Shown: positions 1-32,746 of the stretch, piece by piece
Layout: the number at the start of each line of letters is the position of its first letter
How positions within the stretch are numbered: position 1 is the first letter of the stretch
The notes under the pieces: generated by a model
What the model was told of the DNA's origin: nothing
Databases searched by the model: none
What the model saw: the letters and a program-made list of their open reading frames with translations, nothing else
Translations under genes and position numbers: made by a program
Assembly (NCBI GenBank): GCA_013388645.1
Contig: JACAEV010000053.1
Span: 1 to 32,746, forward strand
Source: Syntrophaceae bacterium
Lineage (GTDB): Bacteria > Desulfobacterota > BSN033 > UBA1163
Direction: 5' to 3'
Length of the DNA stretch: 32,746 nucleotides

Positions 1-358
1 AAAAGTGATCGACGGTCAGGAAAAATCGGCGTCAACTGACCCCGCTGTTTCTGGTCATTAATCCCACTTCGGCAAAGAGAGACACCGTCATCCATAGCCA
101 GACTATGGCGTCGGGCGTTGGAAGAGGGTTTTATGATAATGTTTGGAAAATCTCCTTCCGGACCCATCACTGAAGCATTATGAAAGACCTATAAAGAGAT
201 TTCTTAAAAAGTCCGGAAATCTCTGATGACACGATTATGAAACGATTACATCAATTAAAAATATATTGAAAACTAAAGGGAAATCTGTGAAACCAATTTT
301 TTAGATCTGCGTAATCAGAGAGCGAAAAATAGTTTTCCAGAGCTCTCCTAAAATTACC
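1..358. other. Lead-in region without a supportable gene
   Basis: I see no convincing gene here. An open frame from position 2 ends at a TAA at 59-61 and could be the last codons of a gene lying outside the window, but it is too short to judge. Short self-complementary stretches are visible: GGTCAG (14-19) with CTGACC (36-41), CCATAG (92-97) with CTATGG (103-108), and a 9-bp hairpin AGAGATTTC (195-203) with GAAATCTCT (216-224). None is followed by a clear T-run, so I do not call a terminator. Confidence 0.4.
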
Positions 359-389
359 TTGACAATATCATCAATTATTGATATGTCAA
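359..389 (+). promoter_or_regulatory. Inverted repeat with TTGACA upstream of trpB: possible operator/promoter
   Basis: The arms TTGACAATATCA and TGATATGTCAA are complementary apart from one bulged base, with an AT-rich centre. The left arm begins with a perfect -35 hexamer, TTGACA (359-364). The hexamer 17 bp downstream, TATGTC (382-387), is only a weak -10. The trpB start codon lies about 110 bp further on. A repressor site overlapping the trpB promoter would fit, but no regulator is encoded nearby. Confidence 0.4.
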
Positions 390-497
390 ATTTACTTTTT
401 ACAAAAAAGCTTGCCTACAAAAAACCATGAAGCGAAAGGAGGTGACCATAGAATAAAAGTTTTGTTTTTAAATTTTTGAAAATAGAAGGAGGAAACT

Positions 498-1889
498 ATG
501 AAGGAGTTCAAAGTTTTTCTTAGAGAAGATGAGATTCCAAAGCAATGGTACAATATTCAAGCAGACCTACCAACCCCCCTCCAACCACCTCTTCACCCCG
601 GCACAGGACAACCAATCGGTCCGCAGGACCTTGCCCCTGTTTTCCCCATGAACCTCATCGAACAGGAGGTCAGCACACAGCGATGGGTCGATATCCCTCA
701 AGAGGTGATGGATAAACTCCTCATCTGGAGACCAACCCCTCTTCACCGTGCATTTGCCTTGGAAAAGGCCTTGGGAACGCCCGCTCGAATTTATTACAAA
801 AATGAAGGAGTAAGCCCTCCGGGAAGCCATAAACCCAATACAGCCATTGCCCAAGCCTATTATAATAAGGCTTTTGGAATTAAACGAATCACCACTGAAA
901 CTGGTGCTGGTCAATGGGGAAGCGCTCTCAGCTTCGCGTGCTGTCTCTATGGTTTAGAATGTAAGGTTTATATGGTCAGAATTAGTTATGACCAGAAACC
1001 TTATCGTCGTATGATGATGAATACTTGGGGAGCCAACTGTGTTCCCAGTCCGAGCAAAGACACCAATGCAGGAAGAAAAATTTTGGAACAGACCCCAGAT
1101 TCTCCTGGTAGCCTCGGGATTGCCATCAGTGAAGCCATTGAAGACGCGGTCACTTCCAAAGATACCCGGTACTCCCTCGGGAGCGTCTTGAACCATGTGA
1201 TGATGCATCAAACGATTATCGGGCTTGAGGCGAAGAAACAGCTTGAGAAATTTGGAGAGAAAAAAGTGGATGTGGTGTGTGGGTGCGCAGGGGGTGGAAG
1301 TAACTTCGCTGGGCTTTCTTTTCCATTTGTTTTAGACAAAATTAATGGCGCCAATATCACCATCATCCCATCAGAACCAACTTCCTGTCCAACAATGACC
1401 CGAGCACCATTTGTGTATGATTTTGGTGATACGGCTGCAACCACCCCGCTCCTCCCCATGTACAGTCTCGGGCACACCTTCATTCCAGCCCCTATCCATG
1501 CTGGAGGCTTGAGGTATCATGGCATCGCTCCCCTTCTGAGCCAGTTAATTATTGAAGGATTGATTGAGCCTCGGGCTTATAATCAGCTGGAGGCTTACGC
1601 CGCTGCTGTCCAATGGGCAAGGACCGAAGGCCAGATCCCTGCCCCAGAAACCAGCCATGCGATTTGTACAGTGATTGAGGAAGCTAAAAAGGCTAAAGAA
1701 GAAGGAAAAGAGAAAGTCATTCTGATCAATTGGAGCGGCCATGGTCTTATGGATCTTGGTGGTTACGATGCCTATTTCAGTGGAAGACTTGTCGACTACG
1801 TATTGCCGGAAGATGAGATGAAAAAATCGCTCAAATCTATTGAAGGATTGCCGAAACCACCCCAAATGAAAAAGGGTAAACCAATCTAA
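498..1889 (+). CDS. trpB: Tryptophan synthase beta chain, TrpB2 type
   Basis: This is a PLP enzyme that would condense indole with L-serine to give L-tryptophan. The PLP lysine is K112 in the motif [10 protein letters not shown], and the phosphate-binding glycine loop is [12 protein letters not shown] near residue 260. The 463-residue length and the long N-terminal extension before the 'RPTPLHRA' motif match the TrpB2 subgroup rather than the classical TrpB1 partner of TrpA. No trpA or other trp gene is in the window, so it may salvage free indole. The start ATG follows a strong AGGAGG with 5 bp spacing. A second strong site, AAAGGAGGTGA (about 434-444), lies upstream without an obvious gene; it falls within a possible 9-codon frame at 427-456. 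Transcription probably ends at the hairpin just after the stop. Confidence 0.93.
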
Positions 1890-1898
1890 TAGAATTAG

Positions 1899-1934
1899 AA
1901 TCCTACGGGCCTAATCGGTCCGTAGGATTTTTTT
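1899..1934 (+). terminator. Rho-independent terminator after trpB
   Basis: A perfect 10-bp stem, AATCCTACGG (1899-1908) with CCGTAGGATT (1920-1929), has an 11-nt loop and runs into seven T residues (1928-1934). It lies 9 bp after the trpB stop and should separate trpB from the aminotransferase genes. Confidence 0.9.
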
Positions 1935-1980
1935 CTTTGGTTGCTTGTACCAAATTACTCAAAGTCTCTCCGAAACCGCT

Positions 1981-2250
1981 ATGATTGAAGATTATGATGA
2001 ATTAATCATTCGCTGCCCCCAATTAGGCGGCGAGGTCCCATTTAAATATTGTCGAACCATGAATGAAGACTTGCCCTGCCGCAGAATCCTGGTCTGCTGG
2101 GAATTCAGAATAGAGATATCAAAATTCCTTGGCGAACATTATTCAATCGATGAAATCCAACGTGCCTTGGCCCTTCCTACCAAGACAAGAATCGATACCA
2201 TTCTCGAACTTATTGAAAAAGCAAAAAAGGTAAAAGAAGAAGGAGAATAA
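1981..2250 (+). CDS. Small conserved-looking Cys-rich protein
   Basis: This 89-residue soluble protein has no signal peptide or membrane segment. Four cysteines are clustered in the first third, in the pattern CPQLGG-x5-YCR-x6-LPCRR-x3-CWE, which could hold a metal or Fe-S cluster; I do not recognise a named family. The C-terminal half is helical and charged. The ATG at 1981 is preferred over an in-frame TTG at 1945 because the latter would lie almost on the terminator hairpin, although neither has a good ribosome binding site. It ends 4 bp before the aminotransferase start and so is probably co-transcribed and possibly co-translated with it. Function unknown. Confidence 0.7.
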   Translation: MIEDYDELIIRCPQLGGEVPFKYCRTMNEDLPCRRILVCWEFRIEISKFLGEHYSIDEIQRALALPTKTRIDTILELIEKAKKVKEEGE

Positions 2251-2254
2251 CAAG

Positions 2255-3349
2255 ATGCTAATCTCTGAACGGTTAAGAAACATTAAACCATCCGGAGTGA
2301 GGCGAATCTTTGACCTCGCTCGCCAAATGAAAGATCCCATCAATCTGAGCATTGGAGAACCCGATTTCGATATCCCAGAACCTCTCAAAGAAGAAGGCAT
2401 AGATTGGATCCGTAAAGGGTTTAATAAATACACTCCTACCCAAGGTATTCCTGAGTTGAGGGAGAAAATTGCCAATCACCTCAGAAAAAAGGGGGTCCAT
2501 TTTGAAGAGGTCATGGTCACAGCAGGTGTGACCGGTGGTCTTCTGCTGGCCAGCCTCGCCCTCATCAACCCAGGAGATGAAGTTGTCATCCCGGATCCAT
2601 TTTTTGTGATGTATGAATATCAGGTTCTTCTGATGGGAGGAGTTCCCGTCTTCGTCGATACTTATCCTGATTTTCGATTGAGGGAAGTGGAACTTACAAA
2701 AAAATTAACCAAGAAAACGAAATTGATCATCATTAATAGCCCAAATAATCCTACAGGAGCCATTTATCCAAAGGAAGATCTGATGATGGTTGTCAGGATT
2801 GCCAAGGAAAGAAATCTATTAATTCTTTCCGATGACATTTACGACAATTTTGTTTTTGATGCTCCGGCCTGTCCCTGTATTGGGCAACTTTATGAGAACA
2901 CTTTAACCTTTGGTGGATTTTCAAAGGGCTGGGGGATGACTGGATGGAGACTGGGTTATGCAGCCGGCCCCAAAGAGATTCTCCAACAGATGATCACCCT
3001 TCAACAATATACCTTCTCCAGCGTGAATTCCTTTGCCCAGAAGGCAGCCGTCAAGGCGCTCGACTATCCAGTAGAGGACATGATCCAGGGATACAAAAGA
3101 AAGAGAGACCTCATCTACGAAGGATTAAAAGAAAAGTTTAATGTTCAAAAACCACAAGGAGCTTTCTATATCTTTCCAGAAGTCCCAGGGGGGGACGGAG
3201 AAGCTTTTGTAGAAAAAGCTATCCAGAATAATCTTTTTATCGTCCCCGGAAGTGTCTTTTCTAAGAGAAACACAAACGTCCGAATTTCTTTTGCCGCATC
3301 CGAGGAAACTTTATTTAAGGGAATTGAGGTGTTGAATCGGATCAGTTAA
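2255..3349 (+). CDS. Class I/II PLP-dependent aminotransferase
   Basis: Fold-type I aminotransferase that moves the amino group of an amino acid to a 2-oxoacid. The PLP lysine is K224 in GGFSKGWGMTGWRLGY. The PLP-contacting motif NSPNNPTG (near 165) and the aspartate in LSDDIYDNF (near 190) are present, and the C-terminal NVRIS supplies the carboxylate-binding arginine. The 364-residue length is normal for the AspC-like group. Substrate cannot be read from sequence. Its place ahead of an indolepyruvate oxidoreductase cluster suggests it makes aromatic or branched 2-oxoacids (inference). A GGAG site precedes the ATG by 9 bp. The upstream gene ends 4 bp away. Confidence 0.92.
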   Translation: MLISERLRNIKPSGVRRIFDLARQMKDPINLSIGEPDFDIPEPLKEEGIDWIRKGFNKYTPTQGIPELREKIANHLRKKGVHFEEVMVTAGVTGGLLLASLALINPGDEVVIPDPFFVMYEYQVLLMGGVPVFVDTYPDFRLREVELTKKLTKKTKLIIINSPNNPTGAIYPKEDLMMVVRIAKERNLLILSDDIYDNFVFDAPACPCIGQLYENTLTFGGFSKGWGMTGWRLGYAAGPKEILQQMITLQQYTFSSVNSFAQKAAVKALDYPVEDMIQGYKRKRDLIYEGLKEKFNVQKPQGAFYIFPEVPGGDGEAFVEKAIQNNLFIVPGSVFSKRNTNVRISFAASEETLFKGIEVLNRIS

Positions 3350-3399
3350 AATTTAAAAGGAGATGTCAATTTAGAGATTTGAAGTAAATCTTTTAAAAT

Positions 3400-3472
3400 C
3401 CCTCCCCACCTCCCATTGCCAAAGGGAGGAGAAATGTTTCCCCCCTTTTGATGAAGGGGGATAAAAGGGGGA
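3400..3472. repeat. C/G-run intergenic repeat with two hairpins
   Basis: The gap between the aminotransferase and the nuoE-like gene contains runs of C answered by runs of G. CCTCCC (3409-3414) pairs with GGGAGG (3424-3429), and CCCCCTT (3441-3447) pairs with AAGGGGG (3454-3460). A further G-run follows just before the coding region. Similar C/G elements lie at 18387-18423 and 27704-27752. Such repeats are common in anaerobic bacterial genomes. It may attenuate or stabilise mRNA; no T-tract is present. Confidence 0.65.
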
Positions 3473-3503
3473 TTAGATAATGTTGAATGGAAGGGGAGAA
3501 GAA

Positions 3504-3962
3504 ATGATTGTCGATCTGCAGGCAGTTTGCGAGATCATTGAAAAACATGGCTATCAAAAGGCTTCCTTAATTGGTATTCTTCAGGATATTCAGGCTAAAA
3601 TGAACTACCTCCCTCGGAAAGCATTGGTTCAGGTGGCTAAAAGCCTCGACATTCCCCTCACCCATATCTATGAGGTGGCTACTTTCTATAAAGCCTTTAG
3701 TTTAGAACCCAAAGGAAGACATACCATTCAGGTCTGCCTAGGCACAGCGTGCCATGTGCGAGGAGGCGCCAGGGTTTTGAACTATCTTGAAAATCGGCTA
3801 GATGTCAAATCTGGAGAAACCACCCAAAACCTCTCCTTTACCTTGGAGAACGTTAATTGTCTGGGAGCTTGTGCCTTAGGGCCTATGATGGTCATTGACA
3901 AAAAATATTACGGGAAAATCAATCCTAAAAAGATCGAATCCATTTTAGAAAAATATCAATAA
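3504..3962 (+). CDS. NuoE-like thioredoxin-fold [2Fe-2S] subunit
   Basis: Small electron-transfer subunit of the NuoE/HoxE/HydC type, which relays electrons to or from the flavin subunit encoded next. An N-terminal helical bundle is followed by a thioredoxin-like fold. Its four cluster cysteines are C78 and C83 (CLGTACHVRG) and C119 and C123 (NCLGAC), the usual C-x4-C ... C-x3-C arrangement. The length of 152 residues is typical. An in-frame ATG at 3480 would add 8 residues; I chose 3504 because GGGGAG lies 5 bp upstream and family members begin near here. The stop is 11 bp before the NuoF-like gene. No membrane Nuo subunits are in the window, so this is part of a soluble complex. Confidence 0.9.
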   Translation: MIVDLQAVCEIIEKHGYQKASLIGILQDIQAKMNYLPRKALVQVAKSLDIPLTHIYEVATFYKAFSLEPKGRHTIQVCLGTACHVRGGARVLNYLENRLDVKSGETTQNLSFTLENVNCLGACALGPMMVIDKKYYGKINPKKIESILEKYQ

Positions 3963-3973
3963 GTGGTGGAAAG

Positions 3974-5830
3974 ATGGGTCCTCCTTTTAAGACTATTTCT
4001 GACCTTCGTAAATTTCGTCAAATCTTAAAAAAATCAAGAGATGGAAATAAACCCTGCATTACGATTTGTGCCGGAACAGGGTGCCAGGCTACGGGCGCAT
4101 CAGAAGTGGTGGAAGGATTCAGACAGCAGATCAAGGACCTTCATCTTGAGGAAAAAATTGAGGTCCGAGCCAGCGGATGCCATGGCTTTTGTGAACGGGG
4201 TCCCTTGGTGGTCATCCGGCCCCAAATGATTTGTTATATGAATGTAGAAACGAAAGATGTCTCTCAAATTATTAACGAAACTGCTCTCGAAGGAAAGATC
4301 ATCGATCGTCTACTCTATCAAGATCCCCTGACCCAAGAGAAGATTGTCCAAGAACAGGACATCCCATTTTATAAATTCCAGCAGAGGGTTGTCTTTGGCA
4401 GTAATGGAGAAATTGATCCCACTCGGATTGATGACTATATTGCAATCGGTGGGTATCAAGGATTAGAAAAAGTCCTTTCCGAGATGACCCCTGAAAAAAT
4501 AATAGAGGTGATCAAAAAATCTGGTCTGAGAGGAAGAGGGGGCGGAGGGTTTCCGACGGGGGTGAAATGGGAGTCATGCCGAAATGCGAAGGGGAAAGAA
4601 AAATTCGTTATTTGTAATGCAGATGAAGGAGACCCTGGCGCCTATATGGATCGGTCTTTATTAGAGGGAAACCCTCACCGCATCATCGAAGGAATCCTCA
4701 TTGGCGCCTATGCGATTGGCTCCGAAGAGGGATATGTGTACGTCCGGAACGAGTATCCACTTGCTGTCTCGAATCTCACTCGTGCCATCGATCAGGCAAA
4801 AGAATACGGCCTTCTCGGGAGGAATATCCTAGGATCCCAATTGAACTTCACCCTCAAAATCAATCGTGGGGGAGGAGCTTTTGTGTGCGGTGAATCAACC
4901 GCTTTAATGGCCTCTCTGGAGGGAAGGGTTGGAGAACCTCGAGCGAAATACATTCATACTGTTGAACACGGACTCTGGGATCAACCCAGCAACCTGAATA
5001 ATGTGGAGACATGGGCCAATATCCCCATCATCATCAACAAAGGGGTGGATTGGTATACTTCCATCGGAACGCAGGGATCAAAGGGAACGAAGATTTTTTC
5101 TCTGGTCGGGAAGATCAATAATACAGGCCTCGTTGAAGTCCCAATGGGAATTACGCTGCGTCAGATCGTTTATGATATCGGTGGTGGAATTCCAGGGGGT
5201 AAACGTTTTAAGGCGATCCAGACCGGGGGGCCTTCCGGGGGTTGCATTCCCGAAAGCCTTCTTGATCTTCCCGTTGATTTTGATCGCCTTCAGGAAGCGG
5301 GATCGATGATGGGTTCAGGTGGGATGATCGTGATGGATGAAGACAACTGCATGGTGGATATGGCTCGTTACTTCGTTCAATTCCTACAAGAGGAATCCTG
5401 CGGGAAGTGTACACCATGTCGAGAGGGCCTTCAACAGATGGGAGAGGTTCTTAACCGAATCTGTGAAGGAAATGGAAGAGACGAAGATATGGAACTCCTA
5501 CACGATCTTTCCCAGGTAATGATGGATACTTCTCTTTGCGGTTTAGGATTGACTGCGCCCAACCCGGTTTTATCGACACTCCAGTATTTCAGAGATGAAT
5601 ATGAAGCTCATATCAAAGAGAAAAAATGTCCGGCCAAGTTTTGCAAAGAGCTGATCTCTCTTTCAATCAATCCTGAGAAATGTACCGGTTGTACAGCCTG
5701 TGTCAGGGTTTGCCCTGTTGAGGCGATCGCTGGGGAAAAGAAAAAACCCCATCAGTTGGATGGCGATAAATGCGTGAAGTGCAGAGCTTGTTATGAGGCC
5801 TGCAAATTTGATGCAATCACGATTCAATAA
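3974..5830 (+). CDS. NuoF-like NADH-binding flavoprotein with extra Fe-S domains
   Basis: Predicted to bind FMN and NAD(H) and carry several iron-sulfur clusters. In order: an N-terminal thioredoxin-like [2Fe-2S] domain (C-x4-C near 28 and GCHGFC near 64); the NuoF core with GRGGGGFPTG (near 186, NADH), CNADEGDPGAYMDR (near 214, FMN) and GGGAFVCGESTAL (near 300); the [4Fe-4S] site ESCGKCTPCREG with TSLCGLG (about 474-520); and a C-terminal 2x[4Fe-4S] ferredoxin (CTGCTACVRVCP and CVKCRACYEAC). This 618-residue plan is that of the flavin subunit of soluble NAD-linked hydrogenases, formate dehydrogenases and bifurcating complexes. No hydrogenase or formate dehydrogenase catalytic subunit follows. 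Instead come a NuoG/GcvH fusion and Ior subunits. Confidence 0.93.
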   Translation: MGPPFKTISDLRKFRQILKKSRDGNKPCITICAGTGCQATGASEVVEGFRQQIKDLHLEEKIEVRASGCHGFCERGPLVVIRPQMICYMNVETKDVSQIINETALEGKIIDRLLYQDPLTQEKIVQEQDIPFYKFQQRVVFGSNGEIDPTRIDDYIAIGGYQGLEKVLSEMTPEKIIEVIKKSGLRGRGGGGFPTGVKWESCRNAKGKEKFVICNADEGDPGAYMDRSLLEGNPHRIIEGILIGAYAIGSEEGYVYVRNEYPLAVSNLTRAIDQAKEYGLLGRNILGSQLNFTLKINRGGGAFVCGESTALMASLEGRVGEPRAKYIHTVEHGLWDQPSNLNNVETWANIPIIINKGVDWYTSIGTQGSKGTKIFSLVGKINNTGLVEVPMGITLRQIVYDIGGGIPGGKRFKAIQTGGPSGGCIPESLLDLPVDFDRLQEAGSMMGSGGMIVMDEDNCMVDMARYFVQFLQEESCGKCTPCREGLQQMGEVLNRICEGNGRDEDMELLHDLSQVMMDTSLCGLGLTAPNPVLSTLQYFRDEYEAHIKEKKCPAKFCKELISLSINPEKCTGCTACVRVCPVEAIAGEKKKPHQLDGDKCVKCRACYEACKFDAITIQ

Positions 5831-5832
5831 AA

Positions 5833-5918
5833 TTGGAAGAATGGAATGATGAATTAGGGAAAAATCTGTAAATAAATGTTTTACCCATTATTCCACAATT
5901 CCAATATTCCATCTTTCT
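5833..5918. repeat. 8-bp-unit intergenic repeat, inverted arms
   Basis: On the left are degenerate units GGAAGAAT and GGAATGAT (5835-5850). After about 36 bp come the complementary units ATTATTCC, ACAATTCC, AATATTCC and ATCTTTCT (5887-5918), in strict 8-bp register. The arms face each other and can form an imperfect hairpin. It fills the gap between the NuoF-like and NuoG-like genes, 15 bp before the next start codon. The same family occurs at 23848 and 27190. Confidence 0.75.
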
Positions 5919-5932
5919 GAAAGATTTATTCT

Positions 5933-7237
5933 ATGGTTACCCTCACCATTAACAGTAAAAAAGTGAGAGCTAAGGAAAACTCGACGCTCCTGGAGGTGTG
6001 TCAGAAACTATCCATTCCCATTCCAACCCTCTGCTATCATCCTGATCTTTCACCTCATGGCTCCTGTAGGCTTTGCACTGTAGAGGTTTCTGAAAATGGA
6101 AAAACTCGAATGGTGACAGCCTGTAACTTCCCCGTACGAGAGGGAATCAAAGTGGAAACCCATTCCGATAAGGTTCTCCAGGCACGCCGTATTCTGATCG
6201 AGCTTCTTTTGGCTCGGTGTCCTCGGGTACCGTTTCTGCAGGACTTTGCGCGAGAATGGGGTGTTCAAAAAAGCTCCTTTAAGACTGAAAACCCGGAAAA
6301 TAATTGTATCCTTTGTGGTCTTTGCGTTCGTACTTGCAATGAACTGGTAGGGGCCAATGCTATTGGGTTCTCAAAAAGGGGAACCCATAAAAAGATTGGA
6401 ACACCTTTTGAGATCGATTCAAGCCGATGTATTGCCTGCGGAGCCTGTGAGTATATTTGCCCGACAGGGGCTGTCAAAATGGAGATGGACCGAATTCGAG
6501 AAATCAAACATTCTGACACCGGGATACTTCGTATCTGTCGATATGCACGGCTTGGACTGATTGATTTTATGATCTGCTCCAATGGCTTTGAGTGTTGGCG
6601 GTGTGAGGTGGATCAGATGATCGAAGATCGTTTCGGAACCCATCCGGTTTTTGCAATAAAACCAGCTCACAACAAGCAACCATTCCAAGTGAATGGATTT
6701 ACCTTTTTCCCTGATCTCTTCTACAGTGAGGAACATATCTGGGCCAAACCAATAGAACAGCATATCCGGTTAGGTCTCGACGAAATGATTTCCATTTTCG
6801 CCATGGAGGCCGATTCGATTAGCCTTCCTCCCAAAGGGAGCGCTCTGAAAAAAGGACAGGTCCTTGCGGAAATCAGGGCAGCCGGGAAAAAGGCGAAAAT
6901 CCTTTCCCCTCTTGCAGGAGTTGTTTCAGTGATAAACCACGATGTGGAAGAATCTCCTAATTTGGCCTGGAGGGACCCCTATCGACGGGGATGGTTGGTC
7001 ATGATTCAGCCCGACCGTCCGGAAGAGCTCTTCAATCTTGATTCAGGTGAAAAAGCTAAAAGTTGGTTTACCAAAGAAGCTTCGAATTTGACCACCTTTC
7101 TCATGAAGGGAGTTCCCCAATCTTCTAAGAAGGACCGTTCTCCGAGGGAACCGTTGATTGGGAAGGTCATTCATCAACAGTGGGATAATCTGATAAAAAT
7201 CCTGTTGCCCCCTAAAAATGAACGAAGAGGTAAATAA
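5933..7237 (+). CDS. NuoG-like Fe-S protein fused to a GcvH-like (lipoyl-type) domain
   Basis: Unusual 434-residue fusion. Residues 1-80 form a plant-type [2Fe-2S] domain (C34, C45, C48, C64). About 90-115 resembles the NuoG linker but lacks the His-Cys cluster ligands. Two [4Fe-4S] sites follow (C125/128/131/135 and C166/169/172/176). A short Cys segment (about 202-226, CSNGFECWRCEVDQ) precedes a domain from about 262 to 370 that matches glycine-cleavage H protein: FYSEEHIWAK, ISLPPKGSALKKG, LSPLAGVV and SPNLAWRDPYRRGWLV. By eye, the residue matching the lipoyl lysine is G318, with lysines at 319 and 320. It probably wires the NuoEF-like module to its partner; the H-like domain may be structural. 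Stop and next start overlap (TAATG), suggesting translational coupling. No clear ribosome binding site precedes the ATG. Confidence 0.88.
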   Translation: MVTLTINSKKVRAKENSTLLEVCQKLSIPIPTLCYHPDLSPHGSCRLCTVEVSENGKTRMVTACNFPVREGIKVETHSDKVLQARRILIELLLARCPRVPFLQDFAREWGVQKSSFKTENPENNCILCGLCVRTCNELVGANAIGFSKRGTHKKIGTPFEIDSSRCIACGACEYICPTGAVKMEMDRIREIKHSDTGILRICRYARLGLIDFMICSNGFECWRCEVDQMIEDRFGTHPVFAIKPAHNKQPFQVNGFTFFPDLFYSEEHIWAKPIEQHIRLGLDEMISIFAMEADSISLPPKGSALKKGQVLAEIRAAGKKAKILSPLAGVVSVINHDVEESPNLAWRDPYRRGWLVMIQPDRPEELFNLDSGEKAKSWFTKEASNLTTFLMKGVPQSSKKDRSPREPLIGKVIHQQWDNLIKILLPPKNERRGK

Positions 7238-10200
7238 TGTCCGATAGTGAAAAGAGGGTTGTTCTCGGAAACGAAGCCATCGCACGGGGGGTGGTTGAAA
7301 GTGGATGCCAATTTTTTGCGGCCTATCCCGGCACTCCCAGCTCAGAGATCCTTCCCGCCATTGTTCGATTCAAAAAAGAAAATAACCTCGACCTCTACAT
7401 CGAATGGTCCACCAATGAAAAAGTAGCTTTTGAGAATGCATTGGTCGCTTCATATACAGGGAAACGAGCTGCTGTTGCGATGAAACAAGTGGGTTTAAAT
7501 GTCGCCACAGATCCCCTGATGAGCGCAGCTTACATTGGTACGATAGGAGGTTTTGTCATCATCAGTTGTGATGATCCAGGTCCCTTCTCCTCCCAGACCG
7601 AGCAGGACACTCGTTTTATGGCCATGTTTGCCAAAGTTCCTGTTTTTGATCCTTCGAGTCCAAAAGAAGCTCAGCAAATGTTACCCATTGCTTTTGAACT
7701 CTCTGAAAAATACCAGACCCCCGTGATCCTCCGTCCGGTGTTGAGAGTCTCTCATGCCCAACAAACCATCACGTTTAATCCCATTCGCCGCTTGGGAAGG
7801 AAAGCTAATTTCCAGCACAACCCCCAGCGATGGAGCGCCACACCCAGGTTCCGTTTTCTCTTACATAAACAACTTAACATGAAGCTCAAAAAAATTGGGG
7901 AGGAATTCAATTCCTTGACCTCTTTCAACTTCATTGAGCATGATCGGGATCAGGCAGTGATGGGAATTATCGCCGGTGGAATTGCCTATTCCATGATTCG
8001 AGATATCCTTCTTGAATTAGGTCTTCAGAGAGAAATACCTGTCCTCAAAATTGGAACTCCATTCCCCTTTCCCACTGAAATTGTGGATGCATTTATTGAG
8101 AAATGTGACCATGTTTTGATTTTGGAAGAAACGGAACCGGTGATCGAGCTTCAAATACGAGATAAATCAAAGATCACGGGGAGATTAGACGGAAGGATCC
8201 CCAATGAGGGAGAGATGCTCCCCGAGGTCATCACCCAGGTTATCTCTGATCTGTGTAAAACATATTCCATTCCTGTGGGTGAAGTTCCCTCCACCGTTAC
8301 TCTTGAAAAGCTGGTGGCTGGCCTTGGGTTACCTATTCGCCGGCCGACCCTTTGCTCCGGATGTCCTCATCGGGCTTCTTTTTATGCGATTAAGAAGGCC
8401 TTCCCGAACGGGATCTTTCCCAGTGATATTGGTTGCTATACTTTAGGAATGAATATGGATTCCGTGGATACCTGTCACGATATGGGGGCGGCGATTACCT
8501 TTGCGAGCGGTCTCTATCAGGTCTATCATCAGGATAATAAAGAGATCCCTATTATCTCGACTATTGGAGATTCGACGTTCTACCACTCCGGGGCCCCAGG
8601 GCTTTTGAATGCCGTCTATAACGGTGCACGTTTCATTCTCGTGATTCTCGACAATTCCATCACTGCCATGACAGGAATGCAACCGACTCCAGAATCGGGA
8701 ATGACCGCCGATGGTCATCCCGGTCAGCCTCTATCGATCGAAGAATTGGTGAAAGGCTGCGGTGTCAAGTATATTCGGGTGGTCAACCCTTATGATATCA
8801 AAGGGATGATTCGAGAAGCCCGAAAGGCTTACGAATATACTCAACACCCGGAGGGGGGAATGGCTGTTCTCATTTCCCGATACCCCTGTATCACTTATCA
8901 AAAAGAAATTCTCAAGGTCAAACCAATCAAGGTCGACATTCGCCATGTGCCTCCGCCCGAAAAAGACCTTCCCCCTTTGAAAAGTGGAAATATCCCCCTC
9001 TCCCTTTTGCCTGTGTATCAAGATAAAATTGCCCCTTGCACCGGAGCCTGTCCAATCCAGGTGGATGCCAGGGGTTACATCGCTCTGATCTCGAAAGGGA
9101 AGTTTGACGAAGCCCTTGCCTTGGTTCGTCAAAAAAATCCCTTTCCCGCTATCACCGGAAGAATTTGCGCTCGGCCATGTGAAAAGGTTTGTCGAAGAGG
9201 CGATGTCGATCAACCCATTGCCATCGATCTTCTAAAACGATTTGTTGCAGAGAGGAAAAACACCCCTGTCTTCAATGTCACTCCCGGACCTGAAAAAAAA
9301 GCAAAGGTGGCCATTGTTGGATCTGGCCCCACGGGATTGATGGCGGCCTATGATTTGAGACGATATGGGTATCCTGTCACCCTTTTTGAAGCCCTTCCCC
9401 TTCTTGGTGGAACAATGGCTGTTGGGACAGCTCGTTTCCGATTACCCGAGGATGTTTTAAATCGTGAGATCGATATCATCAAAAAACTCGGAGTAACGTT
9501 TAACCTGAACACAAAGATCGGTCATCGGAAATCTCTCGATGATCTTTGGAATCAAGGGTTCAGGGCCATCTTTTTAGCAATCGGAGCTCATAAAGCTAAA
9601 AAGTTGAATCTCCCGGAAGAAGATGCGAAAGGAGTCATGGATTCCCTGACCTTTCTTAAAAAAGTTTCTCTGGGGAAAACCCTCCCTCATTTCTCCAGAG
9701 TGATCGTATTAGGAGGGGGAGATCGAGCGCTTGATGCGGCACGAACAGCACTGAGACTGGGAGCGAAATCGGTGACCGTTCTCTTTAGCCGTTCTCGAAA
9801 AGAAATGCCGGCTGAAGCATTAGAAATTTCCGAAGCTGAGAAAGAGGGCGTCTCCTTTCAGTTTTTCTCCATCCCAACAAAAATTAACGCCTCCCGTGGC
9901 AAGGTCAATGGGGTCTCTTTGAGAAAGACTGTTCTGAGTGTTCCCACCAGCCTCGGGAGAACAAAGGTCCTATCGGTACAAGGGCCTGAAAAAACCGTGA
10001 AGGCCGACCTTGTCATCACTTCACCTCCTTATGTTCCGGATCTTTCTCCTTTTGGGAATGCCATTCCCCAAACGGCTTGGAATACCATTCATGTCGATCC
10101 CGTGACTTTAGGAACCTCGATAGAAGGGCTATTTGCAGGGGGCGATGCAGTGACAGGTCCTAAAAATTTTATAGAGGGCCTTGCAGCGGGAAGAAAGGCC

Positions 10201-10746
10201 GCGCTCTCAATACATCGTTATTTAAGTGGAGAGGACCTAAGAGCAAATCGGGAAGGAGAGGGAGTCTCCATGGAACTGGTCTCTGTTAACATCGACAAAA
10301 TAGAAAATCAACTAAGAGTGGCGGAGCCTGTTCTCTCACCTGAATCCCGTTCAAAGAATTTTAAAGAAGTCCGTCTTCTCCCCTCAGAGGAAGCATTGGT
10401 GGCAGAGGCCAAAAGATGCCTTCATTGCGGGGCTTGTTATCAATGCGACACATGCATGCTTCAGTGTCCAGAGGGGGCTATTTCCAAGACCGAAGAAGGT
10501 TATGTGATCCATTACGAGAAGTGTACCGGCTGCCGCATTTGCGTCCAGGAGTGCCCAACTTCATCCATCGATATGCCAGCCGTGGGAGCTTGTATCGCTT
10601 GTGGGTTCTGTCTCAAACGGTTTGAGTGCCCTTCTTTACTTAAAGGAGAAGATGGTCGAGTGAAGATCGATCGGTTGACTTGTGTGGACTGTGGCCTCTG
10701 TATCCAAGTGTGCGGTCAGGAAGGAATTTATCAGAAGGCCCTTTAA
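7237..10746 (+). CDS. iorA: IorA-GltD-ferredoxin fusion (2-oxoacid:ferredoxin oxidoreductase alpha)
   Basis: A 1169-residue multidomain redox enzyme. Residues 1 to about 560 are indolepyruvate:ferredoxin oxidoreductase alpha: pyrimidine-binding part (AAYPGTPSSE), CSGCPHR, and a TPP motif from GDS (near 443) to DN (near 471). From about 600 to 1040 lies a GltD-type NAD(P)H/FAD oxidoreductase: N-terminal Fe-S motif CTGACPIQ with ARPCEKVCRRG, FAD loop VGSGPTG (near 690), dinucleotide loop VLGGGDRALD (near 822) and GGDAVTGP. Residues 1060-1169 carry ferredoxin clusters, including CLHCGACYQC, CTGCRICVQEC, CIACGFC and CVDCGLCIQVC. Ordinary IorA is about 600 residues and ends with its own ferredoxin domain, so the GltD/ferredoxin unit appears inserted between the TPP part and that tail. 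Predicted role: oxidise 2-oxoacids (possibly aromatic) and exchange electrons with NAD(P)H. The start overlaps the previous stop. Confidence 0.92.
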   Translation: MSDSEKRVVLGNEAIARGVVESGCQFFAAYPGTPSSEILPAIVRFKKENNLDLYIEWSTNEKVAFENALVASYTGKRAAVAMKQVGLNVATDPLMSAAYIGTIGGFVIISCDDPGPFSSQTEQDTRFMAMFAKVPVFDPSSPKEAQQMLPIAFELSEKYQTPVILRPVLRVSHAQQTITFNPIRRLGRKANFQHNPQRWSATPRFRFLLHKQLNMKLKKIGEEFNSLTSFNFIEHDRDQAVMGIIAGGIAYSMIRDILLELGLQREIPVLKIGTPFPFPTEIVDAFIEKCDHVLILEETEPVIELQIRDKSKITGRLDGRIPNEGEMLPEVITQVISDLCKTYSIPVGEVPSTVTLEKLVAGLGLPIRRPTLCSGCPHRASFYAIKKAFPNGIFPSDIGCYTLGMNMDSVDTCHDMGAAITFASGLYQVYHQDNKEIPIISTIGDSTFYHSGAPGLLNAVYNGARFILVILDNSITAMTGMQPTPESGMTADGHPGQPLSIEELVKGCGVKYIRVVNPYDIKGMIREARKAYEYTQHPEGGMAVLISRYPCITYQKEILKVKPIKVDIRHVPPPEKDLPPLKSGNIPLSLLPVYQDKIAPCTGACPIQVDARGYIALISKGKFDEALALVRQKNPFPAITGRICARPCEKVCRRGDVDQPIAIDLLKRFVAERKNTPVFNVTPGPEKKAKVAIVGSGPTGLMAAYDLRRYGYPVTLFEALPLLGGTMAVGTARFRLPEDVLNREIDIIKKLGVTFNLNTKIGHRKSLDDLWNQGFRAIFLAIGAHKAKKLNLPEEDAKGVMDSLTFLKKVSLGKTLPHFSRVIVLGGGDRALDAARTALRLGAKSVTVLFSRSRKEMPAEALEISEAEKEGVSFQFFSIPTKINASRGKVNGVSLRKTVLSVPTSLGRTKVLSVQGPEKTVKADLVITSPPYVPDLSPFGNAIPQTAWNTIHVDPVTLGTSIEGLFAGGDAVTGPKNFIEGLAAGRKAALSIHRYLSGEDLRANREGEGVSMELVSVNIDKIENQLRVAEPVLSPESRSKNFKEVRLLPSEEALVAEAKRCLHCGACYQCDTCMLQCPEGAISKTEEGYVIHYEKCTGCRICVQECPTSSIDMPAVGACIACGFCLKRFECPSLLKGEDGRVKIDRLTCVDCGLCIQVCGQEGIYQKAL

Positions 10747-10762
10747 AGATGAGGAAATGATT

Positions 10763-11395
10763 ATGAATCAGCAATCCGCCATCCGCACTCCCCAATCCGC
10801 ATTGGAGAGGATGAATATCCAAATGATTATTTCTGGAGTAGGGGGACAGGGGGTTCTCTTGGTGACAAGAATTTTTGCAGCCTTTGCCCTTCGGGAAGGA
10901 TATCCACTCATTGGTTCAGAAGACCACGGAATGAGTCAACGGGGAGGGTCGGTGATGACCCATCTGAAAATTGGTAATTTCGATAGTCCCCTTGTCAAGA
11001 AAGGAAGCGCAGACCTCCTCTTATCCCTTGAAAAGAATGAGGCTTATAAGACTCTTTATTACCTTAAACCCGCTTCGAACGGTCAAGACGGTGGCCTTTG
11101 CTTTATCAACGCCCCGAATTCTAACGATATGAATAAAGAAATTAAAAAATATCTTCAGGAAAGAAGAATCGGCGTCTATGTATTTGGTGCTGATCAATTA
11201 GCCAGGGAAATGGGGTCCGTTCAATCTGCAAATATTGCTCTTATCGGTTTCGCTGCGGCCCATCATCGATTTCCTTTTCAACCTGAAAAACTCAGAGAGG
11301 CGATCGAACAAGTGACCTCTCAAAGATTTCGAGAAGTAAGTCTAAAAATATTTGAAAAAGGGTTCTTGGAAGGGAAAAAATCTATCACAGAATAA
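10763..11395 (+). CDS. iorB: Indolepyruvate:ferredoxin oxidoreductase beta subunit
   Basis: Gamma-type 2-oxoacid oxidoreductase subunit that pairs with IorA to complete the CoA/TPP site. The diagnostic start IISGVGGQGVLLVTRI and the motif SEDHGMSQRGGSV are present. Homologues usually begin at the ATG at 10811, where GGAGAGG sits too close to the codon. The ATG at 10763 has GAGG about 8 bp upstream and adds 16 residues, most of them translated from a 7-bp repeat, so the extension may or may not be real. It lies 16 bp after IorA and no other 2-oxoacid oxidoreductase subunit is present. About 195-210 residues is normal for IorB. Confidence 0.92.
   Translation: MNQQSAIRTPQSALERMNIQMIISGVGGQGVLLVTRIFAAFALREGYPLIGSEDHGMSQRGGSVMTHLKIGNFDSPLVKKGSADLLLSLEKNEAYKTLYYLKPASNGQDGGLCFINAPNSNDMNKEIKKYLQERRIGVYVFGADQLAREMGSVQSANIALIGFAAAHHRFPFQPEKLREAIEQVTSQRFREVSLKIFEKGFLEGKKSITE
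10771..10805 (+). repeat. 7-bp tandem repeat at the 5' end of iorB
   Basis: The units GCAATCC, GCCATCC, GCACTCC and CCAATCC (10771-10798) follow each other in exact 7-bp register, then a partial unit. CCAAT (10792-10796) can pair with ATTGG (10801-10805). If iorB starts at 10757 or 10763, the repeat is translated as an N-terminal QSAIRTPQSAL-like stretch; if it starts at 10811, the repeat lies just before the start, as with the other elements of this window. Confidence 0.7.
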
Positions 11396-11444
11396 CTTCC
11401 TTTCTTTAAATCTCCTTTCTTATTAATACGCTATCACCCTTCAT

Positions 11445-11471
11445 TTGACAACTTTATGGGGAAAGTATAAA
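11445..11471 (+). promoter_or_regulatory. Probable sigma-70-type promoter of htrA
   Basis: TTGACA (11445-11450) and TATAAA (11466-11471) are separated by 15 bp, slightly short. The start codon of htrA is 32 bp downstream of the -10 box. No CIRCE element is present here. Confidence 0.45.
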
Positions 11472-11503
11472 CTATTAATATAATTCACTTTAAGGAGCAG
11501 AAC

Positions 11504-12961
11504 ATGAGCAAGAAATTGACTAAAGGGTTAGTATTGAGTCTTTCCATCTTCTTTCTCTCATTTGGCCTTTTTTTCTGTATCGCTAAAGATAAGGCCGACT
11601 CACTACCTAAAAACGACAAATTGACAACAGCCAAATCCCTTGGACTGGCCTTTGTGGAAGTTGCCAAGAAAGTTCAACCATCCGTTGTGAACGTCACCAC
11701 AGAAAAAACAATCACCGTGAAACCTTGGGAAAGATATGGAGAAGACTTTTTCAAGGGTAGCCCTTTTGAGGAATTTTTCAAAGGGTTTGGCATTACGCCT
11801 CGAGAAAAAGGGAGAGAATATCGACATAAACAGAGAAGTGGTGGTTCTGGAGTCATCGTCGATAAAGAGGGCTATATTCTCACGAACAACCATGTGATTG
11901 AAGGGGCTGATAAGATTAAGATTCGACTGAATGACGGGAGGGAGTTTACTGCCACCCTCAAAGGCCAGGATTCGAGAACAGACCTTGCTGTCCTCCATAT
12001 CAAAGCAAAGGATCTTCCTGTGGCGACATTGGGGGATTCGGATAAGCTGGAAGTTGGAGAATGGGCTATTGCCATCGGAAGTCCTTTTGGCTTGGAACAT
12101 ACGGTGACCGTTGGGGTGATCAGCGCTAAAGGCCGCTCCGGATTGGGAACGGGGACTTATGAGGATTTCATCCAAACGGATGCTTCCATCAATCCTGGTA
12201 ACAGTGGAGGTCCACTGATCAACATCGATGGAGAGGTAGTGGGGATCAATGCCATGATCATCCAACCGGGTACAGGGATTGGGTTTGCCATTCCCATTAA
12301 CATGGCCAAACAGATTTTAAATGACCTCATCAAAGAGGGGAAGGTCGTCCGGCCATGGCTGGGAATTAGCGCACAAGATCTTACCCCAGAGTTAGCAGAA
12401 CAATTTCAAGTAAAAGAAAAGGAAGGAGTTCTGGTGGCTCAAGTCCATCAAGGAACGGGTGCTGAAAAAGCAGGTCTCGTTTCAGGGGATATTATTAAAT
12501 CCGTAGATGATAAAGCGATTAAAAATGTCAATGAGCTAGTTAAAGAGATCCAAAAGAAAAAGGTAGGGCAAAAAGTGAAACTGAGTGTCGTTAGGGATGG
12601 AAAACCAACCGTTATTGAGGTCACTCTCTCAGCAATGCCAGATAAACCAGAGGCCATGAAGGAAAAGGAGAGCGAAGAAAAATTAGGGGCTAAGATTCAG
12701 GAGTTGACTCCCCAGTTAGCTGCCCGATACCGAGTGTCAAGTGAAATAAAACGAGGCGTTGTCATCGTCGGTATCGAAGACGGGGGCCTGGCTGATGAAT
12801 TGGGTCTTCAGGAAGGAGACGTTATTCTGGAAATCAATCGAAAAAAGATTGAGACAATCAAGGATTTTGAAAAAGCGATCAAGGATCTTAACTTAGAAAA
12901 AGGAATTGTTTTCCGCCTACATCGGAGGGGAAATAGTTTTTACCACTCTTTCAAAAAATAA
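11504..12961 (+). CDS. htrA: HtrA/DegP-family periplasmic serine protease with two PDZ domains
   Basis: Envelope protease/chaperone that degrades misfolded exported proteins. The N-terminal segment, a basic start then hydrophobic residues to about 28, is a signal peptide or anchor; it ends near a cysteine (GLFFC) that is not a good lipobox. The catalytic triad is H130 (TNNHVIEG), D160 (SRTDLAVL) and S234 (GNSGGPL). A linker of about 30 residues after the first beta strand (GSPFEEFFKGFG) is the regulatory loop typical of DegP. Two PDZ domains follow (about 285-375 and 395-480). The length of 485 is normal. AGGAG lies 6 bp before the ATG. It faces the DUF1844 gene tail to tail. Confidence 0.95.
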   Translation: MSKKLTKGLVLSLSIFFLSFGLFFCIAKDKADSLPKNDKLTTAKSLGLAFVEVAKKVQPSVVNVTTEKTITVKPWERYGEDFFKGSPFEEFFKGFGITPREKGREYRHKQRSGGSGVIVDKEGYILTNNHVIEGADKIKIRLNDGREFTATLKGQDSRTDLAVLHIKAKDLPVATLGDSDKLEVGEWAIAIGSPFGLEHTVTVGVISAKGRSGLGTGTYEDFIQTDASINPGNSGGPLINIDGEVVGINAMIIQPGTGIGFAIPINMAKQILNDLIKEGKVVRPWLGISAQDLTPELAEQFQVKEKEGVLVAQVHQGTGAEKAGLVSGDIIKSVDDKAIKNVNELVKEIQKKKVGQKVKLSVVRDGKPTVIEVTLSAMPDKPEAMKEKESEEKLGAKIQELTPQLAARYRVSSEIKRGVVIVGIEDGGLADELGLQEGDVILEINRKKIETIKDFEKAIKDLNLEKGIVFRLHRRGNSFYHSFKK

Positions 12962-12978
12962 CAAAAATAACCCTGAAT

Positions 12979-13386
12979 TTATGACTCAGCGGCTTTGACA
13001 TATCTCATCCTTAAATCGTAGAGAATATAATCGATGACCTTCTCCTCATCTGCAGTAAGATTTCCTTTAGTCTTTTCCTTCAACATCCCGATAAGGTCAA
13101 TGGTCTGTTTGGCCAAAGAAAGGCTTTTAACTTTCTTTTGAGTAAAAGGATCCTCAATCTCTCCCAACTGGATGAGAGCGGAGGTACTTAAAGAAAGAAT
13201 AAAATTCCTGAAATCAATTTCAGGGAGGGGTCCCTGTTCTGAAGACTTGTCTGCTTCAGAAGCTCCTCCCACCTTTTCATCCTCCCTGATTATTGACTCT
13301 TCTCTATCCTCTTTTTTTGCACTAAATCTTTTGTCCCTAACCACAAAACTTTTTTCCTTCTCTTGGTCCTTTTTCTCATCGTCCAT
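12979..13386 (-). CDS. DUF1844 domain protein
   Basis: Protein of 135 residues. The first half is charged, low-complexity and lysine/glutamate-rich. The second half (about 58-130) is the helical DUF1844 domain, recognisable from FRNFILSLSTSALIQLGEIEDP and the ADEEKVIDYILYDLRMRYV tail. No signal peptide or catalytic motif. The function of the family is unknown. I chose the ATG at 13386 because GGAGG lies 5 bp upstream; an in-frame ATG at 13446 would add 20 residues without support. It is transcribed divergently from rpoH, so the 158 bp between them holds regulatory signals for both. Confidence 0.85.
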   Translation of the reverse strand: MDDEKKDQEKEKSFVVRDKRFSAKKEDREESIIREDEKVGGASEADKSSEQGPLPEIDFRNFILSLSTSALIQLGEIEDPFTQKKVKSLSLAKQTIDLIGMLKEKTKGNLTADEEKVIDYILYDLRMRYVKAAES

Positions 13387-13463
13387 ATCCGCCTCCAAAA
13401 TTAATTTATCTTTATATAAATTTTTAAAATAATTAAATAAATTCAATTAGATATAAAAATTAC

Positions 13464-13491
13464 TTGACTTTCAAAATTTTTATGTTATATT
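13464..13491 (+). promoter_or_regulatory. Sigma-70-type promoter of rpoH
   Basis: TTGACT (13464-13469) and TATATT (13486-13491) are separated by 16 bp in a very AT-rich stretch. The predicted transcription start (about 13497-13499) falls on the first bases of the CIRCE operator, so bound HrcA would block initiation. Confidence 0.65.
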
Positions 13492-13496
13492 ACTTG

Positions 13497-13523
13497 TTAG
13501 CACTCTTATATAAAGAGTGCTAA
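13497..13523 (+). promoter_or_regulatory. CIRCE operator (HrcA site) upstream of rpoH
   Basis: TTAGCACTC, a 9-bp spacer and GAGTGCTAA: both arms match the CIRCE consensus exactly. CIRCE is the binding site of the heat-shock repressor HrcA, which normally controls groESL and dnaK operons. Here it lies between the rpoH promoter and start codon (22 bp before the ATG), so HrcA should repress the heat-shock sigma factor itself. Confidence 0.95.
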
Positions 13524-13544
13524 ATTTTCTGTGGGGTGGTTTAA

Positions 13545-14402
13545 ATGGCAAATCCAAACCTTCCGGTCGTTAAAAATTCATTAGAAACTTATCTCGTACA
13601 GATTAACCAATTTCCACTCTTAACTCAAGAAGAAGAATTTAAGCTTGCTGTAAGATACCGTAAATACAATGATATTGAATCTGCACAGAAATTAATTACA
13701 TCAAATTTAAGATTTGTTGTCAAGGTGGCCTTCGAATACAAATCCTATGGGGTCAAACTCCTTGATCTCATCCAGGAGGGGAACATCGGTTTGATGATGG
13801 CGGTCAAGAAATTTAATCCTTACAAAGGTTATCGATTTATCTCCTATGCAATCTGGTGGATCAGGGCCTACATCCAAAATTTTATTATTAAGACTTGGAG
13901 CCTGGTGAAAATTGGAACAACCCAAGCGCAAAAGAAACTTTTTTATAAGATTGGAAAGGTCAGAAAAGCATTGGAATCGAATGGAGAGGATGAAAAGAAA
14001 TATGAGCTATTAGCTAATGATTTAGATGTCACCGAAGAGGATATCGTTGAGATGGAACAAAGGATGGCTGCAAGGGACCTCTCTCTGGATACCCCTTTTG
14101 ATGAAGGTCAGGAATTGACCCATCTTGACCTTCTTCGAGAAGAATCTCCAAACCAAGAAGAGGCGATTGCAGAGGAAGAGGAAAAAAGGATTCGAGAACG
14201 CGAGGTTCAGAATGCAATGAAACGTCTGAATGAGAAAGAGGTCTACGTGATTAAAAACAGAATTATGTCGGATGACCCTCTCACCCTCCAGCAAATCGGG
14301 GATCACCTCAAGCTCTCAAGGGAGCGGGTGAGACAGATTGAAAGTGAAGCACTTAAAAAGTTAAGGAAAGAATTCAGCACTCGATTGGAACTACAGGCAT
14401 AA
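13545..14402 (+). CDS. rpoH: RNA polymerase heat-shock sigma factor RpoH (sigma-32 family)
   Basis: Alternative sigma factor for heat-shock genes. Region 2 (about 47-120) includes LITSNLRFVVKVAFEY, DLIQEGNIGLMMAVKKF and the -10-binding YAIWWIRAYIQNFI. Next comes QKKLFYKIGKVR, which matches the RpoH box (compare QRKLFFNLR) and sets it apart from RpoD. Region 4 ends with the helix-turn-helix LTLQQIGDHLKLSRERVRQIESEALKKLR. The length of 285 is typical. Expression is probably under HrcA through the CIRCE element upstream, linking the HrcA and sigma-32 circuits. The fmdB-like gene follows after 16 bp and may be co-transcribed. Confidence 0.93.
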   Translation: MANPNLPVVKNSLETYLVQINQFPLLTQEEEFKLAVRYRKYNDIESAQKLITSNLRFVVKVAFEYKSYGVKLLDLIQEGNIGLMMAVKKFNPYKGYRFISYAIWWIRAYIQNFIIKTWSLVKIGTTQAQKKLFYKIGKVRKALESNGEDEKKYELLANDLDVTEEDIVEMEQRMAARDLSLDTPFDEGQELTHLDLLREESPNQEEAIAEEEEKRIREREVQNAMKRLNEKEVYVIKNRIMSDDPLTLQQIGDHLKLSRERVRQIESEALKKLRKEFSTRLELQA

Positions 14403-14418
14403 AGGGGAGGTTGACGAG

Positions 14419-14703
14419 ATGCCTATTTATGAATATCAGTGCAAGCAATGCAACGAGGTCTTCGAGATCTTTCATAAAATAGATGAGGATTGTAAGGTGA
14501 CCTGTCCGAAATGTCTTGGGCAGGCAAAAAAGCTGATTTCTGCAACTAACTTTGTCCTGAAAGGATCAGGGTTTTATGTCAACGATTATCCCTCCGCTGC
14601 TCGAAAGGAAGGGACAAAAAAAGAGAAAGAAGGATCAGAAAAAGGGCAGAGTGGAAAAAGTGAGGCTAAAAGGGTAGAGAAAAAGGCAGATAAGACTAAT
14701 TGA
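14419..14703 (+). CDS. FmdB-family zinc ribbon protein
   Basis: A 94-residue protein with an N-terminal zinc ribbon: MPIYEYQCKQCNEVFE supplies the first cysteine pair and TCPKC the second. These motifs are the signature of the FmdB/CxxC-CxxC SSSS regulatory-protein family. The tail from about residue 58 is lysine/glutamate-rich and probably disordered. A putative regulator; the target is unknown. A GGGGAGG site precedes the ATG. It follows rpoH by 16 bp in the same direction and meets coaBC tail to tail. Confidence 0.88.
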   Translation: MPIYEYQCKQCNEVFEIFHKIDEDCKVTCPKCLGQAKKLISATNFVLKGSGFYVNDYPSAARKEGTKKEKEGSEKGQSGKSEAKRVEKKADKTN

Positions 14704-14720
14704 AAAATAATTTTTAATCG

Positions 14721-15929
14721 TTATTCGTGCTTCTTCTTTTTCAATAACTTCAACACATCATCTAAAATGATTTGAGAAACTTCTTCTTTTGACATTAATG
14801 GAAGCTCTTTGACTTTACCAGAGGGATAGAGGATCTTGACCTGATTCGTATCCAAACTAAAACCCGCCCCGGGTTGGTTCACATCATTGACTACAATCAT
14901 ATCCAGATTTTTCTCCTTCAATTTCTTTTTCGCATTAGCAATCAGATCCTCTGTTTCTGCGGCAAATCCAACCAGAACTCGATTCCCTTTCTGTTTTCCT
15001 ATTTCGCTAAGGATGTCCTTCGTTCTCTCCAGGGCTAACGTCGTGTCAGAATCGCCTTTTTTTATTTTTTTTTGACTGAACCTCTTGGGACGATAATCGG
15101 AAACAGCGGCGGCCTTGATGACGATAGACACCCCCTTTAAATGGCTCCAAACCGCTTGTCTCATTTCCTCCGCAGATCGAACAGTTACATATTGGATATC
15201 TCTACGTGGAAGGGAAAGGGAGGTGGGTCCGCTGATCAATACGACCTCTGCCCCCCTTCGCCTAGCCATTTTCGCCAAGGCATATCCCATCTTTCCAGAA
15301 GAACGATTGGAGATGAATCGCACAGGGTCGATGGCTTCTTGGGTGGGCCCACCCGTGATGAGAATCCGTTCCCCCTTCAAATCTTTTACAGAAAATAGAT
15401 CTTCTATCTTTTCTATCACTTCGTGTAATTCGGCCAGTCTCCCCTTACCATACCAGTGGCAGGCTAATTCCCCTTCTCCAGGTTCTAAAAAATGATGTCC
15501 ACATTCAAGTAAATTCTGAATATTTTTCTGAAGGACCCTGTTCCCCCACATATTGACATTCATGGAAGGAACGAAAAGAACCGGTGCTCTGGTTGCCATC
15601 ACCATGGTGGAAAGAAAATCATCGGCAATGCCATTAGCGATCTTTCCAATGATATTCGCTGTCGCAGGAAGGATGACCACCAATTCTGCCAAATCGGCCA
15701 GTGCGACATGACCGATCTGGGCATCTTCAGTCAGAACAAAAGGATCACTCACTACCGGATTTCCAGAAAGAGTTTGGAAAGTCAGTGGAGTAATAAATTT
15801 CTGGGCGTTTTCGGTCATGACGACATGGACATCCGCCTCTGCCTTGACCAAAAGCCTGACGAATTCTGCGGCCTTATAAGCCGCAATCCCACCCGTAATC
15901 CCTAAAACAATTTTCCTTCCTTTCAACAT
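14721..15929 (-). CDS. coaBC: Bifunctional CoaBC (Dfp): phosphopantothenoylcysteine synthetase/decarboxylase
   Basis: Makes 4'-phosphopantetheine for coenzyme A in two steps. The N-terminal CoaC half is an FMN decarboxylase: ITGGIAAYKAAEFVRLL, the ADLAELVVILPATANIIGKIANGIADD region and the PSMNVNMW substrate motif. The C-terminal CoaB half has ILITGGPTQEAIDPVRFISNRSSGKMG, AAAVSDYRPK and VGFAAET. The length of 402 is normal. The ATG at 15929 is chosen because the family begins MLKGRKIVLGITGG; a frame open to 16001 adds nothing conserved. The ribosome binding site is weak (AGGT). It marks the chromosomal edge of the decayed island that follows at higher coordinates. Confidence 0.95.
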   Translation of the reverse strand: MLKGRKIVLGITGGIAAYKAAEFVRLLVKAEADVHVVMTENAQKFITPLTFQTLSGNPVVSDPFVLTEDAQIGHVALADLAELVVILPATANIIGKIANGIADDFLSTMVMATRAPVLFVPSMNVNMWGNRVLQKNIQNLLECGHHFLEPGEGELACHWYGKGRLAELHEVIEKIEDLFSVKDLKGERILITGGPTQEAIDPVRFISNRSSGKMGYALAKMARRRGAEVVLISGPTSLSLPRRDIQYVTVRSAEEMRQAVWSHLKGVSIVIKAAAVSDYRPKRFSQKKIKKGDSDTTLALERTKDILSEIGKQKGNRVLVGFAAETEDLIANAKKKLKEKNLDMIVVNDVNQPGAGFSLDTNQVKILYPSGKVKELPLMSKEEVSQIILDDVLKLLKKKKHE

Positions 15930-15997
15930 ACTTAAACCTATATCACAAAAAACAGTTAAACTCAATATTGGTGCGAAGGTAAGCCCTACGTCTTTAT

Positions 15998-16129
15998 TCA
16001 AAGATAATCTGATTCGTTAGGGATGTCGGAAAAAATCTTATAGCGGTAACCTTGACGTTCCCTCCAAACCCCAAAATCCCCTCGAGGGCTAAAGAAATAA
16101 TCAATAATAGCGATTGTGACCCTTCCCAA
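15998..16129 (-). CDS. Possible small ORF of 43 residues within an inverted repeat
   Basis: An open frame from TTG (16129) to TGA (15998-16000) reads LGRVTIAIIDYFFSPRGDF and continues to a C-terminal YKIFSDIPNES. It has no visible ribosome binding site and I do not recognise the family. The last part overlaps one arm of an inverted repeat; the other arm, read on the plus strand in the matching frame, gives YKIFDDIPNGS. The similarity of the two translations suggests the repeat derives from a once-coding or mobile sequence. It may not be a real gene. Confidence 0.25.
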   Translation of the reverse strand: MGRVTIAIIDYFFSPRGDFGVWRERQGYRYKIFSDIPNESDYL

Positions 16130-16183
16130 TAAAATATTAGAAAATCCGCTTTATAAGATTTTTGATGACATTCCTAACGGATC
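16011..16183. repeat. Imperfect inverted repeat, about 38-bp arms, MITE-like
   Basis: The arm at 16011-16046 matches the reverse complement of 16146-16183 with about five mismatches and one 2-bp gap; the shared core is AAAATCTTATA. About 100 bp lie between the arms. The structure stands at the junction between coaBC and the decayed defence island. It could be a miniature transposable element or the ends of a deleted insertion; no target-site duplication was identified. Confidence 0.55.
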
Positions 16184-16198
16184 TGCTAGATTCAAACT

Positions 16199-16270
16199 TC
16201 ATAACAGATGGGTTATCTGGGAAGCAGCCTTCATTAATTTTTTATCTAAGGTGACCAGTTCCTCGAACTT
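16199..16270 (-). pseudogene. C-terminal remnant of a PIN-domain (VapC/FitB-type) toxin
   Basis: In one minus-strand frame the sequence reads KFEELVTLDKKLMKAA and a few more residues before TGA (16199-16201). LVTLDKKL is the pattern at the end of PIN-domain ribonuclease toxins. No start or earlier catalytic part exists, because the upstream DNA belongs to the antitoxin in another frame. It fits a deletion that removed most of the toxin and fused its tail to the antitoxin. Confidence 0.5.
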
Positions 16271-16467
16271 TCTTCAGGCGTCCTCAAGCCAGATCCACGA
16301 ACTTCGGCCAGCAATTCTGTCGGTATAAGGATCTGTCCGTCCTGAACACTCTCTTCGAGGATGGCCAAGAACTCACCTTGTAGTGAACGATGATGTTTGT
16401 TCGCACGGCGACGCAGTTGTTGAGCAATGTGATCTGGAACACCTTTTATGGAGAGATTAACGGGCGT
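16246..16467 (-). pseudogene. FitA/VapB-like ribbon-helix-helix antitoxin, start codon ACG, altered C-terminus
   Basis: The minus strand encodes PVNLSIKGVPDHIAQQLRRR followed by ANKHHRSLQGEFLAILEES, the pattern of FitA/Arc-type antitoxins that bind DNA and neutralise PIN toxins. The codon at the expected start (16465-16467) is ACG, with a good GAGGAGG site 6 bp upstream (16474-16480), so an ATG probably mutated to ACG. No ATG, GTG or TTG lies in frame upstream before a stop. The last residues after LRTPEE do not look like an antitoxin tail and run into DNA matching a toxin end in another frame. It could be a pseudogene or weakly expressed. Confidence 0.6.
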
Positions 16468-17101
16468 CGTCGGCCTCCTCGGTTGGTACCATAATTAAGT
16501 TAAAAGGCCTTGGAGTATAGAATTCCCCTGAGTCGCCTGCTGAATCGCGCATCTCCTTGAGCATGGATTCATAGAGATGGCTGAGGGTATGGATCTCTTC
16601 CGAGGAGTTGAAGTTGATGCCGTTAATCTTATTGATAATATCCCGGAGGAGGTGGCCGCTGATCATCCGGTTTGTAACCCCTTTAAAAACGGTGGCGATA
16701 ACATCCCGCCGGTCACCCCCATTCGAACTTTGCAGGCTTCTCAGATAAGCAAAGAGACCAGGGCCTTTCGTTCCATCAGGACGTGTTGCTTCTTCATTAT
16801 TAATAAAAGCAGTCAGTTCATCACCGGTGATTCCGTCCTCTTTCGCCGCCCAATCCCTCCATCTATAAGGAGGTTCAATCGCCCTTCGGAACTTCCTTCC
16901 TGCCATGACAGCCTCATGTTCATGGATTTGCTCCAGATCATCAAGGAATTTGAGGAACATGATCCACGTAAGCATGGGGAGGCGATCCAGATCTCCACTC
17001 AAACCTTTGTCCTTTCTCATGATATCCCGTGCGGACTTGATGAGGCTCCCCAGTTGCTGAGTTGTGGTTAAGGGTTGAGTAGTTTTTGTTTTTCGAGCCA
17101 T
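16457..17101 (-). pseudogene. hsdM: Truncated type I restriction-modification methylase, HsdM N-terminal part
   Basis: The first ~200 residues are the helical N-terminal domain of HsdM (LTWIMFLKFLDDLEQ, LSHLYESMLKEM) followed by GDSGEFYTPRP, the start of the methyltransferase domain. Homology stops there (near 16505) and 14 unrelated residues end at TAA. The SAM-binding and NPPY catalytic motifs are missing, so it cannot methylate DNA. The normal length is about 480-520. The break joins the antitoxin remnant, whose ribosome binding site lies inside this reading frame. GAGGGG precedes the ATG by 6 bp. No hsdS was found. Confidence 0.88.
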
Positions 17102-17153
17102 GATAGACCCCTCTGTTTATCCCGTTAGAAAGTAAGATAAATTCTATTGGGGT

Positions 17154-18329
17154 TCACTTTTCTTTCTCCGTCAGGTGTTCAATTAGGTTGTGAGGTGGTG
17201 CCACCATAACCCCCTTCTCTATGGGATACGCCTCTTTTACGGGTGCAACAACCCAAACTTCTTGAAACCTTATTTCGCTCACTGCGTTCCAAAAGCCCCG
17301 ATTCAAACTTGGGGAGGTCGATCCTTTGCATTCGATAGCTAAACGTTTTTTACCTTTTTCAAGAACTAAATCGATTTCAGAACCTGAGGAAGTGCGGTAG
17401 AAAGAAGCCTTCCAGCCAGGGAGAAGAGAAAGAATATTCTCGATGACCAGCCCTTCCCACGAAGCGCCATAAACAGGATGGCCCAAGAGATCATTATGGT
17501 CTTCAATACCGAGAAGCGCATGCAGTATCCCACTATCTCTGATATAGACCTTGGGTGATTTAATCAACCTCTTTTTCAGATTCGATTCATAGGGGTGAAG
17601 AACTCTTAGCACAAAGGACTGTTCCAGCAGGTCTACATAAGACTTTATCGTATGATGGCTTACTCCCATGGAGTCCCCCAGTTTCGAGCTGTTCAGAAGT
17701 TGTCCATGCAAGTGAGCACATATTCTCCAGAAGCGCTCAAGGGTTTTGGCGGGAGTCCTGAAACCAAGCTGCGGGATGTCCCGCTCAAGAAATGTTCTGA
17801 TAAAATCGAGACGCCACTCAAAACTTTCTTTGTCATTCGACGCAAGGTAGCTTCTTGGAAAGCCACCTCTTAACCAGAGCTTTCTCAACGTGTTTGAATG
17901 ATGGTCCTTCGAAACCTCTCTCAAAAGGAAAGGAGTCAGTTCGAAATAGGATATCCTTCCTGCCAGCGTTTCAGAGCTCTGTTTAATCAGATCAGGCGAA
18001 GCAGAGCCAAGAATAATAAACTGTCCGTTCTGTTTATTTTCGTCCATGATGCTTCTTAATATAGGAAATAGCTCCGGAACCCTTTGAATTTCATCGAGAC
18101 AGATCAGTTTATCGCTATTCAGGCTGAAGAAGGCTTCAGGATCTCTTAATTTGTTGACGTCCGATGGTCGCTCAAGATCTAAATAGATTGCATCCCCGAT
18201 TTTGGAAATAATAGCCTTAGCGAGGGTCGATTTCCCGGATTGCCTTGGACCGAGGATGACGACCCCTGGCATATTCTCCAATTTCTGCCTGATCTTTGTG
18301 GTAATGATCCGGTTGATATAAATTTGCAT
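17154..18329 (-). CDS. AAA ATPase with DUF4143 domain
   Basis: A 391-residue protein of the AAA_14/DUF4143 family, found widely in anaerobes and archaea, often near restriction systems. The Walker A is GPRQSGKST (27-35) and the Walker B LICLDEIQ (D79, E80). The C-terminal half holds a PD-(D/E)xK-like core, SEIDLVLE then IECKGS, which could be a degenerate nuclease fold. Cellular role unknown. The frame is intact although the hsdR and hsdM genes on either side are broken, suggesting independent selection or later arrival. The only promoter candidate would start transcription at the ATG, with no ribosome binding site, implying a leaderless message. Confidence 0.88.
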   Translation of the reverse strand: MQIYINRIITTKIRQKLENMPGVVILGPRQSGKSTLAKAIISKIGDAIYLDLERPSDVNKLRDPEAFFSLNSDKLICLDEIQRVPELFPILRSIMDENKQNGQFIILGSASPDLIKQSSETLAGRISYFELTPFLLREVSKDHHSNTLRKLWLRGGFPRSYLASNDKESFEWRLDFIRTFLERDIPQLGFRTPAKTLERFWRICAHLHGQLLNSSKLGDSMGVSHHTIKSYVDLLEQSFVLRVLHPYESNLKKRLIKSPKVYIRDSGILHALLGIEDHNDLLGHPVYGASWEGLVIENILSLLPGWKASFYRTSSGSEIDLVLEKGKKRLAIECKGSTSPSLNRGFWNAVSEIRFQEVWVVAPVKEAYPIEKGVMVAPPHNLIEHLTEKEK

Positions 18330-18335
18330 ATTGGA

Positions 18336-18364
18336 ATTGTAGCTTCCAATTTACAATGTGTCAA
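18336..18364 (-). promoter_or_regulatory. Promoter of the DUF4143 ATPase, probably leaderless
   Basis: On the minus strand, TTGACA (18359-18364) and TACAAT (18336-18341) are exactly 17 bp apart. The start point expected 7 bp downstream is the A of the ATG at 18329. A 7-bp inverted repeat, ATTGGAA (18330-18336) with TTCCAAT (18344-18350), brackets the -10 box and may be an operator. Confidence 0.65.
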
Positions 18365-18386
18365 GTGAGTTTACGCAAACGAATTG

Positions 18387-18423
18387 TTCCCCCTCACCCC
18401 ACTCTCCCACAGGGGGAGGGGGA
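18387..18423. repeat. C/G-run intergenic repeat
   Basis: A run of C-rich sequence (CCCCCTCACCCC) is answered by G-rich sequence (GGGGGAGGGGGAG) after a short centre, a hairpin-forming type also seen at 3400 and 27704. It lies between the end of the hsdR remnant and the ATPase promoter. Confidence 0.6.
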
Positions 18424-18443
18424 GATCCAAGAGATGTTCAGAA

Positions 18444-19915
18444 TTAAGCGGCGTAAAGTAGAGTTTGAAGCTGATTGACTGCTTCTTTTAGTTTTTCAGG
18501 TCCGCCAAAGAAACCGGCAATCTCTATTACGTTCCCGTGGTCGGAAATTGGGGGAACCTTTAGCACATCAGGAATAATAAACTGTGCGGTTCCGTAGTCA
18601 GCATACTTATCCAGAAGCTCACCAAGAATTATCTTGGCCTCAGGGCCGTATTGGTCAAAGAAATCCTTCTTGTCTTTTCGCAGCCTGTCAGCCCTCTCCC
18701 TTCGCGTTCTCAATGGTGCATTATAGGCAATATGACAGAGGCGGTCGAACGGAACAGCTTCCGGCTGATTCGCAGCGGAGGCCAATTCTTCAAAGCTAAT
18801 CCCTCTCTCTTCGAGCAGGGCGATGACTTCAGACCGTTGTTCCGGATTCTCCCATTGCCTCCGCAATTCAATGGCCGAAAGATAGAGGGTCCGCACCTTT
18901 TCCGCAGTATAGTCGGTGAATTTGACGACCCGAAGTTGCCTTCCCTCTGTATCAAGCTCATAAACGAGATGGGCAGCGATTTCGACATGTCCACCGTCAA
19001 AATAGAATTTTCTGCGCACTCCCTCTGAATCATCAGGGATAGGAGGTGCCACCTCCCACTTCATTTCCGGTTCCGCAGAAGGAAGTTCTCCTTCAACGAC
19101 TTCGTAGGTATTTGGGATCAATGCTCCTTTCTCATCAATCTCCTCTTCTGTTAAGAGTGCTGGCGCTCCATCAAATTCAGGATCTGCAAAGAGCCTGGTT
19201 GCACTACCGGTATAATCCAGAATATTAAAGAAAAACTTGTCATAATCATCACGAACTCGGGTGCCCCGTCCTATAATCTGTTTAAATTCCTTCATTGAAT
19301 TGATGACCCGAACCAAGGCAACGTTTTTGCAGGTTTGAACATCCACCCCGGTCGTCAGGAGTTTCGATGTGGTAACCAGCACAGGCGTGACTGTCTCAAG
19401 TTCTTGAAACCTACTCAAGTGACCCCGGCCAGTTTGCCCCTCCTCGGATGTGTTACGGCAAACATAGTCGGGATACTTTTGCACAATCTCGGCATTCAAA
19501 TTGTTTAAGGCCCTTCTCATCTCGTCGGCATGCTCCTGATCAACACAGAAAATAATCGTCTTGGCAAAAGGATTGCTCTTCTGAAGAAAACCGGTCAAGT
19601 GGCGAGCGACCGCCTCGGTTCTTGCCCGAAGGGCAATGATACGTTCAAAATCGGGTGTATGATATTCTTCATCTGGAATTTCCCTGCCATAACGATCAAG
19701 ATCTCCTTTGCTCGGGCACCAGCCAGCGGCATCATAAGTCGTTATTACTCAGCGCACACGATATGGAGCGAGAAACCCGTCATCAATTCCCTGACGAAGA
19801 CTGTACGTGTAAATCGGATTCCCAAAATAACGGTAAGTATCTCTGTTATCCTCTCGAAGGGGTGTTGCAGTCATTCCTAAGAAATCGAAGGGTTGACATT
19901 CCTCCCTGACGCTGT
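18444..19915 (-). pseudogene. hsdR: Type I restriction enzyme HsdR remnant with in-frame stop
   Basis: Reading from about 19915 down, the frame starts inside the helicase domain (QPFDFLGMTATPLREDNRD, then YFGNPIYTYSL and GFLAPYRVR), meets an in-frame TGA at 19749-19751, and continues without shift through TYDAAGW, ITGR-like IIGRGTRV motifs and the EcoEI-type C-terminal domain to the stop at 18444. The PD-(D/E)xK nuclease domain, Walker A and DEAH box are absent at the 5' end. The TGA replaces what is normally an arginine codon, most simply CGA to TGA. After the stop, a frame from TTG at 19598 encodes 384 residues. The protein cannot cut DNA. The break near 19915 abuts the next gene's promoter. 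Confidence 0.9.
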
Positions 19916-19921
19916 TATTTT
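19893..19921 (+). promoter_or_regulatory. Candidate promoter of the TIR/NDT-like gene
   Basis: TTGACA (19893-19898), 17 bp, then TATTTT (19916-19921). The start would be about 19928, 18 bp before the ATG. The -35 box lies in sequence derived from hsdR, so the promoter may have arisen at the truncation junction. Confidence 0.5.
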
Positions 19922-19945
19922 CAACCAGAAATCGGAGAAAAAGGA

Positions 19946-20671
19946 ATGCCAGAAAGGGACCCCATTGATCTGATCAGAGATCAGTTGAACAAATTAGAAG
20001 ACATGATTGGTCTTCATGCAGACCATGAGCAGTTTAAACGCTGGCATTCTGAAACCAAAATCATTTTAGAGAAAGCTTTTGGCTCTAAATCTGCACGCTA
20101 CCAAAACTTCATTGCCCTCCGATTTCGGGAGATGAGTGGCACTCCTTTTGCTTCAGTTGAGATCGATAAAATCAATGCGGCACGATATAAGAAGGATCTC
20201 GAGAATGTAAAAACCATCCTTCAGTCCGCTATGAAAGAATTAACATTGGATCGGACCCTCTTTAAAAAAATCCAGACCACCCCAAAGACCGTGGAGGTCT
20301 CTCTCGAAGGGGAATATTTCATTTCTTCTGGAATCGAGCAATCTGATTTAGTTGAGGCGATTAAAAAAGGTTTGGAAGCTAGTGGACTGAGCCCTATTCA
20401 GAATAGAGAGACTTCTGAAAAGGAAAGTATCTTCCAACAACGAATCGACCAGATCAAACGTGCCAAATTTGGAATCTATGATCTTTCAAACCCAGAAAGA
20501 ACAGACACCTTTCTCGAAATCGGCGCCTCCCTGGCGGTCGGGAAAGAGGTCATCCTGATCTATAAAAAAAGCTCTCCGGTTCCAGAGACGCTAAGGCCCT
20601 TGAATCCAATTGAATATGAGGATCTCTCTGACCTGACCGAGATATTAAGAAAAAAAGTTCACTCTGTATAA
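19946..20671 (+). CDS. TIR-like / nucleoside 2-deoxyribosyltransferase-like protein, possible defence effector
   Basis: A 241-residue soluble protein. The N-terminal part (1-110) is helical, with the pattern LNKLEDMIGLHADHEQFKRW then ILEKAFGSKSARYQNF that I associate with bacterial TIR-like and nucleotide-binding stress proteins. The C-terminal part (about 123-235) has a Rossmann-like fold: YFISSGIEQSDLVEAIKKGL, then D179 in YDLSNPERTD and E191 in FLEIGASLAVGKEVILIYKK. The last motif resembles nucleoside 2-deoxyribosyltransferases, whose catalytic glutamate sits in the same place. It may cleave an N-glycosidic bond in a nucleotide or NAD. It stands next to a dead restriction system, which fits a defence role (inference). 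GGAG lies 8 bp before the ATG. Confidence 0.6.
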   Translation: MPERDPIDLIRDQLNKLEDMIGLHADHEQFKRWHSETKIILEKAFGSKSARYQNFIALRFREMSGTPFASVEIDKINAARYKKDLENVKTILQSAMKELTLDRTLFKKIQTTPKTVEVSLEGEYFISSGIEQSDLVEAIKKGLEASGLSPIQNRETSEKESIFQQRIDQIKRAKFGIYDLSNPERTDTFLEIGASLAVGKEVILIYKKSSPVPETLRPLNPIEYEDLSDLTEILRKKVHSV

Positions 20672-20680
20672 TCCTGAACA

Positions 20681-20700
20681 CCCCGGTCTTCAGACTGGGG
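20681..20700. repeat. Short strong hairpin
   Basis: CCCCGGTCT and AGACTGGGG pair (one G-T wobble) around a two-base centre, opening to a loop of about four. It lies 9 bp after the TIR/NDT-like gene. It has no T-tract, so it is more likely an mRNA-end stabiliser or a repeat than an intrinsic terminator. Confidence 0.5.
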
Positions 20701-20788
20701 AGGAGGCCATTTCAAGTCGAAGGTAAAAGAAAAATCCTGCCTTTTGGGACAGGGATATATTGGGTTTATTGTTGAAAATATTTTTCCC

Positions 20789-21208
20789 ATGGATGAAGTT
20801 TCGAACGACATTTTGAAATCTATCTTCGACAAAGTCAATCGCGAAGATACCTTTTCCCAAGGGATGGGAGCGAAATTGATTGAACTCCTGCCGGGTTTTG
20901 CTCGTACTACCCTTCCTATCACTCACAAAACCATTAATATTTACCGAATGGCTCATGGAGGAGCCGTTTTCTCTGTTGCTGACCAGGCTTGTGAGGCAGC
21001 AGGGAACAGTTACGGAAAACCAGCCGTTGCACTTCAACAAAACATTCATTTTTTGGCTGCAGGGAAACCTGGAGATTTTCTCCAAGCCACCGCCAAGGTG
21101 ATTCATCGATCCAATCGAATTGGTCTAATTGAATTTGAAGTCCGGAATCAAGAGGACCTTCTCATTGCCATTGGGCAACAAGTAATTTATTTTAAAAAAG
21201 GAAAATAA
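20789..21208 (+). CDS. Hotdog-fold acyl-CoA thioesterase, PaaI family
   Basis: A 139-residue single hotdog domain likely to hydrolyse acyl- or aryl-CoA thioesters. The key motif NIYRMAHGGAVFSVADQACEAA carries the HGG turn and the aspartate (ADQ) that serves as catalytic acid in PaaI enzymes. The helix and strand order and the length match PaaI. The start at 20789 (ATG) is chosen because the protein aligns from MDEVSND; no good ribosome binding site precedes it. It sits just before the acyl-CoA operon and may release stalled CoA thioesters. Confidence 0.88.
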   Translation: MDEVSNDILKSIFDKVNREDTFSQGMGAKLIELLPGFARTTLPITHKTINIYRMAHGGAVFSVADQACEAAGNSYGKPAVALQQNIHFLAAGKPGDFLQATAKVIHRSNRIGLIEFEVRNQEDLLIAIGQQVIYFKKGK

Positions 21209-21306
21209 TTAGAAAAATTGAATAGAGATGAACCATTCACCCCTATCTCTCTTTCTATCCGTCTCTTTTGGCTGACATTCAACTTCAGACGAGTGAGTGA
21301 AAAATC

Positions 21307-21349
21307 TTGACATGAATAGGGATTTAGGTATATATTTTTCTGTATACAG
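21307..21349 (+). promoter_or_regulatory. Promoter with palindrome ahead of the CoA-transferase operon
   Basis: Perfect -35 TTGACA (21307-21312) is followed by TATATT (21331-21336, 18 bp spacing) or TATATA (21329-21334, 16 bp). A perfect 10-bp palindrome CTGTATACAG (21340-21349) covers the expected start point and could be a repressor site. The first gene begins 32 bp later with GAGGAGG ahead of it. Confidence 0.65.
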
Positions 21350-21381
21350 TATCCAAAAAATTCCTGAGGAGGTGGTTTTCA

Positions 21382-22581
21382 ATGGATGAAGCCCAAGTCT
21401 TTAAAAACATTACCGTTTTAAGTCTCGAACAAGCAACAGTCCTCCCTTATTTGACCCTCCGTTTAGCGGAAGACGGCGCCAATGTCATCCGTATGGAACA
21501 TCCCATCTATGGGGATCCCAACCGACGAGTTGGAGACGATGTTTTGAAAGAGGACAGGATGTTTTCCTATTATCTTTCCATCAATGCCGGGAAAAAGGCC
21601 TTGACGCTGGATATCGGAACTCCGGAAGGGCAGGAGATTTTAAAGAAACTCATCCTCAAATTAAAAGTAGATATTTTTGCTACCAATCAACTACCCAGAA
21701 ATTATCCAAAACTTGGAATTGAGTATGAGATGCTTAAAAAGATTAAAGAGGACATCATTTGGCTTGGGATGACCGGTTTTGGCCCTCAAAGTAATGAAGC
21801 GGCTTATGACCCTGTCCTTCAAGCAAGAGGTGGATTGATGGAACTCACAGGAGAAAAAGGGGGCAGCCCGCAGGTCATGGGAATTCCACTCCCCGACATG
21901 GGGGCCAGTGAACATGGCTACGGTCTCCTGATGAAGGCCCTCTATAAAAGGGCGGTGACCGGACAGGGGAGCCGTATTGATCTATCGATGTTCGAAAGCA
22001 CCGTCTCATGGCTGACTCAAGCGATCACTCATACCGCCACCTTTAAGAAAAAGGTTTCCCGAAGAGGAAATACTCATGAATTCTTTTCACCCGTCTCTGT
22101 CTATCAGACCAAAGATGGCTATGTCTACATTGCCGTCGGAAATGATAAACAGTGGGAAACGATGACCAAAATTCCGGGATTTGAGTCTCTTTATAAAAAA
22201 GAGTATGAAAGGAATGCCGGCCGAATTGCAGATGTAGACAATTTAAATAATGCGATTAACGCCATTACTAAAAATTTTTCAACCAACCAACTGATCGAGA
22301 TCTTCAATAAAGCGACCATTGCTATTTCTAAGGTCAATACGATTGAAGAAGTCGTTGAGGACCCCTTGGTCAAACCAAATTTGATTCGAAGCAAGGACCC
22401 CAAGACAGGATTGGAGATCACCATCGCACCACCTCCTATCAATAATGCCTATCTGAAATCCATTGACCGGATGATGAGTTTTCCTCCTCGATTTGGGGAA
22501 CATAATGAGGAAATTTACGGTGGCCTGTTGGGATATAGCGCTGCCCAATTAAAGGAGTTTAAGGAGAAGAACATTATATAA
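21382..22581 (+). CDS. Class III CoA-transferase (CaiB/BaiF family)
   Basis: Moves CoA from one acyl-CoA to a free acid, activating the substrate for dehydrogenation. The family signature is clear: VLSLEQATVLPYLTLRLAEDGANVIRMEHP, then KKALTLDI, and catalytic aspartate D172 in LPDMGASEHGYGLLMKALY, followed by GQGSRIDLSMFES. The length of 399 is normal. Substrate unknown. By analogy to carnitine CoA-transferase and arylpropionate-type enzymes next to fix/etf genes, a carboxylic acid that is later dehydrogenated is likely. It is first in the operon, with promoter and palindrome upstream. The next gene is separated by a 7-bp-unit hairpin element. Confidence 0.92.
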   Translation: MDEAQVFKNITVLSLEQATVLPYLTLRLAEDGANVIRMEHPIYGDPNRRVGDDVLKEDRMFSYYLSINAGKKALTLDIGTPEGQEILKKLILKLKVDIFATNQLPRNYPKLGIEYEMLKKIKEDIIWLGMTGFGPQSNEAAYDPVLQARGGLMELTGEKGGSPQVMGIPLPDMGASEHGYGLLMKALYKRAVTGQGSRIDLSMFESTVSWLTQAITHTATFKKKVSRRGNTHEFFSPVSVYQTKDGYVYIAVGNDKQWETMTKIPGFESLYKKEYERNAGRIADVDNLNNAINAITKNFSTNQLIEIFNKATIAISKVNTIEEVVEDPLVKPNLIRSKDPKTGLEITIAPPPINNAYLKSIDRMMSFPPRFGEHNEEIYGGLLGYSAAQLKEFKEKNII

Positions 22582-22586
22582 GTAAT

Positions 22587-22662
22587 GAGTTCGGAGTTCA
22601 GAGTTCGGAGTCCCAAGACGAAACGCTCCGAACACCGAACTAATCACTCCGAACTATTGCGA
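22587..22662. repeat. 7-bp-unit inverted repeat element (copy 1)
   Basis: The left arm has units GAGTTCG, GAGTTCA, GAGTTCG and GAG (22587-22610). A 15-bp centre follows, then the complementary arm with CTCCGAAC, ACCGAACT and ACTCCGAACT (22626-22655), and the flank ATTGCGA. The left arm is identical over 24 bp to the copy at 24711. The hairpin ends just upstream of the AGGAG site of the acyl-CoA dehydrogenase gene. Confidence 0.85.
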
Positions 22663-22677
22663 CGAAAGGAGCAATCG

Positions 22678-23838
22678 ATGGCTCTTGATTTCACTTTTAC
22701 TGAGGAGCAAGAATTTTTCAGACAAATGGTTAGGGATGCGGTGAATCGGTTGATCATGCCCAGGGTAAAGGAGCTGGATGAGAAAGAAGAATTTCCTTGG
22801 GATCTCTGGAAAGAATTTGCGGCTTTGGGATATCTGGGCCTGAGGCACGAAGAAAAATATGGGGGGATGGGAATCGATACGATTACCCAGATGATCTTTT
22901 ATGAAGAATTAGCAAGAGGGTCCTGTGGTTTTTCCATGTCGGCAACGATGCAGATCCTCATGGGAACTTACTTCATTGCCCGCTTTGGAAATGAAAATAT
23001 TAAGCAAAGGATTCTTGTTCCTGCCATCAAAGGCGAAAAGATCGGAACGATTTGTTTTACGGAAGACCAATCCGGTTCTGACTTGGCAGGGACTAGGACG
23101 CTGGCGACCAAAGTGGATGGGGGTTGGAGGATCAACGGTAGAAAACAATGGATCACCAATGGACCGATTGCGGATTTTGCCACCGTCATGGCCACGATTG
23201 ATCCCAAGATGGGACTGAAGGGCCTCAACTTCTACCTGGTCGAAAGAAAGACAGCGGATCGGGATGGATTTGTCTCTGGCCAAAGGCTCCATAAATTGGG
23301 TTCCCGCTGTTCTGTGACAGGAGAGTTGGTCATGGATAATACTTTTATTCCTGATGAGAATTTCCTGGGTGAAGAAATTGGAAAAGGAGTTCAGTATGCC
23401 GGGGAGATTCTTAACGAAGTCCGGGTCATGACTGGAATGAATGCCTTGGCCATTGCGAAGGAAGCTATGGAGGATGCAAGACAGTATGCCAACAACCGAG
23501 TAGCCTTTGGAAACCCCATTAGTAAATATCAGTTAATTCGAGAAAAGTTTGCAAAATTCTGGGCATGGTACGAGGCCTCTCGAACTTTCCTCTACAAATG
23601 TGCCTGGATGATCCAAAACAAAATACCGTGTATCAATGAATGCATGTTGGCCAAATATCACTCCACTGAGATGTGCATGTATGCCGTCGAGGAGTGTATG
23701 AGGATTTATGGTGGAAATGCCTTTTGCTCGGAATATCCTGTGCAACGATTCTGGAGGGATGCCAAATTCTTACTTTACGGTGGCGGCACCCATGAAGTAC
23801 TATGTGACTATCTGGGAAGAATCTACTGCAAAGAATAA
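22678..23838 (+). CDS. Acyl-CoA dehydrogenase
   Basis: FAD enzyme that introduces a 2,3-double bond into an acyl-CoA and passes electrons to ETF. Hallmarks: CFTEDQSGSDLAGTRTLA (near 120) for FAD and substrate, QWITNG, VAFGNPISKYQLIREKFA, and EECMRIYGGNAF near the C-terminus. The usual catalytic glutamate before GT (as in YEGT) is a glycine, G369 in YGGGTHEV, so either the base lies elsewhere, as in isovaleryl- and long-chain enzymes, or activity is altered. The true start is 22678 (AGGAG 6 bp upstream). An upstream in-frame ATG at 22585 would translate the repeat. 386 residues is normal. The product probably feeds the enoyl-CoA hydratase-like protein downstream. Confidence 0.93.
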   Translation: MALDFTFTEEQEFFRQMVRDAVNRLIMPRVKELDEKEEFPWDLWKEFAALGYLGLRHEEKYGGMGIDTITQMIFYEELARGSCGFSMSATMQILMGTYFIARFGNENIKQRILVPAIKGEKIGTICFTEDQSGSDLAGTRTLATKVDGGWRINGRKQWITNGPIADFATVMATIDPKMGLKGLNFYLVERKTADRDGFVSGQRLHKLGSRCSVTGELVMDNTFIPDENFLGEEIGKGVQYAGEILNEVRVMTGMNALAIAKEAMEDARQYANNRVAFGNPISKYQLIREKFAKFWAWYEASRTFLYKCAWMIQNKIPCINECMLAKYHSTEMCMYAVEECMRIYGGNAFCSEYPVQRFWRDAKFLLYGGGTHEVLCDYLGRIYCKE

Positions 23839-23847
23839 GTAAAACTC

Positions 23848-23879
23848 TGGAATAGTGGAATTATGGAATGTTGGAACAA
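23848..23879. repeat. 8-bp-unit tandem repeat
   Basis: Four units in exact register: TGGAATAG, TGGAATTA, TGGAATGT, TGGAACAA. Only one arm is obvious here. It lies between the acyl-CoA dehydrogenase stop and the etfB ribosome binding site. It is related in unit sequence to 5833-5918 and 27190-27292. Confidence 0.75.
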
Positions 23880-23915
23880 TGATTCTGGGGTTATTGAACT
23901 GCATTGGAGGTTAAG

Positions 23916-24698
23916 ATGGATATATATGTGTTGGTGAAACAGGTCCCAGATCCCGAAGCCAACGTCAAAGTCAAATCCGATGTTGAATTGGAGATCGAAA
24001 ATAAATATTTCACCAACTTCTTCGATGAAATTGCAATTGAAGCGGGTCTAAAATTGCGAGAAAAGTTTGGTGGGAAAGTGACCGTGTTAACGGTCGATAA
24101 CAAGAAAGTGGATGCCCTGAGAAGAGGAATCGCCATGGGCGCGGACGATGCGATTCAGATCACTGACCCTGCCTTAGAGGGATCCGATCCGTTTGCTATT
24201 GCCAAGACCTTAGCGGCTTATCTCAAGGATAAGCCTTTTGACCTGATTTTGGCGGGCAGACAGGCGATGGACGATGATGCGGGAATCGTCGGGCCGGGCG
24301 TCGCTGAGTTACTGGGAATTCCACATGTGAATATGATCGTGGGTCTTGAGATCGATGATCCCAAGAAAGAGTTAAAGGTAGTCCGAGAGGTAGAGGGCGG
24401 AAAAGAAATCTTATCCTGTTTCCTTCCCGCACTCTTCACCTGCCAGAAAGGTTTAAATAATCCTCGTATTCCCCAGGTCATGAATGTGATGAAGGCGATG
24501 AAGGCTCAGATGAAGAAGGTAGATCTGGCTGCTTTGGGACTGAGCGCAGTCGATGTCGGGGGGCAGGCTGTTAAGATAAAAGTTCAGAAATATTTACCAC
24601 CCCCTAAGAGACCACCCGTGAAAATGATCAAAGAAGATTTTCCAGAGAATGTGAAGCAATTGGTAAAACTACTTAAAGAAGAAGCCAAAGTCATCTGA
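23916..24698 (+). CDS. etfB: Electron transfer flavoprotein beta subunit (FixA/EtfB)
   Basis: Beta subunit of the ETF heterodimer that accepts electrons from acyl-CoA dehydrogenases. The start MDIYVLVKQVPDPEANVKV, the core GADDAIQITD and the signature LAGRQAMDDDAGIVGPGVAELLGIPHV are typical. The VGP...LGIP part resembles, from memory, bifurcating FixA/EtfB more than mitochondrial ETF. 260 residues is normal. The start at 23916 is set by GGAGG 5 bp upstream; an in-frame TTG at 23904 lies within that site. The gene order beta, alpha, fixC, fixX is the fixABCX order, pointing to an ETF that serves both a dehydrogenase and a quinone/ferredoxin branch. Confidence 0.94.
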   Translation: MDIYVLVKQVPDPEANVKVKSDVELEIENKYFTNFFDEIAIEAGLKLREKFGGKVTVLTVDNKKVDALRRGIAMGADDAIQITDPALEGSDPFAIAKTLAAYLKDKPFDLILAGRQAMDDDAGIVGPGVAELLGIPHVNMIVGLEIDDPKKELKVVREVEGGKEILSCFLPALFTCQKGLNNPRIPQVMNVMKAMKAQMKKVDLAALGLSAVDVGGQAVKIKVQKYLPPPKRPPVKMIKEDFPENVKQLVKLLKEEAKVI

Positions 24699-24710
24699 TA
24701 GTAAAGTTCT

Positions 24711-24770
24711 GAGTTCGGAGTTCAGAGTTCGGAGCAAGAAAAAAAATACCGAACTCCGAACTATTGCGAA
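24711..24770. repeat. 7-bp-unit inverted repeat element (copy 2)
   Basis: The left arm GAGTTCG, GAGTTCA, GAGTTCG, GAG (24711-24734) faces CCGAACTCCGAACT (24749-24762) across an A-rich centre, followed by ATTGCGA as in copy 1 (22587). The hairpin stands 9 bp before the AAGGA site of etfA. Confidence 0.85.
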
Positions 24771-24780
24771 AGGAAGCATT

Positions 24781-25770
24781 ATGTCTAACGAAATATGGGT
24801 CTTCGCAGAGCAACAGGAAGGAAAGGTCCGGAGAGTGGCCTTTGAACTTCTATCTGCTGCGGCAGATTTTTCAAAAAAAACCGGTTCTACGGTTGCTGGA
24901 ATTTTATTGGGGAGTGGTCTTCAGGAAGCCCTGAAAAGCTTGACCTCATACGCTGATAAAATCTATTTGCTGGATGATCCAGGCCTTGCTGCTTACACCT
25001 CCGATGCCTATTTGATCCATATGGCCCCTTTAATTAAAGAACATCAGCCCTCCATCCTTTTGGGAGGAGCCACTTCAACGGGAAAAGATCTCTTCCCCAG
25101 ACTGGCCATGCACCTCCAAACAGGTTACGCCCCAGATTGTACGGGTCTTACTATCGAAGAGAACGGGAAACTGATTGCTAAACGTCCCCTCTATGGGGGA
25201 AAGGTCTTTGCAGAGATGATCTATTTAGAAGCCAAACCTCAGATGGCAACGGTGAGAAACAACACCTTTCTCGTTAATCAAAACCTTAATAAATCGGCAC
25301 AGGTTATTCCAATCTCTTCTCCTATTGATCCCTCTTCGTTGAAAAAGAAGGTCATCGGATTGGAAAAAGCAGCCGGGGCAAAGTTGGATATCACGGAGGC
25401 CGAAATTGTGGTGGCGGCTGGAAGAGGAATCAAAGCACCCGAAAATTTTAAGATCATGGAGGAATTAGCCGATGTGCTGAATGCCTCAGTGGGGACGACT
25501 CGGGCGACAGTGGATGAAGGGTGGAGGGACGTAAAGGATCAGATCGGAAAGAGTGGAAAGAATATCTCTGCCAAACTCTACATGGCTTTTGGGGTTTCAG
25601 GGGCCATCCATCATATCCTTGGAATCGGGACGTGCAAAACAGTGGTGGCAGTGGATACGGATCCGAATGCCCTTATTTTCAACTATGCCGATTATGGGAT
25701 CGTGGGTGATCTCTTCCAGATCGTGCCTGCGTTAACGGAGGAATTGAAAAAAGCCATGGCCGAAAAGTAG
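24781..25770 (+). CDS. etfA: Electron transfer flavoprotein alpha subunit (FixB/EtfA)
   Basis: Alpha subunit of ETF, holding the electron-carrying FAD. An N-terminal alpha/beta domain (1-190) is followed by the FAD domain: AAGRGIKAPENFKIMEELADVL, VGTTRATVDEGW, IGKSGKNISAKLYMAFGVSGAIHHILGI and AVDTDPNALIFNYADYGIVGD. All flavin-contact motifs are present. 329 residues is normal. AGGA lies 6-9 bp before the ATG. It pairs with etfB, 82 bp upstream, from which it is separated by a hairpin of 7-bp units that might set the subunit ratio. Confidence 0.95.
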   Translation: MSNEIWVFAEQQEGKVRRVAFELLSAAADFSKKTGSTVAGILLGSGLQEALKSLTSYADKIYLLDDPGLAAYTSDAYLIHMAPLIKEHQPSILLGGATSTGKDLFPRLAMHLQTGYAPDCTGLTIEENGKLIAKRPLYGGKVFAEMIYLEAKPQMATVRNNTFLVNQNLNKSAQVIPISSPIDPSSLKKKVIGLEKAAGAKLDITEAEIVVAAGRGIKAPENFKIMEELADVLNASVGTTRATVDEGWRDVKDQIGKSGKNISAKLYMAFGVSGAIHHILGIGTCKTVVAVDTDPNALIFNYADYGIVGDLFQIVPALTEELKKAMAEK

Positions 25771-25818
25771 CCGCAACCTTTAGGGTTGCGAATATCAAGC
25801 GCAGGCGAAAGCATGCGA
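25771..25818. repeat. Two consecutive hairpins after etfA
   Basis: CGCAACC (25772-25778) pairs with GGTTGCG (25784-25790). Then CGCAGGC (25800-25806) faces GCATGCG (25811-25817) over a GAAA tetraloop with one mismatch. The first begins directly after the etfA stop. The arrangement resembles extragenic palindromic repeats. No T-tract follows, so it may protect the upstream mRNA rather than terminate. Confidence 0.55.
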
Positions 25819-25883
25819 CTACAACTTTTGAAGATTCCTTTTCGCTATGTGCTTTGCGCCATGCTCAATGCGGTGAATGGGTG

Positions 25884-27173
25884 ATGGATAAAGTGGATGT
25901 AATCATTGTGGGGGGAGGATTAGCGGGACTTTCGTGTTCCTATGAATTGGCCGATTCCGGAATGACCGTCATCGTCTTGGAGCGTGGAGATTTCTCAGGG
26001 AGTAAAAATGTAACGGGGGGAAGGATCTATTTAAACCCACTTAGAAATTACCTCCCAGATCTTTGGAAAGAGGCCCCTCTTGAAAGACACGTCACAAAGG
26101 AATTGATCACTTTGTTGAGTGAAACCAACTCGACCACCCTGGAGCTTTATAGTGATCGATTTAACCATCTGCCCTACCCCAGTTACACGATCCTCAGGGC
26201 AAAATTTGATCGTTGGTTTGCAGATCTCCTTTCGGAAAAGGGCATTTTTGTTATCCCTCAAAAGAATGTCAATGATTTAATCCAAGAAGGAGGGAAGGTC
26301 ATCGGGGTTAAAACCGAGGACGAAGAGATTGGGGCAGATTGTGTGGTCGCTGCAGATGGAATCCTTTCCTTCTTGTCTGAGAAGGCCGGACTCCGGAAAC
26401 CCTTTCAACCCCAGCATTTTGCATTGGGTTTTAAAGAGGTCATTGCCCTTGACTCAAAAGTCATCGAGGACCGATTTCGACTGGGAGAAAAGGAAGGGGC
26501 CGCTCAACTCTTTCTCGGAACGCTCACCAAAGGGGTCATGGGAGGAGGGTTCCTTTATACCAATCAGGAAAGTCTCTCTTTAGGAATAGTAGTTGGAATA
26601 CAATCTCTTAACCAAAGAGAACCCCGTGAGGAAGTTTATAAATTCTTAGACGAATTTAAAGAGAGACCCGAAATAAAAAATCTGATTAGGGGAGGAGAGA
26701 CTGTTGAATACTCCGCTCACCTCATTTCTGAAGGTGGCATCCATATCAAACCTAAGGTCTTTGGAGATGGAATACTACTGGTAGGGGACGCTGCAGGTCT
26801 TGGCCTTAACATGTTGGTCACCGTTAGAGGAATGGAATATGCCATGGCTTCAGGGGTCTTGGCAGGCCGGACCATAAAAATGGCAAAAGAAAAGAACGAC
26901 TTCTCGGCTTCCTCTTTATCTCATTATGAGAAGCTGTTGAGCGAAAGTTTCATTATGAAGGAGATGAGCAATTATCAACACACTCTATCGATTCTGGAGA
27001 ACCAAAGACTCTTTACAAAATACCCTCAGGCCATTTCGGATCTCTTCGAGAAAATAATGACGGTGGATGGAAATCCTAAAGAGGGGCTTTATAAAATGAT
27101 CTCACGGGAGCTGAAGAAGGAATTTTTCAATTTCCAAACATTTAAAGACTGGTTGGAGTTTAGAAAGATATAA
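25884..27173 (+). CDS. fixC: FixC-type ETF:quinone oxidoreductase-like flavoprotein
   Basis: FAD protein of the FixC/ETF-QO family that takes electrons from ETF and delivers them to quinone with FixX. The dinucleotide motif is VIIVGGGLAGLSCSYELADSGMTVIVLERG (start at residue 6, quoted in two overlapping parts of fewer than 20: VIIVGGGLAGLS and SGMTVIVLERG). The FAD motif VGDAAGLGLN (near 300) and the C-terminal helical region are present. 429 residues is the FixC length, shorter than mitochondrial ETF-QO because the Fe-S domain is a separate gene, fixX. The start at 25884 matches the family (MDKVDVIIVGGG); there is no strong ribosome binding site. FixCX with EtfBA can form the FixABCX complex. 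Confidence 0.92.
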   Translation: MDKVDVIIVGGGLAGLSCSYELADSGMTVIVLERGDFSGSKNVTGGRIYLNPLRNYLPDLWKEAPLERHVTKELITLLSETNSTTLELYSDRFNHLPYPSYTILRAKFDRWFADLLSEKGIFVIPQKNVNDLIQEGGKVIGVKTEDEEIGADCVVAADGILSFLSEKAGLRKPFQPQHFALGFKEVIALDSKVIEDRFRLGEKEGAAQLFLGTLTKGVMGGGFLYTNQESLSLGIVVGIQSLNQREPREEVYKFLDEFKERPEIKNLIRGGETVEYSAHLISEGGIHIKPKVFGDGILLVGDAAGLGLNMLVTVRGMEYAMASGVLAGRTIKMAKEKNDFSASSLSHYEKLLSESFIMKEMSNYQHTLSILENQRLFTKYPQAISDLFEKIMTVDGNPKEGLYKMISRELKKEFFNFQTFKDWLEFRKI

Positions 27174-27189
27174 GATCAACCACTTAAAA

Positions 27190-27292
27190 GGAATAATGGA
27201 ATGATGGAACATTGGAATATCGGGTTGCCGAAATAGGTTTTTGACTTCTTTGATATTGACATTATTCCATCATTCCAATATTTCATTATTCC
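27190..27292. repeat. 8-bp-unit inverted repeat element
   Basis: The left arm holds GGAATAAT, GGAATGAT, GGAACATT and GGAATATC (27190-27221). After 39 bp comes the complementary arm ATTATTCC, ATCATTCC, AATATTTC and ATTATTCC (27261-27292). Both arms keep strict 8-bp register. It lies between fixC and fixX, ending 20 bp before the fixX start. Confidence 0.85.
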
Positions 27293-27312
27293 GACTTGCA
27301 CGAGGTTTGTTG

Positions 27313-27585
27313 ATGAAGATCACCGAGAAATTAGCCATCGATGCCTTTAAAAACGACAAAGAGACCCATATCACGCTCGATCAAAAAATTTGCAAAAACT
27401 GTAAAGAGCGATTTTGCATCTATGCCTGTCCCGCAAACCTTTACTCACTAAACGAAAAAGGAGAGATGGTGGTCGAATTTGCCGGTTGTTTGGAATGTGG
27501 GACGTGTCAGATCGCCTGTATCTATAACTCTGTTCAATGGAAATATCCTCGGAGTGGGTTCGGAGTACAATATCGTTTTGGATGA
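27313..27585 (+). CDS. fixX: FixX-type ferredoxin
   Basis: A 90-residue ferredoxin-like protein that links the ETF/FixC flavins to quinone. Cysteine motifs CKNCKERFCIYACP and CLECGTCQIAC mark the cluster; the C-terminus WKYPRSGFGVQYRFG is the FixX tail, close to the end of ETF-QO. The start at 27313 is chosen because MKITEKLAIDAF matches the family and GAGG lies 7 bp before it. The adjoining 8-bp repeat ends 20 bp upstream. Confidence 0.93.
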   Translation: MKITEKLAIDAFKNDKETHITLDQKICKNCKERFCIYACPANLYSLNEKGEMVVEFAGCLECGTCQIACIYNSVQWKYPRSGFGVQYRFG

Positions 27586-27703
27586 TGATATCTGAATTGA
27601 CACGAAGAAACTTAGACAAACCCTCAATCCCTCTCAGGGCTCCAAGGTGTTTCTTCTAAAATCCAGATCTTTGTTAGACTTGATCTTATCTCCTTACAAG
27701 AGT

Positions 27704-27752
27704 CCCCCTTACCCTCCCCTCTCCCCGTTGGGGAGAGGGATAAGGTGAGGGG
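27704..27752. repeat. C/G-run inverted repeat
   Basis: CCTCTCCCC and GGGGAGAGG pair over a GTT loop, with weaker outer pairing between CCCCCTTACC and AAGGTGAGGGG. It fills the gap between fixX and the enoyl-CoA hydratase-like gene and is related in composition to 3400 and 18387. No other gene was seen in 27586-27778. Confidence 0.65.
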
Positions 27753-27778
27753 CGGGAATTTTTTTGAAAGGGAAAATA

Positions 27779-28582
27779 ATGGAATATAAGACTATTCAAT
27801 TGATTAGAGAAGAAGGAATCGCCTTCATTTATCTGAATCGACCTGAAGTCCTCAATGCCCTAAATGAAGTGATGAAGGATGAGCTGATCCATGCGCTAAA
27901 AGAGACGGAGGAAGATAATGGCATCCGGGCCCTGATTTTATCCGGGCGGGGGCGGGGGTTTTGTGCTGGTGCTGATCTCAATAGATTTATCGAATTACAA
28001 CAGAAGGATAAGGATCATAAAAAGAAAACGAAATTCGGATCGATTGATTTTCCCAGGGCTTTTATACAGTATCCCAAACCGATCATCGCAGCTATTAACG
28101 GACCAGCCTATGGCTTCGGTTTCACTGTAACACTGACTTGTGATATTCGTCTTGCCTCTGAAAGGGCAAAGTTTAGCTGTGCCTTTGTCCGTATAGGAGT
28201 GACCCCCGAATTTTGCAGTACCTATTTTCTACCCAGACTCATAGGGTATGGCAAAGCAGCAGAGCTTATTTTCACTGCCAGACCCTTCGATGCTCAAGAG
28301 GCATTAGAAATGGGGGTAGTCAACCAGGTATTTTCCCATCATCGACTTATTCCGGAGGCCAGAAAGATAGCCAGACAAATCGCCTCCATGCCGCCCCTTG
28401 CCATCCAAAAGGCAAAAGAGCTTCTACGACATGGAATGCAATCCACTCTAAAGCAGGTCATCCAGCATGAAGCGATTGTTTTTCTCGATGCCATGAAGAC
28501 CGAAGAACATCGAGCGGCCCTCAACAAATTATTAGCTCAGATGAAATTTAAGAACGAAAAACCTCATCGACCTAAGAAATAG
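27779..28582 (+). CDS. Enoyl-CoA hydratase/isomerase family protein
   Basis: A crotonase-fold protein of 267 residues. The oxyanion-hole motifs are present: GFCAGADL (near 62) and AINGPAYGFGFTVTLTCD (near 105). The two glutamates of true hydratases, in the positions of CELA and QPE, are T and F here. Instead VRIGVTPEFCSTYFLPRLIG carries a glutamate, as in enoyl-CoA isomerases of the Eci/PaaG type. An isomerase or another crotonase reaction is more likely than plain hydration (inference). The start at 27779 has GGGAAA upstream; an in-frame TTG at 27764 is less likely. It is placed after fixX and before a second acyl-CoA dehydrogenase. Confidence 0.9.
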   Translation: MEYKTIQLIREEGIAFIYLNRPEVLNALNEVMKDELIHALKETEEDNGIRALILSGRGRGFCAGADLNRFIELQQKDKDHKKKTKFGSIDFPRAFIQYPKPIIAAINGPAYGFGFTVTLTCDIRLASERAKFSCAFVRIGVTPEFCSTYFLPRLIGYGKAAELIFTARPFDAQEALEMGVVNQVFSHHRLIPEARKIARQIASMPPLAIQKAKELLRHGMQSTLKQVIQHEAIVFLDAMKTEEHRAALNKLLAQMKFKNEKPHRPKK

Positions 28583-28587
28583 GGAAA

Positions 28588-28616
28588 TTGTAAAAGCCAC
28601 ACCTTCATTTTATAAT
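28588..28616 (+). promoter_or_regulatory. Internal promoter ahead of the second acyl-CoA dehydrogenase
   Basis: TTGTAA (28588-28593), a 17-bp spacer and a perfect TATAAT (28611-28616) lie just after the hydratase-family gene. It gives a leader of about 115 nt before the ATG at 28738. Confidence 0.65.
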
Positions 28617-28625
28617 GAATGCATC

Positions 28626-28733
28626 ATGGAAGAGTTAGACCTCTTTAAAGGACCCAAAGGTCTTACGGTTTCTCATTCCCACTGCAAGTCGATAAGACTT
28701 ATCGATGGGCAGTGGGGCATCCAAACGGAGTAA
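28626..28733 (+). other. Leader region with two hairpins and a 35-codon frame
   Basis: The open frame from ATG (28626) ends in TAA (28731-28733), inside the ribosome binding region of the next gene. It encodes MEELDLFKGPKGLTVSHSHC and 15 more residues; no ribosome binding site is visible, so it may not be translated. An outer hairpin forms from CCCACTGC and GCAGTGGG (about 28678-28716), enclosing TCGATAAG and CTTATCGA. A weaker one uses AGACCT and AGGTCT (about 28636-28661). It could be an attenuator, a processed leader or remnant coding DNA. Confidence 0.3.
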
Positions 28734-28737
28734 ATCC

Positions 28738-29886
28738 ATGGACTTTGAATTGAGCCATCGACAGAAACAAATCCGTTTAGCCGCTCGGGAGTTTGCCGAA
28801 GGTGAATTAATGCCCATTGGCAAAGAGTGTGAGGCCAAGGGAGAGTTTCCAAGGGATCTCATTAAAAAGGCAGCCCAATTGGGGTTCATCGGTTGTTTCA
28901 TTAAAAAGGAATATGGGGGGCTTGGTTTAGGTCTGACAGAGCATGCCATCATCTTAGAAGAATTCTGGAGGGCTGAACCGGGATTGGCGCAGGTTCTGGC
29001 ACAACCTGCGTTTGGTTCGGATATCCTACTACTTTACGGCACAGAAGAGCAAAAAAAGAAGTTCCTTCCTCCCATTGCAAAGGGAGATTGGGTCATGGGC
29101 TTCTCGATTACAGAGCCAGAAGCAGGAAGTGACGCAGCGTCTGTGACGACGACAGCGGTCAAAGCTGGACAGGAATATATCATCAATGGCAATAAGGTAA
29201 TGATCAGCAATGGAACGGAAGCCAAATTCGTTCTGGTTTTCTGCTTAACCGGGACGGAGGAAACTCCCAAATCAAAACGTCATAGTATCCTACTCGTGGA
29301 AACAGATCGACCCGGATACAAAGCTGATCGGATTCAGGGGAAAATGGGTCTTCACGCCTCTGATACCGCTAACATCTTTTTTAATAACGTGAGAGTGCCC
29401 GAGGAAAATCTCGTGGGAATTGAGGGAAACGGGTTTCCTCAGCTCATTGAATTTCTCAATCGATCCAGAGTGATCATTGCGGCTCATGCCGTTGGTCTCT
29501 CACAGGGGGCGATGGAACAGGCTGTCAATTATGTAAAAAAAAGAAAACAGTTTGGGAAGACCATAGCTTCTTTTCAAATTACCCAATTCAAGGTAGCCGA
29601 GATGGCCACCTTGATCGAGACAGCAAGGGAATTAACCTATAAGGCCTGTTGGTATGTGGATCGGGGGACTCCCAGCCCCCAGCTTTCATCGATGGCAAAA
29701 TGGTGGGCTTCCAATGTCGCTGTGAGAGTGGTGGATGAAGCCTTACAGCTTCACGGTGGGTATGGCTATCTGGATGATTACCCCATCGAGCGTTACTATC
29801 GAGCAGCGAAATTGCTTGAACTGTATGAAGGAACAAAAGAGATTCAGAAACTGTTGATCGGGCGTCAGATCCTCGGCGTCAAATAG
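28738..29886 (+). CDS. Acyl-CoA dehydrogenase (second)
   Basis: A 382-residue acyl-CoA dehydrogenase with canonical features: MGFSITEPEAGSDAASVTT (FAD and substrate), RKQFGKTIASFQITQFKVA, ALQLHGGYGYLDDYPIERYYR and the catalytic glutamate E364 in LYEGTKEIQ. It differs from the first dehydrogenase, whose matching position is glycine, so the two likely act on different acyl-CoA substrates. The start at 28738 has GGAG 7 bp upstream. It is driven by the internal promoter at 28588 and read through into hdrA. Confidence 0.95.
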   Translation: MDFELSHRQKQIRLAAREFAEGELMPIGKECEAKGEFPRDLIKKAAQLGFIGCFIKKEYGGLGLGLTEHAIILEEFWRAEPGLAQVLAQPAFGSDILLLYGTEEQKKKFLPPIAKGDWVMGFSITEPEAGSDAASVTTTAVKAGQEYIINGNKVMISNGTEAKFVLVFCLTGTEETPKSKRHSILLVETDRPGYKADRIQGKMGLHASDTANIFFNNVRVPEENLVGIEGNGFPQLIEFLNRSRVIIAAHAVGLSQGAMEQAVNYVKKRKQFGKTIASFQITQFKVAEMATLIETARELTYKACWYVDRGTPSPQLSSMAKWWASNVAVRVVDEALQLHGGYGYLDDYPIERYYRAAKLLELYEGTKEIQKLLIGRQILGVK

Positions 29887-29893
29887 CAAATAG

Positions 29894-31843
29894 ATGAAGC
29901 AAGACATCGGTGTTTATATCTGTCACTGTGGCACCAACATCGCCGCCACAGTGGACTGTGAAGGATTATCCCATTTCGCCAGCACTCTTCCGGGGGTCAA
30001 GGTGGCGCGGGATTACCGCTATCTTTGTTCAGACCCCGGCCAGGACCTAATTAAAAAAGATATCCACGCTCTCTCCATCGAACGGGTGGTGGTCGCTGCC
30101 TGCTCCCCTCGAATGCACGAGATGACTTTTCGAAATGCCATCGCTTCAGAAGGCCTCAATCCCTATTTTCTCAATATTGCAAATATCCGTGAACAGTGCT
30201 CATGGGTTCATAAGGAAAAAAAGGATGCGACGGAGAAAGCCAAACAACTTTTGCGGGCAGCTGTGGCAAGGGTCCTCCGACAAGAGGCCCTCACGGCAAG
30301 GAAAGTGCAAATTCAGCCCTCCGTATTAGTCGTTGGTGCTGGTATCGCTGGGATTCAGGCTGCCTTAACCATCGCCAATGAAGGGGTGAAAGTCTATCTT
30401 GTGGAAAAAGCCCCCTATATCGGAGGCCATATGGCCCAACTGGATAAGACCTTCCCCACTCTTGATTGCGCCTCCTGTATCTTTACTCCCAAGACGGTGG
30501 AGGTAGCCCGAAACAAGAATATCGAGCTTCTGGTCTGTTCCGAGGTCGAAGAGGTAAAAGGATATGTAGGGAATTTCACCGTCAAGATCAGAAAACATCC
30601 TACCTATGTCGATTACAATCGATGCACAGGTTGCGGGGATTGCACAGAGGCATGCGTTTTAAAAAAGGGGGTGCCCTCAGAATTTGAAGAAGGAATGGCC
30701 AAGCGAAAAGCCATCTATATTGCCTTCCCTCAAGCTGTTCCATTGAAAGCAGTGATCGATAAAGAAACGTGCCTCCTGCTAAGCAAAGGGAAATGTAAAA
30801 AGACCTGTGTGGAAGCCTGCAAGGCAGGGGCAATTCATTTTGAGCAGAAAGAGGAAACGATCGAAAAAGAAGTGGGTTCCATCATCGTCACGACTGGATA
30901 CGATCTCTTTGATGCTCATCTTCTCCCTCAGTATGGATATGGGGTTTATGAAAATGTCATCTCCAATCTACAGTTTGAAAGACTCGCGAGCCCTTCCGGA
31001 CCAACTCGTGGAGAGTTATTGCTTAAGGATGGAACGCCTCCAAAGGCCATTGCCTTTCTTCATTGCATTGGAAGCCGTGACGAAAATGCCAACCTCTACT
31101 GCTCCAGGGTTTGTTGCATGGCTTCGATGAAACAAGCCCATCTGGCTAAGGAGAAGACTGGGGCCGAGATTTATGAATTCTATATCGACATCAATGCTTT
31201 TGGAAAAGGATATCAGGAATTTTATAAACGGGTTCGAGAGGAAGGAGTTTATTTCATTCGAGGGAAAGGTTCAGAAATTTATAAAAAGGATGGCCGTCTT
31301 GTCGTCGAAGCAGAGGATACTCTTCTTGGAACACCTTTGGAGATTTCTGTCGATATGGTCGTCCTGGGAACAGGCCTAACGGCCCGCCGCGGGGCGGAAA
31401 GAGTCGCACAAATATTTGGAATTAGCCAGAGCGCGGACAGGTTCTTTATGGAAGCCCATCCTAAGCTGAGACCCGTACATACGAATGTGGATGGAATATT
31501 CTTAGCAGGTTGTTGCCAGGGGCCAAAAGATATTCCGGATACCGTGGCCCAAGCCTCTGCGGCGGCAGCCGAAGCGGTTGCACTTGCTGCTAAAGGGCAG
31601 ATCGAAGTCGAACCGACCATCGCTGTCATTGATCCGGAGCTCTGTGCAGGATGTAAATTATGTATCGAGATTTGTCCCTACTCGGCGATCAATTTTCTTG
31701 ATAACAAAGGAATCTCCTCTGTCAACGAAGCCCTCTGTAAAGGTTGTGGTGCCTGCACGGCCATCTGTCCGAGCAAGGCTGCCAGGCAGAATCATTTCAC
31801 ACAAAATCAAGTCCTCGCTGAAGTTGATGGAGTGGTGACTTAA
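29894..31843 (+). CDS. hdrA: HdrA-like heterodisulfide reductase flavoprotein
   Basis: FAD/Fe-S subunit of Hdr-type complexes that can bifurcate electrons between ferredoxin and a higher-potential acceptor. It begins ICHCGTNIAATVD and holds the first cysteine region CSDPGQDLI. Then FAD motif VLVVGAGIAGIQAAL (near 145), GGHMAQLDKTFPTLDCASCI, two internal ferredoxin-like clusters (CTGCGDCTEAC, KCKKTCVEACK), HCIGSRD and CCMASMKQA, and C-terminal CAGCKLCIEICP and CKGCGACTAICP. 649 residues is typical for bacterial HdrA. It is followed 10 bp later by an HdrD-like gene, with no hydrogenase subunit, so the partner is probably the ETF/acyl-CoA dehydrogenase system. Confidence 0.95.
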   Translation: MKQDIGVYICHCGTNIAATVDCEGLSHFASTLPGVKVARDYRYLCSDPGQDLIKKDIHALSIERVVVAACSPRMHEMTFRNAIASEGLNPYFLNIANIREQCSWVHKEKKDATEKAKQLLRAAVARVLRQEALTARKVQIQPSVLVVGAGIAGIQAALTIANEGVKVYLVEKAPYIGGHMAQLDKTFPTLDCASCIFTPKTVEVARNKNIELLVCSEVEEVKGYVGNFTVKIRKHPTYVDYNRCTGCGDCTEACVLKKGVPSEFEEGMAKRKAIYIAFPQAVPLKAVIDKETCLLLSKGKCKKTCVEACKAGAIHFEQKEETIEKEVGSIIVTTGYDLFDAHLLPQYGYGVYENVISNLQFERLASPSGPTRGELLLKDGTPPKAIAFLHCIGSRDENANLYCSRVCCMASMKQAHLAKEKTGAEIYEFYIDINAFGKGYQEFYKRVREEGVYFIRGKGSEIYKKDGRLVVEAEDTLLGTPLEISVDMVVLGTGLTARRGAERVAQIFGISQSADRFFMEAHPKLRPVHTNVDGIFLAGCCQGPKDIPDTVAQASAAAAEAVALAAKGQIEVEPTIAVIDPELCAGCKLCIEICPYSAINFLDNKGISSVNEALCKGCGACTAICPSKAARQNHFTQNQVLAEVDGVVT

Positions 31844-31853
31844 TTTCGGATTC

Positions 31854-32746
31854 ATGAAGATCGACCCGAAAACGTTTATTAAAGATTATCTGCTGAATAT
31901 CTGCATCCAATGCGGAACGTGCACAGGAGGATGCCCTGTCAAGTTTAGATCTCCTCTCAATATGCGGAGATTGGTTCGCCAAACGTTTCTTACCAATGAC
32001 TTCTCTTCTTTATTTAAAAGTCCAGACCTATGGGCTTGTACCACTTGCAGCACATGCACCCTCCGTTGTCCTGCTGGAGTGAAAAACGTTGAGCTGATCA
32101 TCGGGATAAGAAATTTCCTAGCGAACCAAGGCGAGGTTCCTTCCACCATCCGGGATGCCCTTGAAAATACGTTTCTCCAGGGGAACCCATGGGGACGGTT
32201 TCGTGATCGAAGGGCGGATTGGGCAAAAGACTTCGGGGTCAAAATCATTGGGGAGGCAACCACAGAAACCCTCCTTTATGTGGGCTGCGCTCCTTCTTAT
32301 GATCCAAGAGTCCAGAATGTCTCGACCGCTCTGGTGAAAATCCTCCAAAAAGCAAATCTTGACTTCGGCATTTTGGGGAAAAAGGAATCCTGCTGCGGAA
32401 ACGAAATCAGGAGGATGGGCGAACAGGTTCTTTTCAAAAAGCTGTCGAAAGACAATACAAACCTTTTTAAAAAATCTGGGATTAAAAGAATCATTACGAT
32501 CTCACCTCATTGTTTCAACACTTTCAAGAATGAGTACCCCGACCTCGATATCCCAGTTCAGCACTATACACAAGTCATTTCCGAACTGGTCGAGAGAGGG
32601 AAATTAAAAATATCTAAAGCGTTGAACCTACCTGCCACCTATCAAGATCCCTGTTTTCTTGGAAAACAAAATCAAGTATTCGATGAACCGAGAAAAATTC
32701 TGACCTCTATCCCTGGATTGGAATTTAGGGAAATGGAAAGATCAAG
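31854..32746 (+). CDS. HdrD/HdrBC-like Fe-S reductase, partial at 3' end
   Basis: The frame stays open to the window edge, 297 codons so far. The N-terminal ferredoxin pair is CIQCGTCTGGCPV and CTTCSTCTLRCPAG. The first CCG cluster motif follows: VGCAPSYDPR, ESCCGNEIRRMG and SPHCFNTFKNEYP. The second begins as YQDPCFLGKQNQVFDEPRKIL. This order is that of HdrD or GlpC-type proteins, in which HdrC and HdrB domains are fused. The missing part should hold the second CCG motif. It probably forms a complex with HdrA and reduces a disulfide or other acceptor; the acceptor cannot be read here. No strong ribosome binding site is visible. Confidence 0.9.
   Translation, partial: MKIDPKTFIKDYLLNICIQCGTCTGGCPVKFRSPLNMRRLVRQTFLTNDFSSLFKSPDLWACTTCSTCTLRCPAGVKNVELIIGIRNFLANQGEVPSTIRDALENTFLQGNPWGRFRDRRADWAKDFGVKIIGEATTETLLYVGCAPSYDPRVQNVSTALVKILQKANLDFGILGKKESCCGNEIRRMGEQVLFKKLSKDNTNLFKKSGIKRIITISPHCFNTFKNEYPDLDIPVQHYTQVISELVERGKLKISKALNLPATYQDPCFLGKQNQVFDEPRKILTSIPGLEFREMERS

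Follow-up and report, generated by a model that had tools for sequence, protein, structure and literature searches.

What role can a glycine cleavage H-protein (GcvH) fold, normally the carrier of a lipoyl group, play when it is fused to the electron-transfer subunit of a redox enzyme, and is it still lipoylated there? The question is raised by one gene near the beginning of a contig from a Syntrophaceae bacterium (the whole 32,746-nucleotide stretch that was analysed is termed 'the window' below), the parts of which are as follows.

5933..7237, + strand: open reading frame of 434 amino acids with an ATG start, encoding an A subunit with a Cys motif and a lipoyl-less H-protein domain
5933..6502, + strand: BfuA/HoxU-type ferredoxin part, residues 1-190 (Pfam Fer2_4 and Fer4_7; invariant cysteines)
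6536..6604, + strand: four-cysteine motif, C202-x12-C215-x5-C221-x2-C224-x2-DQ (cysteines invariant in alignments)
6701..7084, + strand: H-protein (GcvH) fold without a lipoyl site, residues 257-384 (Pfam GCV_H; VIA)
6860..6904, + strand: lipoyl hairpin, residues 310-324 (profile alignment, AlphaFold models)
6884-6886, + strand: codon of G318, at the lipoyl-lysine position (profile alignment)
7085..7237, + strand: C-terminal tail, residues 385-434 (alignment)

Residues 1-190 most closely resemble HoxU, NuoG and bifurcating-enzyme A subunits. This part comprises a [2Fe-2S] domain (Fer2_4, residues 1-78, with cysteines C34, C45, C48 and C64) followed by two 4Fe-4S motifs (C125/128/131/135 and C166/169/172/176), and it matches the Wor-Bfu subunit 9mqx_A with a VIA Z score of 15.2. 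The H-protein region is recognized by Pfam GCV_H over residues 263-378 (E 5e-17, above the curated cut-off), and the tail forms a short helix with a W-x-x-hydrophobic end, as it does in the alignment of stand-alone Cys-GcvH proteins. An initial annotation had described the product as a GcvH-like domain fused to a NuoG-like protein; Pfam upholds the former half of that description, but only the N-terminal ferredoxin part of NuoG is represented, and the label is better given as BfuA/HoxU-like.

Profile alignment against solved H proteins ran through the lipoyl hairpin without a gap and, when counted back from a conserved S/A-P pair, set the ESVK of the H protein against R315-A316-A317-G318. The lipoyl lysine of the ESxK motif thereby corresponds to G318 and its recognition glutamate to R315, with K319 and K320 following, which is exactly the correspondence (including both substitutions and the two adjacent lysines) that had been proposed earlier from an ungapped alignment made by eye. 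In AlphaFold models built from 9 and 5 sequences, with pLDDT values near 80-95 over the H-protein domain, strands at residues 310-316 and 319-324 flank a turn at 317-318, and K319 begins the strand that follows that turn. VIA superposition of these models on the Escherichia coli H protein gave Z scores of 18.0 (full-length model) and 19.5 (model of the C-terminal part), over 125-126 residues at 1.7-2.0 A; an E2-type lipoyl or biotinyl domain was rejected as the identity of the fold, at Z of 7.1 or less versus 14 to 19.5 for H proteins. Because the scores to H proteins lie so far above those to biotinyl and E2 domains, the modelled fold is that of an H protein from which the lipoyl site alone is gone. 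The residues that typify H proteins outside the tip (H268, W270, LP298-299, P326, G329, N335, P349-Y350 and G353-W354) are invariant among the orthologs, a pattern that fits a maintained fold. The domain thus has the fold of a lipoylated H protein and lacks the lipoyl lysine in an ExxK hairpin, and it scores below the thresholds of the corresponding families (45.9 bits against a cut-off of 115.85 for TIGR00527, and 54.1 against 117 for NF002270).

Five further fused orthologs, at 55-73% identity, carry G, H, P, D and K in the lipoyl column, and ExxK occurs in none of them, since the lone lysine (in L012) has no glutamate three residues before it; a sequencing error or a mutation of one genome was therefore dismissed as the source of the lysine loss, which is common to five independent genomes. 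L039, a fused protein further removed (38% identity), has the tip TPQGT and no lysine at all, and the tip of L146 and L151 reads GDRH. Of 395 genomes of the phylum searched with a profile, 124 gave matches at E <= 1e-30, a count that takes in some GcvH-like proteins without the Cys motif. For a survey of ExxK itself, 140 distinct GcvH-like domains, mostly from Desulfobacterota, were aligned to one profile: the Cys motif precedes 87 of these domains, and ExxK is present in 0 of those 87, their lipoyl position being occupied mostly by G, E or D and in eight cases by a lysine without the glutamate (the profile was seeded by lysine-less members, such that these counts do not convey the frequency of lysine loss among all GcvH-like proteins). 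Relatives with a normal ExxK motif, the kind of evidence that the initial annotation had named as contrary to its own proposal, were sought and found neither among the five orthologs nor among the 87 Cys-motif-linked domains.

The canonical GcvHs of the same genomes retain ESxK or QSRK. Since the source genome encodes LipA and LplA/LipB (the older Pfam ligase family, PF03099, had no match in it) as well as three GcvHs with the lysine, its gene content indicates that lipoylation is present in the organism, and a lack of lipoate metabolism was discarded as the cause of the loss. In a domain tree constructed with the tip columns removed, the deeper forks of which are limited by few columns and a quick search, 14 lysine-bearing rows and one odd row (L025) group together with an SH-aLRT value of 96, and seven fused proteins that resemble the 434-residue protein group at 92 (six of them at 96). 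L146 is placed elsewhere, on a long branch; given that placement and the limit on deeper forks, one fusion event and two are both possible. The absence of ExxK from the Cys-motif relatives, the separate position of the lysine-bearing GcvHs in the tree and the retention of the fold lend good support to the earlier suggestion that the domain is no longer lipoylated, and from alignments and models that conclusion appears very nearly secure.

The gene lies within an operon, and the other members of that operon are listed below.

498..1889, + strand: TrpB-like PLP enzyme (NF009057), which heads the gene group in orthologs
2255..3349, + strand: class I/II aminotransferase, in the operon of most orthologs
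3480..3962, + strand: NuoE-like subunit (BfuC; PF01257, E 2e-53)
3974..5830, + strand: NuoF-like subunit (BfuB) with N-terminal [2Fe-2S] and C-terminal 2x[4Fe-4S] (PF01512, PF10589, PF10531, Fer4, PF01257; TIGR01959)
7237..10746, + strand: fusion of IorA to a GltD/NfnB-type flavoprotein, with C-terminal 4Fe-4S motifs (TIGR03336, E 2.5e-194; NF009410 and GltD families)
10682..11395, + strand: IorB, with the IOR domain from about residue 44 (PF01558, TIGR03334)

The order of genes is thus TrpB-like, aminotransferase, NuoE, NuoF, the 434-residue fusion, IorA-GltD and IorB, and the run from NuoE to IorB, with the TrpB-like gene ahead, is kept in L037, L038, L214 and L215; the aminotransferase also lies ahead in L037, L038 and L215, and was undetected in the L214 operon. 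In L039 a GltD gene stands between NuoF and the fusion gene, and in L151 GltD is fused to NuoF, such that each fusion whose flanks were examined has a GltD-type flavoprotein with it. As judged from these neighbourhoods, the Cys4-GcvH fusion is found with a BfuABC-like core and a GltD flavoprotein. A scan of contigs keyed on N-terminal ferredoxin patterns returned mostly other BfuA, HoxU or HdrA proteins, and recovered the whole architecture in only L037, L038 and L039. Both subunits of an indolepyruvate oxidoreductase (IOR) are encoded, IorA by the fused gene (TIGR03336, 647.0 bits, just under the cut-off of 650.9) and IorB by a gene matching PF01558; the listed IorB frame opens with a GTG inside the IorA-GltD gene and, because its domain starts only at about residue 44, the true start is probably near 10811. 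IOR converts an arylpyruvate and CoA to arylacetyl-CoA and CO2, and the enzyme of this operon would perform that reaction with electrons passing to NAD, NADP or ferredoxin, or would run in reverse. Further along the window, positions 21382-31843 hold genes for a CoA-transferase III, two acyl-CoA dehydrogenases, ETF alpha and FAD/4Fe-4S oxidoreductases, which likely form an acyl-CoA oxidation cluster.

The reading that we favour, with a probability of roughly 0.55, is that the fused, non-lipoylated H-protein fold keeps the A subunit attached to the GltD/IOR partner. According to this proposal the 434-residue protein would supply the A subunit to an NADH-linked module of BfuABC type (NuoEFG/HydABC-like), operating together with the GltD-fused indolepyruvate oxidoreductase; an entire Cys4 and H-protein module would have been joined to that subunit, retaining its fold and, because the lipoyl site is gone (G318, R315), carrying no lipoate; and the domain would serve as a structural or docking part between the A subunit and the partner flavoprotein or oxidoreductase. 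Folds of the lipoyl/biotinyl type that have no lysine are used in structural or docking roles elsewhere, and such a role is plausible here. It is favoured by the loss of ExxK in all orthologs and all 87 Cys-motif relatives alongside three lysine-bearing GcvHs in the source genome, and by the conserved operon order with its ever-present flavoprotein. Three observations are less easily accommodated: (i) the Cys4-GcvH part is 46-66% identical among orthologs versus 64-82% for the N-terminal part, and so changes faster than the rest of the operon, unlike what a tight interface would predict; (ii) stand-alone homologues lie beside two-component systems and M54 peptidases, and so point to regulation as much as to docking; and (iii) a similar subunit, L040, has the Cys motif without a GcvH domain.

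The second of these observations makes regulation a serious rival. The phylum has many stand-alone relatives, proteins of about 300-360 residues in which one Cys motif or two accompany the domain and tail seen here. In most of twenty regions around such genes, the neighbours of the Cys-GcvH gene encode an M54 peptidase, a histidine kinase and a sigma-54 response regulator, and HdrA, GltD or MvhD genes are often present too. The Cys4-GcvH unit might accordingly be a redox- or metal-sensing regulatory part, here fused to the very enzyme that it senses, with its stand-alone form working together with the kinase, regulator and peptidase to control HdrA/GltD-type enzymes. None of those three regulatory genes is found near the fused version, however; the sole M54 gene found in the source genome belongs to a different contig, where acyl-CoA dehydrogenase genes surround it, and no M54 gene was detected in three fusion-bearing genomes (all drafts). 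For the fused protein we consider regulation rather unlikely. The grouping of M54 archaemetzincin, sigma-54 regulator, histidine kinase and Cys-GcvH recurs in Desulfobacterota (L153, L155, L158, L160, L162-L165 and others), and no account of it was found in open-licence papers.

A further possibility concerns the cysteines themselves. All four (C202, C215, C221 and C224) are invariant in six close orthologs and in seven aligned distant members, which confirms that the Cys motif noticed earlier in front of the GcvH domain is real. No Pfam family describes it (only sub-threshold zf-CHY or chance matches were obtained), and its region was modelled with pLDDT below 50 in both AlphaFold runs. The motif looks like a separate domain, to judge from its distribution, and may hold zinc or an iron-sulfur cluster. 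Small Cys-motif proteins without a GcvH domain occur in L151 (488-1057, with no Pfam match) and L155 (7385-7690). Were the site to bind an additional iron-sulfur cluster, it could wire the A subunit to GltD/IOR, and the H-protein fold would only position that cluster; the four cysteines come directly after a 4Fe-4S domain, L040 retains them without any GcvH domain, and GltD is always nearby in fused cases. The C-x12-C-x5-C-x2-C spacing corresponds to no Fe-S family in Pfam, however, the motif is present, too, in proteins that are encoded next to regulators and contain no other Fe-S domain, zinc would serve equally well, and the models are poor over this region, so that we hold such wiring to be improbable.

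It is also very improbable that the domain is a relic, captured by fusion and drifting without a role: the Cys4-GcvH part does diverge faster than the rest of the protein, but its frame is open, its cysteines and H-protein hallmarks do not vary across six genomes, even where overall identity falls to 55%, and the module is found again in 124 of the 395 genomes (E <= 1e-30; some of these matches lack the Cys motif). Least credible of all is the alternative offered in the initial annotation, a lipoyl site displaced by one residue, with K319 as the lipoylated lysine. A lysine does occupy that column in five of six close orthologs, and lipoate genes are encoded, but the column is R in L012, G in L039 and R in L146, the glutamate at -3 is absent, and the models place K319 outside the turn, in the strand that comes next. 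In addition, an E2 lipoyl domain whose lysine had been shifted one position (D41K/K42A) was not lipoylated (PMC6270654), an inexact analogy in that the shift was N-terminal and the domain that of an E2 protein. A genuine shift of the lipoyl lysine is more credible in L025, an otherwise canonical-looking GcvH-like reading frame of 134 residues (G032:C183:16123-16491) with the tip ESFQKS, in which the glutamate is kept, a glutamine occupies the lipoyl position and a lysine follows one residue later.

Lysine-less GcvH-like domains were also observed in other settings. In L156 (9438-12309) and L166 (around 9578-11763) an N-terminal membrane helix is fused to them and NrfD and HmcB-like genes lie alongside, and a related protein in L015 has a weak HmcD match (E 0.001); from these neighbours, a lysine-less H protein seems also to reside on Hmc-like membrane complexes. 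HdrA-type frames of about 1150 (L147), 1153 (L148) and 977 residues (L150) include such a domain, and three to four lysine-less GcvH-like genes stand in tandem in L157 (9002-11112) and L158 (7123-10920), the latter with MvhD and HdrA genes nearby.

A broader and more tentative idea is that the four cysteines and the lipoyl-less H protein constitute an undescribed module, widespread among Desulfobacterota, that plugs into electron-bifurcating enzymes of several kinds (Bfu, HdrA-GltD, Hmc-like) and through which their redox state is coupled either to assembly or to control linked to sigma-54 and M54. If so, the fusion at 5933-7237 directly reveals which enzyme subunit the module serves. Because it links a module that is widespread in anaerobes, and unexplained, to one definite enzyme and one definite subunit of it, the fusion renders the role of that module testable. 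A Pfam GCV_H match above cut-off will probably cause such genes to be labelled glycine cleavage H protein, yet their products would be unable to work as one. In the open-licence literature no paper was found that connects a lipoyl-less GcvH or an archaemetzincin with HdrA, or HmcD with glycine cleavage, or that describes a lysine-less H protein fused to the A subunit of a bifurcating enzyme in an operon linked to indolepyruvate.

Compared with known systems, the fused domain shares with GcvH (PF01597/TIGR00527) the fold over its whole length (VIA Z 19.5, 126 residues, 1.8 A) and the hallmarks off the tip; it differs in lacking the lipoyl lysine and ExxK, in falling under both family cut-offs, in its location on a redox subunit and in an operon that contains no glycine cleavage genes. 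The GcvH_rel_desulf family (NF045810), which is also GcvH-related, gives a weak match of 37.2 bits, far under its cut-off of 150 bits. LbpA of the sulfur-oxidising Hdr system likewise resembles GcvH and is associated with an electron-transfer enzyme of the Hdr type, but its lipoyl lysine is strictly conserved (PMC6067878), whereas the Cys-GcvH family has none. The BfuABC family (HydABC, NfnABC, Wor-Bfu) is defined by the domains of BfuA, BfuB and BfuC (PMC9304861), and all are present here: 2Fe-2S and 4Fe-4S domains in 5933-7237 (Fer2_4, Fer4_7), PF01512, PF10531 (27.4 against a cut-off of 27), PF10589 and Fer4 in 3974-5830, and the thioredoxin-like [2Fe-2S] domain (PF01257) in 3480-3962, the nearest solved A subunits being 9mqx_A and 9bov_A. 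The operon differs in that its A subunit bears the four cysteines and a lipoyl-less H protein, and in its partners, the IorA-GltD fusion and IorB; the word 'indolepyruvate' is absent from the paper that defines the family, which thus gains an indolepyruvate-linked, GltD-fused arrangement not listed there (PMC9304861). The parts are of known kinds, and what appears new against the open-licence literature is their combination.

What the first reader, a model, noticed from the sequence alone, without database searches (positions are those of the whole stretch)
22587..24770. Two near-identical hairpins built of 7-bp units before the ribosome binding sites of acyl-CoA dehydrogenase and etfA
Both copies start with the same 24-bp array of GAGTTCG/GAGTTCA units, face a complementary array and end in CTCCGAACTATTGCGA just before the Shine-Dalgarno site. 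Conservation reaches the ribosome-binding region, so the element could tune translation or mRNA cleavage between genes of one operon. The 7-bp period recalls cyanobacterial short tandemly repeated repetitive sequences, but here the arrays face each other.
Basis: seen in the sequence. Interest (0 to 1): 0.6.

Follow-up and report, generated by a model that had tools for sequence, protein, structure and literature searches.

The report
REP-like hairpin repeats behind stop codons
The two hairpins are copies of a scattered, apparently mobile repeat about 75 letters long that sits directly behind the stop codons of genes in an uncultured bacterial family, where related species often carry hairpins of quite different sequence between the same genes.

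Summary
The two hairpins are real, but they are copies of a dispersed repeat (here F1), not a device of these two genes. F1 is about 75 nt: two facing arms of four 7-nt units around a loop (median 15 nt). The arms are not exact mirror images, so the element has a direction. The host genome holds 107 near-matches to its core against 6 for a reversed control. Of 35 two-arm copies, 28 lie between co-directional genes; 27 of those 28 sit within 14 nt of the upstream stop codon, in either orientation (14:14). Copies in long spacers also hug the stop codon, not the ribosome-binding site. The ATTGCGA tail occurs only in these two copies. In sister species the same junctions often hold hairpins built of other 6-8-nt units; a few are empty. 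Arms do not co-vary. Sampled stretches of two family members, another family and E. coli lack such arrays. I read F1 as a non-autonomous REP/REPIN-like palindrome with unknown mobiliser; the Y1 transposase genes present carry other terminal repeats. Any effect on mRNA or translation is inferred from E. coli REPs. The surprising part is the recurrent occupation of the same operon junctions by unrelated repeat hairpins.

The parts
22581..22610 (+). F1 copy 1, arm A (four 7-nt units plus AG); overlaps the last base of the upstream stop codon
22611..22625 (+). F1 copy 1, loop (15 nt)
22626..22655 (+). F1 copy 1, arm B
24705..24734 (+). F1 copy 2, arm A; begins 6 nt after the etfB stop codon
24749..24762 (+). 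F1 copy 2, shortened arm B (two units left); the congener G004 copy is about 17 nt longer here
23916..24698 (+). etfB-like gene upstream of copy 2 (name recalled from sequence and neighbours; no family search run on it)
23848..23881 (+). one array of 8-nt TGGAATAA units (family F6) in the acd-etfB spacer, without a clear facing arm
27190..27292 (+). F6 hairpin of the same build (facing arrays of 8-nt GGAATNNT units) in another junction
5835..5920 (+). second F6 hairpin in the window

Best explanation
The pair are two copies of a dispersed, non-autonomous palindromic repeat, F1, about 75 nt long. Each arm is four 7-nt units plus AG; one weakly conserved unit is first in arm A and second in arm B, so the stem is imperfect and the element has a direction. 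F1 is one of several families of the same build (6-8-nt units facing each other across a loop). It lies mostly just after stop codons and fills the gap to the next gene. Copies are gained, lost and replaced between species (shown by comparison). Spread by an enzyme acting in trans is inferred. When transcribed, a copy forms a hairpin within about 15 nt of the upstream stop codon; by analogy with E. coli REPs it would mainly lower translation of, or protect, the upstream cistron. That last step was not tested.
For: Multiplicity: 107 core matches against 6 control. Fixed asymmetric arms at unrelated loci and in two genera. Stop-codon position 27 of 28; 4 convergent and 1 divergent copies (divergent fewer than expected, p 5e-4 by bases, 0.037 by spacer number). 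Presence/absence at the same junction: sir2 junction 15 nt in G000, F1 in G002; same pattern for other hairpins, 28738->29894 7, 7 and 296 nt. Arrays common in sampled G000, G001 and G009 spacers but not in G005, G006, G018 or E. coli. No co-variation of arms and no strand bias, as expected of copies that are tolerated rather than individually selected. REP-like habits in print: between unidirectional and convergent ORFs, supplying stop codons, some inside genes (PMC3733652 passages).
Against: No mobiliser identified: F1/F2/F6 arms flank Y1 transposase genes in 1 of 50 flanks. No target-site duplication recognised by eye. The same junctions are re-occupied more often than baseline (26 of 38 against 40 of 295 in G000; weaker against G001, 11 of 29), and some spacers are much more alike between genera than fourfold sites (94% against 43%); both hint at function or at something besides simple insertion and decay. 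The F1 count also rises with genome size.
Confidence: 0.72

Rival explanations
1. One reading: each copy is a selected RNA element that tunes translation or mRNA cleavage between operon genes, acting at the ribosome-binding site of the downstream gene.
For: Strong hairpins in core operons; most junctions that carry F1 in one species carry some hairpin or array in others (26 of 38); a few spacers strongly conserved between genera.
Against: Both orientations equally used; no arm co-variation; copies with long spacers sit at the stop codon, away from the ribosome-binding site; sister species have unrelated sequences at the same site; the tail at the ribosome-binding site is private to two copies.
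Confidence: 0.15
2. F1 is a true REP/REPIN moved by a RAYT-type Y1 transposase of the same genomes.
For: Imperfect palindrome with a direction; five Y1 genes in the host, of which two were tested and one passes the NCBIfam cut-off for REP-associated transposases; F1 and Y1 counts correlate over 18 genomes (0.49, p 0.037); E. coli TnpAREP needs an interrupted stem (PMC8266576 passages).
Against: No GTAG or CGTC tag in the F1 consensus; Y1 genes are flanked by GGGGWSAS-type repeats (24 of 50 flanks, both sides of 10 of 26 genes) and not by F1; G018 has 8 Y1 matches but no F1 core; genome size explains the counts as well.
Confidence: 0.2
3. The arrays arose in place by slippage, like STRR-type heptamer arrays, and face each other by chance or inversion.
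For: Clear 6-, 7- and 8-nt periods; unit loss between direct repeats fits copy 2.
Against: The same asymmetric four-unit arm pair recurs at unrelated loci with different loops, which needs copying between loci.
Confidence: 0.06

Closest known systems
REP / REPIN elements (PMC3116915 abstract and outline; PMC3733652 and PMC8266576 passages)
   Same: Small palindromic repeats, many copies, mostly between co-directional or convergent genes, close to or supplying stop codons, sometimes inside genes; inverted doublets forming a hairpin of about this size; imperfect stem.
   Different: Arms are arrays of four 7-nt units; no GTAG/CGTC tag; not found flanking the Y1 transposase genes; several unit families replace each other at the same junction.
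TIR-flanked Y1 transposases (TIRtrons) and their derivatives (PMC3733652 passages)
   Same: Y1 genes of these genomes carry GGGGWSAS-type terminal repeats, and an intergenic hairpin with the same end sequence exists (L143).
   Different: These terminal repeats are unrelated to F1, F2 or F6.
Geobacter metallireducens elements of four heptanucleotide repeats, GGACCGG, 49 copies (PMC2700814 passages)
   Same: Four tandem 7-nt units, multicopy, between and within genes, in a deltaproteobacterium.
   Different: Other unit sequence; the passages I read describe one array, not two facing arrays; alignment files were not read.
TAACTGA heptamer repeats of Beggiatoaceae (PMC4679880 abstract, sections 3 and 7)
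   Same: Intergenic 7-nt unit arrays near genes, genome-wide.
   Different: Direct repeats, oriented toward and within a few nt of start codons; F1 is facing, orientation-neutral and tied to stop codons.
Cyanobacterial STRR
   Same: 7-nt period.
   Different: Direct tandem arrays; here two facing arms of fixed unit number.

Membership tests
REP/REPIN | Short palindrome in many copies, mostly extragenic | tested here: met
   35 two-arm copies, 33 of them between genes, 1 inside, 1 at a contig edge; 107 core matches
REP/REPIN | GTAG or CGTC tetranucleotide at one end | tested here: not met
   F1 ends AGT...ACT with A/T-rich flanks in 127 copies
REP/REPIN | Imperfect stem giving a direction | tested here: met
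   Displaced variant unit in F1 and F2
REP/REPIN | Associated RAYT gene flanked by the repeats | tested here: not met
   1 of 50 flanks of 26 Y1 ORFs (an F6 arm) in five genomes; 9 of 35 loci gave no ORF
MITE | Terminal inverted repeats shared with an autonomous transposon, with target-site duplication | tested here: inconclusive
   Inverted arms yes; no duplication seen by eye; only Y1 transposases were examined
STRR / simple heptamer arrays | Direct head-to-tail 7-nt repeats only | tested here: not met
   Two facing arms
Known RNA family | Match to an Rfam model at gathering score | tested here: not met
   0 matches in the window
Selected RNA structure | Own arms pair better than arms swapped between copies | tested here: not met
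   F1 21.11 against 21.17, n 127; F2 23.86 against 24.61, n 21; F6 16.32 against 16.23, n 31
Translation-damping REP (E. [quoted passage not shown]
   27 of 28; criterion from PMC12306157 section 8
Translation-damping REP (E. coli) | Lowers translation of the upstream gene | not testable with these tools
   Needs an experiment

The most novel reading that the evidence does not exclude
A class of mobile hairpins outside the RAYT/REP system, with arms of about four 6-8-nt units, spreads in part of this family by landing on stop codons. Operon junctions work as sockets: what persists at a junction is that a hairpin stands behind the upstream stop codon, while its sequence is swapped wholesale between unrelated repeat families.
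Probability: 0.3. Interest if true: 0.75.

Novelty: new variant of a known kind. Interest (0 to 1): 0.5.

Why it matters
If junction hairpins are interchangeable, the same operon in sister species is a natural experiment on what an intercistronic hairpin does, independent of its sequence. The uneven presence of arrays within one family also offers a route to an unknown mobilising enzyme for hairpins built of short units. And it cautions against reading such hairpins as gene-specific regulators from one genome.

Tried and rejected
Rejected: Rfam families. The ATTGCGA tail as part of the element. F1 flanking Y1 transposase genes; the ORF filter missed most ORFs and was replaced, which still found no ORF in 9 of 35 loci. 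Separate models seeded as F3, F4 and F7 drifted into F1 on iteration and were not used; only F1, F2 and F6 arms are characterised. For F6 my two arm frames differ by one base, so its best pairing is at shift -7, not 0. F2 own-arm pairing was lower than or equal to 499 of 500 permutations, unexplained. Scripts failed because my module file had been emptied; the work was redone. Literature searches; one search found no paper holding the literal repeat strings. I claim no absence from print beyond those searches.

Counts and drops: one search listed 100 of 107 matches; I fetched stretches around the listed ones. One search gave 55 clusters; one search placed 62 elements; 59 were classified (35 two-arm, 24 one-arm) and three weak ones were dropped; copy 2 of the window counts as one-arm because its right arm is short. 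One search gave 28 placements from 40 fetched stretches; the others gave none above 40 bits. In one search, 4 of 42 spacers were set aside as not co-directional. Species sharing a junction are not independent, some share copies by descent, and against the G001 baseline (11 of 29) the excess is weak (22 of 33, p 0.04). Genes were called by my own hexamer program, not by a curated annotation. Unit families of sister-species spacers were assigned by eye.

Full report
Observation. Copy 1 spans 22581-22655, between an upstream gene (stop codon ending at 22581) and acyl-CoA dehydrogenase (22678). Copy 2 starts at 24705, 6 nt after the etfB stop codon, and its right arm ends at 24762, 18 nt before etfA (24781). 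The left arms are alike; the right arm of copy 2 is short. Both fold better than shuffled sequence (z -4.35 and -2.73). The window holds 10 core matches against 1.74 expected. No Rfam family matches.

Genome-wide. The core GAGTTCGGAGTTC with up to one mismatch occurs 107 times in the host genome (3.95 Mb, 250 contigs) against 6 for the reversed control. The terminal sequence CGAACTATTGCGA occurs exactly twice, both in this window, plus one site with a mismatch. So the apparent conservation into the ribosome-binding region is local; congener G002, without F1 in front of acyl-CoA dehydrogenase, still has GACGAAAGGAG there.

Anatomy. Alignment of copies gives arm A AGTTaTG AGTTCGG AGTTCAG AGTTCGG AG, a loop, and arm B whose reverse complement is AGTTCGG AGTaATt AGTTCGt AGTTCGG AG. 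Each arm is four 7-nt units plus AG; the median loop is 15 nt in 127 copies. The weakly conserved unit is first in arm A and second in arm B, so the stem is imperfect and the element has a direction. The same asymmetric arms occur in congeners G001-G004 and in G009 and G016 of another genus. Two further families have the same plan: F2, four 8-nt units plus G, with the GGATTC unit third in arm A (52% A at the key base) and second in arm B (85%) (21 copies), and F6, 8-nt GGAATNNT units (31 copies).

Position. Of 35 two-arm copies, 28 lie between co-directional genes, 4 between convergent and 1 between divergent genes, 1 in a gene, 1 at a contig edge. In the 28, the distance to the upstream stop codon is -13 to 14 nt in 27 and 88 nt in one; 11.2% of co-directional spacer bases lie within 15 nt of a stop (binomial p 5e-25). 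The distance to the next start is 10-28 nt in 15 of 28, but in five copies it is 46 to 542 nt, and these too sit at the stop codon (14, -12, 2, 1 and 1 nt). The anchor is therefore the end of the upstream gene; nearness to the next ribosome-binding site follows from short junctions. In relatives, 18 of 21 two-arm co-directional copies lie -12 to 11 nt from the stop. In some copies the TGA inside AGTNNTGA serves as the stop codon. Orientation is 14:14 here and 28:21 pooled (p 0.39). Of 24 one-arm copies, 7 lie inside called ORFs.

Turnover. The etf operon in relatives carries different hairpins in the same spacers. At five F1 junctions of this genome and six of congeners the gap is filled in most species by facing arrays of other units. 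Scored automatically, 26 of 38 spacers of species not used to choose the site were array- or hairpin-positive (4 of 42 set aside), against 40 of 295 junctions in this genome; without spacers that hold F1 themselves it is 22 of 33 (p 1.5e-10 against G000, 0.04 against the small G001 baseline). Empty sites exist: the sir2 junction is 15 nt in G000 and holds F1 in G002; for other hairpins, gene 28738->29894 is 7 nt in G000 and G001 but 296 nt in G004, and 5933->7237 is -1 nt in G000 but 98 nt in G001. Of 85 same-junction pairs within the genus, 8 reach 69% spacer identity (shuffled null: mean 43, maximum 57); global identity misses shared copies in spacers of unequal length. Some copies are shared by descent: etfA in G000 and G004, glnK and acpS in G000 and G001, nuoN in G002 and G004.

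Lineage. In an own-genome sample of 432,647 bases, 21 of 157 co-directional spacers of 45-300 nt hold arrays, of period 6, 7, 8 or 14, against 0.5 in shuffles and 0.6 in coding DNA (the sample was taken from contigs most of which were known to hold F1). The same scan gives 6 of 18 in G001, 17 of 42 in G009, 1 of 29 (period 5) in G005, 0 of 26 in G006, 0 of 42 in G018 of another family and 0 of 31 in E. coli. In one search, 15 of the 17 genomes of the family hold the exact core and 6 of the other 42 do. A named scan gave 22 stretches, 18 of them titled Deltaproteobacteria, Thermodesulfobacteriota or Syntrophaceae, the others one each uncultured proteobacterium, Alphaproteobacteria, Acidobacteria and Omnitrophota.

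Mechanism. Shown: a dispersed family with fixed asymmetric arms, at stop codons, in both orientations, present or absent at the same junction. Inferred: spread by an enzyme acting in trans. Y1 transposases are the obvious candidates (five matches; of two proteins tested, one above and one below the cut-off of NCBIfam's REP-associated model), and counts correlate weakly (0.49, p 0.037), but within the family F1 count follows genome size more closely (0.66), and the Y1 genes carry GGGGWSAS-type terminal repeats (24 of 50 flanks) rather than F1/F2/F6 arms (1 of 50). So I do not file F1 as a REP in the strict sense, though it behaves like one: REPs lie mostly between co-directional and convergent ORFs and supply stop codons (PMC3733652, passages), and E. 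coli TnpAREP needs an interrupted stem (PMC8266576, passages). In E. [quoted passage not shown] F1 meets the distance, the effect is untested.

Selection. Own arms pair no better than swapped arms (F1 21.11 against 21.17; F2 23.86 against 24.61; F6 16.32 against 16.23), so there is no sign of compensatory change. Two results point the other way: recurrent filling of the same junctions, and spacers more alike than synonymous sites, namely G002/G012 before acyl-CoA dehydrogenase 94% against 43% at fourfold sites of that gene, and G001 against G011 and G012 before etfB 86% and 81% against 40-50%. These could mean constraint, lateral transfer of junctions, or repeated targeting; I cannot separate them.

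Noticed in passing
window 10747-10812: An array of CAATCCG-like units (tandem-repeat hit 10766-10801) lies before the gene called at 10763; the called N-terminus (NQQSAIRTPQSALER) looks like translated array, so the true start is probably about 10811.
   Followed up: partly
L071:1997-2026 (G000 C195): A one-arm F1 copy lies inside an open reading frame (gene 1354-2517) and would be translated as part of the peptide STPNSELRTPNYY, like an in-frame repeat insertion; the protein looks like a UDP-GlcNAc 2-epimerase (recalled, no search).
   Followed up: partly
L143:8127-8237 and L083 (G000): An intergenic hairpin with ends GGGGACAGGCTACTTTTT matches the terminal repeat beside the Y1 transposase gene of C195: a likely miniature derivative of that transposon, unrelated to F1.
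   Followed up: partly
L264 and L263 (congener G004): A longer repeat (about 220 nt, beginning TGAACTACCCCGCAGCAAGCTGCGGGG) fills three junctions of the region and part of it a fourth.
   Followed up: no
L111 and L114, spacer before acyl-CoA dehydrogenase: An F2 hairpin spacer is 94% identical between genomes of two genera while fourfold sites of the next gene are 43% identical. Lateral transfer, constraint or repeated targeting; unexplained.
   Followed up: partly
window 16011-16183: Two 32-nt inverted arms (84% complementary) 109 nt apart in a 527-nt spacer; possibly a decayed mobile element.
   Followed up: no
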